A stretch of 64,000 nucleotides of DNA from Actinotalea sp. JY-7876 (lineage in GTDB: Bacteria; Actinomycetota; Actinomycetes; Actinomycetales; Cellulomonadaceae). Below are positions 1 to 64,000 of this stretch, piece after piece. A model generated the notes under the pieces. The model made no database searches, had not been told where the DNA came from, and worked only from the letters and a program-made list of their open reading frames with translations. The DNA is taken from the NCBI RefSeq assembly GCF_014042015.1, contig NZ_CP059493.1:2418001-2482000 (forward strand), read 5' to 3'. Position 1 is the first letter of the stretch. Each line of letters starts with the position of its first letter. The translations under genes were made by a program, and so were the position numbers.

Positions 1-1176
1 GAACCGCTCCCGGACGACCCGGAGGAGATCGCGGCGTGGAAGCTGGCCCGGCTGGACCTGCCGGGGGTCGAGCTCGGCGCCTCGATGCACGTGCGCCTGC
101 TCCTGGTGCGCGACCTGGATGACGCGATCGCCTTCCGTCGGCACGTGGACTTCCGGGTGGAGAGGTTCAACGAGCAGGCGGTGGTGCGCCACCAGGCGCA
201 GTGGGAGCGGCACCTGCGCGCCCTGGACGCCAAGGCGCGGGGCACCTGGCGCGGCGGCCGCCTGCCGCAGCGCCCGCCGGAGCACGTCGAGCTGCGCGAG
301 CACCCGGAGCAGGTGAAGGCCCGCACCGAGCAGCTGTTCGCCCAGCAGCTGGGCGCGGTGCTGGCCATTGCCCACTCCCGCGGCGCCCTGGTGGGACCCA
401 ACCCGTGGGACGGGTTCGCCCACGACCCGTCCCGGACCAAGGGGTACCGGGTCCCACGGCTGCTGCTGATCAACGAGCGGGTCGTGCCGGCGATCGGGCT
501 GGTCGCCGAGCTCGCCGAGGCGATCGCCGCCACCGGACCGGCCGACCCGGTCCGAGGGTGCCGCACCGGTGCCCGGTTCAGGGCCCTGGTGGTGGCCAGC
601 ACCAGTGCCTTGCGTCCCTCCGAGCTGTTCGGCCTGGGGCCCGGGGACTACCTGCGCGGGGAGGAGCCTCGGCTGCGGGTTTACCGTTCGCTGACCCACG
701 TGCCGGCGGCCCTGAACGACGGCAGCGGGACGTTCGTGAGCGAGGGGCCCAAGGGGCGCCAGGCCGGCGGCGTGCGGGAGGTCCCGATCCCCCGGGCGGT
801 GGCCGACGCCCTGGACGAGCACATCGCCGCCGGGTACGCGAGCAAGCACACGCTGTTCACCGGCCACGACGGCGGCCCGGTGAACTTCGGGAACATCACC
901 GCCACCCACTGGCGCCCGGCGGTGTCCGCGGTGTTCGGCCAGTCCAGCGTCCGCCAGCTGCGCGAGCTGGAGTTCCGGTGGCTGCGCAAGGCCGCCCTCA
1001 CCTGGATGCTGCGGGCCGGGCTGCACCCGACCAAAGTGGCCGAGATCGCCGGACACTCCGTGAACGTGCTGACCACCCACTACGCCGGCGTCGTGCACAG
1101 CCACAGCCAGCGGCACCTCTTCACGACCTGGGACGACGCCTGGGCGTGGGCGGTGCAGGAGACCGAGCTCGTCTGA
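1..1176 (+). CDS. Tyrosine recombinase (phage-type integrase), 5' end outside window
   Basis: The frame is open from base 1, so the start lies upstream; the first internal ATG is at 85. The C-terminal part carries tyrosine-recombinase landmarks: the first catalytic Arg in TSALRPSEL, a box-II-like WLRKAALTWMLRAG in which the usual HxxR His is replaced by Arg, a GHS motif (EIAGHS) and the nucleophile Tyr in TTHYAG near the end. Such enzymes integrate and excise mobile elements at att sites, often tRNA genes. The gene lies at the left end of an accessory block whose right end is a tRNA-Arg fragment at 23382-23430, so it may be the island integrase. A weak hairpin (1348-1366) follows. The altered box II leaves activity uncertain. 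Confidence 0.8.
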   Translation, partial: EPLPDDPEEIAAWKLARLDLPGVELGASMHVRLLLVRDLDDAIAFRRHVDFRVERFNEQAVVRHQAQWERHLRALDAKARGTWRGGRLPQRPPEHVELREHPEQVKARTEQLFAQQLGAVLAIAHSRGALVGPNPWDGFAHDPSRTKGYRVPRLLLINERVVPAIGLVAELAEAIAATGPADPVRGCRTGARFRALVVASTSALRPSELFGLGPGDYLRGEEPRLRVYRSLTHVPAALNDGSGTFVSEGPKGRQAGGVREVPIPRAVADALDEHIAAGYASKHTLFTGHDGGPVNFGNITATHWRPAVSAVFGQSSVRQLRELEFRWLRKAALTWMLRAGLHPTKVAEIAGHSVNVLTTHYAGVVHSHSQRHLFTTWDDAWAWAVQETELV

Positions 1177-1431
1177 CCCCCGCGTCCGGGCCGCGGCAGC
1201 GACCCCCCGCATCGGCGGCGCATCTGCCCAGGTTGCGTCTCGCGGTGACACAACGAGGCGGCCTACCGTCGATCACACCGCCGCCGACGCCGCCGACTGA
1301 CCGGCCGACAGCGGCCAGACACCCCGAGCGGCCGGCGAACTCTAAACGGCGCAAAGGCGCTGCGCCGGTCAGTGGAGCGTGCCCGGTAGGGCCAGGCGTC
1401 CACCCGCACGACGCACGGACGGAGGGACGCG

Positions 1432-1791
1432 ATGGAGCTCACCGAGATCCGCGCGAGCACCACCGGGCGCTGGCTCATCAGGACCATCGCCGGGGCCGTC
1501 CACCTGCTGGACGTCCCGCCGGACGGACGCGCTCGCTGGGCCACAGCCACCGCCCCGGAAACGGCCAGCGGCGCCCCCGCACGGCCGGTCGTTCATGAGC
1601 TGATCGCCTGGGCCAGCTACGACGTCCTGACCGGGGTCCGCGAGGGGATCAGCCTCGGTGAGAGCCTGCTGTTCATTACCGAGCCCCTCACCCCGGACGG
1701 CACCGCCACCGCCGCGATCTCCGCACCCGTGCTGTCCATCAGCCCGCTGCCGCCGCAGGCAGATCTCGTCGGCGCGCGGCCCACGGCGTAG
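1432..1791 (+). CDS. Small hypothetical protein, paralogue A of a local three-member family
   Basis: 119 residues, ATG start with a GGAGGG Shine-Dalgarno just upstream. No named domain is recognised. The core (TGRWLIRTIAGAVHLLDV) aligns by eye with the next gene (GTYLVRTLTAAYVVDLD), and both end in a similar strand (ISAPVLSISPL versus RQTTAVQAIERV). A third, broken copy lies at 3134-3675. The pattern suggests a small beta-rich cytoplasmic protein family amplified in tandem. It is followed 9 bp later by paralogue B and is probably co-transcribed. Function unknown. Confidence 0.6.
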   Translation: MELTEIRASTTGRWLIRTIAGAVHLLDVPPDGRARWATATAPETASGAPARPVVHELIAWASYDVLTGVREGISLGESLLFITEPLTPDGTATAAISAPVLSISPLPPQADLVGARPTA

Positions 1792-1800
1792 GAGTCGGCT

Positions 1801-2097
1801 GTGGAGTCCCTCGGTCCAGGCGCGCAGGGCACCTACCTGGTGCGGACCCTTACCGCGGCCTACGTCGTGGACCTGGACGCGGCGACGCTCGAGCGGCACC
1901 CCGCAGTGTCCGCGCCACTGCAGTTCCCCGCGCCGGCGGACCTGCGACGTGACCACGAGCCAGTCACGCTCGCCGCCGTCCTGGACTGCCGGATCGGCGC
2001 GTCGATGACCGTGCTGATCGTGCTCGGCGACCCCGCCACCGCGCCCCTGACCGTGCGGCAGACCACTGCGGTCCAGGCCATCGAACGGGTCGGCTGA
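1801..2097 (+). CDS. Small hypothetical protein, paralogue B of the local family
   Basis: 98 residues with a GTG start preceded by AGGAG. It shows the fullest form of the local family: a G-x-YLVRT strand, VVDLDAATLERHP, a central LRRDHEPVTL, a GASM turn and a terminal VRQTTAVQAIERVG. No function can be assigned. Its TGA overlaps the ATG of the next gene by one base (TGATG), indicating translational coupling in an operon with both neighbours. Confidence 0.6.
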   Translation: MESLGPGAQGTYLVRTLTAAYVVDLDAATLERHPAVSAPLQFPAPADLRRDHEPVTLAAVLDCRIGASMTVLIVLGDPATAPLTVRQTTAVQAIERVG

Positions 2098-3137
2098 TGA
2101 GACCCCGACGAGACAGACGAACGCGACGGGACGCGGGCCGAGAGCGCGGCCTGCCGGACCCGCTGGGCTCAGGAGACCTCAGCGACCGCTCCGCGGAGCC
2201 GGCCAAGCCGTTCGGGGCGCGCTCGCGCCGGTGGCTGACCGCCGCCGTCCGGCGGGTGGCGACCGACGGGGATCGACGGGGCAAGGGCCCCTCGCCCACT
2301 CTTGTGGAGTCGATCCACCGCAGCGACCAGGAGGCCCGCCGCAGCGCGTGGGAACGGTGGGAGAACAGCGGCGGGCCGGAGAAGCTGCGTTGCGCGGCGG
2401 CGGGCTGCCCGGTCGAGTGTGCCGCCGCTGGCCAGGACGATCCTGCCGAGGTGGCTCGGCCGCTCGACTCGCTCAGCCCGACGTCGGTGACGTTGTCCCT
2501 GCGCACGTACCTCCTGGCCGTGGCGCTGTGGGGTGCCCGGGCGCACAGCGCGCTGCTGTACCTGGGGGCCGGCGGTACCTTCCCCGACACCTACGAGGCC
2601 TACCGCGACGTCGCTCTCGCCTCGGACCTGATCGACCAGCGGTGGCACCTCACTCCGGCCGGTTGGGACACGGTGCGCCGCTCACCCCGCCGGCCAACCC
2701 GGCGGGATCGGAACCGACCGGACCGGCGCACGTCGGTCAACGACAGCAACACATCGACCGACCAGGAGGCGAACCCGATGAGCACGCCACCCGGTCCGCA
2801 GCAGCGGATCCTGACGCGACTGGGCCGCACCAGGCTCGGACGGCGCCGGCGCACGAGCACCGGGCGCGACTTGGCCACCGCTCTGGACCGGCTCGAGGAG
2901 CGGCGCGGGCCGATGGACCACCCGCGCCTGACGCTGCGGACCTACCTGCACACCGTCGGCGCCTGGCGACACGACGCCCACCGCCTCCTGCTCCACCTCG
3001 TCATGGCCGACTCCGAGGAGCTCGAGTGGTACCGCCACGTCTGCGACCGCTCCGGACTCATCCGCGAGAACGACGACTTCGAGGTCCGGCTGACCACCGC
3101 CGGGTTCGCCGTCCTGGCCGCGCTGGAGCCGGCATGA
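2097..3137 (+). CDS. Hypothetical protein with a duplicated domain, possibly two genes read as one
   Basis: 346 residues. The two halves contain the same unit: TLSLRTYLLAVALWG...AHSALLYL...YEAYRDV...DLI...LTPAG at about residues 130-195, and LTLRTYLHTVGAW...AHRLLLHL...WYRHV...GLI...LTTAG at about 280-345. They are joined by an Arg-rich linker. An in-frame ATG at 2778 with a strong AGGAGG upstream could start an independent 119-residue copy, so the locus may be a fusion of two tandem genes or may make two products. The unit is helical and unrecognised. The N-terminal 60 residues are Arg-rich and low-complexity, so the upstream start is less certain. Confidence 0.5.
   Translation: MRPRRDRRTRRDAGRERGLPDPLGSGDLSDRSAEPAKPFGARSRRWLTAAVRRVATDGDRRGKGPSPTLVESIHRSDQEARRSAWERWENSGGPEKLRCAAAGCPVECAAAGQDDPAEVARPLDSLSPTSVTLSLRTYLLAVALWGARAHSALLYLGAGGTFPDTYEAYRDVALASDLIDQRWHLTPAGWDTVRRSPRRPTRRDRNRPDRRTSVNDSNTSTDQEANPMSTPPGPQQRILTRLGRTRLGRRRRTSTGRDLATALDRLEERRGPMDHPRLTLRTYLHTVGAWRHDAHRLLLHLVMADSEELEWYRHVCDRSGLIRENDDFEVRLTTAGFAVLAALEPA
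2764..2769 (+). promoter_or_regulatory. Internal Shine-Dalgarno (AGGAGG) for an in-frame internal start
   Basis: A perfect AGGAGG lies 8 nt before the in-frame ATG at 2778, inside the long frame 2097-3137 and exactly at the junction between its two repeated domains. This supports separate translation of the second domain as a 119-residue protein. Confidence 0.55.
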
Positions 3138-3675
3138 GCGCCGCCCCCGCGGACGAAGGCCCGGTGGGCGCACCCGACCGTCACAGGAGCCGGTCCGGGG
3201 CAAGCGCCGCCGCGCGGCGCGCCGAGGTCGTCCCCGGGGTCCGATCCGGCTGGCCACGGTCCGGGCCGACGGCGCCTCGGCCTTGGGGACGGTGGCCGGT
3301 GGGCGGTCCGGTCCACGTCGCCGACGGTGTACTACCTCGACCTGGACGCCGGCAGGCTGCTGCGGGCTCCGGGCCCCGGCTCTGCGACCGGACCGTCCGA
3401 CGGCCTGTGGGTCCACCTGGTCAGCATCGAGTCCGCCGACGCAGGGCGTCGTGCAGGTCGACCGAAGGCACCTGTACACGCTGGACCCGATCCAGGAGGC
3501 CCGGGTGACCTCATCTGGTGAATCCAACGCGCCGTCACCGCGATCGAGGCGGTCGGACCCTGGGAGCCTGGGAGCTCGTGACCTCAGGGCCGCACACCGG
3601 GCTTCAAGCGCCTCCGCGCCGGGGCTGACCTCACCCTCGCCTCCGTCCGCCGCGCGGCGGCTTTCGCGGACTTGA
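3134..3675 (+). pseudogene. Third family member (paralogue C), broken by frameshifts
   Basis: An ATG at 3134 overlaps the stop of the preceding gene (ATGA), but homology to paralogues A and B appears only after shifting frame: GGRWAVRSTSPTVYYLDLDA followed by GRLLRAPGPG and LWVHLVSIES in one frame (about 3288-3440), then VVQVDRRHLYTLDPIQEARV in another. No start codon exists in the middle frame before 3324. At least two frameshifts, or sequencing errors, are needed to explain this, so I treat it as a decayed gene. The conserved order of landmarks (strand, DLDA, terminal strand) makes kinship with A and B credible. Confidence 0.5.
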
Positions 3676-4017
3676 GGGCGGTGGCGGGCTCCGCCGTGCC
3701 GCAGCTGTGAGGAGCCCTACCGAAGAGGACCAAACGTGCAGTCATCAACACACCGCGCGGCCGCCGAGGGGCGTGATCTTCCCCGGAGTCCCCGATGGGG
3801 CACCTCGGGACTCCTTTGATTGGCTGACTGAGGGCCGCCCTACCCAGAGAAATGACCCGCACGTACCTCGAGCGCTCGAAGGCACCGCGCCGGTGACCGG
3901 GCATGACTGGATCCACACGTGCCTGGCATTGAGGTCGCCGCATTAGAGCGTCCGACCGGTGATCCGTTCAGGCGAGGCGACGAGCGGTGAACCCTGTCCT
4001 GGGCCCATCCCCTGCGG
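3676..4017. other. Intergenic stretch with one terminator-like hairpin
   Basis: No convincing coding sequence on either strand. The only structure I see is the hairpin with a T-rich tail at 3785-3821, listed separately. The region separates the small-paralogue cluster from the DUF4760-like gene. Confidence 0.5.
3785..3821 (+). terminator. Rho-independent-like terminator
   Basis: Inverted repeat GGAGTCCC / GGGACTCC, extendable with a one-base bulge, around a GC-rich loop and followed on the plus strand by CTTTGATT. A T-tract of this kind is uncommon in such GC-rich DNA. It probably ends the rightward small-paralogue operon. Confidence 0.55.
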
Positions 4018-4704
4018 TTGGATGTCACCGTGCGCAGTCCAAGGGAATGGTCTAACCGAGCGTGGGTCGTCGTGGCGCTGTGCGTCGTCTTGGCGCTCAT
4101 CGTCGCGAACCGCGTGGAGATCCCGTCGATCGACGACGGAAAAATCGAGGTCGGTGCCCGGCTGGCGGCGATGGTGGGCGCCGTCATCGCGCTGGCCTCC
4201 CTGGTCACCGCCGCCACATCGACGCTCGCGAGCTGGAGGCGGAACAAGCGGGAGTCGACGATTGACGCTTGGGCGGCCTGGTCAGAAAGCACAGCCGATG
4301 CCCGCAAAATGATCACCCTGCACCTGGGAAGGAAGCAGGTCTCAGCACAGCAGGCCGCGGCGCTCCTTCAAAAGGGCATGGCGCTCACCGATCAGTCGGG
4401 GCAGCCACTCACGGCCGACACGCGGCTCGAACTGAAGCACAGCGTCACGCTGGTGCTCAACGGGCTGGAGCGCCTGGCGAACGGAGTCGCTGTCGGCGTT
4501 TACGACTTGGGCACACTTGCGAGGCTTGGCGGTACAACTATCGTGCGCAGCCATGAGCGATTCGACCCCTACATCGACATTCTGCGCCGCACCGAGGTCA
4601 AGGAACTGCGCCAAGAGCGCGCGTACGTAGCTCTTGACGGCTTGGCAAGAGAACTTCGCCGACGCCGCGACGTGGACACGGAGCGCCTCAATCACCTCAA
4701 GTGA
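4018..4704 (+). CDS. DUF4760-like membrane protein
   Basis: 228 residues from a TTG start (a GTG four codons later is an alternative; neither has a clear ribosome site). Two hydrophobic segments (about residues 17-35 and 47-68) are followed by a basic turn and a cytoplasmic helical domain. The segment VLNGLERLANGVAVGVYDL with a later PYIDILRR matches my recollection of the DUF4760 family, which has N-terminal transmembrane helices and a conserved mid-domain of unknown function. It sits alone among accessory genes on the island. Its role is unknown; membrane proteins of this plan on islands are sometimes defence effectors, but nothing here shows that. Confidence 0.6.
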   Translation: MDVTVRSPREWSNRAWVVVALCVVLALIVANRVEIPSIDDGKIEVGARLAAMVGAVIALASLVTAATSTLASWRRNKRESTIDAWAAWSESTADARKMITLHLGRKQVSAQQAAALLQKGMALTDQSGQPLTADTRLELKHSVTLVLNGLERLANGVAVGVYDLGTLARLGGTTIVRSHERFDPYIDILRRTEVKELRQERAYVALDGLARELRRRRDVDTERLNHLK

Positions 4705-4713
4705 GGAGGCAGG

Positions 4714-4950
4714 CTACTCCTCGTCTTCGTCCTCGAACGTGGTCATGACTCGGCGCCCTTCGTTGACGGTCACCAGGGCATGGTACGCCCCTCGCGTCTC
4801 TGTGGCGCTGTAGCTCCACGTGCGTTGCTGCGAGTGCCGCACGCATCGCATAAGCCGGTTCGCCGCCTGGTCACGCCGACCGGCCTCCCCACGACGACGC
4901 AGCGTCCAGGTCCGGGCGGCCGCGGCGATCGATGGCGAACCGAGCGTCAT
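4714..4950 (-). CDS. Small conserved-looking protein with acidic tail
   Basis: About 78 residues on the minus strand, convergent with and 9 bp from the gene before it. The C-terminal half (SQQRTWSYSATETRGAYHAL, then VTVNEGRRVMTTFEDEDEE) is compositionally protein-like and ends in an acidic tail, unlike a shadow frame. The start is uncertain: ATG at 4950 is chosen, with ATG at 5118 giving a longer, Arg-rich N-terminus. Function unknown. Confidence 0.4.
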   Translation of the reverse strand: MTLGSPSIAAAARTWTLRRRGEAGRRDQAANRLMRCVRHSQQRTWSYSATETRGAYHALVTVNEGRRVMTTFEDEDEE

Positions 4951-5073
4951 CAAGCTGGAACCCGCATGCACGCGGTCACGGAGTGAGGCCCGATGTTCGG
5001 ACGGCGGTCGGTCCGGGCTTCGGCGGACTGAGAAACGCGCACCCGTTCGACCACGCGCGCCAACCAATCGTCT

Positions 5074-5364
5074 GTGGACATCGGATCTCCGTGGCCGCTG
5101 GGTGGTGTGATCCGTCATGTGGAGAAGACGCCTCACGACGAACCGCCCCGGGCACCGACGCCGGCGCAGCATTGGGGCTCCTGGTGCATGGCGCACGCGG
5201 TGTCCCCGATCGACGCGGACGTGGACGACGTCGCCGATTTCCTCTTGGACCTCAAGCTCACTGGACTGCCCGAACGCGAGATCGTGGTGGCACTCGAGCA
5301 CGCGGCCGAGATGACCGGGACGTGGCGCAGCGCGCAGTTCGCCACCCTGCGCCTGGCACTGTGA
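5074..5364 (+). CDS. Small hypothetical protein, possibly a recombinase N-terminal remnant
   Basis: 96 residues from a GTG. The second half (DADVDDVADFLLDLKLTGLP and following helix) resembles the SAM-like core-binding domain of tyrosine recombinases (a WC-x-H start, an FL-x-x-L helix, then a TI-like helix), but no catalytic domain follows. The first 35 residues are poor in recognisable structure, so the real start may be later. It may be a fragment of a lost integrase or a short unrelated gene. It lies just upstream of the toxin cassette. Confidence 0.3.
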   Translation: MDIGSPWPLGGVIRHVEKTPHDEPPRAPTPAQHWGSWCMAHAVSPIDADVDDVADFLLDLKLTGLPEREIVVALEHAAEMTGTWRSAQFATLRLAL

Positions 5365-5552
5365 AGGACGGCGCCGCCGCCGCCGTGCTCTGCGCTGTTC
5401 AACTCCCGTGAGTACGTGAAGACCCCGGACCGGTCCCCCGCGCCCGCACGAGCGCCCGAGTATTCCGCGGGACCCGGCGGACCAGCATTGTCACGGGTGG
5501 ACCTGATAGGGAACGCTGCCGCAACATGGCCGTGCACGGACGGGGGAACGCA

Positions 5553-5852
5553 TTGAGCCACGGGTTCGAGGTCGACGTCGACGTACTGCGGTCAGCGGCG
5601 CACCGCCTCACTGCACTGTCCGACGCCCTCGCCGGGTCGGGCGCGACCGATCTGCTCGAGGGCCGGAGCGCCTACGACGGGCACCTGGCCAGCGCAGCGA
5701 ACAACTTCGCCGACCGGTACGCGTACGCGATCGAACGCGCCACGGCCGCGCTTGACGAGCACGGGCAGAACCTGATCGCCGCCGCCAACCGGTACGACGA
5801 GACCGACACGACGGTCGACGTGTGCCTGGCCGACCCAGGAGCGCGCAGGTGA
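5553..5852 (+). CDS. WXG100/EspC-like type VII secretion small protein
   Basis: 99 residues starting at TTG with GGGGGAA upstream; an ATG at 5526 would add nine residues, but the TTG gives the family-typical opening (short N-terminus, then GFEVDVDVLRSAAHRL). The protein is an all-helical hairpin ending NRYDETD, like the Y-x-x-x-D tail of ESX/EspC-type substrates. Such small proteins pair with larger type VII effectors as partners. It overlaps the next gene by 4 nt (GTGA), in the order helper-toxin-immunity. No secretion machinery genes are in this window. Confidence 0.65.
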   Translation: MSHGFEVDVDVLRSAAHRLTALSDALAGSGATDLLEGRSAYDGHLASAANNFADRYAYAIERATAALDEHGQNLIAAANRYDETDTTVDVCLADPGARR

Positions 5853-7186
5853 TCGTCGACCTGTCGGCCGCCGCGACCGCACGCGACCTCATCGAAGGGG
5901 ACCCTGAGTCCCTGTTCGCCGACGCGGACAACCTCGAGGCGACCGGGACAGCTCTCGAGGGCCTGGCGGAAGCCGCTGTCGCAACCGACGTGGGGCCGTG
6001 GGACGGCGAAGCGCACGATGCGTACCTCGAGGCGATCCGCGGAACCCGGGCCGACATTTTCAAGGTCGTCGACGCGATGACCGCCGCCGCCTCGGCGCTG
6101 CGCCAGCACGCGTGGGCGCTGAAGTGGGCGCTGCGCCGCGCCCAGACTGCCCTGGACCTGTACCGCTCGGTGCCGCCGAACCTCGACGGTGGCTTCCCGC
6201 CAGAGGAGCACTCGCGCGCCTATTCGATCGTGGACGAGGCCCAGGAAGGCTCATGGTCCTCGACACTCGCCACCGCGCGGACCCTGAACGAGCTTGCCGC
6301 TCAGACCGAGTACCGGCCCACCTTCTGGAACCACGTCGGGTACCACGCCTCCGAGCTGTGGCACGGCGTCGTGGAGTCCGTCGACGGGCTCATCTCCCTG
6401 GTCTGGGACACGTCCCTGCCGCGGCTCATCATCGATCCCTCCGGCTGGGGCACCAGCGCCAGCGCCTACCTTTCGCTGCCCGGGCGGATCGCGGCCGACC
6501 CGGCCCAGTTCGGCAAGGACCTCATCGGGTACGACACCCTGATGACCAGCCCAGCCCGGTGGGCGGGGAACCTGGTGCCGGACCTCATCGCCGGCCTTGC
6601 CTCCGGTGGCACAGCTGCCGCCGTGACGCGCACCGCCCGTGCGACGTCTGTGGTCGCCCGTACCGCGCGCGACGTCGCCGAGGCGGCCGCCGGTGCCGGC
6701 GCGCGCCGCGCCGACGAGCTCACCGACGCAGCGACACAAGCGACGGGCGCCGCCAGGTACACCGCCGACGAGCTCGCAACCCCGACGCCGGGCGATGGAC
6801 CGGTGACGTTCCGCATCCGGGAGGACATGTCCGCCGAGGAGGTCACCCAGGTCCTGCGGTACGTCGACACCGCCAACGCCGCCCGCCTGGACGGCGCCCT
6901 GTCAGAGACCGGCCGGGTCGGCACCGGCGGGGAACTGCGTGAAGCGGCGAGCGACGCGGCCGCAGCCGAACGCGCTCGAGCGGCCGCCGCCGGCACCCCC
7001 TACCAGGGGCACGTCGGGCACGCCCCCGACACCACCTGGACAGGGCGCCCCGAGGCCTATGAGTGGCACGACCAGTCCCCGCTGGTGAACACCTCACTGG
7101 GCGGCAAGGCGCCGCAGTACCCCGTCGGTCACATCCCCACCGTGTTCGAAGCGGTAATGCCCGACGGATCACACGTGGCACGATGA
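5849..7186 (+). CDS. Polymorphic toxin with WXG-type N-terminus
   Basis: 445 residues. GTG start at 5849 overlaps the previous stop and has AGGAG upstream. The N-terminal 110 residues are helical with WDGEAHDAYLE, a WXG-like turn seen in type VII effectors. The middle (about residues 150-250) has hydrophobic stretches and is followed by an Ala-rich coil. The C-terminal 70 residues (from TPYQGHVGHAPDTTW, with later YPVGHIPTVF) are rich in His, Gly and Trp, like HNH/endonuclease-VII-type toxin tips, but I cannot name the fold. It is followed by an SMI1/KNR4-type immunity gene. Inferred role: contact-dependent inter-bacterial toxin. Confidence 0.65.
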   Translation: MIVDLSAAATARDLIEGDPESLFADADNLEATGTALEGLAEAAVATDVGPWDGEAHDAYLEAIRGTRADIFKVVDAMTAAASALRQHAWALKWALRRAQTALDLYRSVPPNLDGGFPPEEHSRAYSIVDEAQEGSWSSTLATARTLNELAAQTEYRPTFWNHVGYHASELWHGVVESVDGLISLVWDTSLPRLIIDPSGWGTSASAYLSLPGRIAADPAQFGKDLIGYDTLMTSPARWAGNLVPDLIAGLASGGTAAAVTRTARATSVVARTARDVAEAAAGAGARRADELTDAATQATGAARYTADELATPTPGDGPVTFRIREDMSAEEVTQVLRYVDTANAARLDGALSETGRVGTGGELREAASDAAAAERARAAAAGTPYQGHVGHAPDTTWTGRPEAYEWHDQSPLVNTSLGGKAPQYPVGHIPTVFEAVMPDGSHVAR

Positions 7187-7217
7187 CCGCCGTCCCACCC
7201 GCCGGAAGGAGTCACCC

Positions 7218-7763
7218 GTGAGCCAGGCCACCGCTCGACTCTGGGCCGCGAAGATCGGCCAGCTCGCCGAGCTGCGCATGCGCCTCGACACCGTTAGCCC
7301 GCTGTACCCGCTGACGGTCCCCAAGCTCGCCGCGACCCCCGCGGACGTCGCCGCGACCGAGCAGCGCCTCGGCCGGCCGCTGGACGCCCAGCACGCCGAG
7401 CTCCTCACCTTCATCAACGGGTGGGACTCGATGTTCGGCGACATCAGCCTGCTCTCCCTGGACCACCTGGGCCGCTCGGACCTGTGGCGCACCGGGGACA
7501 TGCTTCTCGGCTACCTATACGGCGAGCCGCCGCCGGGGCTGCCGCCACGCGAAGAGCTCGACATCATCGCGGTGTCCCAGTCCCAGGAGGACGTGTTTGC
7601 CGTGTGGCGCGGCGGCCAGCTCACCGACGGCGGGCACCCGGTCATCTGGTTCGCCAGCGAGCTCGTCGAGACTCAGGACAACGTCTATGAGTGGCTCGGC
7701 GCGATCATCCAGTACACCGAACGGCGACTGGACCGGCTGCGCGCCGCTGCCGAACGGCCGTAG
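7218..7763 (+). CDS. SMI1/KNR4 (SUKH) family immunity protein
   Basis: 181 residues, GTG start with GGAAGGAG about 7 nt upstream. It shows the SUKH signature: an acidic A-x-E-x-x-LG opening (DVAATEQRLGRPL), then LLTFINGWDSMFG, and a C-terminal region with WFASELVETQDNVYEWL. SUKH proteins bind and neutralise toxins delivered by contact-dependent or type VII systems. The position 31 bp after the toxin supports a cognate toxin-immunity pair. Confidence 0.75.
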   Translation: MSQATARLWAAKIGQLAELRMRLDTVSPLYPLTVPKLAATPADVAATEQRLGRPLDAQHAELLTFINGWDSMFGDISLLSLDHLGRSDLWRTGDMLLGYLYGEPPPGLPPREELDIIAVSQSQEDVFAVWRGGQLTDGGHPVIWFASELVETQDNVYEWLGAIIQYTERRLDRLRAAAERP

Positions 7764-7963
7764 CGGCGCCTCCCAGGCCGGTGCGGCCTGGCTCCGTCGC
7801 CATCTTTGCGCGCGGGTGTGATGTGTCGGCCGTTCAACAGGGACGCACATGCGCGCCTGTCGCGGACCGCGCCCGGCCCGTCACAGCGACGAGTGCCATC
7901 GGGGCGTCTGCGCCACGCCAGAGGCTCCCGCGTGGGTCTCTACGTAGTCCGGCTCGAACGGGG

Positions 7964-8119
7964 TCACCCCTGCTTCTGGCGCTTCGCGACGAAGTTCTCG
8001 ACCTGGACGGTGCGGCGGAAGCCCTCGGGGACCTCGCGCCGCTCGAGGCGCGCCGAGGCGCGCCGCGACTTCAGCGCGACCTTGCGCAGCGTCGACGCGG
8101 GCACCACTTTGCGCGCCAT
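7964..8119 (-). CDS. Small basic 51-residue protein
   Basis: 51 residues on the minus strand, ATG at 8119 with GAGGGG about 8 nt upstream. The protein begins MARKVVPASTLRKVALKSRR, continues with more basic residues (LERREVPEGFRR) and ends in a KRQKQG tail. Lys/Arg make up about a third of the chain, like small nucleic-acid-binding proteins. I do not recognise a family. The flanks (7764-7963, 8120-8407) hold nothing else I can support. Confidence 0.45.
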   Translation of the reverse strand: MARKVVPASTLRKVALKSRRASARLERREVPEGFRRTVQVENFVAKRQKQG

Positions 8120-8407
8120 CTGCTCATCCCCTCGCGCTGCCCTCTGTGCGTCCTCAGGCTACCGCCCGGACCTTGCGGCTACCGTGCTGGACGTCCGCGC
8201 GACGCAGTCCTCCATCTGAGCGCCGGCGCGCCGGAGGGATGCCGCGCTTCCCGTGGCGGGTGCTCGACGGTGACGAAAGGGAAGGAACATCAACCGGGGA
8301 GCCGTCACTGGCGGACGGCGCGATCGTGAACCTCGGATTCGCCCGCGCGCACCACGACGGCGGCACCTAACCGCGGGTACCGTCAGAGGACGCGTCGGTG
8401 GGAAGCG

Positions 8408-8884
8408 GTGGCCCTGTTCCCGCTCATCGTCCTTGCTGGGTGCACCAGCACATCGCCACGTGTCGATCCCCCAGCGCCATCGGCTCCTGGCTCACCAGCA
8501 ACCGGTGGGGTGATCCCCTGCGACGAGCGCGGGTTGAGCCACAACGACGAACTCGACTGCTGGTACTACTCGGCAGACACAACCCCTGAGAGCGCCAGCG
8601 GGTCGGAGGGAACGAGCGCACACACGACCGAACCAGAACCTCGCCTATTCGGATCCTTGCCCACGAACGCGCCGCCCTCCGATGACACGCCGCTCCCGCC
8701 CGCGGTCCAAACGTGGGAATGCTGGTGTGAGGCGACGATCGACTACGACTGGCACAACGACGTGATGTGCTCTGACGGCACGCACTTCGACCGACCGTAC
8801 CTCCTGGCGGACGACTCCTTCGTGACGGAAGCGGAACTGATGCAGGCCGCTGCCGACTACGAGAGCTGGCTCAACGGCGGCTGA
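8408..8884 (+). CDS. Putative lipoprotein
   Basis: 158 residues from a GTG. A short hydrophobic stretch ends in LIVLAGC, a good lipobox with the lipid-modified Cys at residue 12, followed by a Pro/Ser/Thr-rich linker and a C-terminal domain with several Cys (CDERG, DCWYY, CWCEATI, MCSDG) that may form disulfides outside the cell. The signal peptide is unusually short and has no basic n-region, so the true start may be upstream, but I find no good start codon there. Function unknown. Confidence 0.55.
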   Translation: MALFPLIVLAGCTSTSPRVDPPAPSAPGSPATGGVIPCDERGLSHNDELDCWYYSADTTPESASGSEGTSAHTTEPEPRLFGSLPTNAPPSDDTPLPPAVQTWECWCEATIDYDWHNDVMCSDGTHFDRPYLLADDSFVTEAELMQAAADYESWLNGG

Positions 8885-9371
8885 CGCGCCGAAGGCCGGA
8901 GCCTCCACACGGCCGGATGCGTCCGCGCTGACCATGCGGTCACAGGGGCAGAGCCACACGGGGCTGGCTGCTCCTCGCGCCCATCTCCGGCGGCCGACGG
9001 ACAGACGACGCCGCCCCTGCCCGATCACCGCTCGCAGCGAGCACGGCCCGGGACCTCCGAGCCGTTGGGCGGCCATGCCCACGCGGCTCGGTGCGGGAGG
9101 TTGCGTCCAAGCCCCGAGCGCGGACGGTGCCCGTCGACGCAGCTGATGGTCAGCGAACGACGGGACGGAAGCGGCCGGTCGTCCGCTACCCGCCCTCTGG
9201 GACTCGTGCTATGCGTAGGTTAGAACCTACACTTGGGCATGGAGTACGGCACGGTGGTTCGTCTGACCAGAGACAGCGTCATGGCGGAGCAGGTTGGGCA
9301 CGCATGGCTCGTGCTCGCCTCACGCTACCCGCGAGCACGCACCGCGCATGCCGCTGTACTCGAAGGATGCG
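8885..9371. other. Intergenic region with a palindrome, promoter region of the recombinase-like gene
   Basis: About 490 bases without convincing coding potential. The one clear signal is the palindrome at 9215-9230, listed separately. In-frame TTG (9294) and ATG (9348) codons precede the chosen start of the next gene. Confidence 0.5.
9215..9230. promoter_or_regulatory. Palindromic operator candidate
   Basis: Perfect 7-bp inverted repeat GTAGGTT-AG-AACCTAC, about 140 bp upstream of the recombinase-like gene. Its AT-richness stands out locally. The small Xre-like protein encoded at 12727 is an obvious candidate binder, by inference only. Confidence 0.45.
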
Positions 9372-12300
9372 ATGGCGATGAACCCACTGATGATGGAGGC
9401 GCTACCCACTGGCGCCTGGTCGATCCCGCTCGGACCGGATGACCCCGTCCCGGTCAACGGGAGGATCCGTGCGCTCTTCGAGGTGCGGGAGTCAGACGAG
9501 AGCAACGAGCTGCTGTTCGACGCGATGCGCGAGCAGACCTACCAGCCGTACCAGAGCAACCCTTGGGTCGCTGCGGTCCTGGACGCCGGCATGGCACCCA
9601 TGCACGCGAAGGGGTCGTACACGTTCCGGGTGCGCTTCCCCAGCGGAGAAGTGCTTGAGCTGGTCGTGCTCATCCAGCGGCTCGTGCGCGGCCGGACGAC
9701 GGTGATCCGGTTCCAGGTCGGTCCCTTCCTGCACCTGTGGTCCATGGCTTCCGCCGCGAAGGCGAACGCCGCCGGCGACAACGACTTCACGCAGGTCCTT
9801 CTCGACGAGGTCCGCCAGGCACGCCCGCAGACCCTTGTCGCAGCGAACGTCAGTCGCCTGGTGCGATCCGACCAAGAAGGCGGCCTCCTCCTGAAGGTGC
9901 TGCCCGACCACGTCGACCAGATCTGCGCCGGCCCATTGACCATGAAGCTGGTCGGCGAGAACAGCGAGTACGGGCGCATGCAGTTCGCTGTCCTCGGAGC
10001 GATGGCGTCGATGGAACGCAACTGGATCGTCACGCGCCTGATGACCGGTCGGATCGCAGCAGGACGCCGCGGGGAATGGCTCTTCGGCAAGACGACCGTG
10101 CCTTTCGGCTACCGACTCGACGGCAAGCGGCTCGTGCCCGTGCCGGAGCTCGCCGGCCGCGTCCGGCAACTCCTGCTCGTCCTGGGAGATGACGTGTCGC
10201 CCGCGCTGACCGTCCGTCGCCTCGCAGAGGACGCCGTGCCGATGAAGCGGCCGCGAGACGATCGGACCGTCGGGGAGTCGGCCCGCGCCCGCAACAACCC
10301 GCGCGCCCTCGTCGACTCCTTCCTGGCGTGGGTACCGCTGTGGGTGACCGGCGAGTACGTGTGGCGGTTCTCCTCGCCGCTCAAGGGCATCGAGACCTTC
10401 GCCGGCGCCCCGGTCGTGTACGACGACGCGAACCCGCTCGCCAGGGGCGAGGTGCAGGTCCTGATGACTCCCGGAGTTCCCGAGGGCGGATGGGCCGAGC
10501 AGGCCCTCTTGGAACGCGTCGCGGAGGTCGCACGACGCCGATTCGCCGATCAGGTCCACGCGCAGGAACGCTCGCCCGACCGCCCGCTGGCCGACGCCGT
10601 CAGGGCCGGCTCCATGGCTGGGGACCTGCACGAGGCCGTCCTCGGCCCGAACAACGAGCACCGCCGCCCCGCCGTCCACAACCCGCGCCGGCGCGGCACG
10701 AAGACCCTGGCCGCGTTCTCCGGGTACGGCTGGCAGGAAGGCAACAACGCCTACGAGCTCTTGGTCGCCCCGCACGGGCGCTACAAGATTGTGGAGCGTG
10801 CTCCGTTGCCGCCCGCGACTGGGTCGGCCGTGGCCGCGGGTGGCGCAGCAACCCGCCCAGTCCGGCCCGCACCGAGTGTGACGCTGGCTTACGTCGACGA
10901 GGCGTCGATGATGCGAGGCTTCGTCCGGGCGTTCGCGGAGGCGTGCGCGTCCGGGGTGCCGGTCGAGCTGCGCGAGAACGTTCGCGCGTACCGGCTCGAG
11001 GACCGCAGTCACCTCATCGACGAGCGATCGCTCGCCCGCGAACGCCTCTTACGGGAGCTGCACACCGCCCGGCTCCGTCTGAGCAACGCCAAGCGATCGT
11101 CTCTCGACGCGACGTCCGAAACCCTGCGTGCGCAGTACGTTGCCTTCGCGGACGCGTATGCGGTGGAGGTCGAGGACCTCGATCGAGAGCTGTGCGATCT
11201 GGACCAGCAGCCCGCTGGCGGCCCGCCTCCGACCTTCGAGAGCGCCACCGATGTTCTTCTGGCGGCGATGGCGACGCTCGTCCGGGGGACGCGCCTGACG
11301 CCCGAGGAGCACGCCGCGCTTCGGATCCTGGTTCCCGATGTTCGGCTGGCCCGTGACCCGCACGGCGCGTGGACGGCGGAGGCGACCGTTCGTATGCCGG
11401 TCGCCGACGGTGTCGCCGAGCTCGGTCCCATCCAATGGCAGGTGGCCAGGTCCGGTGTCGGTGTGCCCTCGATGCGGGCGGCGCGGCGCGCGGCGCCGCA
11501 GACCGCTGAGTCCCGAGCCGAGGCCCGCTACCGCCTCGAGCATGACGCCGGGATCGCACCCGAGGCCGCCCGTCTGCTGACGGCCGCTCCGTTCCCGGAG
11601 CTGGCGCAACTGGTTCTGCACGCGCGCACCGGCAGGGCCCTCCCGGCGTGGCTCGACGAGCCGTGGCGCGAGCCCAAGTTCATGGCCCACGTCGCCGCCA
11701 CATACGGCGCCAACCCAAGTTCGTGGACCGGCCCGAGCCTCTACGGGCGACGGTTGCCGCGCGCTCAGGCGGTGGTCGACTGCACCGCGACCGCCGGGCG
11801 CCTCACTCTCGCCGGGTACCGCGACGTGATGCCGGGCGTCGACGCCAACGAGATGTGGGTCTTTGCCCGGTGGCACCAGGACGCCAGCCGGAGACGCGGC
11901 CCGGTGGTCAACCGCGAGATTGCAGCGGACGGCACGTGGTCGCTGACCAACCGCTTCTGCCGCTGCGGGAAGGCCGCGCTGTTCGTGGTGCACGCCCCAG
12001 AAATCACCGGGAGCCTGATGTGCGAATGCGGGCTCACGGTCGACGCCGATCCGGGGTCGACCGCCGACGGCGTCAGGTTCCCCGACGCGTACCGCACGCT
12101 GCGGGTCACCCGCGACCAGTGGATGCTGGACCTGCGCCGCACCTGCGGTCCCCTCCACGACGAGCTCAGCGAGGTCTCCGTTCGCCAGGCCAGCATCCTG
12201 CAGACGATGAGGTCCGACGTGCGGAGAGACTGGCGCGCCGTCGACCTGGCCCCGGTCTGCGGGATGAGCGCCCAGACGTGCCAGTGGAACCTCAACCAGC

Positions 12301-12416
12301 TCCGCCGCCGGGAGTTCGTACGCAGCACCGGGCGTCCGGCGCGCTTCGAGCTGGTGGCACCCGAGGATGTGGCGACCGTCCTTGCGAGGTCGTGGCGCCG
12401 ACGGCCCACGGCGTAG
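9372..12416 (+). CDS. Very large divergent serine-recombinase-like protein
   Basis: 1014 residues from ATG 9372 (GAAGGA 4 nt upstream; ATG 9348 also possible). Resolvase-type features: LVAANVSRLVRSDQEGG (the vkdlsRlsRs strand), YGRMQFAVLGAMASMERNWI followed by TRLMTGRIAAGRRG (the long helix of large serine recombinases) and PFGYRLDGKRLV, the recombinase-domain junction. A normal N-terminal Y-x-R-x-S catalytic motif is not evident; the nearest is a degenerate FEVRESDES. About 135 residues separate it from SRL, roughly double the usual distance. Late features are a helical coil (about 560-620) and a C-x-C/C-x-C zinc-ribbon-like pair (FCRCG...MCECG). It is either a divergent transposition enzyme or a repurposed DNA-binding component. 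Confidence 0.6.
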   Translation: MAMNPLMMEALPTGAWSIPLGPDDPVPVNGRIRALFEVRESDESNELLFDAMREQTYQPYQSNPWVAAVLDAGMAPMHAKGSYTFRVRFPSGEVLELVVLIQRLVRGRTTVIRFQVGPFLHLWSMASAAKANAAGDNDFTQVLLDEVRQARPQTLVAANVSRLVRSDQEGGLLLKVLPDHVDQICAGPLTMKLVGENSEYGRMQFAVLGAMASMERNWIVTRLMTGRIAAGRRGEWLFGKTTVPFGYRLDGKRLVPVPELAGRVRQLLLVLGDDVSPALTVRRLAEDAVPMKRPRDDRTVGESARARNNPRALVDSFLAWVPLWVTGEYVWRFSSPLKGIETFAGAPVVYDDANPLARGEVQVLMTPGVPEGGWAEQALLERVAEVARRRFADQVHAQERSPDRPLADAVRAGSMAGDLHEAVLGPNNEHRRPAVHNPRRRGTKTLAAFSGYGWQEGNNAYELLVAPHGRYKIVERAPLPPATGSAVAAGGAATRPVRPAPSVTLAYVDEASMMRGFVRAFAEACASGVPVELRENVRAYRLEDRSHLIDERSLARERLLRELHTARLRLSNAKRSSLDATSETLRAQYVAFADAYAVEVEDLDRELCDLDQQPAGGPPPTFESATDVLLAAMATLVRGTRLTPEEHAALRILVPDVRLARDPHGAWTAEATVRMPVADGVAELGPIQWQVARSGVGVPSMRAARRAAPQTAESRAEARYRLEHDAGIAPEAARLLTAAPFPELAQLVLHARTGRALPAWLDEPWREPKFMAHVAATYGANPSSWTGPSLYGRRLPRAQAVVDCTATAGRLTLAGYRDVMPGVDANEMWVFARWHQDASRRRGPVVNREIAADGTWSLTNRFCRCGKAALFVVHAPEITGSLMCECGLTVDADPGSTADGVRFPDAYRTLRVTRDQWMLDLRRTCGPLHDELSEVSVRQASILQTMRSDVRRDWRAVDLAPVCGMSAQTCQWNLNQLRRREFVRSTGRPARFELVAPEDVATVLARSWRRRPTA

Positions 12417-12483
12417 TTCTGATCGACGCGGCGCCCTCCGTGCGCTCATTGCACACCGGGGGGCGCCGTGCACGGTCGCTGGC

Positions 12484-12717
12484 ATGCCGCAGACACCGAT
12501 CACCTACACCTGCCCGGAGCTGGCTCGCGCGCTCCTCGCACTCGCCAGCGCAGACGCGCCAGACGTCGCGCTGCCGTCTGCGGTCTTCCGCCTGGCCAGC
12601 GCAGACGCGCCAGACGTCGCGCTGCCGTCTGCGGTCTTCCGCCTGGTCGCCCCACCCCGCACCACCGGCGAACACCCCGATGGGAGCGGATCCCATCCGG
12701 CCGGTGAGCGCCTGTAG
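12484..12717 (+). CDS. Small protein carrying a 17-residue tandem duplication
   Basis: 77 residues from ATG 12484; no convincing ribosome site. The unit ASADAPDVALPSAVFRL occurs twice in direct succession, encoded by an exact 51-bp tandem repeat. As the repeat length is a multiple of three, the frame is preserved. The start MPQTPITYTCPELARALLAL is plausible but unrecognised. It may be a genuine small gene or the intergenic region before the Xre-like regulator. Confidence 0.35.
   Translation: MPQTPITYTCPELARALLALASADAPDVALPSAVFRLASADAPDVALPSAVFRLVAPPRTTGEHPDGSGSHPAGERL
12544..12645 (+). repeat. Exact 51-bp tandem duplication
   Basis: Units 12544-12594 and 12595-12645 are identical in my reading. 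Exact identity suggests a recent slippage or duplication event. There are only two units and no spacers, so this is not a CRISPR array. Confidence 0.85.
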
Positions 12718-12726
12718 CCTGCCGAC

Positions 12727-13038
12727 GTGCCTCGGAGATCGAACTCGTACCGCACGCCTCGGGAGTGGCTGGCCGACGGCGAGTGGCCGGAGGGCACCTT
12801 CGAGCCCGACTCGCCCACCGCGGTCGCGTACGCGGTAGAAATCGCGCGTCGGCTGGAGCGCAGCCTCGGGACCCGGTCGAAGGCGGCACTCGCGCGCGAG
12901 GCCAACCTTGAGCGTTCGACCCTCTACGACGTCCTGGCAGGCCGTAGCTGGCCCGACGCCGTGACGATCGCCCAGCTGGAGCAGGCCCTCCAGACGCGGC
13001 TGTGGCCGGACCACCCGGTCCCACCGCTTCGCAGCTGA
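12727..13038 (+). CDS. Small helix-turn-helix regulator (Xre-like)
   Basis: 103 residues, GTG start. A predicted helix-turn-helix runs from about residue 50 (SKAALAREANLERSTLYDVL, then AGRSWPDAVTIAQLEQAL): helix, AREANL turn, recognition helix STLYDVLAG, as in Xre/Cro proteins. The N-terminal part (REWLADGEWPEGTFEPDSP) may contact a partner. It sits 190 bp before the helicase-methyltransferase pair on the same strand, as expected for a controller (C-protein-like) of a restriction or defence operon. Confidence 0.7.
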   Translation: MPRRSNSYRTPREWLADGEWPEGTFEPDSPTAVAYAVEIARRLERSLGTRSKAALAREANLERSTLYDVLAGRSWPDAVTIAQLEQALQTRLWPDHPVPPLRS

Positions 13039-13228
13039 TTCCTGGGATGCGCCTCGCCGTGGTGCTACGGCGGCCGGGGACCCACGCGCCGCGGCTCGCA
13101 CCGGTGGTGTCCTCCGGCGCTCTGGTGGGGAAGAACACCACCATCCGGTCGTCCCAGCGGCTAACGGACCGGCCCCGCCAAGCCGATGAACAGCCCGAAC
13201 ATGTCGGTCGAACCAGAAGGATGTTGGC

Positions 13229-16200
13229 GTGACTCGGATCTTCGACAACATCCGCATCGAGCTCGGTCCGCACCTGCGCCAGACGCTGGCCGAGTTCGAC
13301 CGGATGGACGTCGCCGTCGGCTACTTCAACCTGCGCGGCTGGCGCACCTTCGACGACCTCGTCGCGGCCAAGCCCGTCATCCCCGGCACTGCGACCGTGC
13401 GGATCCTCATCGGGATGGTCATGCCGACCCCGCAGGACGCCACCCTCGCGGAGCTCCAGCGCACCCTCGACGGCACCCCCGACCCCGACGCGGACCGCGC
13501 CATGGCGGTCGAGCGCAAGGCCCAGATCGTCGAGCACCTGCGTGAGCAGCTCATGAGGGGCGTGCCGACCGCGGCCGACCGCGCCACCCTCGGGTCCCTG
13601 CGCGACCTCATCGCCGCCGGCGCCGTCCAGATCAAGGTCTTCACCCGCAAGCCGCTCCACGGCAAGGCCTACGTCTTCCACCGCAACGACCTGACCAACC
13701 CCATCGTCGGGTTCGTCGGCTCGTCGAACCTGACCGGGCCAGGGCTGACGACGAACCTCGAGCTGAACGTCGACGTCGTCGACGGCGTCGCAGCCAAGGA
13801 TGTCGCCAACTGGTTCACCGACCTGTGGGACGACACCCGCTCCATCCCCGTCACCGACGACATCCTCGAGCTGCTCGAGCAGTCCTGGGCAGCGCCCACG
13901 CCCAGGCGGCCCTACGACGTCTTCCTCAAGGTCTGCTACGACCTGTCACGCGACGTGCGCGAAGGGCTCGCGGAGTACTCCGTGCCCAGCGAGGTCTCCG
14001 GCAAGCTCCTGGAGTTCCAGGCGACCGCGGTGCGCACCCTCGCGCGACGCGTCATGTCGCGACGCGGGACGATGCTCGGGGACGTCGTCGGCCTCGGCAA
14101 GACCCTGACCGCCGTCGCCGTCGCCCTGATGCTGCGCGACGAGCACGGGTTCCGGCCCCTGATCGTCTGCCCGAAGAACCTCATGTCCATGTGGACCGAG
14201 CACCTGGAGGCGTACGGTCTCCACGGCGGCACGGTCGTGTCCTACTCGCGCGCCCACACCGACCTGGACAACCTCCGCGGGCGGTACGGCCTGGTCATCG
14301 TCGACGAGTCCCACACGCTGCGCCACGAGGAGACCCGCGCGTACGCAGCCCTCAAGGACTACCTGACCGTCAACGACTGCCGCGTCCTGCTTCTGACCGC
14401 GACCCCGTACAACATCCGCTTCACCGACGTCGCGAACCAGCTCGGCCTCTACATCGGACCCGACGACGACCTGGGCCTGTCCCCGACCGCCGCCCTGGCC
14501 GCCGACCCCGACCTTCGACGCAAGGTCAACGGCAAGATCACCACCCTGGAGGCGTTCCGCCGCTCGGACTCCCCCGAGGACTGGAAGCGCCTGATGAGCG
14601 AGCACCTGGTGCGCCGCACCCGCTCGTTCATCCAGCGCAACTTCGCCAAGCCCGGCCGCGACGGCAAGCAGTACCTGGAGTTCCGCGACGGGCGCCGCTT
14701 CACGTTCCCCACCCGCGTGCCGCGACCCGTCACGCACTCCTTCGGGCCGGACGACCCAGCGACCCTCATGGCCGCGGACACGACCCTGGACGCCATCCGA
14801 TCCCTGGAGCTGCCACGGTACGAGCTCGGCGCCTACCTCGCCGGCGACGTCGTCCACACCGTCTCCGAACGCAAGTACGTCGAGAACGTCGTGGCCGGCG
14901 GCGGGCAGGTCGCCGGGTTCGTCCGCACGACCCTGTTCAAGCGCCTGTCCTCCAGCGGGTACTCCTTCATCCTGTCCCTGCGCCGGCACGTGGCCCGCAA
15001 CGAGCTGTTCCTGTATGCGATCGCCCAGGGCCTGCCGATCCCGACCGGGTCCATCGCCGACCTTCACCTCGGCGACGCCGACCCGACCGAGGCAGACCTG
15101 GACGGCGCCAGCGCCGCGACCGACGCCGCGACGCGCTACGCCGAGCTCGAGCGCGCTAACCCCCGCGGCCTGACGTGGGTGCGCCCCGCCCTGTTTACCG
15201 ACGCCCTGACCGAGGACCTCCAGCACGACACCGACGTCATTCGCGGGCTCCTCGAGCAGTACGGCACCTGGTCGACGGCCGCAGACTCCAAGCTCGCCGC
15301 TCTCGTCGAGCTGCTCACCGTCACCCACCCGGACGAGAAGGTCCTGATCTTCACCGAGTACAAGGACACCGCGGACTACGTCGGCCAGGCGCTGCTCGAC
15401 GCCGGCATCACGGGCGTCGGCGTCGCGACCGGCTCCAGCGCCCACCCGACCCGCCTCGCCCACCGGTTCTCCCCGCACTCCAACCGGCTGCCGGGAGCTG
15501 ACCCGCTGCCGCCCGAGGACGAGCTGCGCGTCCTGGTTGCAACGGACGTCCTGTCCGAAGGGCAGAACCTCCAGGACGCCCACATCGTCATCAACTTCGA
15601 CCTGCCGTGGGCGATCATCCGCCTCATCCAGCGCGCCGGGCGTGTGGACCGCATCGGGCAGGCCTCGGACGAGGTCATCGTCTACTCCTTCTTCCACGAC
15701 TCCGTCGACGCAGTCATTGACCTGCGCCGGCGCATCGCTGACCGGCTCAAGGCCAGCGCCGCGGCGTTCGGCTCCGACGAGCAGTTCTTCGGCGACGAGA
15801 CCGGCTTCGGCACCGACGAGGACGCACACAGGCTCGGCGAGCTGTACAACGGGACGCTCGAGGACCCCGACGACGAAGGCGAGGTCGACGCGGCGTCCCT
15901 GGCGTATCAGTACTGGGTCGCCGCGACCAAGGACGACCCCGAGCTCGCCGAGCGCATATCCACGCTGCCCGACCTCGTCGACGCCACCCGGGCACGTCGC
16001 GTCACCGAGAGCGACGAGGGCGTCGCGTGCTTCGTGCGCACCACGTCCAACCTCGACGGGTTCGGGTTCGCCCTGCCCAACGGCACGACGCGTCTCATCA
16101 CCGGCCAGGAAGCGCTGCGCGTATTCGAAGCCCACCCAGACGAGGCCGGCCTGCCGCTGCGCGAGGACCACGACCAGCTGCTGCTGGCGCTCGTGCGCGG

Positions 16201-16501
16201 GCCGCTCGCCGCGCCACCCGGGTCCTCCGGCGCCCTGACCGGGGTGCGCCGCGCCATCTGGCACCGTCTGGGCAACACCCTTCAGGACCCCGAGACCAGT
16301 GAGGCGCTCGGCGCGCTGTATGACCACCCGCTGACCTCCGAGGCCGAGCGGCGCCTGCGCAAGGCCGTCCGCGACGGCGTCAACGACGACGACCTCGCGA
16401 CCCGCGTGTCCCTGCTCCACCGCGACAACCAGCTCGTCATCGGAGCCCGCGCCGGGTCCGACCCCGTCCGCATCGTCTCCAGCATGGGAGTGCGCCCGTG
16501 A
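13229..16501 (+). CDS. PLD-nuclease/SNF2-helicase fusion protein
   Basis: 1090 residues, GTG start with AGAAGGA upstream. N-terminal phospholipase-D-type nuclease domain: H-x-K at 144-146 (PLHGKAYVF) and the GSSNLT motif at about 164-169. It is followed by an SF2/SNF2 helicase: Walker A GLGKT (288-292), LIVCPKNLMSMW, DESH (359-362), LLTATPYN (388-395), then the second RecA lobe with LIFTEYKDTADYV, VLVATDVLSEGQNLQDA and RLIQRAGRVDRIGQ (about 770-815). The C-terminal 200 residues are unrecognised. ATP-driven DNA translocation coupled to a PLD nuclease is used in several restriction and defence systems (DISARM has DrmD helicase and DrmC PLD as separate proteins). The stop overlaps the methyltransferase start by 4 nt. 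Confidence 0.85.
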   Translation: MTRIFDNIRIELGPHLRQTLAEFDRMDVAVGYFNLRGWRTFDDLVAAKPVIPGTATVRILIGMVMPTPQDATLAELQRTLDGTPDPDADRAMAVERKAQIVEHLREQLMRGVPTAADRATLGSLRDLIAAGAVQIKVFTRKPLHGKAYVFHRNDLTNPIVGFVGSSNLTGPGLTTNLELNVDVVDGVAAKDVANWFTDLWDDTRSIPVTDDILELLEQSWAAPTPRRPYDVFLKVCYDLSRDVREGLAEYSVPSEVSGKLLEFQATAVRTLARRVMSRRGTMLGDVVGLGKTLTAVAVALMLRDEHGFRPLIVCPKNLMSMWTEHLEAYGLHGGTVVSYSRAHTDLDNLRGRYGLVIVDESHTLRHEETRAYAALKDYLTVNDCRVLLLTATPYNIRFTDVANQLGLYIGPDDDLGLSPTAALAADPDLRRKVNGKITTLEAFRRSDSPEDWKRLMSEHLVRRTRSFIQRNFAKPGRDGKQYLEFRDGRRFTFPTRVPRPVTHSFGPDDPATLMAADTTLDAIRSLELPRYELGAYLAGDVVHTVSERKYVENVVAGGGQVAGFVRTTLFKRLSSSGYSFILSLRRHVARNELFLYAIAQGLPIPTGSIADLHLGDADPTEADLDGASAATDAATRYAELERANPRGLTWVRPALFTDALTEDLQHDTDVIRGLLEQYGTWSTAADSKLAALVELLTVTHPDEKVLIFTEYKDTADYVGQALLDAGITGVGVATGSSAHPTRLAHRFSPHSNRLPGADPLPPEDELRVLVATDVLSEGQNLQDAHIVINFDLPWAIIRLIQRAGRVDRIGQASDEVIVYSFFHDSVDAVIDLRRRIADRLKASAAAFGSDEQFFGDETGFGTDEDAHRLGELYNGTLEDPDDEGEVDAASLAYQYWVAATKDDPELAERISTLPDLVDATRARRVTESDEGVACFVRTTSNLDGFGFALPNGTTRLITGQEALRVFEAHPDEAGLPLREDHDQLLLALVRGPLAAPPGSSGALTGVRRAIWHRLGNTLQDPETSEALGALYDHPLTSEAERRLRKAVRDGVNDDDLATRVSLLHRDNQLVIGARAGSDPVRIVSSMGVRP

Positions 16502-19251
16502 CCACCAGCTCGGCCCTGCTCAAGCGTGTCGACACCGGAGACTTCGAGAGCCTGTTCATCGAGGAGCTCGGCTGGTCCAACCCCGATCGGCGACCGCTGC
16601 CTGTGACCCTCGCCGACGGCTCGACCTACACCCTGACCCAGGTCGCCGGGTACAAAGGGATGCGCGTGTGGGCCTGCGCGACCCTGCCGGACCCCGCGGT
16701 CCAGAGGGCCATCGACGCCGTCGTCGGCAGGGACAACCACGAGCGGCTCGTGATCTTCACCGACGGATCCGAGCAGCACTGGCGCTGGCCGCGACGCGGC
16801 CGGGCCTCGGTCGCCAACGCGTCGCTGCTCACGCATGCGCACCACGTCGGGGACACCAACCCGCACCTGACCGAGAAGCTCCACGCGATCACCATCGGCT
16901 ACGACGAGGACCCGAGCCTCGTCGAGCTCATGACACGGATGCGGGCCGCGTTCGACGCGGAGGCCGAGACGGCCGCCGTCCGGGCGGCGCGTCTGATGAA
17001 GGAGCTGTACACGCAGCTCAAGGGCGCTCGGCTCACCGAGGACGCCGCGACGCTGCTCCTGGCCAGACTGCTGTTCCTGCTGTTCGCCGACGACACCGGC
17101 ATGTGGAAGGTCAAGCCGGACCTGTTCAAGTCCTTCCTCGAGAACCACACCACGAGCGCCACCCTCCACACCAACCTGCACGCGCTCTTCGACGTCCTCA
17201 ACACCGCCGACCAGGACCGGCACCTTCCCGCCGGTTCGCCGTACGCAATCTTCCGCTACGTCAACGGCGGCCTGTTCGGTGAGCTCCTCGCGTTGCCCGC
17301 GCTCCCGGCGGCGTTCCGCGACAAGCTGCTCGAGGCTTGCAACTTCGACTGGGCGACGATCTCCCCGGCCGTGTTCGGGTCCATGTTCCAGACCGTCAAG
17401 CAGCCCGAAGCGCGCCGGGCCGGCGGCGAGCACTACACGACCGAGCAGAACATCCTCAAGACGATCGGCCCGTTGTTCCTGGACGAGCTGAACGACCGAC
17501 TCGACCGCGCGATGGACGACAAGGCTCAGCTGACCAGGTTCATCAACGACCTCAGCAAGATCCGGATCCTGGACCCCGCGTGCGGCTGCGGGAACTTCCT
17601 CGTCGTCGCCTACCGCGAGCTTCGTGCCCTCGAGCTCCGCGCACTCATCCGGCGCCGCGACCTGGACCTGCTGTCCGGCATCCACACAGGTGGCATCAAT
17701 CGCTCGCAGATGACCCTGGACGTCACCGAGCACGTGCGCGTGACGCTCGACCACTTCTTCGGGATCGAGATCGACGAGTGGCCCGCGCGCATCGCAGGGA
17801 CCGCGATGCTGCTCGTGGACCACCTCGCGAACCAGAACATGGAGGAGGAGTTCGGTCTCGCGCCCGACCGGCTCCCGATCCGGCTCGCCCCGAAGATCCA
17901 CCTCGACAACGCGCTGCGGATCGACTGGCAGACCGTCGTGCCCGCGAGCGCTGACGTCGTCATCGTCGGCAACCCTCCCTTCAGCGGTGACCGCCTGGCC
18001 ACGAGCGACCAGAAGGGGGACCTGCGTCGCGCCTGGGGACGCGAGACCCTCAAGCACCTGGACTACGTCACCGGCTGGTACGCCAAGGCCGCCGCGTACT
18101 ACGGCGATCTGCCGGGCAAGTGGGCGTTCGTCTCGACGAACAGCGTCTCCCAGGGCGAGCAGGTCATCGAGCTGTGGCAGCCACTGCTTCGCGCCGGGTG
18201 GCGCTGCCGCTTCGCGCACCGCTCCTTCGAGTGGCTCACCGAGGCCGAAGGGCGGGGCGCCAAGGTCCACGTGTCGATCGTCGGCTTCGACCGCGCGAGC
18301 ACACCCGCACCGCAGCTGTGGACGTACGCACCGGGCGGCAAAGGCCCAGGGACCGTCTCAGGCGTCGCGCACATCAACCCGTACCTGCTGGACGCCCCCG
18401 ACGTCCTGGTCCGAACTCACGAGAAGCCCCTGTCGCCCGACCTGCCCGAGGTGATGATGGGCAACATGCCTCGGTGCAAGAGCCTGGTCGTCGAGGCCGA
18501 GGACTACACGGACGTGGTGGCCGACCCGATCGCCGCCCAGTACGTGCGGCCCTACCTCGGGACGGACGAACTGGTCAGCGGGGACGCGCGGTGGTGCCTG
18601 TGGCTGCCTGGGGTCACGCAGGCCGAGATCGACGCGAGCCCCGTCCTGACCGCGCGAGTCACGGGCTCGAGGAACGAGCGGCTCCTGTCCAGGGCCGCCG
18701 AGACCCGCAAGCTCGCCGCAACCCCGCACCTGTTCGCCCAGCGCACCCAGCCTCCCGGCCCTGTCCTTGTGATCCCCGGACTGGCCATGGAGAAGCGGCG
18801 CTTCTTGACCGTCGGGCACTTCGACGGCGGCGTCGTCACCAGCAACCTGGTGTTCTGCGCCGCAGACCCCGACAGCTTCGCCTTCGGGGTCCTGTCGTCG
18901 TCGATGTTCATGGCCTGGATGTGCGCGATTGGGGGCCGCCTGAAGTCCGACCCGCGCTTCTCCAAGACGTTCAACTACAACTCCTTCCCCTTGCCGCGCG
19001 TCAGCTCGGCGCAGCGCGCAGCCGTCGTGGACGGCGCCCTGGCCGTCCAGCGCGCTCGTGCGCAGGAACCCGGGCTCTCCCTGGAGGAGCTGTACGAGGG
19101 CGGGCGCCTCTCTGCTGCGTTGGAGGAGGCGCATGCGCAGCTGGACTCGGCTGTCGATGCGGTGTTCGCCTGCACCGACCGCACCGACCTGGGGCGTCAG
19201 CGACTGCTGCTGAGTCGATACGCGAAGATGACCGCCGGCTTGCCGGTCTGA
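16498..19251 (+). CDS. MmeI/YeeA-like adenine-N6 DNA methyltransferase
   Basis: 917 residues, GTG start inside the helicase stop (GTGA). The order of conserved blocks matches the MmeI/YeeA group (COG1002-like): a helical spacer (LLFLLFADDTGMW, about residues 195-210), VFGSMFQ...GGEHYTTEQNILK, SAM-binding motif I DPACGCGNF (about 359-367), catalytic NPPF (about 492-495), target-recognition segment with RPYLGTDEL and RWCLWL, and a terminal GRLKSDPRFSKTFNYNSFP block. NPPF indicates N6-adenine methylation. The first 130 residues contain no PD-ExK nuclease motif I can see, so cleavage would fall to the partner PLD-helicase. Together they look like a two-gene restriction-modification-type defence module. 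Confidence 0.85.
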   Translation: MTTSSALLKRVDTGDFESLFIEELGWSNPDRRPLPVTLADGSTYTLTQVAGYKGMRVWACATLPDPAVQRAIDAVVGRDNHERLVIFTDGSEQHWRWPRRGRASVANASLLTHAHHVGDTNPHLTEKLHAITIGYDEDPSLVELMTRMRAAFDAEAETAAVRAARLMKELYTQLKGARLTEDAATLLLARLLFLLFADDTGMWKVKPDLFKSFLENHTTSATLHTNLHALFDVLNTADQDRHLPAGSPYAIFRYVNGGLFGELLALPALPAAFRDKLLEACNFDWATISPAVFGSMFQTVKQPEARRAGGEHYTTEQNILKTIGPLFLDELNDRLDRAMDDKAQLTRFINDLSKIRILDPACGCGNFLVVAYRELRALELRALIRRRDLDLLSGIHTGGINRSQMTLDVTEHVRVTLDHFFGIEIDEWPARIAGTAMLLVDHLANQNMEEEFGLAPDRLPIRLAPKIHLDNALRIDWQTVVPASADVVIVGNPPFSGDRLATSDQKGDLRRAWGRETLKHLDYVTGWYAKAAAYYGDLPGKWAFVSTNSVSQGEQVIELWQPLLRAGWRCRFAHRSFEWLTEAEGRGAKVHVSIVGFDRASTPAPQLWTYAPGGKGPGTVSGVAHINPYLLDAPDVLVRTHEKPLSPDLPEVMMGNMPRCKSLVVEAEDYTDVVADPIAAQYVRPYLGTDELVSGDARWCLWLPGVTQAEIDASPVLTARVTGSRNERLLSRAAETRKLAATPHLFAQRTQPPGPVLVIPGLAMEKRRFLTVGHFDGGVVTSNLVFCAADPDSFAFGVLSSSMFMAWMCAIGGRLKSDPRFSKTFNYNSFPLPRVSSAQRAAVVDGALAVQRARAQEPGLSLEELYEGGRLSAALEEAHAQLDSAVDAVFACTDRTDLGRQRLLLSRYAKMTAGLPV

Positions 19252-19272
19252 CGCCCCGCTCCGGGGCAGCGC

Positions 19273-19304
19273 GAGAGGGCGCCACCTGGTGGTGGCGCCC
19301 TCTC
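19273..19304 (+). terminator. Strong hairpin terminator after the helicase-methyltransferase operon
   Basis: A perfect 14-bp stem (GAGAGGGCGCCACC paired with its complement) with a TGGT loop, 22 bp after the methyltransferase stop. There is no T-tract, as is usual for actinobacterial hairpin terminators. Confidence 0.7.
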
Positions 19305-19316
19305 GGTCGTTCGGGC

Positions 19317-19631
19317 TCAGTCCTCGAGAGGACGGATCGGCCGTAGCTCACTGGACCAGATGGCCCGCATCATGCGCAGCAGCGCCTCGCGCAGCGTCGA
19401 GCCCGGGGTGATCGTCAGGACCATCTCCAGCCGCTACTGCCACTCGGGGCGGCTGACCTCCACCCCGCCGGCCAGGACCGACACCTGGAGCATGTGGTTC
19501 TGCAGGGCGTTCTGGGGCGAGGCTCAGTTGATCTCGGCGACGACCGCACGCAGCAGGTCGTCGGTGTCCATCGCGTCGATCGCCGTCGCCACGGCGGACG
19601 GCATCTGGTTTGTGGGCGTGGTCACGCTCAT
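19317..19631 (-). pseudogene. Small gene interrupted by two in-frame stop codons
   Basis: A frame on the minus strand starts at ATG 19631 with AAGGGAAACGACT upstream: MSVTTPTNQMPSAVATAIDA, then MDTDDLLRAVVAEIN, stop TGA at 19526-19524. It continues in the same frame with coherent protein sequence (NALQNHMLQVSVLAGGVEV), then TAG at 19436-19434, then RLEMVLTITPGSTLREALLR and a natural end 105 codons from the start. Both stops are one change from TGG (Trp), so two nonsense mutations explain the locus; recoding is a remote alternative. I do not know the family. Confidence 0.55.
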
Positions 19632-19739
19632 AGTCGTTTCCCTTGGTGGTCGATGACCGCGACCGCGCCCGCGGCCGCCGCACGCGCAACGACCCGCGGC
19701 CCGCAAGGCCCTCTGGCCGGCGCGCGGCACACTGACGCC

Positions 19740-19847
19740 ATGACCACCTGCCCGCGGCCCGTCATCGCGCTCGACATCGACGGCGTCCTGAAATCGGCGC
19801 GACCTCCCGTCCCCGGCACCCGTGGGGCGGCCTCCGTCCGACGGTAG
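19740..19847 (+). pseudogene. Truncated HAD-like hydrolase N-terminus
   Basis: 35 codons from ATG 19740. The product begins MTTCPRPVIALDIDGVLKSA; DIDGV is motif I of HAD-superfamily phosphatases, where the first Asp is the nucleophile. It stops before any later HAD motif, whereas family members run to 150 residues or more. It is best read as a deletion remnant. It is divergent from the broken gene to its left, with starts about 110 bp apart. Confidence 0.5.
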
Positions 19848-20005
19848 CGCTCACCCCTCACCGTGTGACGCACGACTGCAGCCGTCCGGCCGCGTGAAGC
19901 CCATTGCGTCCGGCCGGGTCTCCCTCACTGTCTGACCTCATGGCGCGGACCGACCCCGCCACCAGCCCAGCGGGCTGCCCAAGACCTGTGAGGAGGACCC
20001 AGGCG

Positions 20006-20113
20006 ATGGCCAACCTCGTGTATTTCTCCTTCGTCTCGGAGAACAGGATCAACCCCAGACGCTGCGTGGTTGGGTCCGCTGGCGCTTCGGCTGCGGGCAG
20101 CGCTCCTCCTTGA
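20006..20113 (+). CDS. Short possible peptide gene or gene remnant
   Basis: 35 codons from ATG 20006 with a strong GAGGAGG upstream: MANLVYFSFVSENRINPRRC and a Gly/Ala-rich end. The ribosome site argues for a real start, while the short product and surrounding decay argue for a truncated gene. The flanking sequence 19848-20005 has no other support. Confidence 0.3.
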   Translation: MANLVYFSFVSENRINPRRCVVGSAGASAAGSAPP

Positions 20114-20119
20114 CAGCGA

Positions 20120-20155
20120 GAGACCCCCGGCGCCGAGGTGCGCACCGGAGGTCTC
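20120..20155. terminator. Hairpin downstream of the DUF3892 gene
   Basis: GAGACC pairs with GGTCTC, with additional inner CCGG pairing, around a GC-rich loop. It begins 11 bp beyond the DUF3892 stop on the minus strand and just after the short plus-strand frame, so it could serve both. Confidence 0.45.
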
Positions 20156-20166
20156 CCGTAGAGGCG

Positions 20167-20439
20167 TCAGAGCAGCGGCAGGGAGTCCAGGTTGTTCTTG
20201 GTCGTGGAGTCCGCGGTCGTCCGGAGGTACTTCCGGTAGGGGCCCCGCTCGACGATGATGTCGGCACGCATCGGCAGGAGGACGTAGTAGCCCTCCGTCC
20301 GGGCCTCGATCCTCGAAATGGAGGTCGCCGTGGAGAGCCGCCACCCGTTGTCGGTAGCGGTGGCCTTCCGGCCGATCTCCGTGATGTCGCCGTTGCGGTC
20401 CTTGCTGACGTGCGTCACCTGGTAGGTGTTCATCGGCAT
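20167..20439 (-). CDS. DUF3892-like protein
   Basis: 90 residues; ATG at 20439 preceded by AGGAGGGGCC. It has the DUF3892 layout: TYQVTHVSKDRNGDITEIG at the start, GWRLSTATSISRIEARTEGY in the middle and KYLRTTADSTTKNNLDSLP at the end. The family is small, of unknown function, and common on mobile and phage-related islands. It is a single gene with its own downstream hairpin. Confidence 0.7.
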   Translation of the reverse strand: MPMNTYQVTHVSKDRNGDITEIGRKATATDNGWRLSTATSISRIEARTEGYYVLLPMRADIIVERGPYRKYLRTTADSTTKNNLDSLPLL

Positions 20440-20839
20440 GGCCCCTCCTGGGAGCCCTGCACGACGGCTCCCCTGCATCGCCCGCGACGCGCCGGAGGAT
20501 GGCGCGCAGCACCCGGACAGGCGTAGGGTCGGCCGAGTTCCTGCGAAGAACCTCGTCGACCCCGGTGGAGCCGCTGACCTCGGTTGGCACTTCCAATCCG
20601 GGGTCTTCGTGCGTCCACGACGGTACACCCCGTGCCCGACACGCAGTACGGGCACGCACGCGCCTGACCTGCGCGTTCACACAGGCGCTTGCGCATGTCG
20701 GTTACATGGTGTAGTGCCGTCCTCGAGCCGCTGACCAGGGCGAAGGCGCCGCCGGGATCACACGCGTGTAGTTCAGGCAGTCGTCGTACACAAGCGCAGG
20801 CGACACCATCCACAGGCGAATCCACAGATTACGTTCGCT
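20440..20839. other. Intergenic stretch between divergent genes
   Basis: About 400 bases between the DUF3892 start (minus) and the EcsC-like frame (plus). It should contain both promoters, but I can place no reliable promoter boxes and no small gene with a good start. Confidence 0.4.
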
Positions 20840-21964
20840 ATGGGCAAAATCGGGCGCGCCAGCGGACGACGGGACATGCTTGAACGCGGGGCAGTTCGAT
20901 CGCGGAGACGGCCATTCGTTCCCCCAGCACCGCCAGCCGCCCTCGCCGGCTCAACCCCCGACCACGCCGATCGTGGTCTGCTCGCCCCCGCGCCACCCGG
21001 ACGCCCCACGCGCCGCACGGGGCGAACCGGACACCATGGTCGGCGACGATCGGAGACATCCCGTGACCCCTACGAGCAGGCCCGCTGGGAGAAGCTGAAC
21101 GCCCACTGGGCCGCACGCGACAACGCCCGCGGCCTGCCGAACTGGCTGAACGACTTCACCGACGCCGCCACCCAGCAGGCTGGGAAGGTCGTCCGCGCCG
21201 TCGGCGACGCACTGCCCGAGCCCGTACGCGACGGGATTGCCAAGACCGGGGGGTTTGTTCTGGACCGAACCCTGCAGCCGACCGCACACGCCGTGATCGA
21301 GTTGCTGCGCCTGGTCGACGCGTGGGCGGTCGAGCTCACCGACCCCGAGACCGTCGTCGCCATCGCGCACAAGCACGGCCTGAACATCGACACGTTCATG
21401 GCCCTGCGCACCGTCGAGCTGCGCGACTGCGAGCGGCTCCTGACCCGCAACACCCTCAAGTGGCGCACCACCGGCGCGCTCGAAGGCGGCGCGATGGGCG
21501 CCCTGGCCCTCGTGCCCGTCGCCGGCATACCCCTGTCCATCGGCCTCGACGTCATCGTTATCCAGGTCCTGACCACCGCGATCGCGTCCCGGATCGCTTA
21601 CTCCTACGGGTTCGACGTACAAGACCCCGACGAGCGCGCGTTCGTCGACCGGCTCGTCGCGCGCACGTTCCTCAAGCAGGCGGCCAAGGCCAAGCCCGTC
21701 AAGGACACCGCCCGCGCCGCCCAGGCCACCTTCGGTCGCCAGAATTGGTCGGCGAAGCTGCGAGGCGACCACGAGCTCGTCGCCGCCCTGGAGAAGTTCA
21801 TGGCCCGCTGGTACCAGGGCGGCAAGGTTCCCGTCTCCCTGAACCGCCCCGGCTTCCATGGAGGCTCTCAACCCACGGAGGATGAGAGTCATGGCAGCAC
21901 CGAGGAAGTACCCCGACGAGCTCCGCGAGCGGGCGATCAGGATGGCGGTCGACGCGCGTCGTGA
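20840..21964 (+). CDS. EcsC-family protein truncated by IS3 insertion
   Basis: 374 codons, with homology from about residue 75: PYEQARWEKLNAHWAARDN, then AVELTDPETVVAIAHKHGLN, RNTLKWRTTGALEGGAMGAL and VPVAGIPLSIGLDVIVIQVL, the hydrophobic core of EcsC-type proteins of unclear role. The 5' part (20840-21065) is Arg/Pro-rich and probably not coding; no good in-frame start lies near DPYEQ, so a 5' frameshift is possible. After codon 333 the frame enters the IS3 end at 21840, so the last 41 codons are IS-derived. Confidence 0.55.
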   Translation: MGKIGRASGRRDMLERGAVRSRRRPFVPPAPPAALAGSTPDHADRGLLAPAPPGRPTRRTGRTGHHGRRRSETSRDPYEQARWEKLNAHWAARDNARGLPNWLNDFTDAATQQAGKVVRAVGDALPEPVRDGIAKTGGFVLDRTLQPTAHAVIELLRLVDAWAVELTDPETVVAIAHKHGLNIDTFMALRTVELRDCERLLTRNTLKWRTTGALEGGAMGALALVPVAGIPLSIGLDVIVIQVLTTAIASRIAYSYGFDVQDPDERAFVDRLVARTFLKQAAKAKPVKDTARAAQATFGRQNWSAKLRGDHELVAALEKFMARWYQGGKVPVSLNRPGFHGGSQPTEDESHGSTEEVPRRAPRAGDQDGGRRAS

Positions 21965-22208
21965 CCCGGCGACCCGGGTCGGGGCCCTGCGTCGGATAGC
22001 CGACCAGCTCGGGATCAACCCAGAGACGTTGCGGAACTGGGTGACCCAGGCCGAGGTCGATGCCGGTGACCGGCCCGGCACGACCACCAGCGACGCGCTG
22101 CGCCTGGCTGAGCTCGAGCGGGAGAACCGCGAGCTGCGTCGGGCCAACGCGATCCTGAAGAGCGCGTCGGCTTTCTTCGCGGCGGAGCTCGACCGCCCAC
22201 AACGGTGA
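21891..22208 (+). CDS. IS3-family transposase OrfA
   Basis: 105 residues, ATG 21891 with GGAGG upstream. The N-terminal helix-turn-helix is KYPDELRERAIRMAVDARRD, then RIADQLGINPETLRNWVTQA. The C-terminal leucine zipper LAELERENRELRRANAILK ends with KSASAFFAAELDRP, the standard OrfA tail. It binds the IS ends as part of OrfAB transposase. Intact, but its catalytic partner is lost. Confidence 0.9.
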   Translation: MAAPRKYPDELRERAIRMAVDARRDPATRVGALRRIADQLGINPETLRNWVTQAEVDAGDRPGTTTSDALRLAELERENRELRRANAILKSASAFFAAELDRPQR

Positions 22209-22290
22209 TCGTGGAGTTCATCGACGAGCACAGGAGTTTGGGGTCGAGCCGATCTGCAGGCAGCTGCTCGCCAAGCACATCGTCGTGACG
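22205..22290 (+). pseudogene. IS3 OrfB start, frameshifted and truncated
   Basis: GTG at 22205 overlaps the orfA stop and encodes VIVEFIDEHR, the typical OrfB opening. A one-base shift is then needed to recover FGVEPICRQLLAKH. The sequence diverges after the VVTP codons near 22290, before any DDE catalytic residue. Confidence 0.7.
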
Positions 22291-23078
22291 CCGGAAGGTC
22301 ACGACCTCGTCCACCGGCACGTCGCCGCGCTCACCCACCCCGACACCAGGGACCAGCGCGAGAACCAGGACCACGGTTGCCGCCCGAGCGAGACTGGCGC
22401 CACCGCGGCAGACCGCAACAACCCGAACCAGCCCGACGGGCCGCTCGGCGCCACCGAGTCGGACGTCGACGGTGCGGAGGACGACGACGACAGTGCGCTT
22501 GAGGTGACTGCGCCGGCTCGGGACTGGGCAGCTGAGCTCGGACCGCTGCTGCCGCTCGCAGCCGAGCTCTTCGACACCTGGACGTCGTCATGCGAGGTCC
22601 AGTGGGCCGGGTACGCGATGGCCGCAGTGCGCCGTGCCGCCCTGCCCGACGGCGACGACCCAGCCATGAGGGTCGTCGACCCGCCGCCCTGTCCCTGCTT
22701 GCACGCGAGTTCTACGTGTACGCAGCCGACGAAGGCTCCCCCGGCGACGGCCTGGACGCACTCGGGCACGCCGACCTGACTGGCCCGGAACCGCGGGTCA
22801 GGCCAGTGGCCGCCGGACGCCTGGCCGAACGGCACCACCTCGGGGCAGAAGTCGACGACCCGCACGACATCGTCGTGCAGCTCGCTGCCTCCCGTGCCCC
22901 CGTCGTCGCTGATGCACTCCTGCGGGTGCTCGGTCCCCGAGAGACGTTCTGGTCCCTCGCCTGGTCCGTCGAGGAGGACGCCGTCTTCCCGGTGAGCGAC
23001 CGCGACGACGACGTCGAGCCGAACCTCGCGACTCCCGCACGCGGGTACGCCTGGGTCGACCAGGGCATGAAGCTCTGA
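22285..23078 (+). pseudogene. Hypothetical gene broken by a frameshift
   Basis: Two overlapping plus-strand frames form one plausible protein: DWAAELGPLLPLAAELFDTW and RRAALPDGDDPAMRVVD in the first frame, switching near 22680 to LSLLAREFYVYAADEG, ETFWSLAWSVEEDAVFP and GYAWVDQGMKL in the second. The N-terminus is fused to IS3 debris at 22285, so the original start is lost. Acidic and helical, with no family recognised. Confidence 0.45.
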
Positions 23079-23339
23079 GCGGCCCGGGCCGGACCGGTGA
23101 CCTCCGCGACGTTCTCCATCTCACCTGCCGCCTTCTCCGCGTCCACGCGGAAGGGCAGCAAACTGCTCACCGGTGCAAGCTCACCACGCCACACCCACGG
23201 CGAAGCAGCATCAACCACCGTGCGGCTGCCGCCGTCGCACGCGCCGTACGGCTTGGCGCTCTGCCGACGATGCTGCTGGTGCTGACACACCCGGTCGCCG
23301 TAGCGTCGAAGGCCCTACCCGCCTCGACGCCGAGGTCAG
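23079..23339. other. Non-coding tail of the island
   Basis: About 260 bases between the broken gene and the att-like repeat; I see no start with a ribosome site on either strand and no distinctive structure. Confidence 0.4.
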
Positions 23340-23729
23340 CGCCATGGACCGCATCGTCCGGAACGAGCAACACACCTACCGTCTGCCTCCGGAGCAGAAG
23401 GCCGCAGGTTCGATTCCTGCCGCGGGCACCGATCAGAGCCCCGGTCCACCCATGGTGGCCGGGGCTCCGTCGTCCCCGCATCGCTGCGCGGAGATCGCGG
23501 AGATCATCGCGATGTCGGACGGGTCAGAGCTCCGTCAGCGATCCCGCCACTCTGCGGGTCCGGCTCAGGCACAACGGTGCGTGACCGTGCCATTGGTTCA
23601 CGGCGCGGTCCCACATCACGGCCAGCGGCCGTGAGCTCACCCCGACGACGCCGAGGCGCCGCTCATCGCGTACTCGCGGCCATGGACCGCACCGAACGAC
23701 CCGAGCAACACACCTACCGTCTGCCTCCG
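23340..23729. repeat. Direct repeat pair flanking a 290-bp segment (tandem att-like scars)
   Basis: Copy 1 (about 23340-23391) and copy 2 (about 23680-23729) share a perfect 28-bp core (23364-23391 and 23702-23729, starting CGAGCAACACACCTACCG) plus a similar flank beginning CCATGGACCGCA. Copy 1 runs into the tRNA-Arg 3' half. Copy 2 runs into a visibly eroded version of the same sequence (for example GCGCGGGCATGG where copy 1 has CCGCGGGCACCG). This fits two successive integration events at one site. Confidence 0.65.
23382..23430 (+). other. 3' half of tRNA-Arg(CCG): likely attachment site (attR) of the island
   Basis: The sequence folds as the 3' half of a tRNA: anticodon arm TCTGC-CTCCGGA-GCAGA (anticodon CCG at 23389-23391), variable loop AGGCC, T arm GCAGG-TTCGATT-CCTGC, acceptor strand CGCGGGC, discriminator A and CC. 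The D arm and 5' acceptor strand are absent, so it is not a functional gene. Tyrosine recombinases integrating into tRNA 3' ends leave exactly such a duplicate at the far boundary; the complete tRNA gene should lie left of this window. Confidence 0.8.
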
Positions 23730-23918
23730 AAACAAGGGCCCCAAGTGCGATCTCGCGCGGGCATGGCGGCTCGGCCAGCCGCCAGGCACGACGGTGACCG
23801 GCGCGATGCCTTGCTTTGGATCGGCGAGGCTCCCGAAGGCATCGGCAGCCACATACGACTCCCGCGTCCCTCGGCGCAGCACCTGCTGGGTCAGTCCCCC
23901 GATCTCCATTCGGCCCCG

Positions 23919-24602
23919 TCACTCACCGATGTCAACCAGGGAGCCGTCGTGCATCTGCACGATGCGGCCGCAACGCGCAGCGACCTGCTCGTCGTGCGTC
24001 GCGATGACGACTGAGCTGCCCCGCTCTGCGACCGACACGAGAAGGTCAATGACCGCTTTGCTCGTGGCGCTGTCGAGCGCACCAGTCGGCTCGTCCGCGA
24101 GCACGATGCGCGGGGAACCGACGAGTGCGCGCGCAATCGCCACCCGCTGACGCTCACCACCCGACAAGGTCCGCACCGTGCGCCTCAGAGGCACGTCGAG
24201 CTGCGCCGCGCCCACGCTCTCGGCGCACATCTGGCTGCGGAGCTTGCGTCGCAAGCGGCGTCCGCCGTATAGCAGCGGCACCTCGACGTTCTGCCTGATC
24301 GTGTCCTCGTCGATGAGGGCGAAGTCCTGCCGCACGTAGCCGAAAGTGCGGTTCCGCAACCGGGCGAGGCTGCGATCCGAGCTCCGGGTGACCTCCTCTC
24401 CCTCGACCGTGACGGTTCCCGCGCTCGCCGGGACCACCAGACCCATGACGTTCAGGAGCGTGGACTTCCCACAGCCGGAGGGTCCCATGACCGCCACCAG
24501 CTCCCCCGCGCCAATGGTCAAGGTCACTCCCTTGAGAGCGTCAACGCGTGCCGTTCCGGTACCGAACGTCTTGACGACCGCGTTGAGGTGCAGGGCTGGC
24601 AT
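23919..24602 (-). CDS. Lactococcin-972-type bacteriocin export ABC ATPase
   Basis: 227 residues, ATG at 24602 overlapping the upstream stop by one base (TGATG). Walker A GPSGCGKST at 40-48, signature LSGGERQRVAIARAL, Walker B VLADEPTGALD, and switch-region THDEQVAARC. The segment FGYVRQDFALIDEDTIRQN and the two membrane genes upstream fit the lactococcin-972-group exporters (TIGR03608-type) rather than generic LolD/MacB. It would power the two permeases encoded by the preceding genes. Last gene of a leftward operon. Confidence 0.8.
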   Translation of the reverse strand: MPALHLNAVVKTFGTGTARVDALKGVTLTIGAGELVAVMGPSGCGKSTLLNVMGLVVPASAGTVTVEGEEVTRSSDRSLARLRNRTFGYVRQDFALIDEDTIRQNVEVPLLYGGRRLRRKLRSQMCAESVGAAQLDVPLRRTVRTLSGGERQRVAIARALVGSPRIVLADEPTGALDSATSKAVIDLLVSVAERGSSVVIATHDEQVAARCGRIVQMHDGSLVDIGE

Positions 24603-25690
24603 CACAGATTGCTTCCTCCAAGCTGAGCCGCAAGGTCGTTGCGGGCAACGACGGACGAGACACGGGCGACCAGCCCGGCGTACACGGCAGTCACAGCGGC
24701 GATCGCCCACGGCACGACGCTGACCAGGTCGGGCAAGGCCAAGGCGGCAAGGCCCAGCACGCCCAGGACCGGCACCAGCACGACAAGTGCGAGGTAGGTC
24801 GCCAGGCGAAGCACCACGTCCCCGATCCGCGCGCCGTGCAGCCGCTGGATCGCGAGCGAGCGCTGTGCGCGGCGCGCGGTCGCGGCCGCCGACGATCCCA
24901 CTGCGACGACCACCAAGAGCAGAAAGGCCGTGTACATGGCCGTGTAGAGCAGACTGTCGCGCTGGTGAGATGCGAAGGTCTGTCCGCCTGCGTCCGCAAC
25001 CGTAGCCGGGACGAGCTGTAGGCCCGAGCTCCACGACTCATCGACAAGGCGGTCCACCACGGTGGTGGTCGGCGCCAGCAGCACGGTGCGGGCGACGGCC
25101 TCCTCCTGAGCGGGCCACCCGAGGGCCATCAGGTCGTCCAGACCCACCTTCACGACGACGGTCCGTGCCAAGGTCTCCCTGGACTGCCAGGGGTCGAGGA
25201 ACACCGCCCCAGGGGCAAGCCGGCCGCTCACCTCGACGGTGGTCACACCGAGGTCGACGGTGTCGCCCACGCCGTACAGGGCCACGTCCTCACCGACTAC
25301 CGCCGAGCCGTCCGGGATCTCAGGCAGACCGAAGGCGTCCTCAAAGTCCCCGAGGACCAGCAGCACCGGGTACGGGAACGTCTCGCGCACGCCATGGTTG
25401 AAGCGAACGGTCGTGAACGCGGCGCCACCGTGGCGCAGCTCCTGGTCGAGCAGCTCGGCCAGCTCAGTTGTCGGTTCGAACGGCTCGTCGGTGAGGTAGT
25501 GCACCCGGAAGAACGTCGCGCCGCGGCGACCGAGGTCCTCCGCGACGCGTACGTCAGCCACGCTTGAGCCCAGCTCGCTCAGGCCGGTGGCCGTGAGGAC
25601 GGTGCCAATCGTGACCATCGCAGCGAACAGTGCCGTCCTGCCCCGCACCCGCCACGCATCACGGAGCCCTGCGCTCATCTGAACCCTCAC
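24602..25690 (-). CDS. Bacteriocin-exporter permease, C-terminal half
   Basis: 362 residues; GTG at 25690 overlaps the preceding stop (GTGA) and has GGGAGG upstream. One N-terminal membrane helix (ALFAAMVTIGTVLTATGL), a 200-residue extracytoplasmic domain, then three C-terminal helices, with an FtsX-like cytoplasmic loop RSLAIQRLHGARIGDVVLR. Together with the next gene upstream it adds up to about 690 residues and eight helices, like the single 7-TM bacteriocin-associated membrane protein (TIGR01654-type) of lactococcin 972 operons, so the permease appears split here. Confidence 0.65.
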   Translation of the reverse strand: MRVQMSAGLRDAWRVRGRTALFAAMVTIGTVLTATGLSELGSSVADVRVAEDLGRRGATFFRVHYLTDEPFEPTTELAELLDQELRHGGAAFTTVRFNHGVRETFPYPVLLVLGDFEDAFGLPEIPDGSAVVGEDVALYGVGDTVDLGVTTVEVSGRLAPGAVFLDPWQSRETLARTVVVKVGLDDLMALGWPAQEEAVARTVLLAPTTTVVDRLVDESWSSGLQLVPATVADAGGQTFASHQRDSLLYTAMYTAFLLLVVVAVGSSAAATARRAQRSLAIQRLHGARIGDVVLRLATYLALVVLVPVLGVLGLAALALPDLVSVVPWAIAAVTAVYAGLVARVSSVVARNDLAAQLGGSNL

Positions 25691-26685
25691 CTGGCAGCCT
25701 CCCGCGTGCGGCGGGACCCGATCGCCACGCCGAGCGCGGCAGCGGCCAGTGTCAGGCAGGTGGCGCCGAACCAACCCATCCCGGCCGAGACCACATCGAG
25801 GTGACGCCGGCCCAGCAGCAGGGTCAGGGCACTACCCACCAAGGTCCCGGTCGACGTCGTCGCGATGCCGACGGGAGCAAGCAGGCGAAGCAGGGCACCC
25901 GTGTGCGCTCCGTGCAGGCGGTGCACGTCCACGCGCGACCGGTGAAAGGTGAACTGGTTGACGACCAGCAGCGCGACGCAAACGAAGGCGCCGGCAAGGA
26001 GTATGGCGAAGACTGTCGTGAACGGGTCCGATGCCACCACCTGCGCCAGCGGCGGTCGCTCAATCGGCTCGACCTGGAACCCCGCGTCGGTCAGCGCCGT
26101 CACGATCGCCGTCTCCACTCCCTTCGACGCGTCGATGAAATAATCCCCGCTGGGCAAGGGCGCTCCACCGAGGGCGTACAAGTACTGGGTGTCCCTCGGC
26201 AGCATCGGGTACCCGGTTGTGCCGATGACCGTCGATCCCGGCGGCAGGAATGTCGCCGTGCCGGAGCGCACGACCTGGCCAGCGGTGTAGGAGCCCTCGA
26301 CAAGGACTACCCACGGCTTGGTGCTCGCACCGGGCGCCTCGGGCGCCCTGGCCGGCTGAGCGCCCGCCGAGCCCACATCGCGCAGCAGCGGTACCGCACC
26401 GGTCGTGTCCATGACGCCCACAGCTGCAGCGCCCATACCCGCAGCAGGTGTCACCACAAGTGTCGCGGACGCATCGCCGATGGCGACCAGCACCTGCCCC
26501 GCGGCGTCCGCCTGAACCTCGCGTCCAGCGGACGTGACGCTGTAGCCGACGAAGCTCGCTGGCAGGCCCAGGTGCCCGCGCGCCCACCCGTCGGCGAGCG
26601 TCAGTCCGTAAGCCACCGACACCGTCATCAGGACTCCGAGCAGCGCACTGACGCCGGCCAGCAACCCGGTCCACCGTGAACGCAC
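25687..26685 (-). CDS. Bacteriocin-exporter permease, N-terminal half
   Basis: 332 residues from GTG 26685, preceded by AAGGAGG; a start 14 codons upstream is possible but has no such site. Same plan as the downstream half: one N-terminal helix (GLLAGVSALLGVLMTVSVAYG), a large outside domain, three helices, and the loop RVDVHRLHGAHTGALLRLL, which matches RSLAIQRLHGARIGDVVLR in its partner. First gene of the exporter operon. Possible role in bacteriocin export or self-immunity. Confidence 0.65.
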   Translation of the reverse strand: MRSRWTGLLAGVSALLGVLMTVSVAYGLTLADGWARGHLGLPASFVGYSVTSAGREVQADAAGQVLVAIGDASATLVVTPAAGMGAAAVGVMDTTGAVPLLRDVGSAGAQPARAPEAPGASTKPWVVLVEGSYTAGQVVRSGTATFLPPGSTVIGTTGYPMLPRDTQYLYALGGAPLPSGDYFIDASKGVETAIVTALTDAGFQVEPIERPPLAQVVASDPFTTVFAILLAGAFVCVALLVVNQFTFHRSRVDVHRLHGAHTGALLRLLAPVGIATTSTGTLVGSALTLLLGRRHLDVVSAGMGWFGATCLTLAAAALGVAIGSRRTREAAR

Positions 26686-26749
26686 ACCGCCTCCTTCGTC
26701 GGACGGCGTCCGGCCGGCGGGCGTCACCCCGCCGGGCGGACGCCGGTGC

Positions 26750-26884
26750 TCAACCCCGCCCGCAAGTGGGGAAGGTCACCAGGCGCCCACGGGACGTAGG
26801 TGTGACCGTAGTAGAAGCGGGTCGCGTTTCCCGGCAGCAGGCGAAGGCGACAACCGCGGCGGCGGCGTGCAGCTGTTTGCGCAT
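26750..26884 (-). CDS. Short secreted-peptide-like gene, possible decayed lactococcin-972-type precursor
   Basis: 44 residues, ATG at 26884 with AAGGAAGGG upstream, placed immediately before the exporter operon as bacteriocin genes are. MRKQLHAAAAVVAFA looks like a signal peptide. The following residues are not typical, but another frame of the same stretch reads FYYGHTYVPW, reminiscent of aromatic-rich lactococcin-972 tails, so a frameshift may have destroyed the mature peptide. This is an inference from position and start signals. Confidence 0.35.
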   Translation of the reverse strand: MRKQLHAAAAVVAFACCRETRPASTTVTPTSRGRLVTFPTCGRG

Positions 26885-26982
26885 ACGGGTTTCCCTTCCT
26901 TCTCTATCCGTCACGGGCGCGCGGATTCGCGCCCCGGCTCCCTCGCCTTGGACGCGGGAATTTCGCTTCGAGCTCCGCGGAC

Positions 26983-27270
26983 TTAGTCGTCGGCCGCCTC
27001 GACCAGTGCGGTTCGGATCGCTTCGAGCTCGGTGACGTGCGCAGTGAAGAACGCGTCCTCCAGCTCCGTGCGCACCTCCGCGACTGTCGACGGAAGGTTG
27101 GACGCCTCGCGGCATCCGAAGTCCGTCGCGGCGAGCGACCGCTCACGGCTCGCGAACTGCTCCAAGACGCCGGTCGGCGGGGGGCGCCCTGGGCCCATAG
27201 CGCGTCGTACTCGGCAGTCAGATCCGCCAAGAGCTGGTCCGGACCGCCGAGTGACTCGAGTCCGGGTTGC
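26983..27270 (-). pseudogene. Frameshifted small hypothetical gene
   Basis: Two minus-strand frames join into one plausible protein: GGPDQLLADLTAEYDALWAQG in one, then VLEQFASRERSLAATDFGCR, TVAEVRTELEDAFFTAHVTE and LEAIRTALVEAADD in the other, shifting near 27180. The helical C-terminus ends cleanly at 26983. It lies upstream of the bacteriocin-exporter operon on the same strand. No family recognised. Confidence 0.4.
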
Positions 27271-27810
27271 CGCCGGCCGGGACCCCTGAACCGCGACGGA
27301 GCCGGCCAGCCTGCGGCGGAGTGGGTCGATGCGAAAGGACCCGTAGTCCTCGACCGCCTCAGCACCGACTCCTGGTGGCACAACCGCAGGACCAGCGCCC
27401 GCCGCCAGGAGTTCTCCTACGGCTTGCAATCCGTCGACCGCCTCGGGCGCCGAGCCGACCGCGGGGAGCCGTCAGCAGGCGACCCAGGTCGCGCCCCGGT
27501 AAGCCCCAAGACCGCGCGGACGTCGACGACGTCGGACGCTTTGACGGCACCCCAGGAGCACGCCAGCGTGCAGTGGCGACGTTCGAGGACCTCGCACTGA
27601 ACGGGCCGTTCGACGTCGGGGGTGACGCAGGGGTCAGCAGCCCGGCGCAGGAGTGGGTGGAGACCCTGACCCCGAGGAGCGGGCCGGTCCTGCTCGAGGC
27701 CGCATGGACGATCGTCGGGCGCCTACCGCCGCACCGGCACGGACCGGTTCGACCGGTGCGTGCGGTCCGCGCGAGGATGTGGGGCCCCGTCCCGGCCGAA
27801 GGAGTCCCCC
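27271..27810. other. Intergenic stretch with scattered coding remnants
   Basis: About 540 bases without a gene I can support. A short plus-strand stretch (about 27570-27720, ATFEDLALNGPFDVGGDAGV) looks protein-like but has no start and runs into Arg/Pro-rich sequence, suggesting a further remnant. The promoter of the SDR gene should be near 27750. Confidence 0.35.
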
Positions 27811-28584
27811 GTGTCCCGCATCCTCGTCACCGGCTCGAGCGACGGCATCGGCCTGGAGACCGTCCGTCAGCTGCTCGCCGCCGGGCACGACGTCGTCGGC
27901 CACGCGCGCGACGCCGCGCGTGCGCGTGACCTGCGCGCCGCCCAGCCCGGGGTGAGCGACGTCGTCGTCGGGGACCTGGCCTCGCTCGCCGAGACGCGCG
28001 CCCTGGCCGGGGCGGCGACCGCCGCGGGCCCGTTCGACGTGGTGATCCACAACGCGGGCATCGGCGGCGGGGTCAGCGAGCGCACGGTGACCGAGGACGG
28101 CCTGGAGCGCATCCTCCAGGTCAACGTGGTCGCCCCGTACCTGCTCACCGCGCTGATGCCCCGTCCCCGCCGGCTCGTCTACCTGACCTCCGGCCTGGAG
28201 TCCCAGGGCCGCACGCACCTCGACGACCTGCAGTTCGAGGCGCGCGCGTGGGACGGGATGCAGGCGTACTCGGACTCCAAGCTGCTCGACGTCACGCTCG
28301 CGTTCGCCGTCGCGCGCCTGTGGCCCGAGGTGGTCGTCACCGCGGTCGACCCCGGCTGGATCAAGACGAAGCTGGGCGGCCCGGGCGCGTGGGACGAGGT
28401 GGACGAGGGCGCCGCGACGCAGGTCTGGCTCGCCACGTCGGACGACGACGCCGCGCGGGTGACCGGCGCGTACCTCAAGCGCCACGAGGTCCAGGTCGCG
28501 AACCCCGAGGCCCGCGACACCGCCCTCCAGGATGGCCTGCTCGCCCGGCTCGCCGCGCTCACCGGGGTCGAGCTCCCCCGCTGA
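27811..28584 (+). CDS. Short-chain dehydrogenase/reductase
   Basis: 257 residues, GTG start with GAAGGAG upstream. N-terminal Rossmann motif TGSSDGIG (7-14), NAG motif (HNAGIGG), catalytic Ser in YLTSGLESQG and YxxxK in YSDSK; a PGW turn follows. Classical SDR size. It reduces or oxidises an unknown alcohol/carbonyl substrate with NAD(P)H in the cytoplasm. It stands alone, ended by a strong hairpin shared with bldC, and marks the start of ordinary chromosomal gene order. Confidence 0.85.
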   Translation: MSRILVTGSSDGIGLETVRQLLAAGHDVVGHARDAARARDLRAAQPGVSDVVVGDLASLAETRALAGAATAAGPFDVVIHNAGIGGGVSERTVTEDGLERILQVNVVAPYLLTALMPRPRRLVYLTSGLESQGRTHLDDLQFEARAWDGMQAYSDSKLLDVTLAFAVARLWPEVVVTAVDPGWIKTKLGGPGAWDEVDEGAATQVWLATSDDDAARVTGAYLKRHEVQVANPEARDTALQDGLLARLAALTGVELPR

Positions 28585-28618
28585 GCCGCCTGCGGCACGG
28601 ACGAGGACGGCACGGACG

Positions 28619-28656
28619 ACGACGGCCCCACCGGTCGTCACCGGTGGGGCCGTCGT
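28619..28656. terminator. Bidirectional hairpin terminator between the SDR gene and bldC
   Basis: A perfect 16-bp stem beginning ACGACGGCCCCACCGG with a TCGTCA loop, between the SDR stop (28584) and the bldC stop (28673). Confidence 0.75.
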
Positions 28657-28672
28657 GGGAGCGCTGGGGTCC

Positions 28673-28903
28673 TCAGTCCTCGCTGGTGCGCGGCTGCGGC
28701 ACGCCGTTGAGCAGCCCGCGGACCTCGGCCTCGCTGTAGCGGCGGTGGCCGCCCAGCGTGCGGATGGCGGAGAGCTTGCCCGCCTTCGCCCAGCGCGTGA
28801 CCGTCTTGGGGTCGACGCGGAACATGCTCGCGACCTCGGAGGGGGTCAGGAGCGAGTCCGGGGCGTCATTGCGGGTGCCGGAGGGGGATCCCTGAGGGGA
28901 CAT
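28673..28903 (-). CDS. bldC: BldC-type developmental DNA-binding protein
   Basis: 76 residues, ATG at 28903 with GAAGGAG upstream. A MerR-type winged helix runs LLTPSEVASMFRVDPKTVTR, WAKAGKLSAIRTLGGHRRYS, then EAEVRGLLNG, essentially the Streptomyces BldC pattern (small, no effector domain). BldC binds DNA cooperatively as head-to-tail multimers and in Streptomyces controls the timing of development; in non-sporulating relatives its role is unclear. The leader contains a cyclic-di-GMP-I riboswitch motif ending about 27 nt before the start codon. Confidence 0.9.
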   Translation of the reverse strand: MSPQGSPSGTRNDAPDSLLTPSEVASMFRVDPKTVTRWAKAGKLSAIRTLGGHRRYSEAEVRGLLNGVPQPRTSED

Positions 28904-28929
28904 GGTGCAACTCCTTCGTCGTTCGGTGC

Positions 28930-29012
28930 GTCCGGCCGACCTCGAGGGTCCCGTGACTTTGCGTCCCCACCTCGCGGTGGGTTTGCCCTTGTCGCTGACG
29001 GGGACAGGTTCC
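28930..29012 (-). promoter_or_regulatory. Cyclic-di-GMP-I (GEMM) riboswitch in the bldC leader
   Basis: Read on the minus strand, the leader contains AGGGCAAACC, a CCACC-GCGA-GGTGG hairpin with a GNRA tetraloop (loop at 28975-28972), then GGGACGCAAAG and a second hairpin GACC-CTCGA-GGTC. These are the conserved blocks of the GEMM-I aptamer in the correct order, including the tetraloop that docks into its receptor helix. It lies upstream of bldC and close to its ribosome site, so control of translation or of early termination by c-di-GMP is likely. Exact ends are approximate. Confidence 0.8.
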
Positions 29013-29088
29013 CACATTCCGGACATCGACGCAAAGCGCGTGTCGGCCGCACCCCATCTTTCACCCGCGTCCAGCCCTCCGGGCCGGC

Positions 29089-29565
29089 TCAGCTCCCCGC
29101 CGAGCCCCCCGACGCCTCGGCGCCCCGCCCCCCGCCGATCGTGGTCGCGGGCGAGCCGTGCTGGACCTCGATCCGGCGCGAGCGCGACTCCTCCGCCACC
29201 GGGATGGTCAGGGTCAGGACGCCGTCGGCGTAGGCGGCCTGCACCCGGTCGAGGGCGAGGCCGCGACCCACCGTGAGCTGGCGGACGTACGTGCCCGAGG
29301 CCCGCTCCCGCGCGAGCCACTGCACGTCCGCGTCGGTGGGTGCCGTGCGCTCGGCCCGGATGGTGAGCGTGCGGTCCTCGACGTTGACGTCCACCGAGCC
29401 CGGGTCGACGCCCGGCAGGTCCACCTGCAGCACGTAGTGGTCGCCCGCGCGGTAGAGGTCGAGCGGCATCGCGGCGGTCTGCGGCGCCTGCGCCGCCTCG
29501 CGCACGGAGCCCAGCAGCTGGTCCATCCAGCGCGTCGGGTCGATCGGTTCCAGTCGAGCAGCCAT
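29089..29565 (-). CDS. Hsp20/alpha-crystallin small heat-shock protein
   Basis: 158 residues, ATG at 29565 with GGGAGGAC upstream. Alpha-crystallin domain from about residue 33 (MPLDLYRAGDHYVLQVDLPG, then VDVNVEDRTLTIRAERT, GTYVRQLTVGR, YADGVLTLTIPV). The C-terminal I/V-x-I/V equivalent is weak (RRIEVQHG). Holds unfolding proteins as an oligomer. It is divergent from adhE; the shared intergenic region carries a CIRCE-like element about 90 bp upstream of its start and DevR-type boxes. Confidence 0.9.
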   Translation of the reverse strand: MAARLEPIDPTRWMDQLLGSVREAAQAPQTAAMPLDLYRAGDHYVLQVDLPGVDPGSVDVNVEDRTLTIRAERTAPTDADVQWLARERASGTYVRQLTVGRGLALDRVQAAYADGVLTLTIPVAEESRSRRIEVQHGSPATTIGGGRGAEASGGSAGS

Positions 29566-29652
29566 GTGAGTCCTCCCCTCGGACACACCCCGGACCATCC
29601 GGGGTCCGACCCGCCCGGGGCGTTCGCTCGCACCGGGCGGCTACCTCCGGTT

Positions 29653-29679
29653 CTAGCACTCGCCCCCGGGGAGTGCCAG
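29653..29679. promoter_or_regulatory. CIRCE-like element (HrcA operator candidate)
   Basis: CTAGCACTC, a 9-nt spacer, then GAGTGCCAG: 15 of 18 positions match the CIRCE consensus TTAGCACTC-N9-GAGTGCTAA with exact spacing. It is located upstream of hsp20 (minus strand), so heat-shock repression by HrcA is the expected function. Confidence 0.65.
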
Positions 29680-29685
29680 GGGACA

Positions 29686-29714
29686 GGGACCACTGTCCCG
29701 GGGACCTTTGGCAC
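29686..29714. promoter_or_regulatory. Two DevR/OsdR-type boxes
   Basis: GGGAC-CACT-GTCCC (29686-29699) is a perfect palindrome of the GGGAC-N4-GTCCC type bound by DevR/DosR-family response regulators; GGGAC-CTTT-GGCAC (29701-29714) is a half-conserved second copy 15 bp on. They precede adhE, a typical hypoxia-induced gene, and share the region with hsp20 (a DosR target in mycobacteria). Confidence 0.55.
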
Positions 29715-29797
29715 AGCCCGGAGCCGCGACGGGCTCGTACCGTGGGACGTGGATCAAGGGCGATCCGCCCCATCCGCACCAATACCGGGAGAGTCCC

Positions 29798-32524
29798 GTG
29801 GCCGCTCGCTCCGCACCCCGTCCCGCCCCTGAGCCTGACGCTGCGCCCCGCGCCGTGGCGTCCCCGATCGACGCCCTCGTCGCCGGCGCCACCAAGGCGC
29901 TCGCGCAGTACGCGTCGTTCACCCAGGCCGACGTCGACCACATCGTGAAGAAGGCGTCGGTCGCCGCGCTGAACCAGCACGGCGAGCTCGCGCGCCACGC
30001 GGTCGCCGAGACCCGCCGCGGCGTGTTCGAGGACAAGGCCGTGAAGAACATCTTCGCGTGCGAGCACGTCACCAACTCGATGGCCGAGCTCAAGACGGTC
30101 GGCATCGTCTCGCGCGACGACCTCCACGGCATCGTGGAGATCGCCGAGCCCGTGGGCGTCGTCGCCGGCATCACGCCGGTGACCAACCCGACGTCGACGG
30201 CGATCTTCAAGGCGCTCGTGGCGCTGAAGACGCGCAACCCGATCATCTTCGCGTTCCACCCCTCCGCGCAGGAGTCCTCCGTCGCGGCGGCCCGCGTGGT
30301 GCGCGACGCCGCCGTCGCGGCCGGCGCCCCGGAGCACTGCATCCAGTGGGTCTCCGAGCCGTCGATCGCCGCGACCCACGAGCTCATGAACCACCCCGGC
30401 GTGGCGCTGATCCTCGCCACGGGCGGCAACGCGATGGTCAAGGCCGCGTACTCGTGCGGCAAGCCCGCGCTCGGCGTCGGCGCCGGCAACGTGCCCGCCT
30501 ACATCGAGGCGACGGCCAAGCTCAAGCGCGCCGTCAACGACGTCGTGCTGTCCAAGGCGTTCGACAACGGCATGGTGTGCGCCTCGGAGCAGGCCGTCAT
30601 CCTCGACGCGGAGATCTACGACGCCGCCATGGCCGAGTTCGACATCCTGCACGCCTACCGCGCCACGCCGGCCGAGAAGGCCATGCTCGAGCGCTTCATC
30701 TTCGGCGTCGAGGCGGACTCGGCCAACTGCGGCGGCGCCAAGCTCAACGCCTCCGTCGTCGGGCAGAGCCCGCAGTGGATCGCCCAGCAGGCCGGGTTCA
30801 CGGTGCCCGAGGAGACCTCGATCATCCTGGCCGAGGTCGGTCAGGTCGGTCCCGCCGAGCCGCTCACGCGCGAGAAGCTCTGCCCGGTCCTGGCGGTCCT
30901 GCGCGCCGACTCGCGCGAGCACGGCATCCGCCTCGCCGAGCAGATGGTCGAGTTCGACGGTCTCGGGCACAGCGCCGCGATCCACACCGAGGACAAGGAG
31001 CTCTCGGAGGAGTTCGGCAGCCGCGTCAAGGCGATCCGCATCATCTGGAACTCGCCGTCGTCGCTCGGTGGCATCGGCGACATCTACAACGCGTTCATCC
31101 CGTCCCTCACGCTCGGCTGCGGCTCGTACGGCGCCAACTCCGTCTCGAACAACGTCTCGGCGGTCAACCTCGTGAACATCAAGCGGATCGGCCGTCGCAA
31201 CAACAACCTGCAGTGGTTCAAGGTCCCGGCCAAGACGTACTTCGAGCCGAACGCCATCCGCTACCTGGCCGACATGCCGGACGTGCACCGCGTCACCATC
31301 GTGACCGACGCGACGATGACCAAGCTCGGGTTCGTGGACAAGGTCCTGGACGTGCTCGGTCGTCGCCCGGAGAAGATCGCGCTGCAGATCCTGGACGACA
31401 TCGAGCCCGAGCCCAGCATCGCGACGGTCGACCGGGGCGCGGAGGCGATGCGCCACTTCAACCCGGACACGATCATCGCGCTCGGTGGCGGCTCCCCCAT
31501 GGACGCCGCGAAGGTCATGTGGCTGCGCTACGAGCACCCGGAGATCGTGTTCGCGGACATGCGCGAGAAGTTCTTCGACGTCCGTAAGCGTGCCTTCAAG
31601 TTCCCGACGCTGGGCGAGCGCGCCAAGCTCGTCTGCATCCCGACGACGTCGGGCACGGGCGCGGAGGTGACGCCGTTCGCGGTGATCACGGACCAGAAGA
31701 CGGGCGTCAAGTACCCGCTCGCGGACTACGCGCTCACGCCGACCGTCGCGATCATCGACCCCGCGCTCACGGGCAAGATGCCGGCCTCGCTCGCGGCCGA
31801 CTCCGGCTTCGACGCGCTGACGCACGCGACGGAGGCGTACGTCTCGGTCTACGCGAACGACTTCACGGACGGCATGGCGCTGCAGGCGATCCGCCTGATC
31901 TTCGAGAACCTCGAGGCGTCCGTGACGGGCGGCGAGGCGGCGGTGGTCGCCCGGGAGAAGATGCACAACGCCGGCACGATCGCGGGCATGGCGTTCGGCA
32001 ACGCCTTCCTGGGCATCGTGCACTCGATGGCGCACACCATCGGCTCCACCTTCCACCTCGTCCACGGCCGGACCAACGCGACGCTCCTGCCGCACGTGAT
32101 CCGCTACAACGGCACGGTGCCGACCAAGCTCACGAGCTGGCCGAAGTACGAGCACTACGTCGCCCCGGAGCGGTTCCAGGAGATCGCCAAGACGCTGGGG
32201 CTGCCGGCCTCGACGCCGGCGGAGGGCGTGGAGTCCTACGCCCGGGCGGTCGAGCGGCTGCGCGACGCGGTCGGCATCCCCTCGTCGTTCGCGGCGCAGG
32301 GCGTGTCCGAGCAGGCGTTCATGAGCAAGCTGGACGACCTGGCGATGCGCTCCTACGAGGACCAGTGCGCGCCCGCGAACCCGCGGATGCCGATGCTGGC
32401 CGACATGAAGGACCTCATGACCGCGGCGTACTACGGGACGTCGCTGCAGGACGTGCGCTCACGGCGCACGGAGGCAGGCACGACGGAGCCCTCCGCCCAG
32501 GAGGAGGTGCGCTCCGAGGCCTGA
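29798..32524 (+). CDS. adhE: Bifunctional acetaldehyde-CoA/alcohol dehydrogenase
   Basis: 908 residues; GTG 29798 with GGGAGAG upstream. The N-terminal half is a CoA-acylating aldehyde dehydrogenase with catalytic Cys in DNGMVCASEQ (about residue 260). The C-terminal half is an iron-dependent alcohol dehydrogenase: GGGSPMDAAK (about 562), and metal-binding His in HSMAHTIGSTFHLVHGRTNA (about 741-760). It converts acetyl-CoA to ethanol with two NADH, the main fermentative redox valve; forms spirosomes in other bacteria. The DevR-type boxes upstream suggest oxygen control. Full length, followed by a strong hairpin. Confidence 0.95.
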   Translation: MAARSAPRPAPEPDAAPRAVASPIDALVAGATKALAQYASFTQADVDHIVKKASVAALNQHGELARHAVAETRRGVFEDKAVKNIFACEHVTNSMAELKTVGIVSRDDLHGIVEIAEPVGVVAGITPVTNPTSTAIFKALVALKTRNPIIFAFHPSAQESSVAAARVVRDAAVAAGAPEHCIQWVSEPSIAATHELMNHPGVALILATGGNAMVKAAYSCGKPALGVGAGNVPAYIEATAKLKRAVNDVVLSKAFDNGMVCASEQAVILDAEIYDAAMAEFDILHAYRATPAEKAMLERFIFGVEADSANCGGAKLNASVVGQSPQWIAQQAGFTVPEETSIILAEVGQVGPAEPLTREKLCPVLAVLRADSREHGIRLAEQMVEFDGLGHSAAIHTEDKELSEEFGSRVKAIRIIWNSPSSLGGIGDIYNAFIPSLTLGCGSYGANSVSNNVSAVNLVNIKRIGRRNNNLQWFKVPAKTYFEPNAIRYLADMPDVHRVTIVTDATMTKLGFVDKVLDVLGRRPEKIALQILDDIEPEPSIATVDRGAEAMRHFNPDTIIALGGGSPMDAAKVMWLRYEHPEIVFADMREKFFDVRKRAFKFPTLGERAKLVCIPTTSGTGAEVTPFAVITDQKTGVKYPLADYALTPTVAIIDPALTGKMPASLAADSGFDALTHATEAYVSVYANDFTDGMALQAIRLIFENLEASVTGGEAAVVAREKMHNAGTIAGMAFGNAFLGIVHSMAHTIGSTFHLVHGRTNATLLPHVIRYNGTVPTKLTSWPKYEHYVAPERFQEIAKTLGLPASTPAEGVESYARAVERLRDAVGIPSSFAAQGVSEQAFMSKLDDLAMRSYEDQCAPANPRMPMLADMKDLMTAAYYGTSLQDVRSRRTEAGTTEPSAQEEVRSEA

Positions 32525-32531
32525 CCCGCCG

Positions 32532-32563
32532 GTGTGCCCGCCCGGTCGCGCGGGCGGGCACAC
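32532..32563 (+). terminator. Hairpin terminator after adhE
   Basis: A perfect 13-bp stem GTGTGCCCGCCCG / CGGGCGGGCACAC with a 6-nt loop, 7 bp after the adhE stop. Confidence 0.75.
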
Positions 32564-32608
32564 CCCTGCCGGGGCACACTGGACCTCCCCAGACCCTCGG
32601 AGGACACC

Positions 32609-33055
32609 GTGCGCACGACCCCCGTCACCCACGCAGCGCGCCGCCCCCTGCTCTCCCGGGCTGCTGCCGCCGCCCTCGCCGCCGTGCTGGCCGGTGGCGC
32701 CCTGACCGGCTGCAGCGCGACCGAGGACCTGCCCGACGTCGACGTCGAGCGCCTCGGCGACGACGTCCAGGAGGGCGTCGACGGCGCCCGCCGCTCGCTC
32801 GAGGACCTCGAGCAGACCCTCGACGAGGCGACCCTGGACGAGGACACGCGGGCCCGCGTGGACGAGGCGGTGGCGGCCGCCGGCGACGCGATGGACCGGG
32901 CGCGGACCGCGGCGGACGAGGCGGACGTGGTCGAGGCGCTCGACGAGGCCGAGCACCACCTGGACGAGGCCGCGGCGGACGCGGGCCCCGCCGTCGAGGC
33001 CGCGCTCGAGACGCTCCGGGCCGAGATCGAGTCGCTGCGCGAGGACCTGGCCTGA
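32609..33055 (+). CDS. Helical lipoprotein of unknown function
   Basis: 148 residues, GTG start with GGAGGACACC upstream. Signal peptide (RRPLLSRAAAAALAAVLAGG) with lipobox LTGC, then an almost entirely acidic, Ala-rich helical chain with heptad-like spacing (DVQEGVDGARRSLEDLEQTL and onward) probably forming a coiled coil on the outer membrane face of the cell membrane. No family recognised. Monocistronic, between adhE and the epimerase gene. Confidence 0.75.
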   Translation: MRTTPVTHAARRPLLSRAAAAALAAVLAGGALTGCSATEDLPDVDVERLGDDVQEGVDGARRSLEDLEQTLDEATLDEDTRARVDEAVAAAGDAMDRARTAADEADVVEALDEAEHHLDEAAADAGPAVEAALETLRAEIESLREDLA

Positions 33056-33106
33056 TCGCGGGCCCGCCCGGTGCGCGACCGAGGCGGGCTCCGCTAGCGT
33101 GGCCGG

Positions 33107-34060
33107 GTGAGTCTCGCCAGCGCTGCCACGCGCCCGTCCCCCCTGTCCGGTCACCAGGTCGAGCTGGTCCTCGACGACCAGGAGGTGACCCTCACCGACG
33201 TCGGCGCCAAGGTGCGCCGGTACGCCGTCGGCGGGCGTGACGTCTTCACGCCGTTCGGCGCGGACGAGGTGGCCCCCGCCGGCCACGGGGCGATCCTCGC
33301 GCCCTGGCCCAACCGCATCCGCGACGGCCGCTACACGGTCGACGGCGAGGAGCTCCAGCTCGACATCACCGAGCCCGCGCTCTCCACCGCCCTGCACGGC
33401 CTGGTCATGTGGCAGCGCTGGGAGGTGCTCGGCAACGTCGACGAGGCGCACGCCGCCGGTCATGCCGCGACCCTGCGCCTGCGGCTCGCGCCCAGCCCCG
33501 GCTACCCGTTCGACCTGCTGCTCCGGGTCACCTACCGCCTCACGGCGGCCGGGCTGCACGTGCAGACGACCGCGACCAACCTCGGGACGCGGACCGCGCC
33601 CTACGGGGTGGGCTTCCACCCGTGGCTGTCCCCCGGCGCCGCCTCCCTCGACGAGTGCACCGTCCGGCTGGACGCCGCGACCCGCGTGACGGTCGACGAC
33701 CGCCTGCTGCCCACGGGCACCGAGCCGGTCAGCGGCGAGTACGACCTGCGCGAGCCGCGGTCCCTGCGCGGGCTGGACCTCGACGACGCCTACCTCGACG
33801 TGATCCGCGACGAGCAGGGCCTCTCGTGGATCCAGGTCGCCGCCCCGGACGGCCGGACGGCCGCCGTCTGGATGGACGAGTCCATGGACGCGTGGCAGAT
33901 CTGCACCGGCGACCACATCAGCCCGGAGTCCGTGCGCCGGACCGGCGTCGCGGCGGAGCCGATGAGCTGCATCGCCGACGCGTTCCGCACGGGCGACCGG
34001 CTGGTGCACCTCGCGCCGGGCGAGAGCCACGAGGTGACCTGGGGCGCCACGCTGCTCTGA
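33107..34060 (+). CDS. Aldose 1-epimerase family protein
   Basis: 317 residues, GTG start. Beta-sandwich mutarotase features: GHGAILAPWPNRIRDGRY (sugar-binding Arg/Asn), ALHGLVMWQRWEV (first catalytic-region His), GVGFHPWLSPG (second His) and an acidic DESMDAWQICTG near the end. Closer to the YphB/YihR-like subgroup than to classical GalM. Interconverts alpha and beta anomers of an aldose or phospho-sugar. No sugar operon adjoins it, so the substrate is unknown. Confidence 0.8.
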   Translation: MSLASAATRPSPLSGHQVELVLDDQEVTLTDVGAKVRRYAVGGRDVFTPFGADEVAPAGHGAILAPWPNRIRDGRYTVDGEELQLDITEPALSTALHGLVMWQRWEVLGNVDEAHAAGHAATLRLRLAPSPGYPFDLLLRVTYRLTAAGLHVQTTATNLGTRTAPYGVGFHPWLSPGAASLDECTVRLDAATRVTVDDRLLPTGTEPVSGEYDLREPRSLRGLDLDDAYLDVIRDEQGLSWIQVAAPDGRTAAVWMDESMDAWQICTGDHISPESVRRTGVAAEPMSCIADAFRTGDRLVHLAPGESHEVTWGATLL

Positions 34061-34080
34061 GCAGCGGCGGCTGTCCGCAC

Positions 34081-34108
34081 GACGTCGTGCCCCGCGGGGC
34101 GCGACGTC
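34081..34108. terminator. Bidirectional hairpin between convergent genes
   Basis: Near-perfect palindrome GACGTCGTGCCCC-GC-GGGGCGCGACGTC between the epimerase stop (34060) and the M15 peptidase stop (34107-34109). Confidence 0.7.
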
Positions 34109-34919
34109 AGTAGTTGGTGCCCATCTCCGCCGTGCCGGGGACGAACTCCCAGTGCCACGGCTCGAACGCCCCCGAGCCGCCCTTGCGGGCCCACTCCGGG
34201 TTGTCCCAGCCGAACGTGGGCCCGTTGCTCTGGAGCCACGAGAAGACCTGCGACGAGCGGGTCTCGGACGTGCACAGGTCGATCGCCAGGCCCCAGCCGT
34301 GGTTGGACGTCCCCGGCGAGGCCGCGAGGCCGGGCTTGATCGCCGCGACGCGCCGCTGGTCGGCCAGCGAGCGGTAGGAGTCCGTGAGGCACAGGTCGCG
34401 ACCGAAGGCGGCGCGGAAGTTCACGTTGAGCTCGGCGAGCGCGACGGCGGCGTCGCCCCGCAGCAGGTGGCCGGAGACCCACAGCGAGCACATGTCCGAC
34501 GCCGGGATGAGGCCGTTGGAGCCCGTGGGACGCGTCTCGCCGTCGCACCCGGGCAGCGGCTCGCGCTCATACGACCGGCTCGCCGCGAGGGTTGAGCGGT
34601 CCGCGCCGCGCACGGCCGCCAGCACCGACGTCGCGGTCGTGGGCTGGTCCCCGCCGGCGAGGACCTCGAGCGCGGTCGGGTAGCCCGGCTCGGCGACGGT
34701 GACGGCCTCGGCGGCCACGGTCGCCGTCGGCGAGACGTGCGAGGCGAGCGGGACGGCGATCGTCACCGCGGCGAGCGCCGTCAGGACGCCGGCACGCGGC
34801 AGGACGCGACGCATCGCCGCGCGGTCGACGCGCCGTGCCGGCCGCGCCGCACGCCGCGCGCGACGCGAGGCCACCGGGGTCGTGGACGCCGCCGGCGAAC
34901 TTGCCTGCGCTGGCTGCAC
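34107..34919 (-). CDS. Secreted M15-family D,D-carboxypeptidase
   Basis: 270 residues from GTG 34919 (GGAGGT upstream). Basic n-region then a hydrophobic segment (VLTALAAVTIAVPLASHV), so exported. The C-terminal VanY-type zinc peptidase shows TDSYRSLADQRRVAAIKPGL, SNHGWGLAIDL (zinc ligands His and Asp) and WHWEF (third ligand). Trims peptidoglycan stem peptides outside the membrane. A good promoter lies about 110 bp upstream. Confidence 0.85.
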   Translation of the reverse strand: MQPAQASSPAASTTPVASRRARRAARPARRVDRAAMRRVLPRAGVLTALAAVTIAVPLASHVSPTATVAAEAVTVAEPGYPTALEVLAGGDQPTTATSVLAAVRGADRSTLAASRSYEREPLPGCDGETRPTGSNGLIPASDMCSLWVSGHLLRGDAAVALAELNVNFRAAFGRDLCLTDSYRSLADQRRVAAIKPGLAASPGTSNHGWGLAIDLCTSETRSSQVFSWLQSNGPTFGWDNPEWARKGGSGAFEPWHWEFVPGTAEMGTNY

Positions 34920-35027
34920 GACACCTCCGGGCTCGGAACACGGCACGCCCCGGACGCAGATGCGGTGGGAGCGCGACCTCGCCGGGCCGGAGATCGTGGG
35001 GGACCCGGCGGGCGAGGTGATGACCCG

Positions 35028-35056
35028 ACAGTAACGGTTCGGTCTCGAGGTTCCAA
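35028..35056 (-). promoter_or_regulatory. Sigma-A-type promoter for the M15 peptidase
   Basis: On the minus strand: TTGGAA (35056-35051), exactly 17 bp, TACTGT (35033-35028). It predicts a leader of about 100 nt before GTG 34919, long enough for leader regulation. Confidence 0.6.
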
Positions 35057-35089
35057 GCGGCCCTTGGTCCCTGGCCACCCACCCCGGGC

Positions 35090-36136
35090 TCAGTGGAGCT
35101 GACCGCGCTGCATCGCGTCCCGGACCTCGCCCACGAGCTCCTCGAGGATGTCCTCCAGGAAGACGACGCCCACCACCGACCCGTCGGCGGCCACGACGCG
35201 CGCCAGGTGCGTGCCCGTGCGCTGCATGGCCGCGAGCGCGTCCTCGACCTCGTCCGCCGGACGGACCTCGGCGAGCGCGCGCACGCGCCACTCGGGCACG
35301 GGCAGGTCCCGCTCCCCCGGTCCGGCGTACAGGACGTCCTTGAGGTGCAGGTAGCCGACGGGCTGCCCGCCCTCGCCGGTGACGACGAACCGACTGAAGC
35401 CCGTGCGCGCGACGAGCCGCTCGACGTCCGCCACGGAGCAGCCGCGCGGCACCTGCACCAGGTCCGCCACGGGCACCATGACGTCCGCCGCCGTGCGGTC
35501 GCTGAACTCGATGGCCCCGGTCAGCAGCCCCTGGGCGTCGACGAGCAGACCCTCCGCCTGGGAGCGCTCGACGATCGACTGGACCTCCTGCGCCGTGAAC
35601 GCCGAGGCGACCTCGTCCTTGGGCTCGACGCCGAACAGCCGCAGGATGTGGTTCGCGAGCCAGTTGAGCGCGGTGATCACCGGTCCCACGACGCGCGCGA
35701 CCCACACGAGCGGCGGGCCGAACCACATCACGGCGCGGTCCGGGCCGGCCACGGCGAGGTTCTTCGGCACCATCTCGCCGAGGACGACGTGCAGGTAGAC
35801 GACCACGAGGAGCGCCACGACGAAGGCCGCGGGGTGCACCGCGGCCGCCGGCAGGCCGACGGCCGCGAACGGGACCTCCAGCAGGTGCGCGAGGGCGGGC
35901 TCGGCGACGACGCCGAGCGACGTCGAGCAGACCGTGATGCCGAGCTGCGCGCACGCCAGCATGAGGGAGACGTGCTCCATGGCCCACAGCACGACGCGGG
36001 CGCGGCGGGACCCCGCCTGCGCGAGCGGCTCGATCGCGCTGCGGCGGGCCGAGATGATGGCGAACTCCGCCCCGACGAAGAACGCGTTGGCCGCGAGCAG
36101 GACGATCCCGAGCGTGATCGCGACACCGGTGCTCAT
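35090..36136 (-). CDS. CNNM/CBS transporter-like membrane protein
   Basis: 348 residues, ATG overlapping the preceding stop (ATGA). CNNM/DUF21 domain with membrane segments (GVAITLGIVLLAANAFFVGA onward; LGEMVPKNLAVA is the conserved EMVPK motif), then paired CBS domains (TAADVMVPVADLVQVPRG; GVVFLEDILEELVGEVRD). No CorC/HlyC domain follows. Family members export Mg/Co or modulate divalent cation balance. Forms an operon with the larger paralogue upstream. Confidence 0.85.
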   Translation of the reverse strand: MSTGVAITLGIVLLAANAFFVGAEFAIISARRSAIEPLAQAGSRRARVVLWAMEHVSLMLACAQLGITVCSTSLGVVAEPALAHLLEVPFAAVGLPAAAVHPAAFVVALLVVVYLHVVLGEMVPKNLAVAGPDRAVMWFGPPLVWVARVVGPVITALNWLANHILRLFGVEPKDEVASAFTAQEVQSIVERSQAEGLLVDAQGLLTGAIEFSDRTAADVMVPVADLVQVPRGCSVADVERLVARTGFSRFVVTGEGGQPVGYLHLKDVLYAGPGERDLPVPEWRVRALAEVRPADEVEDALAAMQRTGTHLARVVAADGSVVGVVFLEDILEELVGEVRDAMQRGQLH

Positions 36137-37452
36137 GCGCCGGCCCCGTCCGCCGGGGCGTGCGGGCGCACGCGCAGCCGCTCGACGCGCCGGCCGTCCA
36201 TCTGCTCGACCTGCAGCAGCACCCCTGGCACCTGCACGACGTCGCCCGCGTGGGGCACGCGGCCCAGGAGCGCCATGACCAGGCCGCCGAGCGTCTCGTA
36301 CGCCCCCTCGTCCGGCACGACGACGCCGGTCGCCTCCTCGAGCTCGTCCGGCCGCAGCAGGCCCGGGACGCTCCACGAGTCGTCGGCCGTGCGGTGCACG
36401 CCCGCGCGGCGCGGGTCGTGCTCGTCCGCCACCTCGCCGACGAGCTCCTCGACGACGTCCTCGAGCGTCACGACACCCGCCGTCCCGCCGTACTCGTCGA
36501 CGACGACGGCCATCTGCATGCCGTGCTCACGGAGCTCGACCAGCAGCGGACCCAGGCGCACGGTCTCCGGCACGCGCGGCGCGTCGTCCATGAGGGCGGC
36601 GGCGGGCACGTCGGCGCGCCGGTCGTACGGGACGGCGATCGCGCGGCGCAGGTGCACCAGCCCGACGACGTCGTCGTGCGAGGTGTCGATCACGGGGAAG
36701 CGCGAGTGCCCGGTCGCCCGGGCGCGGGCCACCACGTCGGCCGCCGTGTGGTCGCGCCGGACGACCTCCATGCGCGTGCGGTCTGTCATCACGTCGACGG
36801 CCGTGAGCGTGTCGAGCTCGATCGAGTTCGTCAGGAGCGTGGCGGTGCCCTCGTCGAGCGTGCCGACCTCCGCCGACCGCCGGACGAGCGAGGCGAGCTC
36901 CTGGGCCGACCGCCCGCCCGAGAGCTCCTCGCGCGGCTCCACGCCCATGCGGCGCAGCAGGCCGTTGGCGCTGTCGTTGAGCACCACGATCACCGGCCGC
37001 AGGGCCGTGGTGAAGCCGCGCTGCAGCGGCGCGACGGCGCGTGCGGTCGCCAGCGGCCGGCTCAGCGCGAGGTTCTTGGGGACGAGCTCGCCGAAGAGCA
37101 TGGAGAACCCGTTGACGAGGAGGATCGCCCCGACGGCCGCGAGCGCCGTCGCGATCCCCTCGGTCCGCGGGTTGCGCCCCAGGGCGCCCGCGAGCAGGTC
37201 GGTGATCGCCGGCTGCGTCGTGTACCCGAGCAGGATGGTCGTGACCGTGATGCCGACCTGGGCGCCCGACAGCTGGGTCGACAGCTCGGCGAGCGCGCGG
37301 CGGACCGACCGCGAGCGCCGGTCGGGGGTCCGCTGGACCTCCTGGTCCACGAGCGCCGGGTCGAGCGTCACGAGCGCGAACTCGGCGGCGACGAAGACCG
37401 CGGTGCCGGCCGTGAGGGCGACGCCGAGCAGGACGAGCAACCACTCGGTCAC
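36133..37452 (-). CDS. CNNM/CBS/CorC-type transporter (HlyC/CorC family)
   Basis: 439 residues, GTG start. CNNM domain (WLLVLLGVALTAGTAVFVAA; FGELVPKNLALS), CBS pair (TAVDVMTDRTRMEVVRRD; VVTLEDVVEELVGEVADE) and a C-terminal CorC_HlyC domain (SWSVPGLLRPDELEEATG to the end). Paralogue of the next gene, with which it overlaps by 4 nt; two unequal paralogues in tandem suggest a heteromeric complex. Divergent from the two-component genes. Confidence 0.88.
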   Translation of the reverse strand: MTEWLLVLLGVALTAGTAVFVAAEFALVTLDPALVDQEVQRTPDRRSRSVRRALAELSTQLSGAQVGITVTTILLGYTTQPAITDLLAGALGRNPRTEGIATALAAVGAILLVNGFSMLFGELVPKNLALSRPLATARAVAPLQRGFTTALRPVIVVLNDSANGLLRRMGVEPREELSGGRSAQELASLVRRSAEVGTLDEGTATLLTNSIELDTLTAVDVMTDRTRMEVVRRDHTAADVVARARATGHSRFPVIDTSHDDVVGLVHLRRAIAVPYDRRADVPAAALMDDAPRVPETVRLGPLLVELREHGMQMAVVVDEYGGTAGVVTLEDVVEELVGEVADEHDPRRAGVHRTADDSWSVPGLLRPDELEEATGVVVPDEGAYETLGGLVMALLGRVPHAGDVVQVPGVLLQVEQMDGRRVERLRVRPHAPADGAGA

Positions 37453-37589
37453 CGTGGGCGCCGGGCGGGGTGCGTCGCGAGGGGCGGGCGGAGTCGGGAG
37501 GAGCCGGCACCGGGGGCGACCCAGGGCCGGCTCGGACTTGAGCTCGTCATCGTGCGGTCAGCATAACGGCGTGTGCCACGCTAGGCCCC

Positions 37590-38318
37590 ATGGCAGCCAG
37601 CAGGCCCGACGCCGACCCCGTGACCGTCCTCGTCGTCGAGGACGAGCCGGCCATCGCCACCGCCATCGCGCACCGGATGACCGCCGAGGGCTGGCGCGTC
37701 GAGATCGCGGGCGACGGCCCGAGCGGTGTCGCCGCGGCGGCGCGCCTGAACCCGGACGTCGTCGTGCTGGACGTCATGCTCCCGGGGCTCGACGGGCTCG
37801 AGGTGTGCCGCCGGATCCAGCGCGAGCGCCCCGTGCCGGTGATCATGCTCACCGCGCGCGACGACGAGACGGACATGCTGGTGGGCCTCGGCGTCGGCGC
37901 CGACGACTACATGACCAAGCCGTTCTCGATGCGCGAGCTCGTGGCGCGCACCAAGGCGCTGCTGCGCCGCGTCGACCGGGCGACCCAGCTCGCCGAGCAG
38001 GCGCCCGCGGAACCGGCCATCGTGGTGGGCGACGTCGTCATCGACCGGGCGCAGCGCCGGGTCTCGCGCGACGGCGAGGTCGTGCACCTGACACCCACGG
38101 AGTTCGACCTGCTGGTGACGCTCGCCCGGACCCCCCGCACGGTCCTGACCCGCGAGCGCCTCCTCGCGGAGGTGTGGGACTGGGTCGACGCGTCGGGGAC
38201 CCGCACCGTCGACTCGCACGTCAAGGCCCTGCGTCGCAAGCTCGGACCGGACCTCATCCGCACCGTGCACGGCGTGGGCTACGCGTTCGAGCCGACCGGC
38301 CGACCCACGAGCGGCTGA
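37590..38318 (+). CDS. OmpR/PhoB-type response regulator
   Basis: 242 residues. Receiver domain with phospho-acceptor Asp61 (VVVLDVMLPG), Thr in MLTARDD and Lys110 (YMTKPF); C-terminal winged helix (LTPTEFDLLVTLARTPRTVL; TVDSHVKALRRKLGPD; TVHGVGYAFEP). Pairs with the histidine kinase starting one base after its stop. The signal is unknown; the next genes form an ABC exporter that could be a target, although that operon has its own operator. Confidence 0.92.
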   Translation: MAASRPDADPVTVLVVEDEPAIATAIAHRMTAEGWRVEIAGDGPSGVAAAARLNPDVVVLDVMLPGLDGLEVCRRIQRERPVPVIMLTARDDETDMLVGLGVGADDYMTKPFSMRELVARTKALLRRVDRATQLAEQAPAEPAIVVGDVVIDRAQRRVSRDGEVVHLTPTEFDLLVTLARTPRTVLTRERLLAEVWDWVDASGTRTVDSHVKALRRKLGPDLIRTVHGVGYAFEPTGRPTSG

Positions 38319-38319
38319 C

Positions 38320-39396
38320 GTGCCGACACCACGCCACGTCGGGCACCCCGGACGCGGCCGGCTGCCGGACGTCCGGCCGCTGGACCGGCTCTCGACGATC
38401 AAGATCAAGCTGGGCGTCCTCGTCGCGGCGAGCGTCGTGGTGGCCGCCTTCATCACCTGGCTCGGGCTCTACAACCACCTCGGCCCGACGCGGACCCTCC
38501 CGCTGGCCGTCGTGGTCGCCCTGCTGGCCGTGCAGGTCCTCGCGCGCGGCATGACGTCGCCGCTGCGGGAGATGACGGCCGCCGCCCGCGCGATGGCCGG
38601 CGGCGACTACTCCCAGCGCGTGCGCGCCACCAGCCGCGACGAGGTCGGCCAGCTCGCCGAGGCGTTCAACACCATGGCGCGCGACCTCGAGCACGTCGAC
38701 GTGCTGCGCCGCGAGATGGTGGCCAACGTCTCCCACGAGCTGCGGACGCCGGTGACGGCGCTGCGCGCGCAGCTCGAGAACATGGTCGACGGCGTCAGCG
38801 AGCCCGACCCCGAGGCGCTCCAGGCCGCGCTGACCCAGACCGAGCGGCTCGGGCGGCTCGTCGCCTACCTGCTCGACCTGTCCCGCATCGAGGCGGGCGC
38901 CGTGGGCCTGGACGTCGACGACGTGCCGCTGGAGGACTTCCTGCGCGACGCCGTGGCCGCCGCGGAGCCGCTCGCCGCCGAGAAGCAGCTGCGGCTCGAG
39001 ACGGTGGTCCACCCGGCGGGCCTGACGGTCCCCGCCGACGCCGAGCGGCTGCACCAGGTCGTGGCCAACCTCCTGCACAACGCGGTCCGGCACTCCCCCG
39101 TCGGCGGCCGCATCACGGTGGCGGCGGGGCGCTCCGGCGGGTCGGTGGTGATCGACGTCGCGGACGAGGGCCCGGGCATCCCGCGGGGCGACCGCGAGCA
39201 GGTCTTCGTACGGTTCAGCCGCGGCAACGCCCCCGCGCAGACCGGGAGCGAGAGCACCGGCGGCACGGGCCTGGGCCTGGCGATCGTGCGCTGGGCGGTC
39301 CAGCTCCACGGCGGCACGGTGCACGTCGCCGACTCGGCGAAGGGCTGCGTGATGCGCGTGACGCTGCCGGCGAAGCGGCAGCCCACGCCCCGATAG
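38320..39396 (+). CDS. Sensor histidine kinase
   Basis: 358 residues, GTG start. Two membrane helices (about 34-50 and 58-75) with almost no external loop, a HAMP domain (TSPLREMTAAARAMAGGDYS), HisKA with phospho-acceptor His139 (NVSHELRTP) and an HATPase domain (NLLHNAVRHSP; DEGPGIP; GTGLGLAIVRW). The tiny extracytoplasmic part suggests sensing within the membrane or of the envelope state. Cognate partner of the response regulator upstream. Confidence 0.92.
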   Translation: MPTPRHVGHPGRGRLPDVRPLDRLSTIKIKLGVLVAASVVVAAFITWLGLYNHLGPTRTLPLAVVVALLAVQVLARGMTSPLREMTAAARAMAGGDYSQRVRATSRDEVGQLAEAFNTMARDLEHVDVLRREMVANVSHELRTPVTALRAQLENMVDGVSEPDPEALQAALTQTERLGRLVAYLLDLSRIEAGAVGLDVDDVPLEDFLRDAVAAAEPLAAEKQLRLETVVHPAGLTVPADAERLHQVVANLLHNAVRHSPVGGRITVAAGRSGGSVVIDVADEGPGIPRGDREQVFVRFSRGNAPAQTGSESTGGTGLGLAIVRWAVQLHGGTVHVADSAKGCVMRVTLPAKRQPTPR

Positions 39397-39419
39397 TTGT
39401 TCTAGTCCCGTTGGAACAA
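39397..39419. promoter_or_regulatory. Palindromic operator candidate before the ABC exporter operon
   Basis: TTGTTCTAG-TCCCG-TTGGAACAA, two 9-bp arms with 7 matching pairs, wedged between the kinase stop (39394-39396) and the ABC gene start. The AT-rich block is unusual here and of a type used by GntR/YtrA- or MarR-like repressors; the regulator is not in this window. Confidence 0.55.
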
Positions 39420-39426
39420 TAGGGTG

Positions 39427-40377
39427 ATGGACATGACACACGCAGCGACCGCGCCCCCGGGCGAGCAGGGCGTCGTCTCGGTCCGGAACCTCACCAAGCG
39501 GTTCGGGTCGGTCCTCGCCGTGGACGACCTGACCTTCGACGTGCACCCCGGGCGGGTGACCGGCTTCCTCGGGCCCAACGGCGCGGGCAAGACGACGACG
39601 CTGCGGATGCTCCTCGGGCTCGTCCGCCCGTCGGCCGGCAGCGCGACGATCTCGGGCGGCACGTACGCCACCCTCCCCCGCCCGGCGCGGGTCGTCGGCG
39701 CGGCCCTGGAGGCCGCGAGCTTCCACCCCGGCCGGACCGCGCGCGACCACCTGCGGGTGCTCGCGCCGCAGGTCGGCGTGCCGGACTCCCGGTGCGACGA
39801 GGTCCTGGACATCGTCGGCCTCGGTGCGGTCGCCCGGCGCCGCGCGGGCGGGTTCTCCCTCGGCATGCGCCAGCGCCTCGGCCTGGCCACGACCCTGCTG
39901 GGCGACCCGCAGGTCCTCGTGCTCGACGAGCCGGCCAACGGCCTCGACCCCGAGGGCATCGCGTGGCTGCGCTCCTTCCTGCGCCACCTCGCCGGCGAGG
40001 GCCGCACCGTCCTCGTCTCGAGCCACGTGCTCTCCGAGGTCCAGCAGACGGTCGACGACGTCGTCATCATCGCCCGCGGCCGCCTGGTGCACGCCTCGCC
40101 GCTGGCCGAGCTCGCCCGCCTCGCGCGGCGCACCGTGCGCGTCGCCTCGCCCGACGTCGACGGCCTGCGCCGGCTCGCCGACCGCCTCGGCGTCGCGGCC
40201 GAGCCCGGGCCCGCACCGGGCACGCTGCTGCTCGACGACGTCGACCCGGCCACCGTGGGCGCCGCCGCCTTCGCGGCGGGCGTCGAGCTCCACGAGCTCA
40301 GTGCGCGCGACGTCGGCCTCGAGGACCTCTTCCTCCAGCTGACCACCGGTCCGACGACCGAGAGGGGTGCCGCGTGA
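39427..40377 (+). CDS. ABC transporter ATP-binding protein (CcmA/drug-exporter type)
   Basis: 316 residues from ATG 39427 (AGGG close upstream; a GTG just before is possible). Walker A GPNGAGKTT at 49-57, signature FSLGMRQRL, Walker B VLVLDEPANGLDPEG, switch His in VSSHVL, and a C-terminal 80-residue domain typical of exporters for peptides or drugs. The stop overlaps the permease start. Likely exporter or stress-resistance ABC. Confidence 0.88.
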   Translation: MDMTHAATAPPGEQGVVSVRNLTKRFGSVLAVDDLTFDVHPGRVTGFLGPNGAGKTTTLRMLLGLVRPSAGSATISGGTYATLPRPARVVGAALEAASFHPGRTARDHLRVLAPQVGVPDSRCDEVLDIVGLGAVARRRAGGFSLGMRQRLGLATTLLGDPQVLVLDEPANGLDPEGIAWLRSFLRHLAGEGRTVLVSSHVLSEVQQTVDDVVIIARGRLVHASPLAELARLARRTVRVASPDVDGLRRLADRLGVAAEPGPAPGTLLLDDVDPATVGAAAFAAGVELHELSARDVGLEDLFLQLTTGPTTERGAA

Positions 40378-41189
40378 TCGCCGCGCTCAAGACCGAGTAC
40401 CGCAAGCTCGTCACCACCCGGATGTGGTGGGTCCTGCTGCTCTGCATGGCGTTCTACATGGCGTTCCTCGGCGGGTTCATGGCCTTCGTCCTCACGCTCG
40501 GCGACGGCGCGGCCGGCGCCGGCATGACCGGTGAGCCGACCCCGGAGCTACCGGCCGCGGACCTCGTGCAGACCGTCTACACGCTCGCCCCGTCGGTCGG
40601 GTACGTCTTCCCCGTGATCGTCGGCGCGCTCGCCGTGACCAACGAGTTCCGGCACATGACCATCACGCCGACCCTGCTGACCGAGCCCCGCCGCTCGCTC
40701 GTCCTCGGCGCGAAGCTCCTCGCGAGCCTGCCGGTCGGTGCGGTGTTCGGCCTCGTGGGCACCGGGGCGACGGTGGCGACGGGCGCCGCGGTGCTCGCGC
40801 TGCGGGGCGAGCCGACACTCCTCGGCGATCCCGACGTGCTGCTCACGCTCGGCCGCTCGGTCCTGGTGCTCGCGGTCTGGGCGATGGTCGGCGTCGGCTT
40901 CGGCGCGGCACTGACCAACCAGGTCGCCGCCATCGTCGTGCTGCTCGCCTTCACGCAGTTCGTCGAGCCGATGCTCCGCCTGTTCCTGGGGGCCTTCGAG
41001 CCGACGGAGGGCGTGGTGCGCTGGCTGCCCGGAGCGGCGGGCGAGGCGGTGACCGGATCGAGCTTCTACGCGGCCAGCGGCATCAGCGACCTGGTCCCCT
41101 GGTGGCAGGGGCTCCTGGCGCTGGTCGCCTACGGCCTCGCCTTCGCCGTCCTGGGCCGGTTCACCGCCTTCCGCAGGGACATCACCTGA
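40374..41189 (+). CDS. ABC-2-type permease
   Basis: 271 residues, GTG start overlapping the ATPase stop (GTGA). Six predicted membrane segments, beginning with a cytoplasmic AALKTEYRKLVTTRMWW helix typical of ABC-2 permeases, then VLLLCMAFYMAFLGGFMAF and a large loop. TNEFRHMTITPTLLTEPRR matches the conserved EFRxxTI..TLL.. segment of antibiotic/bacitracin-type exporters. Works with the ATPase upstream. Confidence 0.85.
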   Translation: MIAALKTEYRKLVTTRMWWVLLLCMAFYMAFLGGFMAFVLTLGDGAAGAGMTGEPTPELPAADLVQTVYTLAPSVGYVFPVIVGALAVTNEFRHMTITPTLLTEPRRSLVLGAKLLASLPVGAVFGLVGTGATVATGAAVLALRGEPTLLGDPDVLLTLGRSVLVLAVWAMVGVGFGAALTNQVAAIVVLLAFTQFVEPMLRLFLGAFEPTEGVVRWLPGAAGEAVTGSSFYAASGISDLVPWWQGLLALVAYGLAFAVLGRFTAFRRDIT

Positions 41190-41194
41190 CGAGT

Positions 41195-41228
41195 GGGGCG
41201 GACGTCACGTCCCCGATGGGGCCGCCCC
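41195..41228 (+). terminator. Hairpin after the ABC operon
   Basis: GGGGCGG pairs with CCGCCCC around a 20-nt loop containing its own ACGT palindrome, 6 bp after the permease stop. Confidence 0.5.
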
Positions 41229-41307
41229 GCGCGCGGCTGACGGCCGGGCTCGCGGAAATCGCCTAGGGTGGATGCCGAGATGACCGGTGTCAACGGTCTG
41301 AGGTCCC

Positions 41308-44300
41308 GTGGCGGAAGTGGGCGATCCTGGCGTGTCCCAGAAGGCGGAGCACGATGCCGTGCGCGCAGCGTTCGGTGCCAACCAGTGGCTGGTGGACGAG
41401 CTCTACGAGCAGTACCTGACCGACAAGGACGCCGTCGACCCGGCGTGGTGGGACTTCTTCGAGGACTACCGCCCACGGGGTGACCAACCGGCGCCCGACG
41501 GGCAGCGGCCCGCGGCGTCGGACGGCGCCGACGGTGCGGCCACGCGGCGCGAGGCGCCCGAGGCGTCCTCCGGGCGCAACGGCGCCGCGCCCGCGCGGCG
41601 TGCCGGGTCCGACGACGCGGAGAGCCCGACGCCCGCGCCGACGACGGCCGACGAGCGTCCGGCGCCGGCGCCGCAGGCCAAGCGCTCGCCGGCCCAGGCG
41701 ACCTCGCGCACCCCCCGGGAGCCCGACGCCGAGCCGACGACGCCCCCCGAGGCGTCGGCCACCCCTGCGACGGCCCCGTACGCCGCCGTCGCGGCGGCGA
41801 AGCCGAACGCGCCCGAGGCGCCGCCCGAGGCCACCGTGGAGAAGCTGCGCGGCCCGGCCGCGCGCGTCGTGGTGAACATGGAGGCCAGCCTCGAGGTCCC
41901 GACGGCGACCTCGGTGCGCGCGGTGCCGGCCAAGCTCATGGTCGACAACCGCATCGTCATCAACAACCACCTCGCGCGCAGCCGCGGCGGCAAGGTCTCC
42001 TTCACCCACCTCATCGGGTGGGCCGTCGTCGAGGCGCTCGGCGACATGCCGGCGATGAACGCCGCCTACGCCGAGATCGACGGCAAGCCGGGGATCAAGC
42101 GCCCGGGCGCCGTGAACTTCGGGCTCGCGATCGACCTCGCCAAGCCGGACGGCACCCGCCAGCTGCTCGTGCCGGCCATCAAGGGCGCGGACCGCATGGA
42201 CTTCGGGCAGTTCGTCGCCGCGTACGAGGACGTCGTCCGCCGTGCGCGTCAGAACAAGCTCACGGTCGAGGACTTCGCGGGCACGACGATCTCGCTGACG
42301 AACCCGGGCACGCTCGGGACGGTGCACTCCGTGCCGCGCCTCATGACCGGGCAGGGCACGATCATCGGCGTCGGGGCCATGGACTACCCGGCCGAGTTCC
42401 AGGGCGCCTCCGACGAGCAGCTGGCGCGCCTCGGCGTGTCCAAGGTGCTCACGCTGACGTCGACGTACGACCACCGCATCATCCAGGGCGCGCAGTCCGG
42501 CGACTTCCTGCGGATCGTCGGCGCGAAGCTCCTCGGCGAGGGCGGGTTCTACGACCGCGTCTTCACCGCGATGCGGGTGCCGTACGAGCCCGTCCGCTGG
42601 GTGCGCGACAACACCGTCGACCAGGACACCGAGCTCGCCAAGCCCGCGCGCATCGCCGAGCTCATCCACGCCCACCGCTCACGTGGGCACCTCCTGGCCG
42701 AGACGGACCCGCTGGCCTACCGCCAGCGCAAGCACCCCGACCTGGACATCCAGAGCCACGGCCTGACGCTGTGGGACCTGGACCGGGTGTTCCCGACGGC
42801 CGGCTTCACCGGCAAGCCCAAGGCGACCCTGCGCGACATCCTCGGCCTGCTGCGCGACTCGTACTGCCGGACCATCGGCGTCGAGTACATGCACCTGCAG
42901 GACCCGCGGCAGCGGCGCTGGCTCCAGGAGCGGCTCGAGTCCGGCTACGCCCGCACGCCGCGGGAGGACCAGCTGCGGATCCTGCGCCGGCTCAACGCCG
43001 CCGAGGCGTTCGAGACGTTCCTGCAGACGAAGTTCGTCGGGCAGAAGCGCTTCTCCCTCGAGGGCGGCGAGTCGCTCATCCCGCTGCTCGACGCCGTGCT
43101 GTCGCGCGCCGCCGAGAACGGGCTGGACGAGGTCTGCGTCGGCATGTCGCACCGCGGCCGGCTGAACGTGCTCGCCAACCTCGCCGGCAAGAGCTACGGG
43201 CAGATCTTCGCGGAGTTCGAGGGCAACCAGGACCCCAAGAGCGTCCAGGGCTCGGGCGACGTGAAGTACCACCTCGGCACCGAGGGCACCTTCACCGCCG
43301 AGTCCGGCGCCACGACCAAGGTGTACCTCGCGGCCAACCCGTCGCACCTCGAGGCCGTCGACCCGGTCCTCGAGGGCATCGTGCGGGCCAAGCAGGACCG
43401 CATCGACCTGGGCGGCGACGGCTTCTCCGTGCTGCCGATCCTCATCCACGGCGACGCGGCGTTCGCGGGCCAGGGCGTGGTCGTCGAGACGCTGAACCTG
43501 GCGCAGCTGCGCGGGTACCGCACCGGCGGCACCATCCACGTCATCGTCAACAACCAGGTCGGGTTCACGACCGGGCCCTCCTCGTCCCGCTCGTCCCAGT
43601 ACGCCACCGACGTGGCCAAGGGCCTGCAGGTCCCGATCTTCCACGTCAACGGGGACGACCCCGAGGCGTGCGTGCGGGTGGCCGAGCTCGCGTTCGAGTA
43701 CCGCGAGCAGTTCGACCGCGACGTGATCATCGACATGATCTGCTACCGCCGGCGCGGCCACAACGAGGGTGACGACCCCTCGATGACGCAGCCGCTCATG
43801 TACAACCTCATCGAGGGCAAGCGGTCCGCCCGCAAGCTCTACACCGAGTCGCTCGTCAGCCGCGGCGACATCACGGTGGACGAGGCGTCGCAGGTGCTGC
43901 AGGACTACCAGAGCCAGCTCGAGCGCGTCTTCACCGAGACGCGGGACGGCGCCTACACCCCGGCCGCCTCGACCGAGCCGGTGTCGGGCCTGGAGAAGCC
44001 CGAGTCGCAGCTCGAGGACGCCGGGCGCATGGTCGGCTGGCGCACCGCTGTCGACGTCGAGGTGCTGCACCGCATCGGGCGGGCCCACGTCCGCCCGCCC
44101 GCCGGGTTCACGGTGCACCCCAAGCTCGAGCAGCTGCTCAACAAGCGGGAGCAGATGTCCCGCGAGGGCGGCATCGACTGGGGCTTCGGCGAGCTGCTCG
44201 CCTTCGGCTCCCTGCTGCTCGAGGGCACGCCCGTCCGGCTCGCCGGGCAGGACTCGCGTCGCGGCACCTTCGTGCAGCGCCACGCGGTGCTGCACGACCG

Positions 44301-45192
44301 CCGGACCGGCGCCGAGTGGACGCCGCTCGTCTACCTCTCGAGCGACCAGGCGAAGTTCTGGGTCTACGACTCCTCGCTCTCGGAGTTCGCCGCGCTCGGC
44401 TTCGAGTACGGCTACTCCGTCGAGCGCCCGGACGCCCTGGTGCTCTGGGAGGCCCAGTTCGGGGACTTCGTCAACGGCGCGCAGACGATCATCGACGAGT
44501 TCATCTCGTCCGCGGAGCAGAAGTGGGGTCAGCGGTCCTCCGTGGTGCTGCTGCTCCCCCACGGGTTCGAGGGCCAGGGCCCCGACCACTCGTCCGCCCG
44601 CATCGAGCGGTTCCTGCAGCTGTGCGCCGAGGACAACATGACCGTCGCGGCGCCGAGCACGCCGGCGTCCTACTTCCACCTGCTGCGCCGCCAGGCGTAC
44701 GACCGCCCGCGGCGCCCGCTCGTCGTGGCGACGCCCAAGTCGATGCTGCGGCTCAAGGCCGCCGCCTCGGCCGTGGAGGACTTCACGTCGGGCACGTTCC
44801 GTCCCGTCGTCGGCGAGGAGCACCTCGGCGACCCGGGCCGCGTGGACCGCGTCCTGCTGTGCTCGGGCAAGGTCTACTACGACCTGCTCGCGCAGCGGGT
44901 CAAGGCCGAGGACGACCGCACCGCGATCGTGCGCCTCGAGCAGCTCTACCCGCTCGAGGGGGCGGCGCTCGCCGAGGCCGTGCGGCCGTTCGGCGACGCC
45001 GAGGTCGTCTGGGTCCAGGAGGAGCCGGCCAACCAGGGTGCCTGGACCTTCCTGGCGCCCCAGCTCGAGGAGGTCCTCGGGCGCCCGGCACGGCGCGTCT
45101 CGCGGCCCGCGTCGGCCTCCCCGGCCGCCGGTTCGAGCAAGAAGCACGCGAGCGAGCAGGCGGCCCTGGTCCAGGAGGCCTTCGCACGCTGA
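41308..45192 (+). CDS. kgd: Multifunctional 2-oxoglutarate decarboxylase/dehydrogenase E1 with E2-like domain
   Basis: 1294 residues, GTG start (a second GTG eleven codons in is possible). N-terminal [16 protein letters not shown] segment, a Pro/Ala-rich linker (about 50-180), an E2-type acyltransferase domain with DHRIIQG (about 386-392), then the ThDP-dependent E1 domain: [14 protein letters not shown] (about 612), [11 protein letters not shown] (about 715) and a C-terminal transketolase-like region. This E2-E1 fusion (OdhA/Kgd) is the actinobacterial form of the TCA-cycle 2-oxoglutarate dehydrogenase. A TAGGGT -10-like box at 41264-41269 gives a short leader. Confidence 0.95.
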
Positions 45193-45197
45193 GCAGG

Positions 45198-45233
45198 ACG
45201 ACGGCGGGTGCCCGACGGGGCGCCCGCCGTCGT
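45198..45233. terminator. Bidirectional hairpin between kgd and the AraC-type gene
   Basis: Stem ACGACGGCGGGTGCC paired with GGCGCCCGCCGTCGT (one G-T pair) around a 5-6 nt loop, between convergent stops at 45192 and 45250. Confidence 0.75.
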
Positions 45234-45249
45234 CGTCGCTGCGCCCGCG

Positions 45250-46221
45250 TCAGGACGCTCGGTCGCGCTCCGCGGCGGTCCGCGTGCCGAAGGTCCGCCG
45301 GTAGGCGGCCGGCGTCGTGCCGAGCTCGCGGGCGAAGTGGTGCCGCATACCCGCCGCCCCCCCGAAGCCGGCGCGACGGCCGACCTCCTCGATCGCGAGG
45401 TCGGTGCGCTCGAGCAGCTCCTGGGCCCGCAGGAGGCGCTGCCGGGCGGTCCACGACGCCGGCGTCGTGCCCGTCGCGGCGCGGAACCGGCGCGCGAACG
45501 TGCGCTCGGACATCTGCGCCCGGCGTGCGAGGCCGGGCACCGTGATCTCCTCGTCGAGGTGCTGCTCCACCCAGGCGAGCAGCGGGGCGAGGTCGCCCTC
45601 GGGCGTCGGGACGGCGTGGTCGACGTACTGCGCCTGGCCGCCGTCGCGGTGCGGCGGGACCACCATGCGGCGCGCGATCGCGGCGGCGGCCGCCGCGCCG
45701 CGCTCCTGCCGCACGAGGTGCAGGCCGGCGTCGATCCCGGCCGCGGTCCCGGCGCTGGTGACCACCCTGCGGTCCTCGACGTACAGCACGGCCGGGTCCA
45801 CCACCGCCGCGGGGTGCTCGCGCGCCAGCTGCGCCGCGTACATCCAGTGCGTGGTGCAGCGCCGCCCGTCGAGCAGGCCGGCGCGGGCGAGCGCGAACGC
45901 GCCGCTGCAGACGCTCAGCAGCCACGCGCCCCGGCGCTCCGCGGCACGCAGCACGTCGAGCACGTCCTCGTGCACCTCGCGGTCGGAGCCGTACGCGGGC
46001 ACCACGACGAGGTCGGCGGCGGCCGCGGCGTCGAGGCCGTCGCGGATCACGAGGTCCATCCCGACCTTCGTGGGGACCACGCCGGGCACCGGGGTGCACA
46101 GCGTCAGGTCGAAGGCCGGGCCACCCGTGTCGCGGCGGTCGATGCCGAAGATCTCGCACACGACCCCGAGCTCGAACGGGGCGACCCCCGGCAGGACGAC
46201 GGCTGCGACGGAGCGGAGCAT
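45250..46221 (-). CDS. GlxA-type regulator: DJ-1/PfpI domain fused to AraC helix-turn-helix
   Basis: 323 residues, ATG at 46221. N-terminal class-I glutamine-amidotransferase-like fold (SVAAVVLPGVAPFELGVVCE; LLSVCSGAFALARAGLLDGR, with the elbow Cys; TSAGTAAGIDAGLHLV) and C-terminal AraC domain (TVPGLARRAQMSERTFARRF; AGFGGAAGMRHHFARELGTT). Such proteins regulate catabolic genes, with the DJ-1 part as an effector sensor. The divergent small gene and the palindrome between them are likely targets. Confidence 0.88.
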   Translation of the reverse strand: MLRSVAAVVLPGVAPFELGVVCEIFGIDRRDTGGPAFDLTLCTPVPGVVPTKVGMDLVIRDGLDAAAAADLVVVPAYGSDREVHEDVLDVLRAAERRGAWLLSVCSGAFALARAGLLDGRRCTTHWMYAAQLAREHPAAVVDPAVLYVEDRRVVTSAGTAAGIDAGLHLVRQERGAAAAAAIARRMVVPPHRDGGQAQYVDHAVPTPEGDLAPLLAWVEQHLDEEITVPGLARRAQMSERTFARRFRAATGTTPASWTARQRLLRAQELLERTDLAIEEVGRRAGFGGAAGMRHHFARELGTTPAAYRRTFGTRTAAERDRAS

Positions 46222-46274
46222 GGCCGCAGCCTCCCACGGGTTGTGTCCGGAAGTCGACGAACTACGGCTCTTCT

Positions 46275-46286
46275 GCCACTCGTGGC
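46275..46286. promoter_or_regulatory. Palindrome in the divergent promoter region
   Basis: Perfect GCCAC-TC-GTGGC inverted repeat between the start of the AraC-type regulator (46221, minus) and the small membrane gene (46316, plus). Candidate autoregulatory site. Confidence 0.4.
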
Positions 46287-46315
46287 GCGATTTCTTAGCT
46301 CGCAGACTTTCTGCC

Positions 46316-46480
46316 ATGACCGCGCTGCTGCTCCTCGCCTCGACCCTCCTGCTCACGGCGCTCCTCGTCGCCGTCGTGCGCGCCGTCCGCCGCGACGGGT
46401 ACGGCCACCGCCCGCCCCCGCGGTCGCGCGCGGCCGACCTCCTGGCGGCGTCGGACCGCTGGGCGCCGCGCCCCGGCTGA
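46316..46480 (+). CDS. Small single-pass membrane protein
   Basis: 54 residues from ATG 46316: one strong N-terminal membrane helix (TALLLLASTLLLTALLVAVV), a basic stop-transfer RAVRRDGYGHR and a short Pro/Arg/Ala-rich cytoplasmic tail. No ribosome site stands out. Divergent from the AraC-type gene, so possibly regulated by it. Function unknown. Confidence 0.55.
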   Translation: MTALLLLASTLLLTALLVAVVRAVRRDGYGHRPPPRSRAADLLAASDRWAPRPG

Positions 46481-46567
46481 GCGGTCGACCCTCTGCCGCG
46501 CGTCGCGCGCCGACTGACGCGGCTCCTCGGCCAGACTGGCAGGCACCGACCTGACAGGAGGACAGAG

Positions 46568-47173
46568 GTGAACCCCGCCCGGCGCATCTGCGTGATCGGC
46601 GACGAGCTCGTCGCCGGCACCGGCGACCCCAAGGCCCTCGGCTGGGTGGGACGCGTCGCCGCGCGCACCCCCCTGGAGCCCCGCCCGCACGTCCTGACGC
46701 TCGCGGTCCCGTACGAGACGACCACCGCGCTGTCGGGCCGGTGGCAGGCGGAGACGGCGCCCCGCTTCGGCGCCCCGCCCGAGCAGGGTCAGCACCACCT
46801 CGTGATCGGCCTCGGCCACGCCGACCTGACGGCCGGCCTCTCGCTGGCGCGCAGCCGGCTGAACCTGGCGAACATCCTCGACGTGGCGGACTCCCAGCGC
46901 CTGGCCACGTTCGTCGTGGGGCCGCCGCCGAGCGCGCGGCTGGACGCCGACCGCCAGGCGGAGCTGTCGGCGGCCTTCGCCGACGTCGCGGCCCGGCGGC
47001 GGGTGCCCTACGTCGACACGTACACGCCCCTGGCCCGCCACGAGCAGTGGCTCGCCGACCTCGCCGCGTCGGACGGCACGATGCCGGGCCAGGCGGGCTA
47101 CGGCCTCATGGCGTGGCTGGTCCTGCACACCGGGTGGCTCCGGTGGCTCGGCCTGCCCGAGGACGCCGTCTGA
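46568..47173 (+). CDS. SGNH/GDSL-type hydrolase
   Basis: 201 residues, GTG start with AGGAGGACAGAG upstream. N-terminal ICVIGDELVAGTGDPKALGW is the block-I strand, but the usual catalytic Ser (GDS) is Glu (GDE) here. Later blocks: LGHADLTAG in the place of G-x-N-D, and a terminal DGTMPGQAGYGLMAWLV where D-x-x-H is expected; the His is not clear. The fold assignment is likely, the activity doubtful. Convergent with the pilT-like gene, 10 bp apart. Confidence 0.65.
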   Translation: MNPARRICVIGDELVAGTGDPKALGWVGRVAARTPLEPRPHVLTLAVPYETTTALSGRWQAETAPRFGAPPEQGQHHLVIGLGHADLTAGLSLARSRLNLANILDVADSQRLATFVVGPPPSARLDADRQAELSAAFADVAARRRVPYVDTYTPLARHEQWLADLAASDGTMPGQAGYGLMAWLVLHTGWLRWLGLPEDAV

Positions 47174-47183
47174 GGCACCGCCC

Positions 47184-48272
47184 TCAGCGCACGACCCCGG
47201 CGCCGCGGAGCTCGATCGTCAGGTCCTGCGGGTTGGTCGAGACCAGGCACGCGTCCTCGTAGGTCACCACCCCGTCCCGCACGAGGCGGAAGAGGTGCTG
47301 GTCGAACGTCTGCATCTGGTAGTACTCCCCCTCCTTGATCAGGTCGTGGAGGGGCGGGGCGTCGTACGGGTCGGCGATCGCGTCCGCCGTGCGTCCCGTG
47401 TTGACCAGGACCTCGACCACAGCGACGCGCCCCGTGCCGTCGGCCTTGCGCACGAGGCGCTGGGAGACGATCCCCCGCAGCGCCTGGGCGAGCGCGTGGC
47501 GCACCTGCTTCTGCTCGTGCGGCGGGAAGAAGTCGACGACGCGGTTGACGGTCTCCTGCGCGTCGATCGTGTGGAGGGTCGACATGACGAGGTGGCCGGT
47601 CTCGGCCGCCGACAGGGCCGCGCGCACCGTCTCGACGTCACGCATCTCCCCCACCAGGATGACGTCCGGGTCCTGACGCATCGCGGCGCGCAGCGCGACG
47701 GTGAAGTCGGCCGTGTCGAACCGGACCTCGCGCTGGGAGACGATCGCCTTCTTGTCGGGGTGCAGGATCTCGATCGGGTCCTCGATCGTGACGATGTTGC
47801 ACTCCTTGACGGTGTTCACGAGGTCCACCATCGAGGCGAGCGTCGTCGTCTTGCCCGAGCCGGTCGGCCCCGTGACGAGCACCAGGCCGCGCGGCTCCAG
47901 CGCGAGCTCGCCCAGCACGGAGGGCAGCGCGAGCTCGGCGAGCGACTGGGCACCGAACGCCACCCGCCGGAAGACGAGGCCGAGCGTGCCGCGGGCCTGG
48001 TAGGCGTTGACGCGGAACCGGCCCACGCCGGGCAAGGAGAAGGCGAAGTCCGCCTCGTGCGACGTCGCGAAGGCGTCGACCATCTCCGGCGGGATCACCT
48101 CGGAGACCATGTGCGCGGTGTCCGCCGGGCGCAGGTCGCGTACCTGGAGACGCCGCAGGCGCCCGTCCACGCGCACGCGCGGGGCGGACCCGACCTTGCA
48201 GTGCAGGTCCGAGCCGTCGCTCGCGACCAGGGCGTGCAGGAGGGGGATGACGGACTCCGGCGCTTCACTCAC
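47184..48272 (-). CDS. PilT-like type IV pilus retraction ATPase
   Basis: 362 residues, GTG start at 48272. N-terminal PAS-like domain (SDGSDLHCKVGSAPRVRVDG), then the secretion-ATPase core: Walker A GPTGSGKTTT (135-144), Asp box TIEDPIE, atypical Walker B VGEMRD, and His box STLHTIDAQETVNRVVDFFP, with AIRSQ-like PilT motif LRGIVSQRLV. Cytoplasmic hexamer that pulls in type IV pili. No pilin genes neighbour it, so partners must lie elsewhere. Confidence 0.88.
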   Translation of the reverse strand: MSEAPESVIPLLHALVASDGSDLHCKVGSAPRVRVDGRLRRLQVRDLRPADTAHMVSEVIPPEMVDAFATSHEADFAFSLPGVGRFRVNAYQARGTLGLVFRRVAFGAQSLAELALPSVLGELALEPRGLVLVTGPTGSGKTTTLASMVDLVNTVKECNIVTIEDPIEILHPDKKAIVSQREVRFDTADFTVALRAAMRQDPDVILVGEMRDVETVRAALSAAETGHLVMSTLHTIDAQETVNRVVDFFPPHEQKQVRHALAQALRGIVSQRLVRKADGTGRVAVVEVLVNTGRTADAIADPYDAPPLHDLIKEGEYYQMQTFDQHLFRLVRDGVVTYEDACLVSTNPQDLTIELRGAGVVR

Positions 48273-48383
48273 CTGAGGTGGATCGGATCGCGGGCGCGCG
48301 AACTTGAGCCTCGCGTGGGTGTGGGACCATGGAGGCCGCCGGGAGCCCGTTCGGGTCCTGCGAATGACAGCAAGGAGCACGCG

Positions 48384-48458
48384 ATGAGCAAGCGCGGACG
48401 CAAGCGCCGTTCCCGCAAGGGCAGCGCAGCCAACCACGGCAACCGCCCCAACGCCTGA
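48384..48458 (+). CDS. Ribosomal protein bL37 (AURKAIP1/COX24 type)
   Basis: 24 residues, ATG 48384 with AAGGAG 7 nt upstream. MSKRGRKRRSRKGSAANHG then NRPNA matches the tiny, very basic actinobacterial large-subunit protein bL37 in length and pattern. Often unannotated because of its size. It is divergent from the pilT-like gene and followed by a strong hairpin. Its place next to rsrA-sigR is my observation here. Confidence 0.85.
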   Translation: MSKRGRKRRSRKGSAANHGNRPNA

Positions 48459-48464
48459 GCCGTC

Positions 48465-48493
48465 GGCGGTGGGCGGCCCCGGCCCCCACCGCC
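48465..48493. terminator. Hairpin between bL37 and rsrA
   Basis: GGCGGTGGG pairs with CCCACCGCC around an 11-nt loop, between convergent stops at 48458 and 48510. Confidence 0.7.
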
Positions 48494-48509
48494 CGGTTCA
48501 GCCGGCGCG

Positions 48510-48800
48510 CTACCCGCCCAGCGTGCGGGTCCGCAGCACGCTCAGCTGCTCCCGGATGCGCAGGTGCAGCTCCGGCGGCGCGCAGTCGGAGCAGGACCGC
48601 TTGACCAGGCGCTTGACGTGGTCCTCGATGTCGTACTGGGCCAGGCAAGGCTCGCAGTCCGCCAGGTGCGCGCGGATCTGGTCGCCCTCGGCCTCGCCGA
48701 TCTCGGCGTCCAGGAACACGAAGAGCTTGCGCAGGGCCTCGGCGCAGTCCAGGCCGCCCGGCCCGACCGCCTGCCCCTCCTGAGTGGTCTCGTCCGTCAC
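48510..48800 (-). CDS. rsrA: RsrA-type zinc anti-sigma factor (thiol-redox sensor)
   Basis: 96 residues; GTG at 48800 overlaps the sigR stop (GTGA). It has the ZAS motif H-x3-C-x2-C (HLADCEPC), an upstream Cys (GLDCAEAL) and a C-terminal SCSDC, the Cys set that in RsrA switches between zinc-bound thiols (binds SigR) and a disulfide (releases SigR). Co-transcribed with sigR. Confidence 0.9.
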
Positions 48801-49504
48801 TGGGAGCCTCCCTCGGCGGCAGGGACGAGCCCGCGCTCGCGGGCGTAGTCGGTGAGGAGCTCGCGCAGCTGGCGGCGCCCCCGGTGCAGGCGGGACATCA
48901 CGGTGCCGATCGGCGTGCCCATGATCTCCGCGATCTCCTTGTAGGAGAACCCCTCGACGTCGGCGAGGTACACGGCCATCCGGAAGTCCTCGCCGATCGC
49001 CCGGAGCGCGTCCTTGACGTCCGCGTCCGCGAGCGCGTCCAGCGCCTCGGCCTCCGCCGACCGCAGGCCGGCGGACGTGTGGGAGGCCGCCCGCGCGATC
49101 TGCCAGTCCTCGATGTCCTCGGTGGCGGACTTCTGCGGCTCGCGCTGCTTCTTGCGGTACGTGTTGATGAACGTGTTCGTCAGGATCCGGTACAGCCACG
49201 CCTTGAGGTTGGTCCCGGGCCGGTACTGGTGGAACGCCGCGAACGCCTTGAGGATCGTCTCCTGGACCAGGTCCTCGGCGTCGGTCGGGTTGCGCGTCAT
49301 CCGCAGGGCGGCCGAGTAGAGCTGGTCGACATGGACCAGGGCTTCGGCCTCGAACCGCGCGGCGCGGGTGTCGGCATCCTCCTCCGGCGCGCGCTGGGTG
49401 TCCTCGCTCATCGTCACCGAGCCTAGTGCCAGCACGGGTCCTCGGCTCGGCGCCGACAGGCGCACGCCCACCCCGCGCGGCGGGGCCAGGAGGACGGTGC
49501 TCAT
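48797..49504 (-). CDS. sigR: SigR-type ECF sigma factor (thiol-oxidative stress)
   Basis: 235 residues from ATG 49504; an internal start (GTG 49417 or ATG 49411) would give a short form of about 204-206 residues. Region 2: [20 protein letters not shown] and [20 protein letters not shown]; region 4: [37 protein letters not shown]. The 30-residue extension of the long form mirrors the SigR' isoform of Streptomyces. A SigR-type promoter sits about 10 bp before the upstream ATG, so stress-induced mRNA would be nearly leaderless for the long form. Controlled by the coupled rsrA. Confidence 0.92.
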
Positions 49505-49513
49505 GCCGTGCGC

Positions 49514-49540
49514 AACGCCGCGGTCGCGGGAGGCATTCCC
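49514..49540 (-). promoter_or_regulatory. SigR-dependent autoregulatory promoter
   Basis: On the minus strand GGGAAT (49540-49535), 18 bp, GTTG (49516-49513), matching the SigR consensus GGAAT-N18-GTT. It lies just upstream of sigR ATG 49504. Confidence 0.85.
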
Positions 49541-49585
49541 GGCACGTTAGCGTGCGAGGGCTACGCCGAGCGCTAGGAGACGTCG

Positions 49586-50173
49586 ATGATGGTCCGTCGG
49601 ATCGCCAGGCCCCTGTTCGCCGCATGGTTCGTCTCGGAAGGGCTGGACGCGGCACGCCGACCGGACCCGCACGTCGCACGCACCACGGCCGCCTGGCAGA
49701 GCCTGGGCGGCGGGCGCCTGCCCGACCCTGTCGACGAGCACCGCCTGCGCCAGCTCGTGCGCGCGCACGGCGTGCTGATGGCGGTCGCGGCGTTCCTCCT
49801 GGCCGTCGGCCGGGCCCCGCGCACCTCCGGGCTGGTCCTCGCCGGCCTGACCGTGCCGCTCGCCGTCGTGAACCAGCCCTTCGGCCGGCCCGCACGCGTG
49901 GTCGCGACCGCGTCCGAGGCCGCCGAGGCGACGTCGGCGGGCCGCAAGCGGTTCGGGCGGCCGATCGGCGCGACGGGCGGCGTCGGGTCGTCCGTGCGAC
50001 CGGGCGGCGCTGACCGGGCCGTGATCCGCGAGCGCTTCCTGCGCAACCTCACGATGATCGGCGGCGCCCTCCTGGCCGCCGCCGACACGCAGGGGCGCCC
50101 CGGGCTCGCCTGGCGCGTCGAGCAGGCCCGGGCGGCCCGCAGCGCCGTGCGCGAGGCCCGCCGCGCCGCCTGA
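49586..50173 (+). CDS. DoxX-like membrane protein
   Basis: 195 residues; ATG 49586 with TAGGAGACGTCG upstream (a second ATG follows directly). RRIARPLFAAWFVSEGLDAA at the start and repeated hydrophobic segments (GVLMAVAAFLLAVGR; LVLAGLTVPLAVVNQPFG; LRNLTMIGGALLAAADTQG) fit DoxX proteins, which in mycobacteria link to thiol and oxidative stress. It is divergent from sigR with about 80 bp between starts, so it shares the stress promoter region. Confidence 0.75.
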   Translation: MMVRRIARPLFAAWFVSEGLDAARRPDPHVARTTAAWQSLGGGRLPDPVDEHRLRQLVRAHGVLMAVAAFLLAVGRAPRTSGLVLAGLTVPLAVVNQPFGRPARVVATASEAAEATSAGRKRFGRPIGATGGVGSSVRPGGADRAVIRERFLRNLTMIGGALLAAADTQGRPGLAWRVEQARAARSAVREARRAA

Positions 50174-50223
50174 CGCCGGACGGCGCCAGCACCGGCGCCG
50201 CGCGCGCCGGTAGCCTCGGCAGC

Positions 50224-51576
50224 ATGACGCCCGCGCCCGCGCCGCCCAGCACCGACCACGCCGTCGACGAGCTGTGGGCGGCGCCCACGGCGACCGGCCC
50301 GCTGGACGCGCTCGTCGACGTGCCGGGCTCGAAGTCGCTCATGAACCGCTACCTCGTGCTCGCCGCGCTCGCCGACGGGCCCGGCGTCCTGCGCGGGGCC
50401 CTCGCCTCGCGGGACACGCTGCTGATGGCGGCCGCGCTCGAGCAGCTGGGCGCCCGGGTCCAGCGCGACGGCACCGACTGGGCCGTGGAGCCCCTCGAGC
50501 TCGGCGCGCCCGCGCCGGCCCCCGGAGGCGAGCCGGTCGAGGTCGACTGCGGCCTCGCCGGGACGGTCATGCGCTTCCTGCCGCCGGTGGCCGCCCTGAC
50601 CGGCCGGACCGTGCGGTTCGACGGCGACGCCGAGGCGCGGGTGCGCCCCATGGCGCCGGTGCTGGCGGCCCTGCGGGCGCTCGGCGCGCGGGTGGACGAC
50701 GGTGCTCGCGGCACGCTGCCCTTCACCGTGACCGGTGGGCCGGCGGTGACCGGCGGCATGGTCGACGTCGACGCCAGCAGCTCGTCCCAGTTCGTCTCCG
50801 GGCTGCTGCTGGTGGGCGCGCTGCTCCCCCGCGGCCTGACCGTCCGGCACACCGGCCGGACGCTGCCGAGCCTGCCGCACATCCGGATGACGGTCGAGGT
50901 GCTGCGCGCGGCCGGCGTGGTCGTCGACGACTCCCGGCCCGACATCTGGCAGGTGCAGGCCGGGCCCGTCGCCGCCCGCGACGTCCGCGTGGAGCCGGAC
51001 CTCTCCAACGCCGCGCCGTTCCTGTGCGCCGCCCTCGCCGTCGGCGGCACCGTCCGGGTGCCGGGCTGGCCCACGGACACGACGCAGCCGGGCGCGATGC
51101 TCCCCGAGCTCCTCACGGCAATGGGCGGCGCCGCGTCGCTGGACGGCGACGTGCTCACCGTGACCGGCACGGGCGAGGTCCGCGGCATCGACGTCGACCT
51201 GCACGCGGCGGGTGAGATCGCACCGACGATCGCGGCGCTGGCCACCCTCGCCGTCTCCCCCACGCGCCTGCGCGGGATCGCGCACGTCCGCAACCACGAG
51301 ACCGACCGTCTCGCCGCGCTCGCCACCGAGATCGGCCGCCTCGGCGGTCAGGCCGAGCAGACGGCGGACGGGCTGGTCATCACGCCGCGTCCCCTCCACG
51401 GCGCGACCGTGCAGACGTACCGGGACCACCGCATGGCGACGGCCGCCGCCCTCATCGGGCTGCGGGTACCCGGCATCCGGGTGGTCGACGTCGCCACCAC
51501 GCGCAAGACGCTGCCCGACTTCGTCGGCATGTGGACGGCGATGCTCGGCACCCCGCCCACCGGCACGACGGCGTGA
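50224..51576 (+). CDS. aroA: 3-phosphoshikimate 1-carboxyvinyltransferase (EPSP synthase)
   Basis: 450 residues. It has the EPSP-synthase signatures: VPGSKSLMNRYLVLAALADG (substrate-binding Lys, Ser, Arg), CGLAGTVMRFLPPVAAL (LxxGxxGTxxRF equivalent), SSSSQFVSGLLLVG, and the C-terminal RNHETDRLAALATEI and YRDHRMATAAALIGL blocks. It makes 5-enolpyruvylshikimate-3-phosphate in aromatic amino-acid synthesis. Followed closely by rsgA and hisN, the usual order in actinobacteria. Confidence 0.95.
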   Translation: MTPAPAPPSTDHAVDELWAAPTATGPLDALVDVPGSKSLMNRYLVLAALADGPGVLRGALASRDTLLMAAALEQLGARVQRDGTDWAVEPLELGAPAPAPGGEPVEVDCGLAGTVMRFLPPVAALTGRTVRFDGDAEARVRPMAPVLAALRALGARVDDGARGTLPFTVTGGPAVTGGMVDVDASSSSQFVSGLLLVGALLPRGLTVRHTGRTLPSLPHIRMTVEVLRAAGVVVDDSRPDIWQVQAGPVAARDVRVEPDLSNAAPFLCAALAVGGTVRVPGWPTDTTQPGAMLPELLTAMGGAASLDGDVLTVTGTGEVRGIDVDLHAAGEIAPTIAALATLAVSPTRLRGIAHVRNHETDRLAALATEIGRLGGQAEQTADGLVITPRPLHGATVQTYRDHRMATAAALIGLRVPGIRVVDVATTRKTLPDFVGMWTAMLGTPPTGTTA

Positions 51577-51583
51577 GGCGCGC

Positions 51584-52657
51584 GTGACCCGCCGCTACGA
51601 CGAGAGCGACGTCCGCACGCGGCCCAACCCGCGGGGCTCGCGCCCGCGGACCAAGCAGCGGCCGGACCACGACGACGCCGTGGAGGGCCTGGTCACGGGC
51701 GTGGACCGGGGCCGGTACCACCTGCTCGTCGCGCCGGGCGCGCCGGACGAGCGGGTCGTGCTCGCGATGAAGGCGCGCGAGCTCGGCCGCGAGCGCGTCG
51801 TGTGCGGCGACCGGGTGGACGTCGTCGGGGACACGAGCGGCGCGCCGGGCTCGCTCGCCCGCATCGTGCGCATCGGCGAGCGGTCGACCGTGCTGCGGCG
51901 CACCGCCGACGACACGGACCCGGTCGAGCGGGTCATCGTCGCGAACGCCTCCCAGCTCGTCATCGTCACGGCGCTGGCCGACCCCGAGCCGCGCACGCGC
52001 ATGATCGACCGGTGCGTCGTCGCCGCCTACGACGCGGGGATGGACGCGCTGCTGTGCCTCACCAAGGCCGACCTGGCCGACCCCGAGCCGCTCGCCGCGC
52101 TCTACCGGCCCATCGGCGTCGACGTCGTCGTCACGGCGCGCTCCCACGGCGACGGGACCGTCGCCGCCGGGCACGAGGGCGCGCCCGGGGAGTGGACCGG
52201 GCTGGACGAGGTGCGGGCCAGGCTGGCCGGGCGCACCTCGGTGCTCGTGGGCCACTCGGGCGTCGGGAAGTCGACGCTCGTCAACGCGCTGGTGCCCGAC
52301 GCGCGCCGGGCCACCGGCAGGGTCAACGACGTCACGGGGCGCGGGCGCCACACGTCGTCGTCCGCCGTCGCGCTGCGCCTGCCGGACCGCTCCGGCTGGG
52401 TGATCGACACCCCGGGCGTGCGGTCCTTCGGCCTCGCGCACGTCCAGCCGGACAGCCTCCTGGGCGCCTTCGCGGACCTGTCCGCCGTGGCCGCCGAGCG
52501 CTGCCCGCGGGGCTGCACGCACGCGGCGGACGCGCCGGACTGCGCGCTGGACGAGTGGGCCGCGCAGGCCGAGGGCGCCGAGCACGAGCAGCGCGCCGTC
52601 CGGGTCGACTCCATGCGGCGGCTCCTGGCGGCGCGCACGGGCGCCGACCCGGCCTGA
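51584..52657 (+). CDS. rsgA: Ribosome small-subunit GTPase RsgA
   Basis: 357 residues, GTG start 8 bp after the aroA stop. OB-fold N-domain, circularly permuted GTPase: G4 LTKADL before G1 GHSGVGKST (about 223-231), G2/G3 region VTGRGRHTSSS and DTPGVRSFGL; C-terminal zinc knuckle CPRGCTHAADAPDC. Checks late 30S maturation. Same operon as aroA and probably hisN. Confidence 0.93.
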   Translation: MTRRYDESDVRTRPNPRGSRPRTKQRPDHDDAVEGLVTGVDRGRYHLLVAPGAPDERVVLAMKARELGRERVVCGDRVDVVGDTSGAPGSLARIVRIGERSTVLRRTADDTDPVERVIVANASQLVIVTALADPEPRTRMIDRCVVAAYDAGMDALLCLTKADLADPEPLAALYRPIGVDVVVTARSHGDGTVAAGHEGAPGEWTGLDEVRARLAGRTSVLVGHSGVGKSTLVNALVPDARRATGRVNDVTGRGRHTSSSAVALRLPDRSGWVIDTPGVRSFGLAHVQPDSLLGAFADLSAVAAERCPRGCTHAADAPDCALDEWAAQAEGAEHEQRAVRVDSMRRLLAARTGADPA

Positions 52658-52692
52658 GCCCCGGCGGGCGGGACGCCCGGTACGGTGCAGCC

Positions 52693-53490
52693 ATGACGCG
52701 CTCGGGCTACGACGACGACCTCCGCCTCGCCCACGTGATCGCCGACCAGGTCGACGCCCTGACGATGTCGCGGTTCAAGGCGCAGGACCTGCAGGTCGAC
52801 ACGAAGCCCGACACGACCCCCGTGACCGACGCCGACCGGCGTGCCGAGGAGATCGTGCGCTCGCAGCTCGCCCGCACCCGACCGCGCGACGCCGTCGTCG
52901 GCGAGGAGATGGCGGACACCGGCCACGGCCCGCGGCGGTGGGTCATCGACCCCATCGACGGCACCAAGAACTTCGTGCGCGGCGTGCCGGTCTGGGCGAC
53001 CCTCATCGCGCTCGTGGACCAGGGCGAGGTGGTGCTCGGCGTCGTCAGCGCGCCCGCGCTCGGCAAGCGCTGGTGGGCGGCGCTCGGCTCCGGCGCCTGG
53101 ACCGGCAAGTCGCTGGCCGCCGCCAGCCGGCTGCACGTCTCGCAGGTCACGCGGCTCGAGGACGCGTCGCTGTCGTACTCGAGCCTGAGCGGCTGGGAGG
53201 ACGAGGGACGGCTCGACGCGTTCCTCGACCTGACCCGGGCGGTGTGGCGCACGCGCGCCTACGGCGACTTCTGGTCGTACGTCCTGGTCGCCGAGGGCGC
53301 CGTGGACGTCGCGACCGAGCCCGAGCTCGCGCTGCACGACATGGCGGCGCTGGTGCCGATCGTCACGGAGGCCGGCGGCCGGTTCACGGACCTCGCGGGG
53401 ACGCCCGGCCCGTTCGGCGGCTCCGCCGTCGTGACGAACGGCGCGCTCCACGATCAGGTGCTCGCCCGGCTCGACCGCACCGACGGCTGA
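52693..53490 (+). CDS. hisN: Histidinol-phosphatase, inositol-monophosphatase type
   Basis: 265 residues, ATG 52693. IMPase metal sites: GEEMADTGHGPRRWVIDPIDGT with the DPIDGT motif, and the later D in LALHDMAALVPIVTEAGG. In actinobacteria the IMPase beside aroA and rsgA is HisN, which dephosphorylates histidinol phosphate; other IMPase substrates are possible. Confidence 0.85.
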   Translation: MTRSGYDDDLRLAHVIADQVDALTMSRFKAQDLQVDTKPDTTPVTDADRRAEEIVRSQLARTRPRDAVVGEEMADTGHGPRRWVIDPIDGTKNFVRGVPVWATLIALVDQGEVVLGVVSAPALGKRWWAALGSGAWTGKSLAAASRLHVSQVTRLEDASLSYSSLSGWEDEGRLDAFLDLTRAVWRTRAYGDFWSYVLVAEGAVDVATEPELALHDMAALVPIVTEAGGRFTDLAGTPGPFGGSAVVTNGALHDQVLARLDRTDG

Positions 53491-53544
53491 GGCTCCCGCG
53501 ACGCCGGGGACCCGCGGTCGCCGGGCACCCTCATCGCACTGGCA

Positions 53545-53568
53545 CGCCGGTGCGCCGGTGCGCCGGTG
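53545..53568 (+). repeat. Three tandem 8-bp repeats
   Basis: CGCCGGTG three times in succession, in the short gap between hisN and the DUF6912 gene. Simple repeat of unknown meaning. Confidence 0.7.
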
Positions 53569-53578
53569 CGAGGAGCGC

Positions 53579-54046
53579 TCAGCCCTTGACGCCCGCCGCG
53601 AGGCGCCCGAGCTCGCTGACGTCGTACCAGAGCAGGTCGCGCTCGGCCAGGCGCTCGGTCGCGTCGTCGTCGCCCGCGGCAGCCGCCACGACGTCGTCCT
53701 CGGCGGCGGCCTCGTCGACGTGCGCGCAGGCGACGTCGTCCCAGCCCACCGCGCTCGTCAGCCGGACCGCGCTGGGCGCGTGCGCCTCGTCGCCGTCCAG
53801 GGCGTCGACCACCGCGTCCGGGACGTCGGCGGCGACGACCACGCGGCGGCGGCCCGCGCGCGTGCTCGTGTCGAGCGCGTCGAGGCTGTCGTCGGCCGCC
53901 AGCAGCTGGGCCGCGTACTCGAGGCCCTCGTCGTCCTCGTCCGCCAGGGCGGCCCGCAGGGCGGGTGTCACGGCGTGGACCACGCGCGGCGCGAGCGGTC
54001 CCCGGGAGGCCAGCTCGGCCAGGCTCGACGGCAGGTAGATGCGCAC
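53579..54046 (-). CDS. DUF6912 protein
   Basis: 155 residues starting MRIYLPSSLAELASRGPLAP, with AVTPALRAALADEDDEGLEY, a central RRRVVVAADVPDAVVDAL and terminal LLWYDVSELGRL: the order found in this actinobacterial family of unknown function. Typically next to the CpaE-like gene, as here (15 bp downstream of it). Confidence 0.8.
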   Translation of the reverse strand: MRIYLPSSLAELASRGPLAPRVVHAVTPALRAALADEDDEGLEYAAQLLAADDSLDALDTSTRAGRRRVVVAADVPDAVVDALDGDEAHAPSAVRLTSAVGWDDVACAHVDEAAAEDDVVAAAAGDDDATERLAERDLLWYDVSELGRLAAGVKG

Positions 54047-54061
54047 GGGACCAGTGTGCCC

Positions 54062-55354
54062 TCAGCCGCTCGCCACCGGCGCCAGCACGCGCCCGACGTG
54101 CTCGGCGACGTGCCGGACCGCCCGCCGCACGGGCGACGACGGCGCGTGCTCGACGAGCGTGCGGCCCGCGAGCAGCGCCCCGTCGCAGGCGGCACGGTCC
54201 TCGGGGACCAGCAGCGCGTCCTCCACGCCGGCGTAGCGGTGCAGGGCGCCGCGGACGGCGTCGCCGGGCCGCGGGCCGCTCGCCGACGCGCGGAGCCGGT
54301 TGACCACGACGACGCGGCGCCCCGGCGCCACGCCCGCCTCGGCGAGATCCCCCAGGGCGCGGACGAGACGCTGGAGCCCGATCGGGTCGCCGCCGCCCAC
54401 CACCACCACGACGTCGGCCTCCGCCAGCGCCGAGAGCGTGGCGGCGTTGCGCCGGGGCGCGCGCGTGTCGTAGCTCAGCGCCTCGTCCTGTTCGAGGGAG
54501 AACCCCGTGTCGACGACCGTCCACCGGGCGAGGTCGCGCGCCGCGCGCCACACCAGATCCAGGCTCGGGCCGGGCACCTCGGGCCAGCGCTCGGCCCGGC
54601 TGAGGCCCGTCAGCACGCGCAGCCCGGCGCCGACGGCGGGAGTCAGCGCCGCGAGGGCCGCCACGTCCAGCCGCCCGGTCGTCGCCGCGCGCGACGCCGC
54701 CGCGAGCCCGGGCGACTCGTCGAGCAGGCCCAGCGCCTGGGCGACCGTGCCGCCGTAGGTGTCCGCGTCGACCAGCAGGACGTCCCGGCCGTCCTGCGCG
54801 GCCGCGTCCGGGGCGCCGGCGAGCTCGGCGGCGAGCTCGGCGGCGAGCGTGACGGCGAGCGTGGTGCGTCCGGGCGCACCGGTGGGGCCCCACACGGCGA
54901 CCAGGCGCCCGGGCGGGGCCGTTCCCCCGGCCGGCGCCCGCGGGGCGGGCTGGACGGGCTCCGCGCGGGCCTCGAGGCGCGCACCCAGGCGCGCGTCGCG
55001 CGCGGACGTGCGGTCGGGCGCGGCGAGCGCGGCCGAGATCGCCTGCGCGACGTCGCCACCGGCCGCCACGACGGCGTCGGCACCCAGGTGCGCGAGCCCC
55101 GCGTCGCGGTCCCCGGCGAGCACGACCACACGCGCGCCGGACCCGCGGAGATGGTCGACCGCCTCGCGGTCGAGCCCGGGCAGGTCGGCCGAGACGACGG
55201 CGACAGTGCCAAGCCCGGCGGCCGCGGCGCCGAGCAGCTCGGCGAGGTCGGCGCAGCGGCGCGTCACCTCGAACCGCCCGCGCGCCGCGGTCAGGTCGCG
55301 GACCACGACCGTCTCCGCCGGGCCGCGGACGGCGCACAGGACGCCGGTCGTCAC
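54062..55354 (-). CDS. CpaE-like/MinD-family ATPase
   Basis: 430 residues, GTG overlapping the previous stop (GTGA). N-terminal receiver-like domain (about 1-130), Ala/Pro-rich linker, then a P-loop domain with deviant Walker A GPTGAPGRTT (Arg where the first-choice Lys sits) and LLVDADTYGGTVAQALGLLD; later VVVVNRLRASA. Related to Flp/Tad pilus positioning and septum-site ATPases. Encoded with a SAF/CpaB-like protein, and with a PilT-like gene elsewhere in the window, but no pilus structural genes are visible. Confidence 0.8.
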   Translation of the reverse strand: MTTGVLCAVRGPAETVVVRDLTAARGRFEVTRRCADLAELLGAAAAGLGTVAVVSADLPGLDREAVDHLRGSGARVVVLAGDRDAGLAHLGADAVVAAGGDVAQAISAALAAPDRTSARDARLGARLEARAEPVQPAPRAPAGGTAPPGRLVAVWGPTGAPGRTTLAVTLAAELAAELAGAPDAAAQDGRDVLLVDADTYGGTVAQALGLLDESPGLAAASRAATTGRLDVAALAALTPAVGAGLRVLTGLSRAERWPEVPGPSLDLVWRAARDLARWTVVDTGFSLEQDEALSYDTRAPRRNAATLSALAEADVVVVVGGGDPIGLQRLVRALGDLAEAGVAPGRRVVVVNRLRASASGPRPGDAVRGALHRYAGVEDALLVPEDRAACDGALLAGRTLVEHAPSSPVRRAVRHVAEHVGRVLAPVASG

Positions 55355-56052
55355 GACGTCCCCAGGCCGGGCACGACGACGACGTGCAGGCTGCCCTCCG
55401 CCGCGGTCACCGCGAGGACCTCGGAGAGCCGGTCCACCGGGACCAGGACGTGCACGGTCGTCGTCGCACCGACGGAGAACGCGCCCTCGGGCTCGGCGAC
55501 CTCCGCGACGGTGAGTCCGGCCGCGACCTCGTAGGGCTCGGTCGCCTCGCCGGCGCCCGAGGCGTCGAGGCCGTCCGCGGCCGCGGGGACGAACCACAGG
55601 TCCACGGCCGCCCCCGGCGCCAGGCCGGACGGGAGCCCCGCGGGCACGCCGACCGCCACCGGACGCAGCCCGAGGTCGTCCTCCTGCGCCAGCGCACCAC
55701 GCGGCACGAGCTCCCCCTGCGCCACGGGCCGCTGCACCACCAGGTCGTCCGGCAGCGGCTCCCCCGCGCCGAGGTAGGCGCCGGCCGCCGCGTCGAGGCG
55801 GACGTCACGGACCACGAGCACGGAGGCGTCGAGCACCTGGCCCGGCACGAGCGCCTGCTGCGCCACGTAGACGGGTACGGTGCGGCCCGCGGCCCCCACC
55901 GCCCAGGCGCCGAGCGCGACGGACAGGGCGACGAGCACGAGCCCGAGCAGCAGCCGCGGGTCGCGCCACCCCGGTCGCCGCAGGCGCGTCGCCACGGGAC
56001 GCGCGAGGACGGGACGCTCCGCGGTCAGTACCGCCTGGTCCGTGGGTTCCAT
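55351..56052 (-). CDS. SAF-domain (CpaB/FlgA-like) membrane protein
   Basis: 233 residues: one membrane helix (LLLGLVLVALSVALGAWAVG) then a SAF domain (VYVAQQALVPGQVLDASVLV; LVPRGALAQEDDL). Resembles RcpC/CpaB proteins, which line the Tad pilus path or bind cell wall. Operon with the CpaE-like ATPase; divergent from the helix-turn-helix gene. Confidence 0.8.
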   Translation of the reverse strand: MEPTDQAVLTAERPVLARPVATRLRRPGWRDPRLLLGLVLVALSVALGAWAVGAAGRTVPVYVAQQALVPGQVLDASVLVVRDVRLDAAAGAYLGAGEPLPDDLVVQRPVAQGELVPRGALAQEDDLGLRPVAVGVPAGLPSGLAPGAAVDLWFVPAAADGLDASGAGEATEPYEVAAGLTVAEVAEPEGAFSVGATTTVHVLVPVDRLSEVLAVTAAEGSLHVVVVPGLGTS

Positions 56053-56210
56053 CTGCCTGCCTCGTCGTCGGGGGCCGCCGCCGCGCGGCCGGCGTGGTGC
56101 GAATCATGCCGTTCCGCCCGCGTTCGTGGGGATTCTGCCCGGCGAACGGGCCCCGGCGTCACTCCTGTGGACGAACGGTCCCGGCGCGAGGCGCGTGGCA
56201 CACTGCCGCC

Positions 56211-56441
56211 ATGGCACCCCGGTTCCTCACGCTCGCCGACGTGAGGGAGATCCTGAACATCTCCGCGCCGCAGGCGTACTCGCTCGTCAAGTCCGGCGAG
56301 CTGCCCGCGATCCAGATCGGCGGCAGGGGCGTCTGGCGCGTCGAGGCGAGCGAGCTCGAGGCGTACATCGAGCGCATGTACGCGCAGTCCCGCGCGCGCA
56401 CCGAGGGCGCGGCCGCGCACGACGGCGGTCCGTCGGCCTGA
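56211..56441 (+). CDS. Excisionase-type helix-turn-helix protein
   Basis: 76 residues, ATG 56211. Winged helix of the HTH_17/AlpA type: FLTLADVREILNISAPQAYS, LVKSGELPAIQIGGRGVWRV, EASELEAYIERMY. Despite the excisionase name, chromosomal copies next to CpaE/SAF genes are ordinary regulators. It lies 158 bp from the divergent SAF gene. Confidence 0.8.
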   Translation: MAPRFLTLADVREILNISAPQAYSLVKSGELPAIQIGGRGVWRVEASELEAYIERMYAQSRARTEGAAAHDGGPSA

Positions 56442-56516
56442 GACCCGGGCCGCGCCGAGCGCGGCACCCCGCCCCGCTCGTGTCGCGCCCGGCGGGTCGG
56501 CGTGCTACGCCGGACC

Positions 56517-57524
56517 ATGGCCACGGACCGGACGCCGGCCCCCGACACGGCCCCGGCGCGTCCGGACGCCGAGGGCGGCGGCGAGTCGACCCGCACGGTG
56601 GTCCTCGCGCTGCTGTCGAACCTGCTCGTCGCGATCGCCAAGACGGTGGCCGCCGTCGTCACCGGGGCCGCGGCGATGCTCGCCGAGGCTGCCCACTCGT
56701 GGGCGGACACGGGCAACGAGGTGTTCCTCGTCATCGCGCAGCGCCGCGGCGCTCGCCCGGCGGACGCCTCGCACCCGTTCGGGTACGGCCGCGAGGTCTA
56801 CGTCTGGTCGCTGTTCGCGGCCATCGGTCTCTTCGCCGTCGGGGCCGGCGTCTCGGTCACCCACGGCATCCACGAGCTGACGGACCCCGAGCCGGCGACG
56901 GACTTCGCCGTGGCCTACGTCGTCCTGGGGGTCGCCTTCGTGCTCGAGGGCGTGTCGTTCCTCCAGGCGTGGCGCCAGAGCCGCGCGGAGGCCGAGCGCC
57001 GCCGGCGCGGCCTGCTGGAGCAGGTCCTCGCGACCTCGGACCCGACCGTGCGCGCCGTGTTCTTCGAGGACGCGGCCGCGCTCGTCGGCCTGGTGCTGGC
57101 CGCCGTCGGCATCGTGGCCAACCAGGTCACGGGCTCCCCCGTGCCCGACGCCGTCGGCTCGATCCTCGTCGGCCTCCTGCTCGGCGCCGTGGCCGTCGTC
57201 CTCATCTGGCGGAACCTGCGCTCGCTCGTGGGCGAGACGGTGGACCCGGCGCTCCAGGCCGCCGCGCTGCGCATGCTCCTGGCGATGCCCCAGGTCGCGC
57301 GCGTCACGCAGCTCCGGCTGGAGGTCGTCGGCGCCCGGCGCGTCTTCCTCAGCGGCGCCGTGGACCTCGCGGGCGACCCGGACGAGACCACCGCCGCGCA
57401 CCGGCTCGCCGAGGTCGAGGCGGCGCTGCGCGCCCGGCCGGGCGTCGTCGGCGTCGTGCTCTCGCTGGCCGAGCCCGAGGAGCCCTCCCTGGTGCCGCCC
57501 GACGCCGGTGGGGCCGCCGGCTGA
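56517..57524 (+). CDS. Cation diffusion facilitator (CDF) transporter
   Basis: 335 residues from ATG 56517. Six membrane helices; the TM2 metal site AEAAHSWADTGNE (H-x3-D) is intact, while the TM5 equivalent reads FFEDAAALVGL, with Glu-Asp and no His in place of the usual H-x3-D. Cytoplasmic C-terminal domain VTQLRLEVVGARRVFLSGAV. Probably exports zinc, iron or manganese by proton antiport; the altered TM5 site suggests other than strict zinc selectivity. Confidence 0.85.
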   Translation: MATDRTPAPDTAPARPDAEGGGESTRTVVLALLSNLLVAIAKTVAAVVTGAAAMLAEAAHSWADTGNEVFLVIAQRRGARPADASHPFGYGREVYVWSLFAAIGLFAVGAGVSVTHGIHELTDPEPATDFAVAYVVLGVAFVLEGVSFLQAWRQSRAEAERRRRGLLEQVLATSDPTVRAVFFEDAAALVGLVLAAVGIVANQVTGSPVPDAVGSILVGLLLGAVAVVLIWRNLRSLVGETVDPALQAAALRMLLAMPQVARVTQLRLEVVGARRVFLSGAVDLAGDPDETTAAHRLAEVEAALRARPGVVGVVLSLAEPEEPSLVPPDAGGAAG

Positions 57525-57554
57525 GCCACGTCCGCTGGGGCGCCCCGGCGCCCG

Positions 57555-58085
57555 TCAGAGGCTGCTGACCACCTGGATCGAGCCGAACGGCACGAGGCGG
57601 ACCTCGCCCGTGGGGCGCGGCCCGTCGGGGTGGACGAGGGCGACGCCGAGGTGGTCCGCCCCCACCTCGTCGATCCGCCCGGTGAGCGCTCCGCCGGTCG
57701 TGACGACCCGCACCACGCTGCGGTCGCGCGAGACGGCGCGCAGCGCGTGACCGAGTCCGAGGCGCCGGACGGCCGCCGACTCGGGAACCGCGCTCGCGCG
57801 CCCGACGCCGGACGCCGAGGTCACCGCCGACAGCGGCACCAGGTGCTCGTGCCCGGCGTCCGTGACCAGCGCCCACACCGGCCCGACGTCGGTCAGCCGG
57901 CCCCGCACGCGGTCGGAGGCGAGCCACAGGGTCACCACCTCGCCGAGACCGCCGCGCAGGCGGTCGGCCAGCGTGACCGCCCCGCGCTCGGCCCGCGTCA
58001 GCTCCGCGACCTCCGCCTGGAGGTCGGCCACCTCGGCCGCCGCGAGCTGCAGCTCCATGTCCGCGAACAGGGCGTCCCATCTCAC
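57555..58085 (-). CDS. Conserved hypothetical protein
   Basis: 176 residues; GTG at 58085 chosen because family-like sequence begins there (MRWDALFADMELQLAAAEVA). An N-terminal helix of about 50 residues is followed by two beta-rich repeats (VTLWLASDRVRGRLTDVGPV and VRVVTTGGALTGRIDEVGAD), each resembling a small SH3-like barrel. Function unknown. Convergent with the CDF gene. Confidence 0.65.
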   Translation of the reverse strand: MRWDALFADMELQLAAAEVADLQAEVAELTRAERGAVTLADRLRGGLGEVVTLWLASDRVRGRLTDVGPVWALVTDAGHEHLVPLSAVTSASGVGRASAVPESAAVRRLGLGHALRAVSRDRSVVRVVTTGGALTGRIDEVGADHLGVALVHPDGPRPTGEVRLVPFGSIQVVSSL

Positions 58086-58213
58086 CGGCCCACCGTAGGG
58101 CGTGAGGGTTCCGGCCGACGCGGCGGGGCTAGTTGTCCACAACGGCACCCGACCCCTGGACAGACCATTGCGCACCCAACATGCTTCAGATGCATCAAAC
58201 GACATCAAACGCG

Positions 58214-58999
58214 ATGAACGGTGGCGAGATGACCTCACGGTGGCGGTTCGGCGCGGGGCTGGTGCGCTCGGGCGCGGCCTGCGCGGCCGCGGCGGGCGGC
58301 GCCGCCCTGCTCGCGACGCTGGCCGTCGACCGTGCCGCGCAGACGAACCTCGCCACGCCGGGCGGGGTGGAGGCCGGCGTCCTGGTCGTCGTCCTGGCCG
58401 GCGGGGCGCTCGCCGCGGCGGTGCTCGCGCTCGGGTGCGGCCTGCTCGTCGTCTCGCTCGCCTCGCAGGCGCTCGGCCGCCGCGCGGCCACGGTCGAGCG
58501 CCTCGGCTCCCGGCTGACGCCCGCGATCCTCCGGCGGGTGCTCGCGGTCGGCGTGGGCGGCGTCCTGGTCGCCACGCCGGCCGCGGCGGCGACGGGCGGG
58601 CCGTCCGATCCCGGGACCGACCTCGGCTGGACCGTCACGACCTCGGTCGCCGAGCCGGCGCCGGCACCGGGCTCGTCGCCGATCGCGTCCGCCCCGACCG
58701 GCGCGGCGCCCGTGCCTGCCGCGGCGGCGCCCCTGACCGCCGCCGCCCTTGTGCCGGCGGCGCCGGAGCCGAGCGCGGTCGCGGCGCCCGTCCACGTCGT
58801 GGCGCCCGGGGACACGCTCTGGGCGATCGCACGGGACCACCTGCCCGCGGGGTCGTCCGCCGCCGACGTCGCCGCCGCCTGGCCGGCCTGGCACGCCGCG
58901 AACACGGACGTCGTCGGCACCGACCCCGACCTGATCCACCCGGGCCAGCACCTGCGGGCGCCGGCCGGGCCGACCACCACCCACGAGGAGCAGCCATGA
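58214..58999 (+). CDS. Membrane protein with C-terminal LysM domain
   Basis: 261 residues from ATG 58214 (ATG 58229 is equally possible). Membrane helices at about 15-35, 50-75 and 105-125, a Pro/Ala-rich linker, then a LysM motif (HVVAPGDTLWAIARDHLPAG ... LIHPGQHLRAP) that binds peptidoglycan or chitin. It overlaps the next gene by 4 nt (ATGA). Cell-wall-attached, role unknown. Confidence 0.8.
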   Translation: MNGGEMTSRWRFGAGLVRSGAACAAAAGGAALLATLAVDRAAQTNLATPGGVEAGVLVVVLAGGALAAAVLALGCGLLVVSLASQALGRRAATVERLGSRLTPAILRRVLAVGVGGVLVATPAAAATGGPSDPGTDLGWTVTTSVAEPAPAPGSSPIASAPTGAAPVPAAAAPLTAAALVPAAPEPSAVAAPVHVVAPGDTLWAIARDHLPAGSSAADVAAAWPAWHAANTDVVGTDPDLIHPGQHLRAPAGPTTTHEEQP

Positions 59000-59526
59000 G
59001 CGCCACAGCCCTGACACGCCCCGCCCGCCCCGCCCGGCCGCCGCACCGCGGCGGCGGAGGCCTGCGGCTGCTGCTGCCGCCCTCCCCCGAGCCCGCCCCG
59101 CAGGCCGCCGCACGAGCCGCCGAGGCCGTCGCGCCGCTGCTGCGGTGCGTGACGTCGCCCGTCACGGAGTCGCTGTGGCCCGTCGCTGCCCCGGCGCCGG
59201 TCGAGGCCTCGCCGTCCGACCCCGCGCGGTTGTGCGGCGCGGTCGTCCTGGCGGCCGTCGAGTCGCTCGCCGGCGGCCGGCCCGTGCTCCAGCTCGCGCG
59301 CTGGGTCAGCCCCGCGGTCTTCGAGCAGCTCAGCCGGCGCTGCCCCGCCGCCGTCGCACCGCCCGCCCGGCGCCCCACCGTGCGCAGCACCGTGGTCTCG
59401 CGCGTGAGCCGGACGGTCGCCGAGGCGAGCGTGGTCGTGCACGACGGCACCCGGGTCCGCGCCGCGGCGGTCCGCATGGAGCTGCGCCGCGGCGCGTGGC
59501 GCGCGACGGTGCTCCAGATCGGCTGA
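58996..59526 (+). CDS. Rv3235-family protein
   Basis: 176 residues. Pro/Ala-rich N-terminus, then a conserved C-terminal domain (LCGAVVLAAVESLAGGRPVLQLARWVSPAVFEQL; TVRSTVVSRVSRTVAEASVV). Genes of this family regularly sit beside secA in actinobacteria, as here. It is convergent with secA and coupled to the LysM gene. Function unknown. Confidence 0.8.
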   Translation: MSATALTRPARPARPPHRGGGGLRLLLPPSPEPAPQAAARAAEAVAPLLRCVTSPVTESLWPVAAPAPVEASPSDPARLCGAVVLAAVESLAGGRPVLQLARWVSPAVFEQLSRRCPAAVAPPARRPTVRSTVVSRVSRTVAEASVVVHDGTRVRAAAVRMELRRGAWRATVLQIG

Positions 59527-59559
59527 GCCGCCCGACCCGGCACACGGGTCGAGCGGCTC
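59525..59559. terminator. Bidirectional hairpin between the Rv3235-family gene and secA
   Basis: GAGCCGC-CC-GACCCG paired with CGGGTC-GA-GCGGCTC around a short loop; it starts inside the stop codon of the Rv3235-family gene. Confidence 0.75.
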
Positions 59560-59576
59560 AGCTCAGGCGACGCGGG

Positions 59577-62525
<2,949 letters not shown>

Positions 62526-62679
62526 GCGTTGCTCCAGACTTCTCAGAGACCCGTGCCGGGCGGCGACGAGCCGATGGTCGAGACAGACCGACGTCCATCG
62601 TAGGCGAGGGCGGCGCCTCGCCGGGCACGACGCCACCCGGTGAGCGTGGCGGGCCGTCCCGGGACCGGTCGCGGCCGGC

Positions 62680-63939
62680 TCACGCGAGCGCCCGCAGCGC
62701 CCCCGCGAGGTCCCCCGGCGCGCCCTCGGGGACCCGCACGGCGTCCAGCCCCAGCCAGGCCGCGAGCGCCCGCAGCTCCGTCGCGAGCTCCGTGGCGGTC
62801 TGCGGCGGCGCGCCCGGCTCGAGGTGCGCGGCCTGCACCAGCAGAGTGCCGCGGGCGCGGTCGGCCTTGAGGTCGACGCGGGCCGCGAAGCGGTCGTCGA
62901 GCAGGAAGGGCAGCACGTAGTAGCCGTGCACCCGCTGGGCCGCGGGGACGTAGATCTCGATCCGGTACCGCATGCCGAACAGCTCCTCGAGCCGTCGTCG
63001 CTCGAAGACCAGGGGGTCGAAGGGGCTCAGCAGCGCACGCCCGGTCGCCCGGCGGGGCAGCTCCGCGTCCCGGTGCAGGTAGGTCGGCCGGTCCCAGCCG
63101 TCGACCCGCACGGGCACGAGGACGCCCTCCTCCACGAGCTCGGCGACCCCGGCGCGCACCGCCTCCGGCCGCCGGATGCGGAAGTAGTCGGCGAAGCAGC
63201 GGGCCGTGCCGATGCCGTGCGCCCTGGCCCCGATCGCGAGCAGCTCGCGCACGGCGTCGGCCTCGTCCGGCTCGGGGCTCGCGAGCACCGCCGGCGGCAG
63301 GACGCGCTCCGTGAAGTCGTAGCACCGCTCGAAGGCGGCGTTGCGGCGCGCGGAGGTGATCTCCCCGGTGAAGAAGAGGAACTCCAGCACCCGCTTGGCC
63401 ACGGTCCAGTTCCAGCCCCACTCCGTGCGCGCCACCGCGACGCCCGAGGCGTGGAGCTCGTGGACCTCGCGCGCCGTGACCGGCCCCCGCTCGCGGACGA
63501 GGGCGCGGATCTCCTCGACCACGCCGGAGTGGCGCAGCGGCACCTCCTGGATGGTCCCCCAGGCCTGGTTCAGGTAGCCCCGTTGGCGCCAGCCGTGCAG
63601 GCGGTAGGTCGTCGGGGGCACGAACGAGGCCTCGTGCGCCCAGCACTCGACGAGGCGGCGCGGCGGCCGGGACGAGGCCCGGTCCAGGAGGCCGACGTCG
63701 TACGCGCCCAGCCGGGAGAACGCGGGCATCAGGTGCGCGCGCGCGACCACGTTGACCGAGTCGATCTGCAGCAGGCCGAGCCGGTCGACGACGCCCTGGA
63801 AGGCCCGCATCGTCACGGGAGAGCCGGGCTCGGGCCGACGTCGGTCGAGACCCTGCGCGCGCAGGGCGACCCGACGCGCCTGGGCGAGCGTGAGCCGTTC
63901 CGGACGTGCGACGGGGCGCGAGGTGGGCATGGTGGCCAT
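62680..63939 (-). CDS. Winged-helix DNA glycosylase-like protein (AlkZ/YcaQ family)
   Basis: 419 residues from ATG 63939. HTH_42/YcaQ features: [20 protein letters not shown] (the QxD catalytic strand, Gln and Asp present), [34 protein letters not shown] and [20 protein letters not shown]. AlkZ-type enzymes unhook interstrand DNA cross-links, often near toxin-producing clusters; in actinobacteria many chromosomal copies are uncharacterised. Independent of secA (150 bp apart). The last 60 bases of the window hold nothing else. Confidence 0.85.
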
Positions 63940-64000
63940 CCTCGCGCCCCGCACCGACACGCCGGCGTCGACGCGCTAGACGGCCTGGACCGCCGGGGCG

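What the first reader, a model, noticed from the sequence alone, without database searches (positions are those of the whole stretch)
13229..19251. Two-gene defence candidate: PLD-SNF2 helicase fused protein plus MmeI/YeeA-like methyltransferase
The sequence shows a PLD nuclease motif and a complete SNF2 helicase in one chain, with a 4-nt overlap to an adenine methyltransferase that lacks an evident nuclease. Known relatives (DISARM with DrmC and DrmD, YeeA/YeeB in Bacillus) split these parts among more proteins. Inference: a compact restriction-type anti-phage system in which the methyltransferase marks self DNA and the PLD-helicase destroys unmarked DNA.
Basis: partly seen in the sequence, partly recalled or inferred. 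Interest (0 to 1): 0.8.

Follow-up and report, generated by a model that had tools for sequence, protein, structure and literature searches.

The report
Two-gene ATP-dependent restriction-modification system
Two overlapping genes on a mobile island encode a DNA-marking enzyme and a motor-nuclease, most likely a compact bacterial immune system that cuts unmarked foreign DNA; similar gene pairs occur in many bacterial phyla, and one such pair was already noted in a dairy bacterium in 2018.

Summary
Gene 1 (13229-16501) is a PLD nuclease fused to a SNF2 motor; gene 2 (16498-19251, GTGA overlap) is an MmeI-like adenine methyltransferase without a conserved nuclease motif. Of the 80 closest helicase relatives kept by one scan, 74 have the methyltransferase beside them; the other 6 end within 502 bp. 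PLD and helicase residues are near-invariant in 91 helicases; the one copy without the PLD lysine also has a truncated methyltransferase. Four unpaired MmeI-like relatives keep D-x9-10-ExK; two paired ones have another N-terminal domain. The recognition domain varies almost independently of the helicase. By elimination, one relative is M.Ssp6803IV of Synechocystis (GAm6AGGC). I read it as an ATP-dependent restriction-modification system whose cleavage is outsourced to a PLD-motor, carried on a ~24.6 kb tRNA-Arg island; about a quarter of related loci add a DprA-like gene, absent here. Restriction itself is untested. The architecture was noted for a lactococcal plasmid in 2018 (PMC6098607): a widespread, apparently unnamed variant, not a new kind.

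The parts
13229..16501 (+). PLD nuclease-SNF2 translocase, 1090 aa (candidate R subunit)
13229..13849 (+). N-terminal single PLD domain (about residues 1-207, boundary approximate); H144-x-K146 at 13658-13666, GSSN 164-167 at 13718-13729, E178 at 13760-13762
   Evidence: Pfam PLDc_2 113-200; residue counts in 91 homologues; AF2 secondary structure
13976..15661 (+). SNF2 helicase core: motif I 284-292 (14078-14104), DESH 359-362 (14303-14314), motif VI 801-811 (15629-15661)
16498..16501 (+). GTGA overlap of stop and start codons
   Evidence: a 4-nt overlap also in L016, L019, L028-L030, L033, L034, L036, L037, L039, L043, L044, L047, L083, L088
16498..19251 (+). MmeI-like N6-adenine methyltransferase, 917 aa (candidate M/S subunit)
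16498..16962 (+). N-terminal domain (about residues 1-155) shared by paired enzymes; no Pfam family above its cut-off, no conserved D...ExK
17503..18300 (+). methylase domain 336-601; DPACGCGNF 359-367 at 17572-17598; NPPF 492-495 at 17971-17982
18391..18999 (+). MmeI-type target recognition domain 632-834
23380..23483 (+). right-hand 104-bp direct repeat (attR-like, carries the 3' part of tRNA-Arg); the left copy lies 1.09-1.19 kb before the window start and covers the 3' part of an intact tRNA-Arg(CCG) gene
1..1176 (+). 3' part of the tyrosine integrase gene of the island (frame begins about 640 bp before the window)
   Evidence: Phage_integrase 28.4 bits, cut-off 27.1

Best explanation
A two-subunit, ATP-dependent restriction-modification system derived from the MmeI (type IIL) family. 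The methyltransferase reads a short asymmetric sequence through its recognition domain and methylates adenine on one strand of host DNA. On unmethylated DNA it recruits the PLD-SNF2 protein; ATP-driven movement along the duplex, probably until it meets another complex or a block, triggers double-strand cutting by a PLD active site formed by two protomers. Shown here: the gene pair, the domains, conserved catalytic residues, another domain in place of the MmeI nuclease, covariation of the machinery with near-independent variation of the recognition domain. Inferred: complex formation, translocation, cleavage, target site, defence.
For: Pair in 74 of 80 loci of one scan; the other 6 end at most 502 bp after the helicase. 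In 91 aligned helicases H144 91, K146 90, N167 91, E178 91, Walker lysine 91, D359 and E360 91, R805 and R808 91; the single K146 loss (L021) goes with a 285-aa methylase remnant. MmeI fold over 768 columns, E 7e-61. Four of four single-frame unpaired MmeI-like relatives have D-x9-10-E-x-K and no helicase in the fetched flanks; two of two paired ones lack the motif. Helicase identity follows the methylase N-terminal domain (rho 0.89 and 0.60 in two groups) but hardly the recognition domain (0.27 and 0.09), 63 loci. The pSYSX relative is M.Ssp6803IV, GAm6AGGC, by elimination. SauUSI shows that a PLD-SF2 dimer can translocate and cut (PMC7913695 passages). Mobile setting: a tRNA-Arg island absent from three fetched same-genus genomes, plasmids, viral contigs.
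Against: No test of restriction by any member was found. PMC6560206 says Synechocystis 6803 expresses no active RM system, although it carries this pair. The analogous DnmA-YeeB-YeeC of B. subtilis restricted neither plasmid transformation nor three phages, though homologues in Vibrio crassostreae affected sensitivity to some phages (PMC7261158 and PMC9973331 passages). Foldseek matches the helicase model best to RapA and eukaryotic remodellers with low whole-length TM (mostly 0.15-0.29 by query); SauUSI is at rank 47. hhalign does not connect the N-terminal domain with true MmeI-like nuclease domains (probability 0.1%), so a degenerate nuclease is not shown. A DprA-like third gene stands downstream in 24 of 92 related loci, so two genes may not be the whole system everywhere. 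The low recognition-domain correlation may partly reflect poor alignment there.
Confidence: 0.83

Rival explanations
1. The methyltransferase now acts alone as an epigenetic regulator and the PLD-SNF2 gene is a relic of a former restriction system.
For: B. subtilis DnmA is described as such a relic; Synechocystis is described as having no active RM system.
Against: Here both genes are intact and overlap by 4 nt, and the catalytic residues are near-invariant in 91 helicases. A relic nuclease would decay, as in L021.
Confidence: 0.07
2. The pair is the core of a larger multi-gene defence (DISARM-like, BREX-like, or with a DprA-like third component).
For: DrmD, BrxH and HKD+Snf2 models match the helicase in 43 of 43 scanned members; BREX-related type 2 has an HKD-SNF2 helicase. 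A DprA-like gene lies on the same strand after the methylase in 24 of 92 core loci, 24 of the 69 with at least 1500 bp after it, with 4-nt overlaps in four; an AAA ATPase plus DUF4276 pair follows it in 6 loci.
Against: The DprA-like profile has no hit in the window and the two commonest extra families are missing from most loci. No DUF499 in the genome; its one MZB match lies at 475 kb, over 1.5 Mb from the pair; no DrmA/DrmB match among 13 other island or flanking proteins scanned; DrmD scores 136 bits against a cut-off of 610.
Confidence: 0.06
3. A type IV-like or abortive system: the PLD-SNF2 protein attacks modified DNA or the cell itself and the methylase only tunes it.
For: SauUSI, a PLD-SF2 enzyme, attacks methylated DNA.
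Against: SauUSI carries its own SRA recognition domain; none is recognised by Pfam in protein 1, while the partner has the recognition domain and that diversifies.
Confidence: 0.04

Closest known systems
Lactococcus lactis plasmid pLd8 orf33-orf34(-orf35), PMC6098607 (section 10 read)
   Same: PLD + SNF2 + helicase_C protein next to a 'type IIG' methylase without restriction domain; the authors proposed that the PLD protein restricts and noted the resemblance to DISARM class 1.
   Different: pLd8 itself was not compared here. A lactococcal plasmid locus of the same architecture (pJM1F, L024) has a PLD-helicase about 27% identical, an Eco57I-type methylase and an inverted TaqI-like specificity piece beside an invertase gene. 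The section reports no survey or test.
DnmA(YeeA)-YeeB-YeeC of B. subtilis and Vibrio (PMC9973331 and PMC7261158 passages)
   Same: MmeI-like methylase without endonuclease motif, asymmetric 6-nt m6A site, separate helicase partner.
   Different: Three genes, methylase first, no PLD reported in the helicase in the passages seen, YeeC is T5orf172/GIY-YIG.
MmeI, type IIL (5hr4)
   Same: Spacer, methylase, recognition and C-terminal domains colinear; 38% identity in the structural alignment.
   Different: MmeI carries its own PD-ExK nuclease; here that place holds another domain and cleavage would be in trans.
Type ISP (LlaBIII, LlaGI)
   Same: Translocase, nuclease and one-strand m6A methylase working together (recalled; translocation-coupled cleavage passages; LlaBIII is a weak structural match of the methylase model).
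   Different: One chain and another nuclease type (recalled).
SauUSI and NgoAVII/CglI (PMC7913695 passages)
   Same: PLD nuclease coupled to an SF2 ATPase.
   Different: SauUSI reads methylated DNA through SRA; NgoAVII/CglI split PLD and ATPase and use a B3 recognition domain.
BREX-related type 2 (PMC12839542 passages)
   Same: N-terminal HKD nuclease fused to a Swi2/Snf2 helicase, with an N6-methylase.
   Different: Has a DUF499 ATPase and DUF3780; no DUF499 in this genome; DUF3780 not tested.

Membership tests
Type IIL / IIG (MmeI family; PADLOC REase_MTase_IIG) | MmeI methylase-TRD-C-terminal architecture | tested here: met
Type IIL / IIG (MmeI family; PADLOC REase_MTase_IIG) | N-terminal PD-ExK nuclease in the same chain | tested here: not met
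   No conserved D...ExK: a loose pattern occurs in 13 of 64 paired enzymes at scattered places and not in this one; PADLOC and MmeI matches start at residues 143 and 160
DISARM | DrmA and DrmB beside the methylase | tested here: not met
   No DrmA or DrmB match among 4 + 9 neighbouring proteins scanned with PADLOC; the only MZB match is over 1.5 Mb away. The link of MZB to DrmB is recalled; DrmA was not sought genome-wide
BREX-related type 2 | DUF499 ATPase | tested here: not met
   0 matches in the genome; the search rings in one of 14 control genomes
NCBIfam NF042964 phospholipase D-like anti-phage protein | score above the curated cut-off | tested here: not met
   153.5 bits against 1100
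DnmA-YeeB-YeeC | separate helicase and GIY-YIG/T5orf172 gene | tested here: not met
   Two-gene locus with a PLD-SNF2 partner; definition
ATP-dependent restriction-modification (broad kind) | translocase with nuclease domain paired with a sequence-specific methylase | tested here: met
   by sequence and conservation only
ATP-dependent restriction-modification (broad kind) | methylation-sensitive, ATP-dependent cleavage | not testable with these tools
   needs biochemistry

The most novel reading that the evidence does not exclude
A distinct, widespread class of restriction system in which a type IIL enzyme exchanged its own nuclease domain for a docking domain and hands cleavage to a PLD-SNF2 translocase, so that one-strand methylation is safe after replication because cutting needs two unmethylated complexes meeting on the DNA. 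The closest PADLOC model labels its methylase a self-sufficient type IIG enzyme.
Probability: 0.5. Interest if true: 0.6.

Novelty: new variant of a known kind. Interest (0 to 1): 0.45.

Why it matters
Such pairs also sit on plasmids and in viral contigs. The best PADLOC model for the methylase is a self-sufficient type IIG enzyme, which it can hardly be without a nuclease. The family is a minimal two-protein model for coupling site recognition, translocation and cutting, and one member has a known target, GAm6AGGC, so the mechanism can be tested directly in a laboratory strain.

Tried and rejected
Viral scan with the single protein found no relative; the alignment found 9 loci, 5 of them with the methylase, one cut off at the contig end and three distant. 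In GenBank phages only two partial helicase matches. The idea that the methylase N-terminal domain is a decayed PD-ExK nuclease: the order of strands and helices is compatible by eye, but hhalign against four true nuclease domains gives 0.1% probability, so it is not claimed; some non-actinobacterial members have AEKK with an upstream Asp, not conserved. Rfam did not explain the 104-bp repeat; it is the 3' part of tRNA-Arg plus downstream sequence. Hagemann 2018 (dsy006) and Morgan 2009 (PMC2731913) are not held, so the gene name of M.Ssp6803IV was not read. Paper searches for prior descriptions. Of the ten papers I opened, only PMC6098607 describes this gene pair; listed papers that I did not open may too.

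Rows dropped and limits: the 80 loci are the best of at least 531, so 74 of 80 says nothing about more distant relatives. Eleven distant helicases (L004-L014, at most 936 bp after them) showed no methylase; L022, L024 and L025 have an adjacent weak or other-type methylase match, L023 has none by my profile though its record annotates a DNA methyltransferase about 4 kb upstream. The covariation test kept loci with a near-complete methylase over 550 bits and a helicase over 1000 aa: 63, pairs not independent. In the phylum sample 8 of 396 genomes had a methylase match: this one and G270 paired, four single-frame unpaired (read), two in two pieces (G492, G543; not read). G455 had the helicase but no match to gene 2 at 1e-50; the fetched stretch shows a methylase-profile hit upstream, 191 bits, and the helicase at the contig end.

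Full report
Observation. Protein 1 has an N-terminal PLD domain and a SNF2-type helicase; protein 2 has the spacer, methylase, recognition and C-terminal domains of MmeI. AlphaFold models: protein 2 pLDDT 87, pTM 0.79, best PDB match MmeI 5hr4, E 7e-61, 38% identity; protein 1 pLDDT 80, pTM 0.74, matched best by RapA and other Swi2/Snf2 motors at low whole-length TM, with the PLD-helicase SauUSI at rank 47.

Conservation of the pair. tblastn on plasmids found 103 records with a match to protein 1, 21 covering at least 80%. Of these I fetched seven close ones (Rhodococcus, Microbacterium, Pseudarthrobacter, Synechocystis pSYSX, Anabaena, Dolichospermum, Pelobacter); seven of seven have a methylase homologue next downstream, after two small genes in pSYSX, truncated in Dolichospermum and shortened in Microbacterium. 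A methylase profile hits 74 of these 80, on the same strand; 67 lie downstream and 7 upstream (L046, L048, L049, L050, L054, L097, each in two frames, and L067 with only a 69-bit piece at a contig end). The 6 without a hit end at most 502 bp after the helicase. Record titles show actinobacteria, cyanobacteria, Pseudomonadota, Acidobacteria, Chloroflexi, Planctomycetota, Nitrospirota and others.

Extra genes. Clustering of 1897 flanking frames from 92 core loci shows one frequent further family: a protein of about 200 aa on the same strand after the methylase in 24 of 92 loci (24 of the 69 with at least 1500 bp after it), with 4-nt overlaps in L069, L108, L110 and L111. Six of six scanned copies match the DprA family (five above the Pfam cut-off) and the PADLOC PsyrA model. 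It is not in the window. An AAA ATPase plus DUF4276 pair follows the methylase in 6 loci. So the pair is the shared core and a DprA-like protein is a frequent companion outside the window's own group.

Catalytic residues. In 91 aligned helicases H144, N167, E178, the Walker A lysine, D359, E360 and the motif VI arginines are invariant and K146 is kept in 90. The exception, L021 from Dolichospermum, also has only a 285-aa methylase remnant: one case of joint decay. The position of the canonical PLD aspartate (recalled motif) holds His here (read).

Where is the nuclease? The phmmer and PADLOC matches of protein 2 begin at residues 160 and 143. In a phylum sample of 396 genomes, 8 had a match to protein 2: this one and G270 are paired; four single-frame relatives (L125-L128, 35-47% identical) start matching at residue 149 or later, each has D-x9-10-E-x-K, and none has a helicase-profile hit in the fetched flanks; two in two pieces were not read. 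The sample's helicase search at E 1e-120 listed only this genome, G270 and G455. So paired enzymes carry another N-terminal domain. No Pfam family reaches its cut-off in ten tested members, and hhalign does not connect it to the nuclease domains.

Covariation. Over 63 loci, pairwise identities of helicase and methylase parts were compared. Within 18 actinobacterial loci Spearman rho with the helicase was 0.89 for the N-terminal domain, 0.83 spacer, 0.69 methylase, 0.27 recognition domain; within 45 others 0.60, 0.50, 0.49 and 0.09. The pairs are not independent and the recognition domains align poorly. The pattern fits a machine whose specificity module is exchanged, as in restriction systems, and suggests, without proving, that the N-terminal domain belongs to the coupling.

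A member with a known target. Synechocystis 6803 has two DNA methyltransferases on pSYSX, M.Ssp6803IV and V (PMC6604393 passage); V is slr6095 of a type I system and IV makes GAm6AGGC (PMC7296061 passages). The plasmid's feature table, seen over its whole length, shows besides the type I cluster at 88430-97901 only one DNA methyltransferase, at 47827-51129, third gene after the PLD-SNF2 gene. By elimination this is M.Ssp6803IV; the PLSDB table can be incomplete. The complement GCCTTC has no adenine, so m6A marks only one strand. After replication one daughter is unmarked at each site; cutting must then be conditional, for which the two-site collision of type III and ISP enzymes is the known solution (recalled). 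This step is inference.

Setting. A 104-bp repeat, 99% identical, lies at 23380-23483 and 1.09-1.19 kb before the window start, there over the 3' part of an intact tRNA-Arg(CCG) gene; a phage-type integrase frame follows. Three fetched same-genus genomes have the left flank with the tRNA gene, and the right flank from about 5.2 kb beyond the right repeat, and no island DNA; a fourth (G011) has about 13 kb of other DNA at the site. The pair thus rides on a roughly 24.6 kb tRNA-Arg island that also holds a resolvase-domain protein and other cargo.

Comparison. The same domain pair was described in 2018 for plasmid pLd8 of L. lactis with the same guess of function (PMC6098607, section 10 read). 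YeeA/DnmA systems share the methylase logic with other partners and gave no phage protection in B. subtilis. BREX-related type 2 shares the HKD-SNF2 fusion but has DUF499. Membership of type IIG fails on the missing nuclease, of DISARM on missing DrmA/DrmB beside it. I file it as a new variant of ATP-dependent restriction-modification, likely an unnamed but common family.

Against. No restriction or anti-phage test of a member was found; Synechocystis is said to express no active RM system; translocation, docking and two-site cutting are by analogy.

Noticed in passing
24 related loci, e.g. L066 15593-16207, L074 15714-16349, L108 9784-10425; not in the window: A DprA-family gene (PADLOC PsyrA-like) follows the methylase, in some with a 4-nt overlap: a possible third component of the system in other phyla.
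   Followed up: partly
L015, L062, L065, L073, L094, L095, L100, L103 between helicase and methylase genes: Of 17 loci with more than 200 nt between the two genes, 8 hold toxin- or antitoxin-like genes there by annotation or Pfam (VapC, PIN, MazE, ParE, Gp49, zeta toxin); L076 looks similar by eye only.
   Followed up: partly
window 1-23483 and 1.2 kb upstream: About 24.6 kb island in tRNA-Arg(CCG) with integrase and 104-bp repeats; no island DNA at this site in three fetched same-genus genomes.
   Followed up: yes
window 23679-23734: Degenerate second copy (86%) of 56 nt overlapping the right repeat, perhaps a remnant of another integration; relatives have 2 to 5 kb less DNA between repeat and right flank.
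   Followed up: no
window 9294-12416 and 12727-13038: 1040-aa resolvase-domain protein and a small HTH-like protein upstream of the pair; a regulatory role was not tested.
   Followed up: no
window 5822-7763: Protein with a putative T7SS signal domain followed by a sub-threshold SMI1/KNR4 match; looks like a secreted effector and immunity pair.
   Followed up: no
window 22169-22273 and 28922-28997: ALIL pseudoknot at an IS3-like element, and a c-di-GMP-I riboswitch on the minus strand.
   Followed up: no
L024 (L. cremoris pJM1F): Related PLD-helicase with Eco57I-type methylase and an inverted TaqI-like specificity piece beside a DNA invertase gene, suggesting phase-variable specificity.
   Followed up: no
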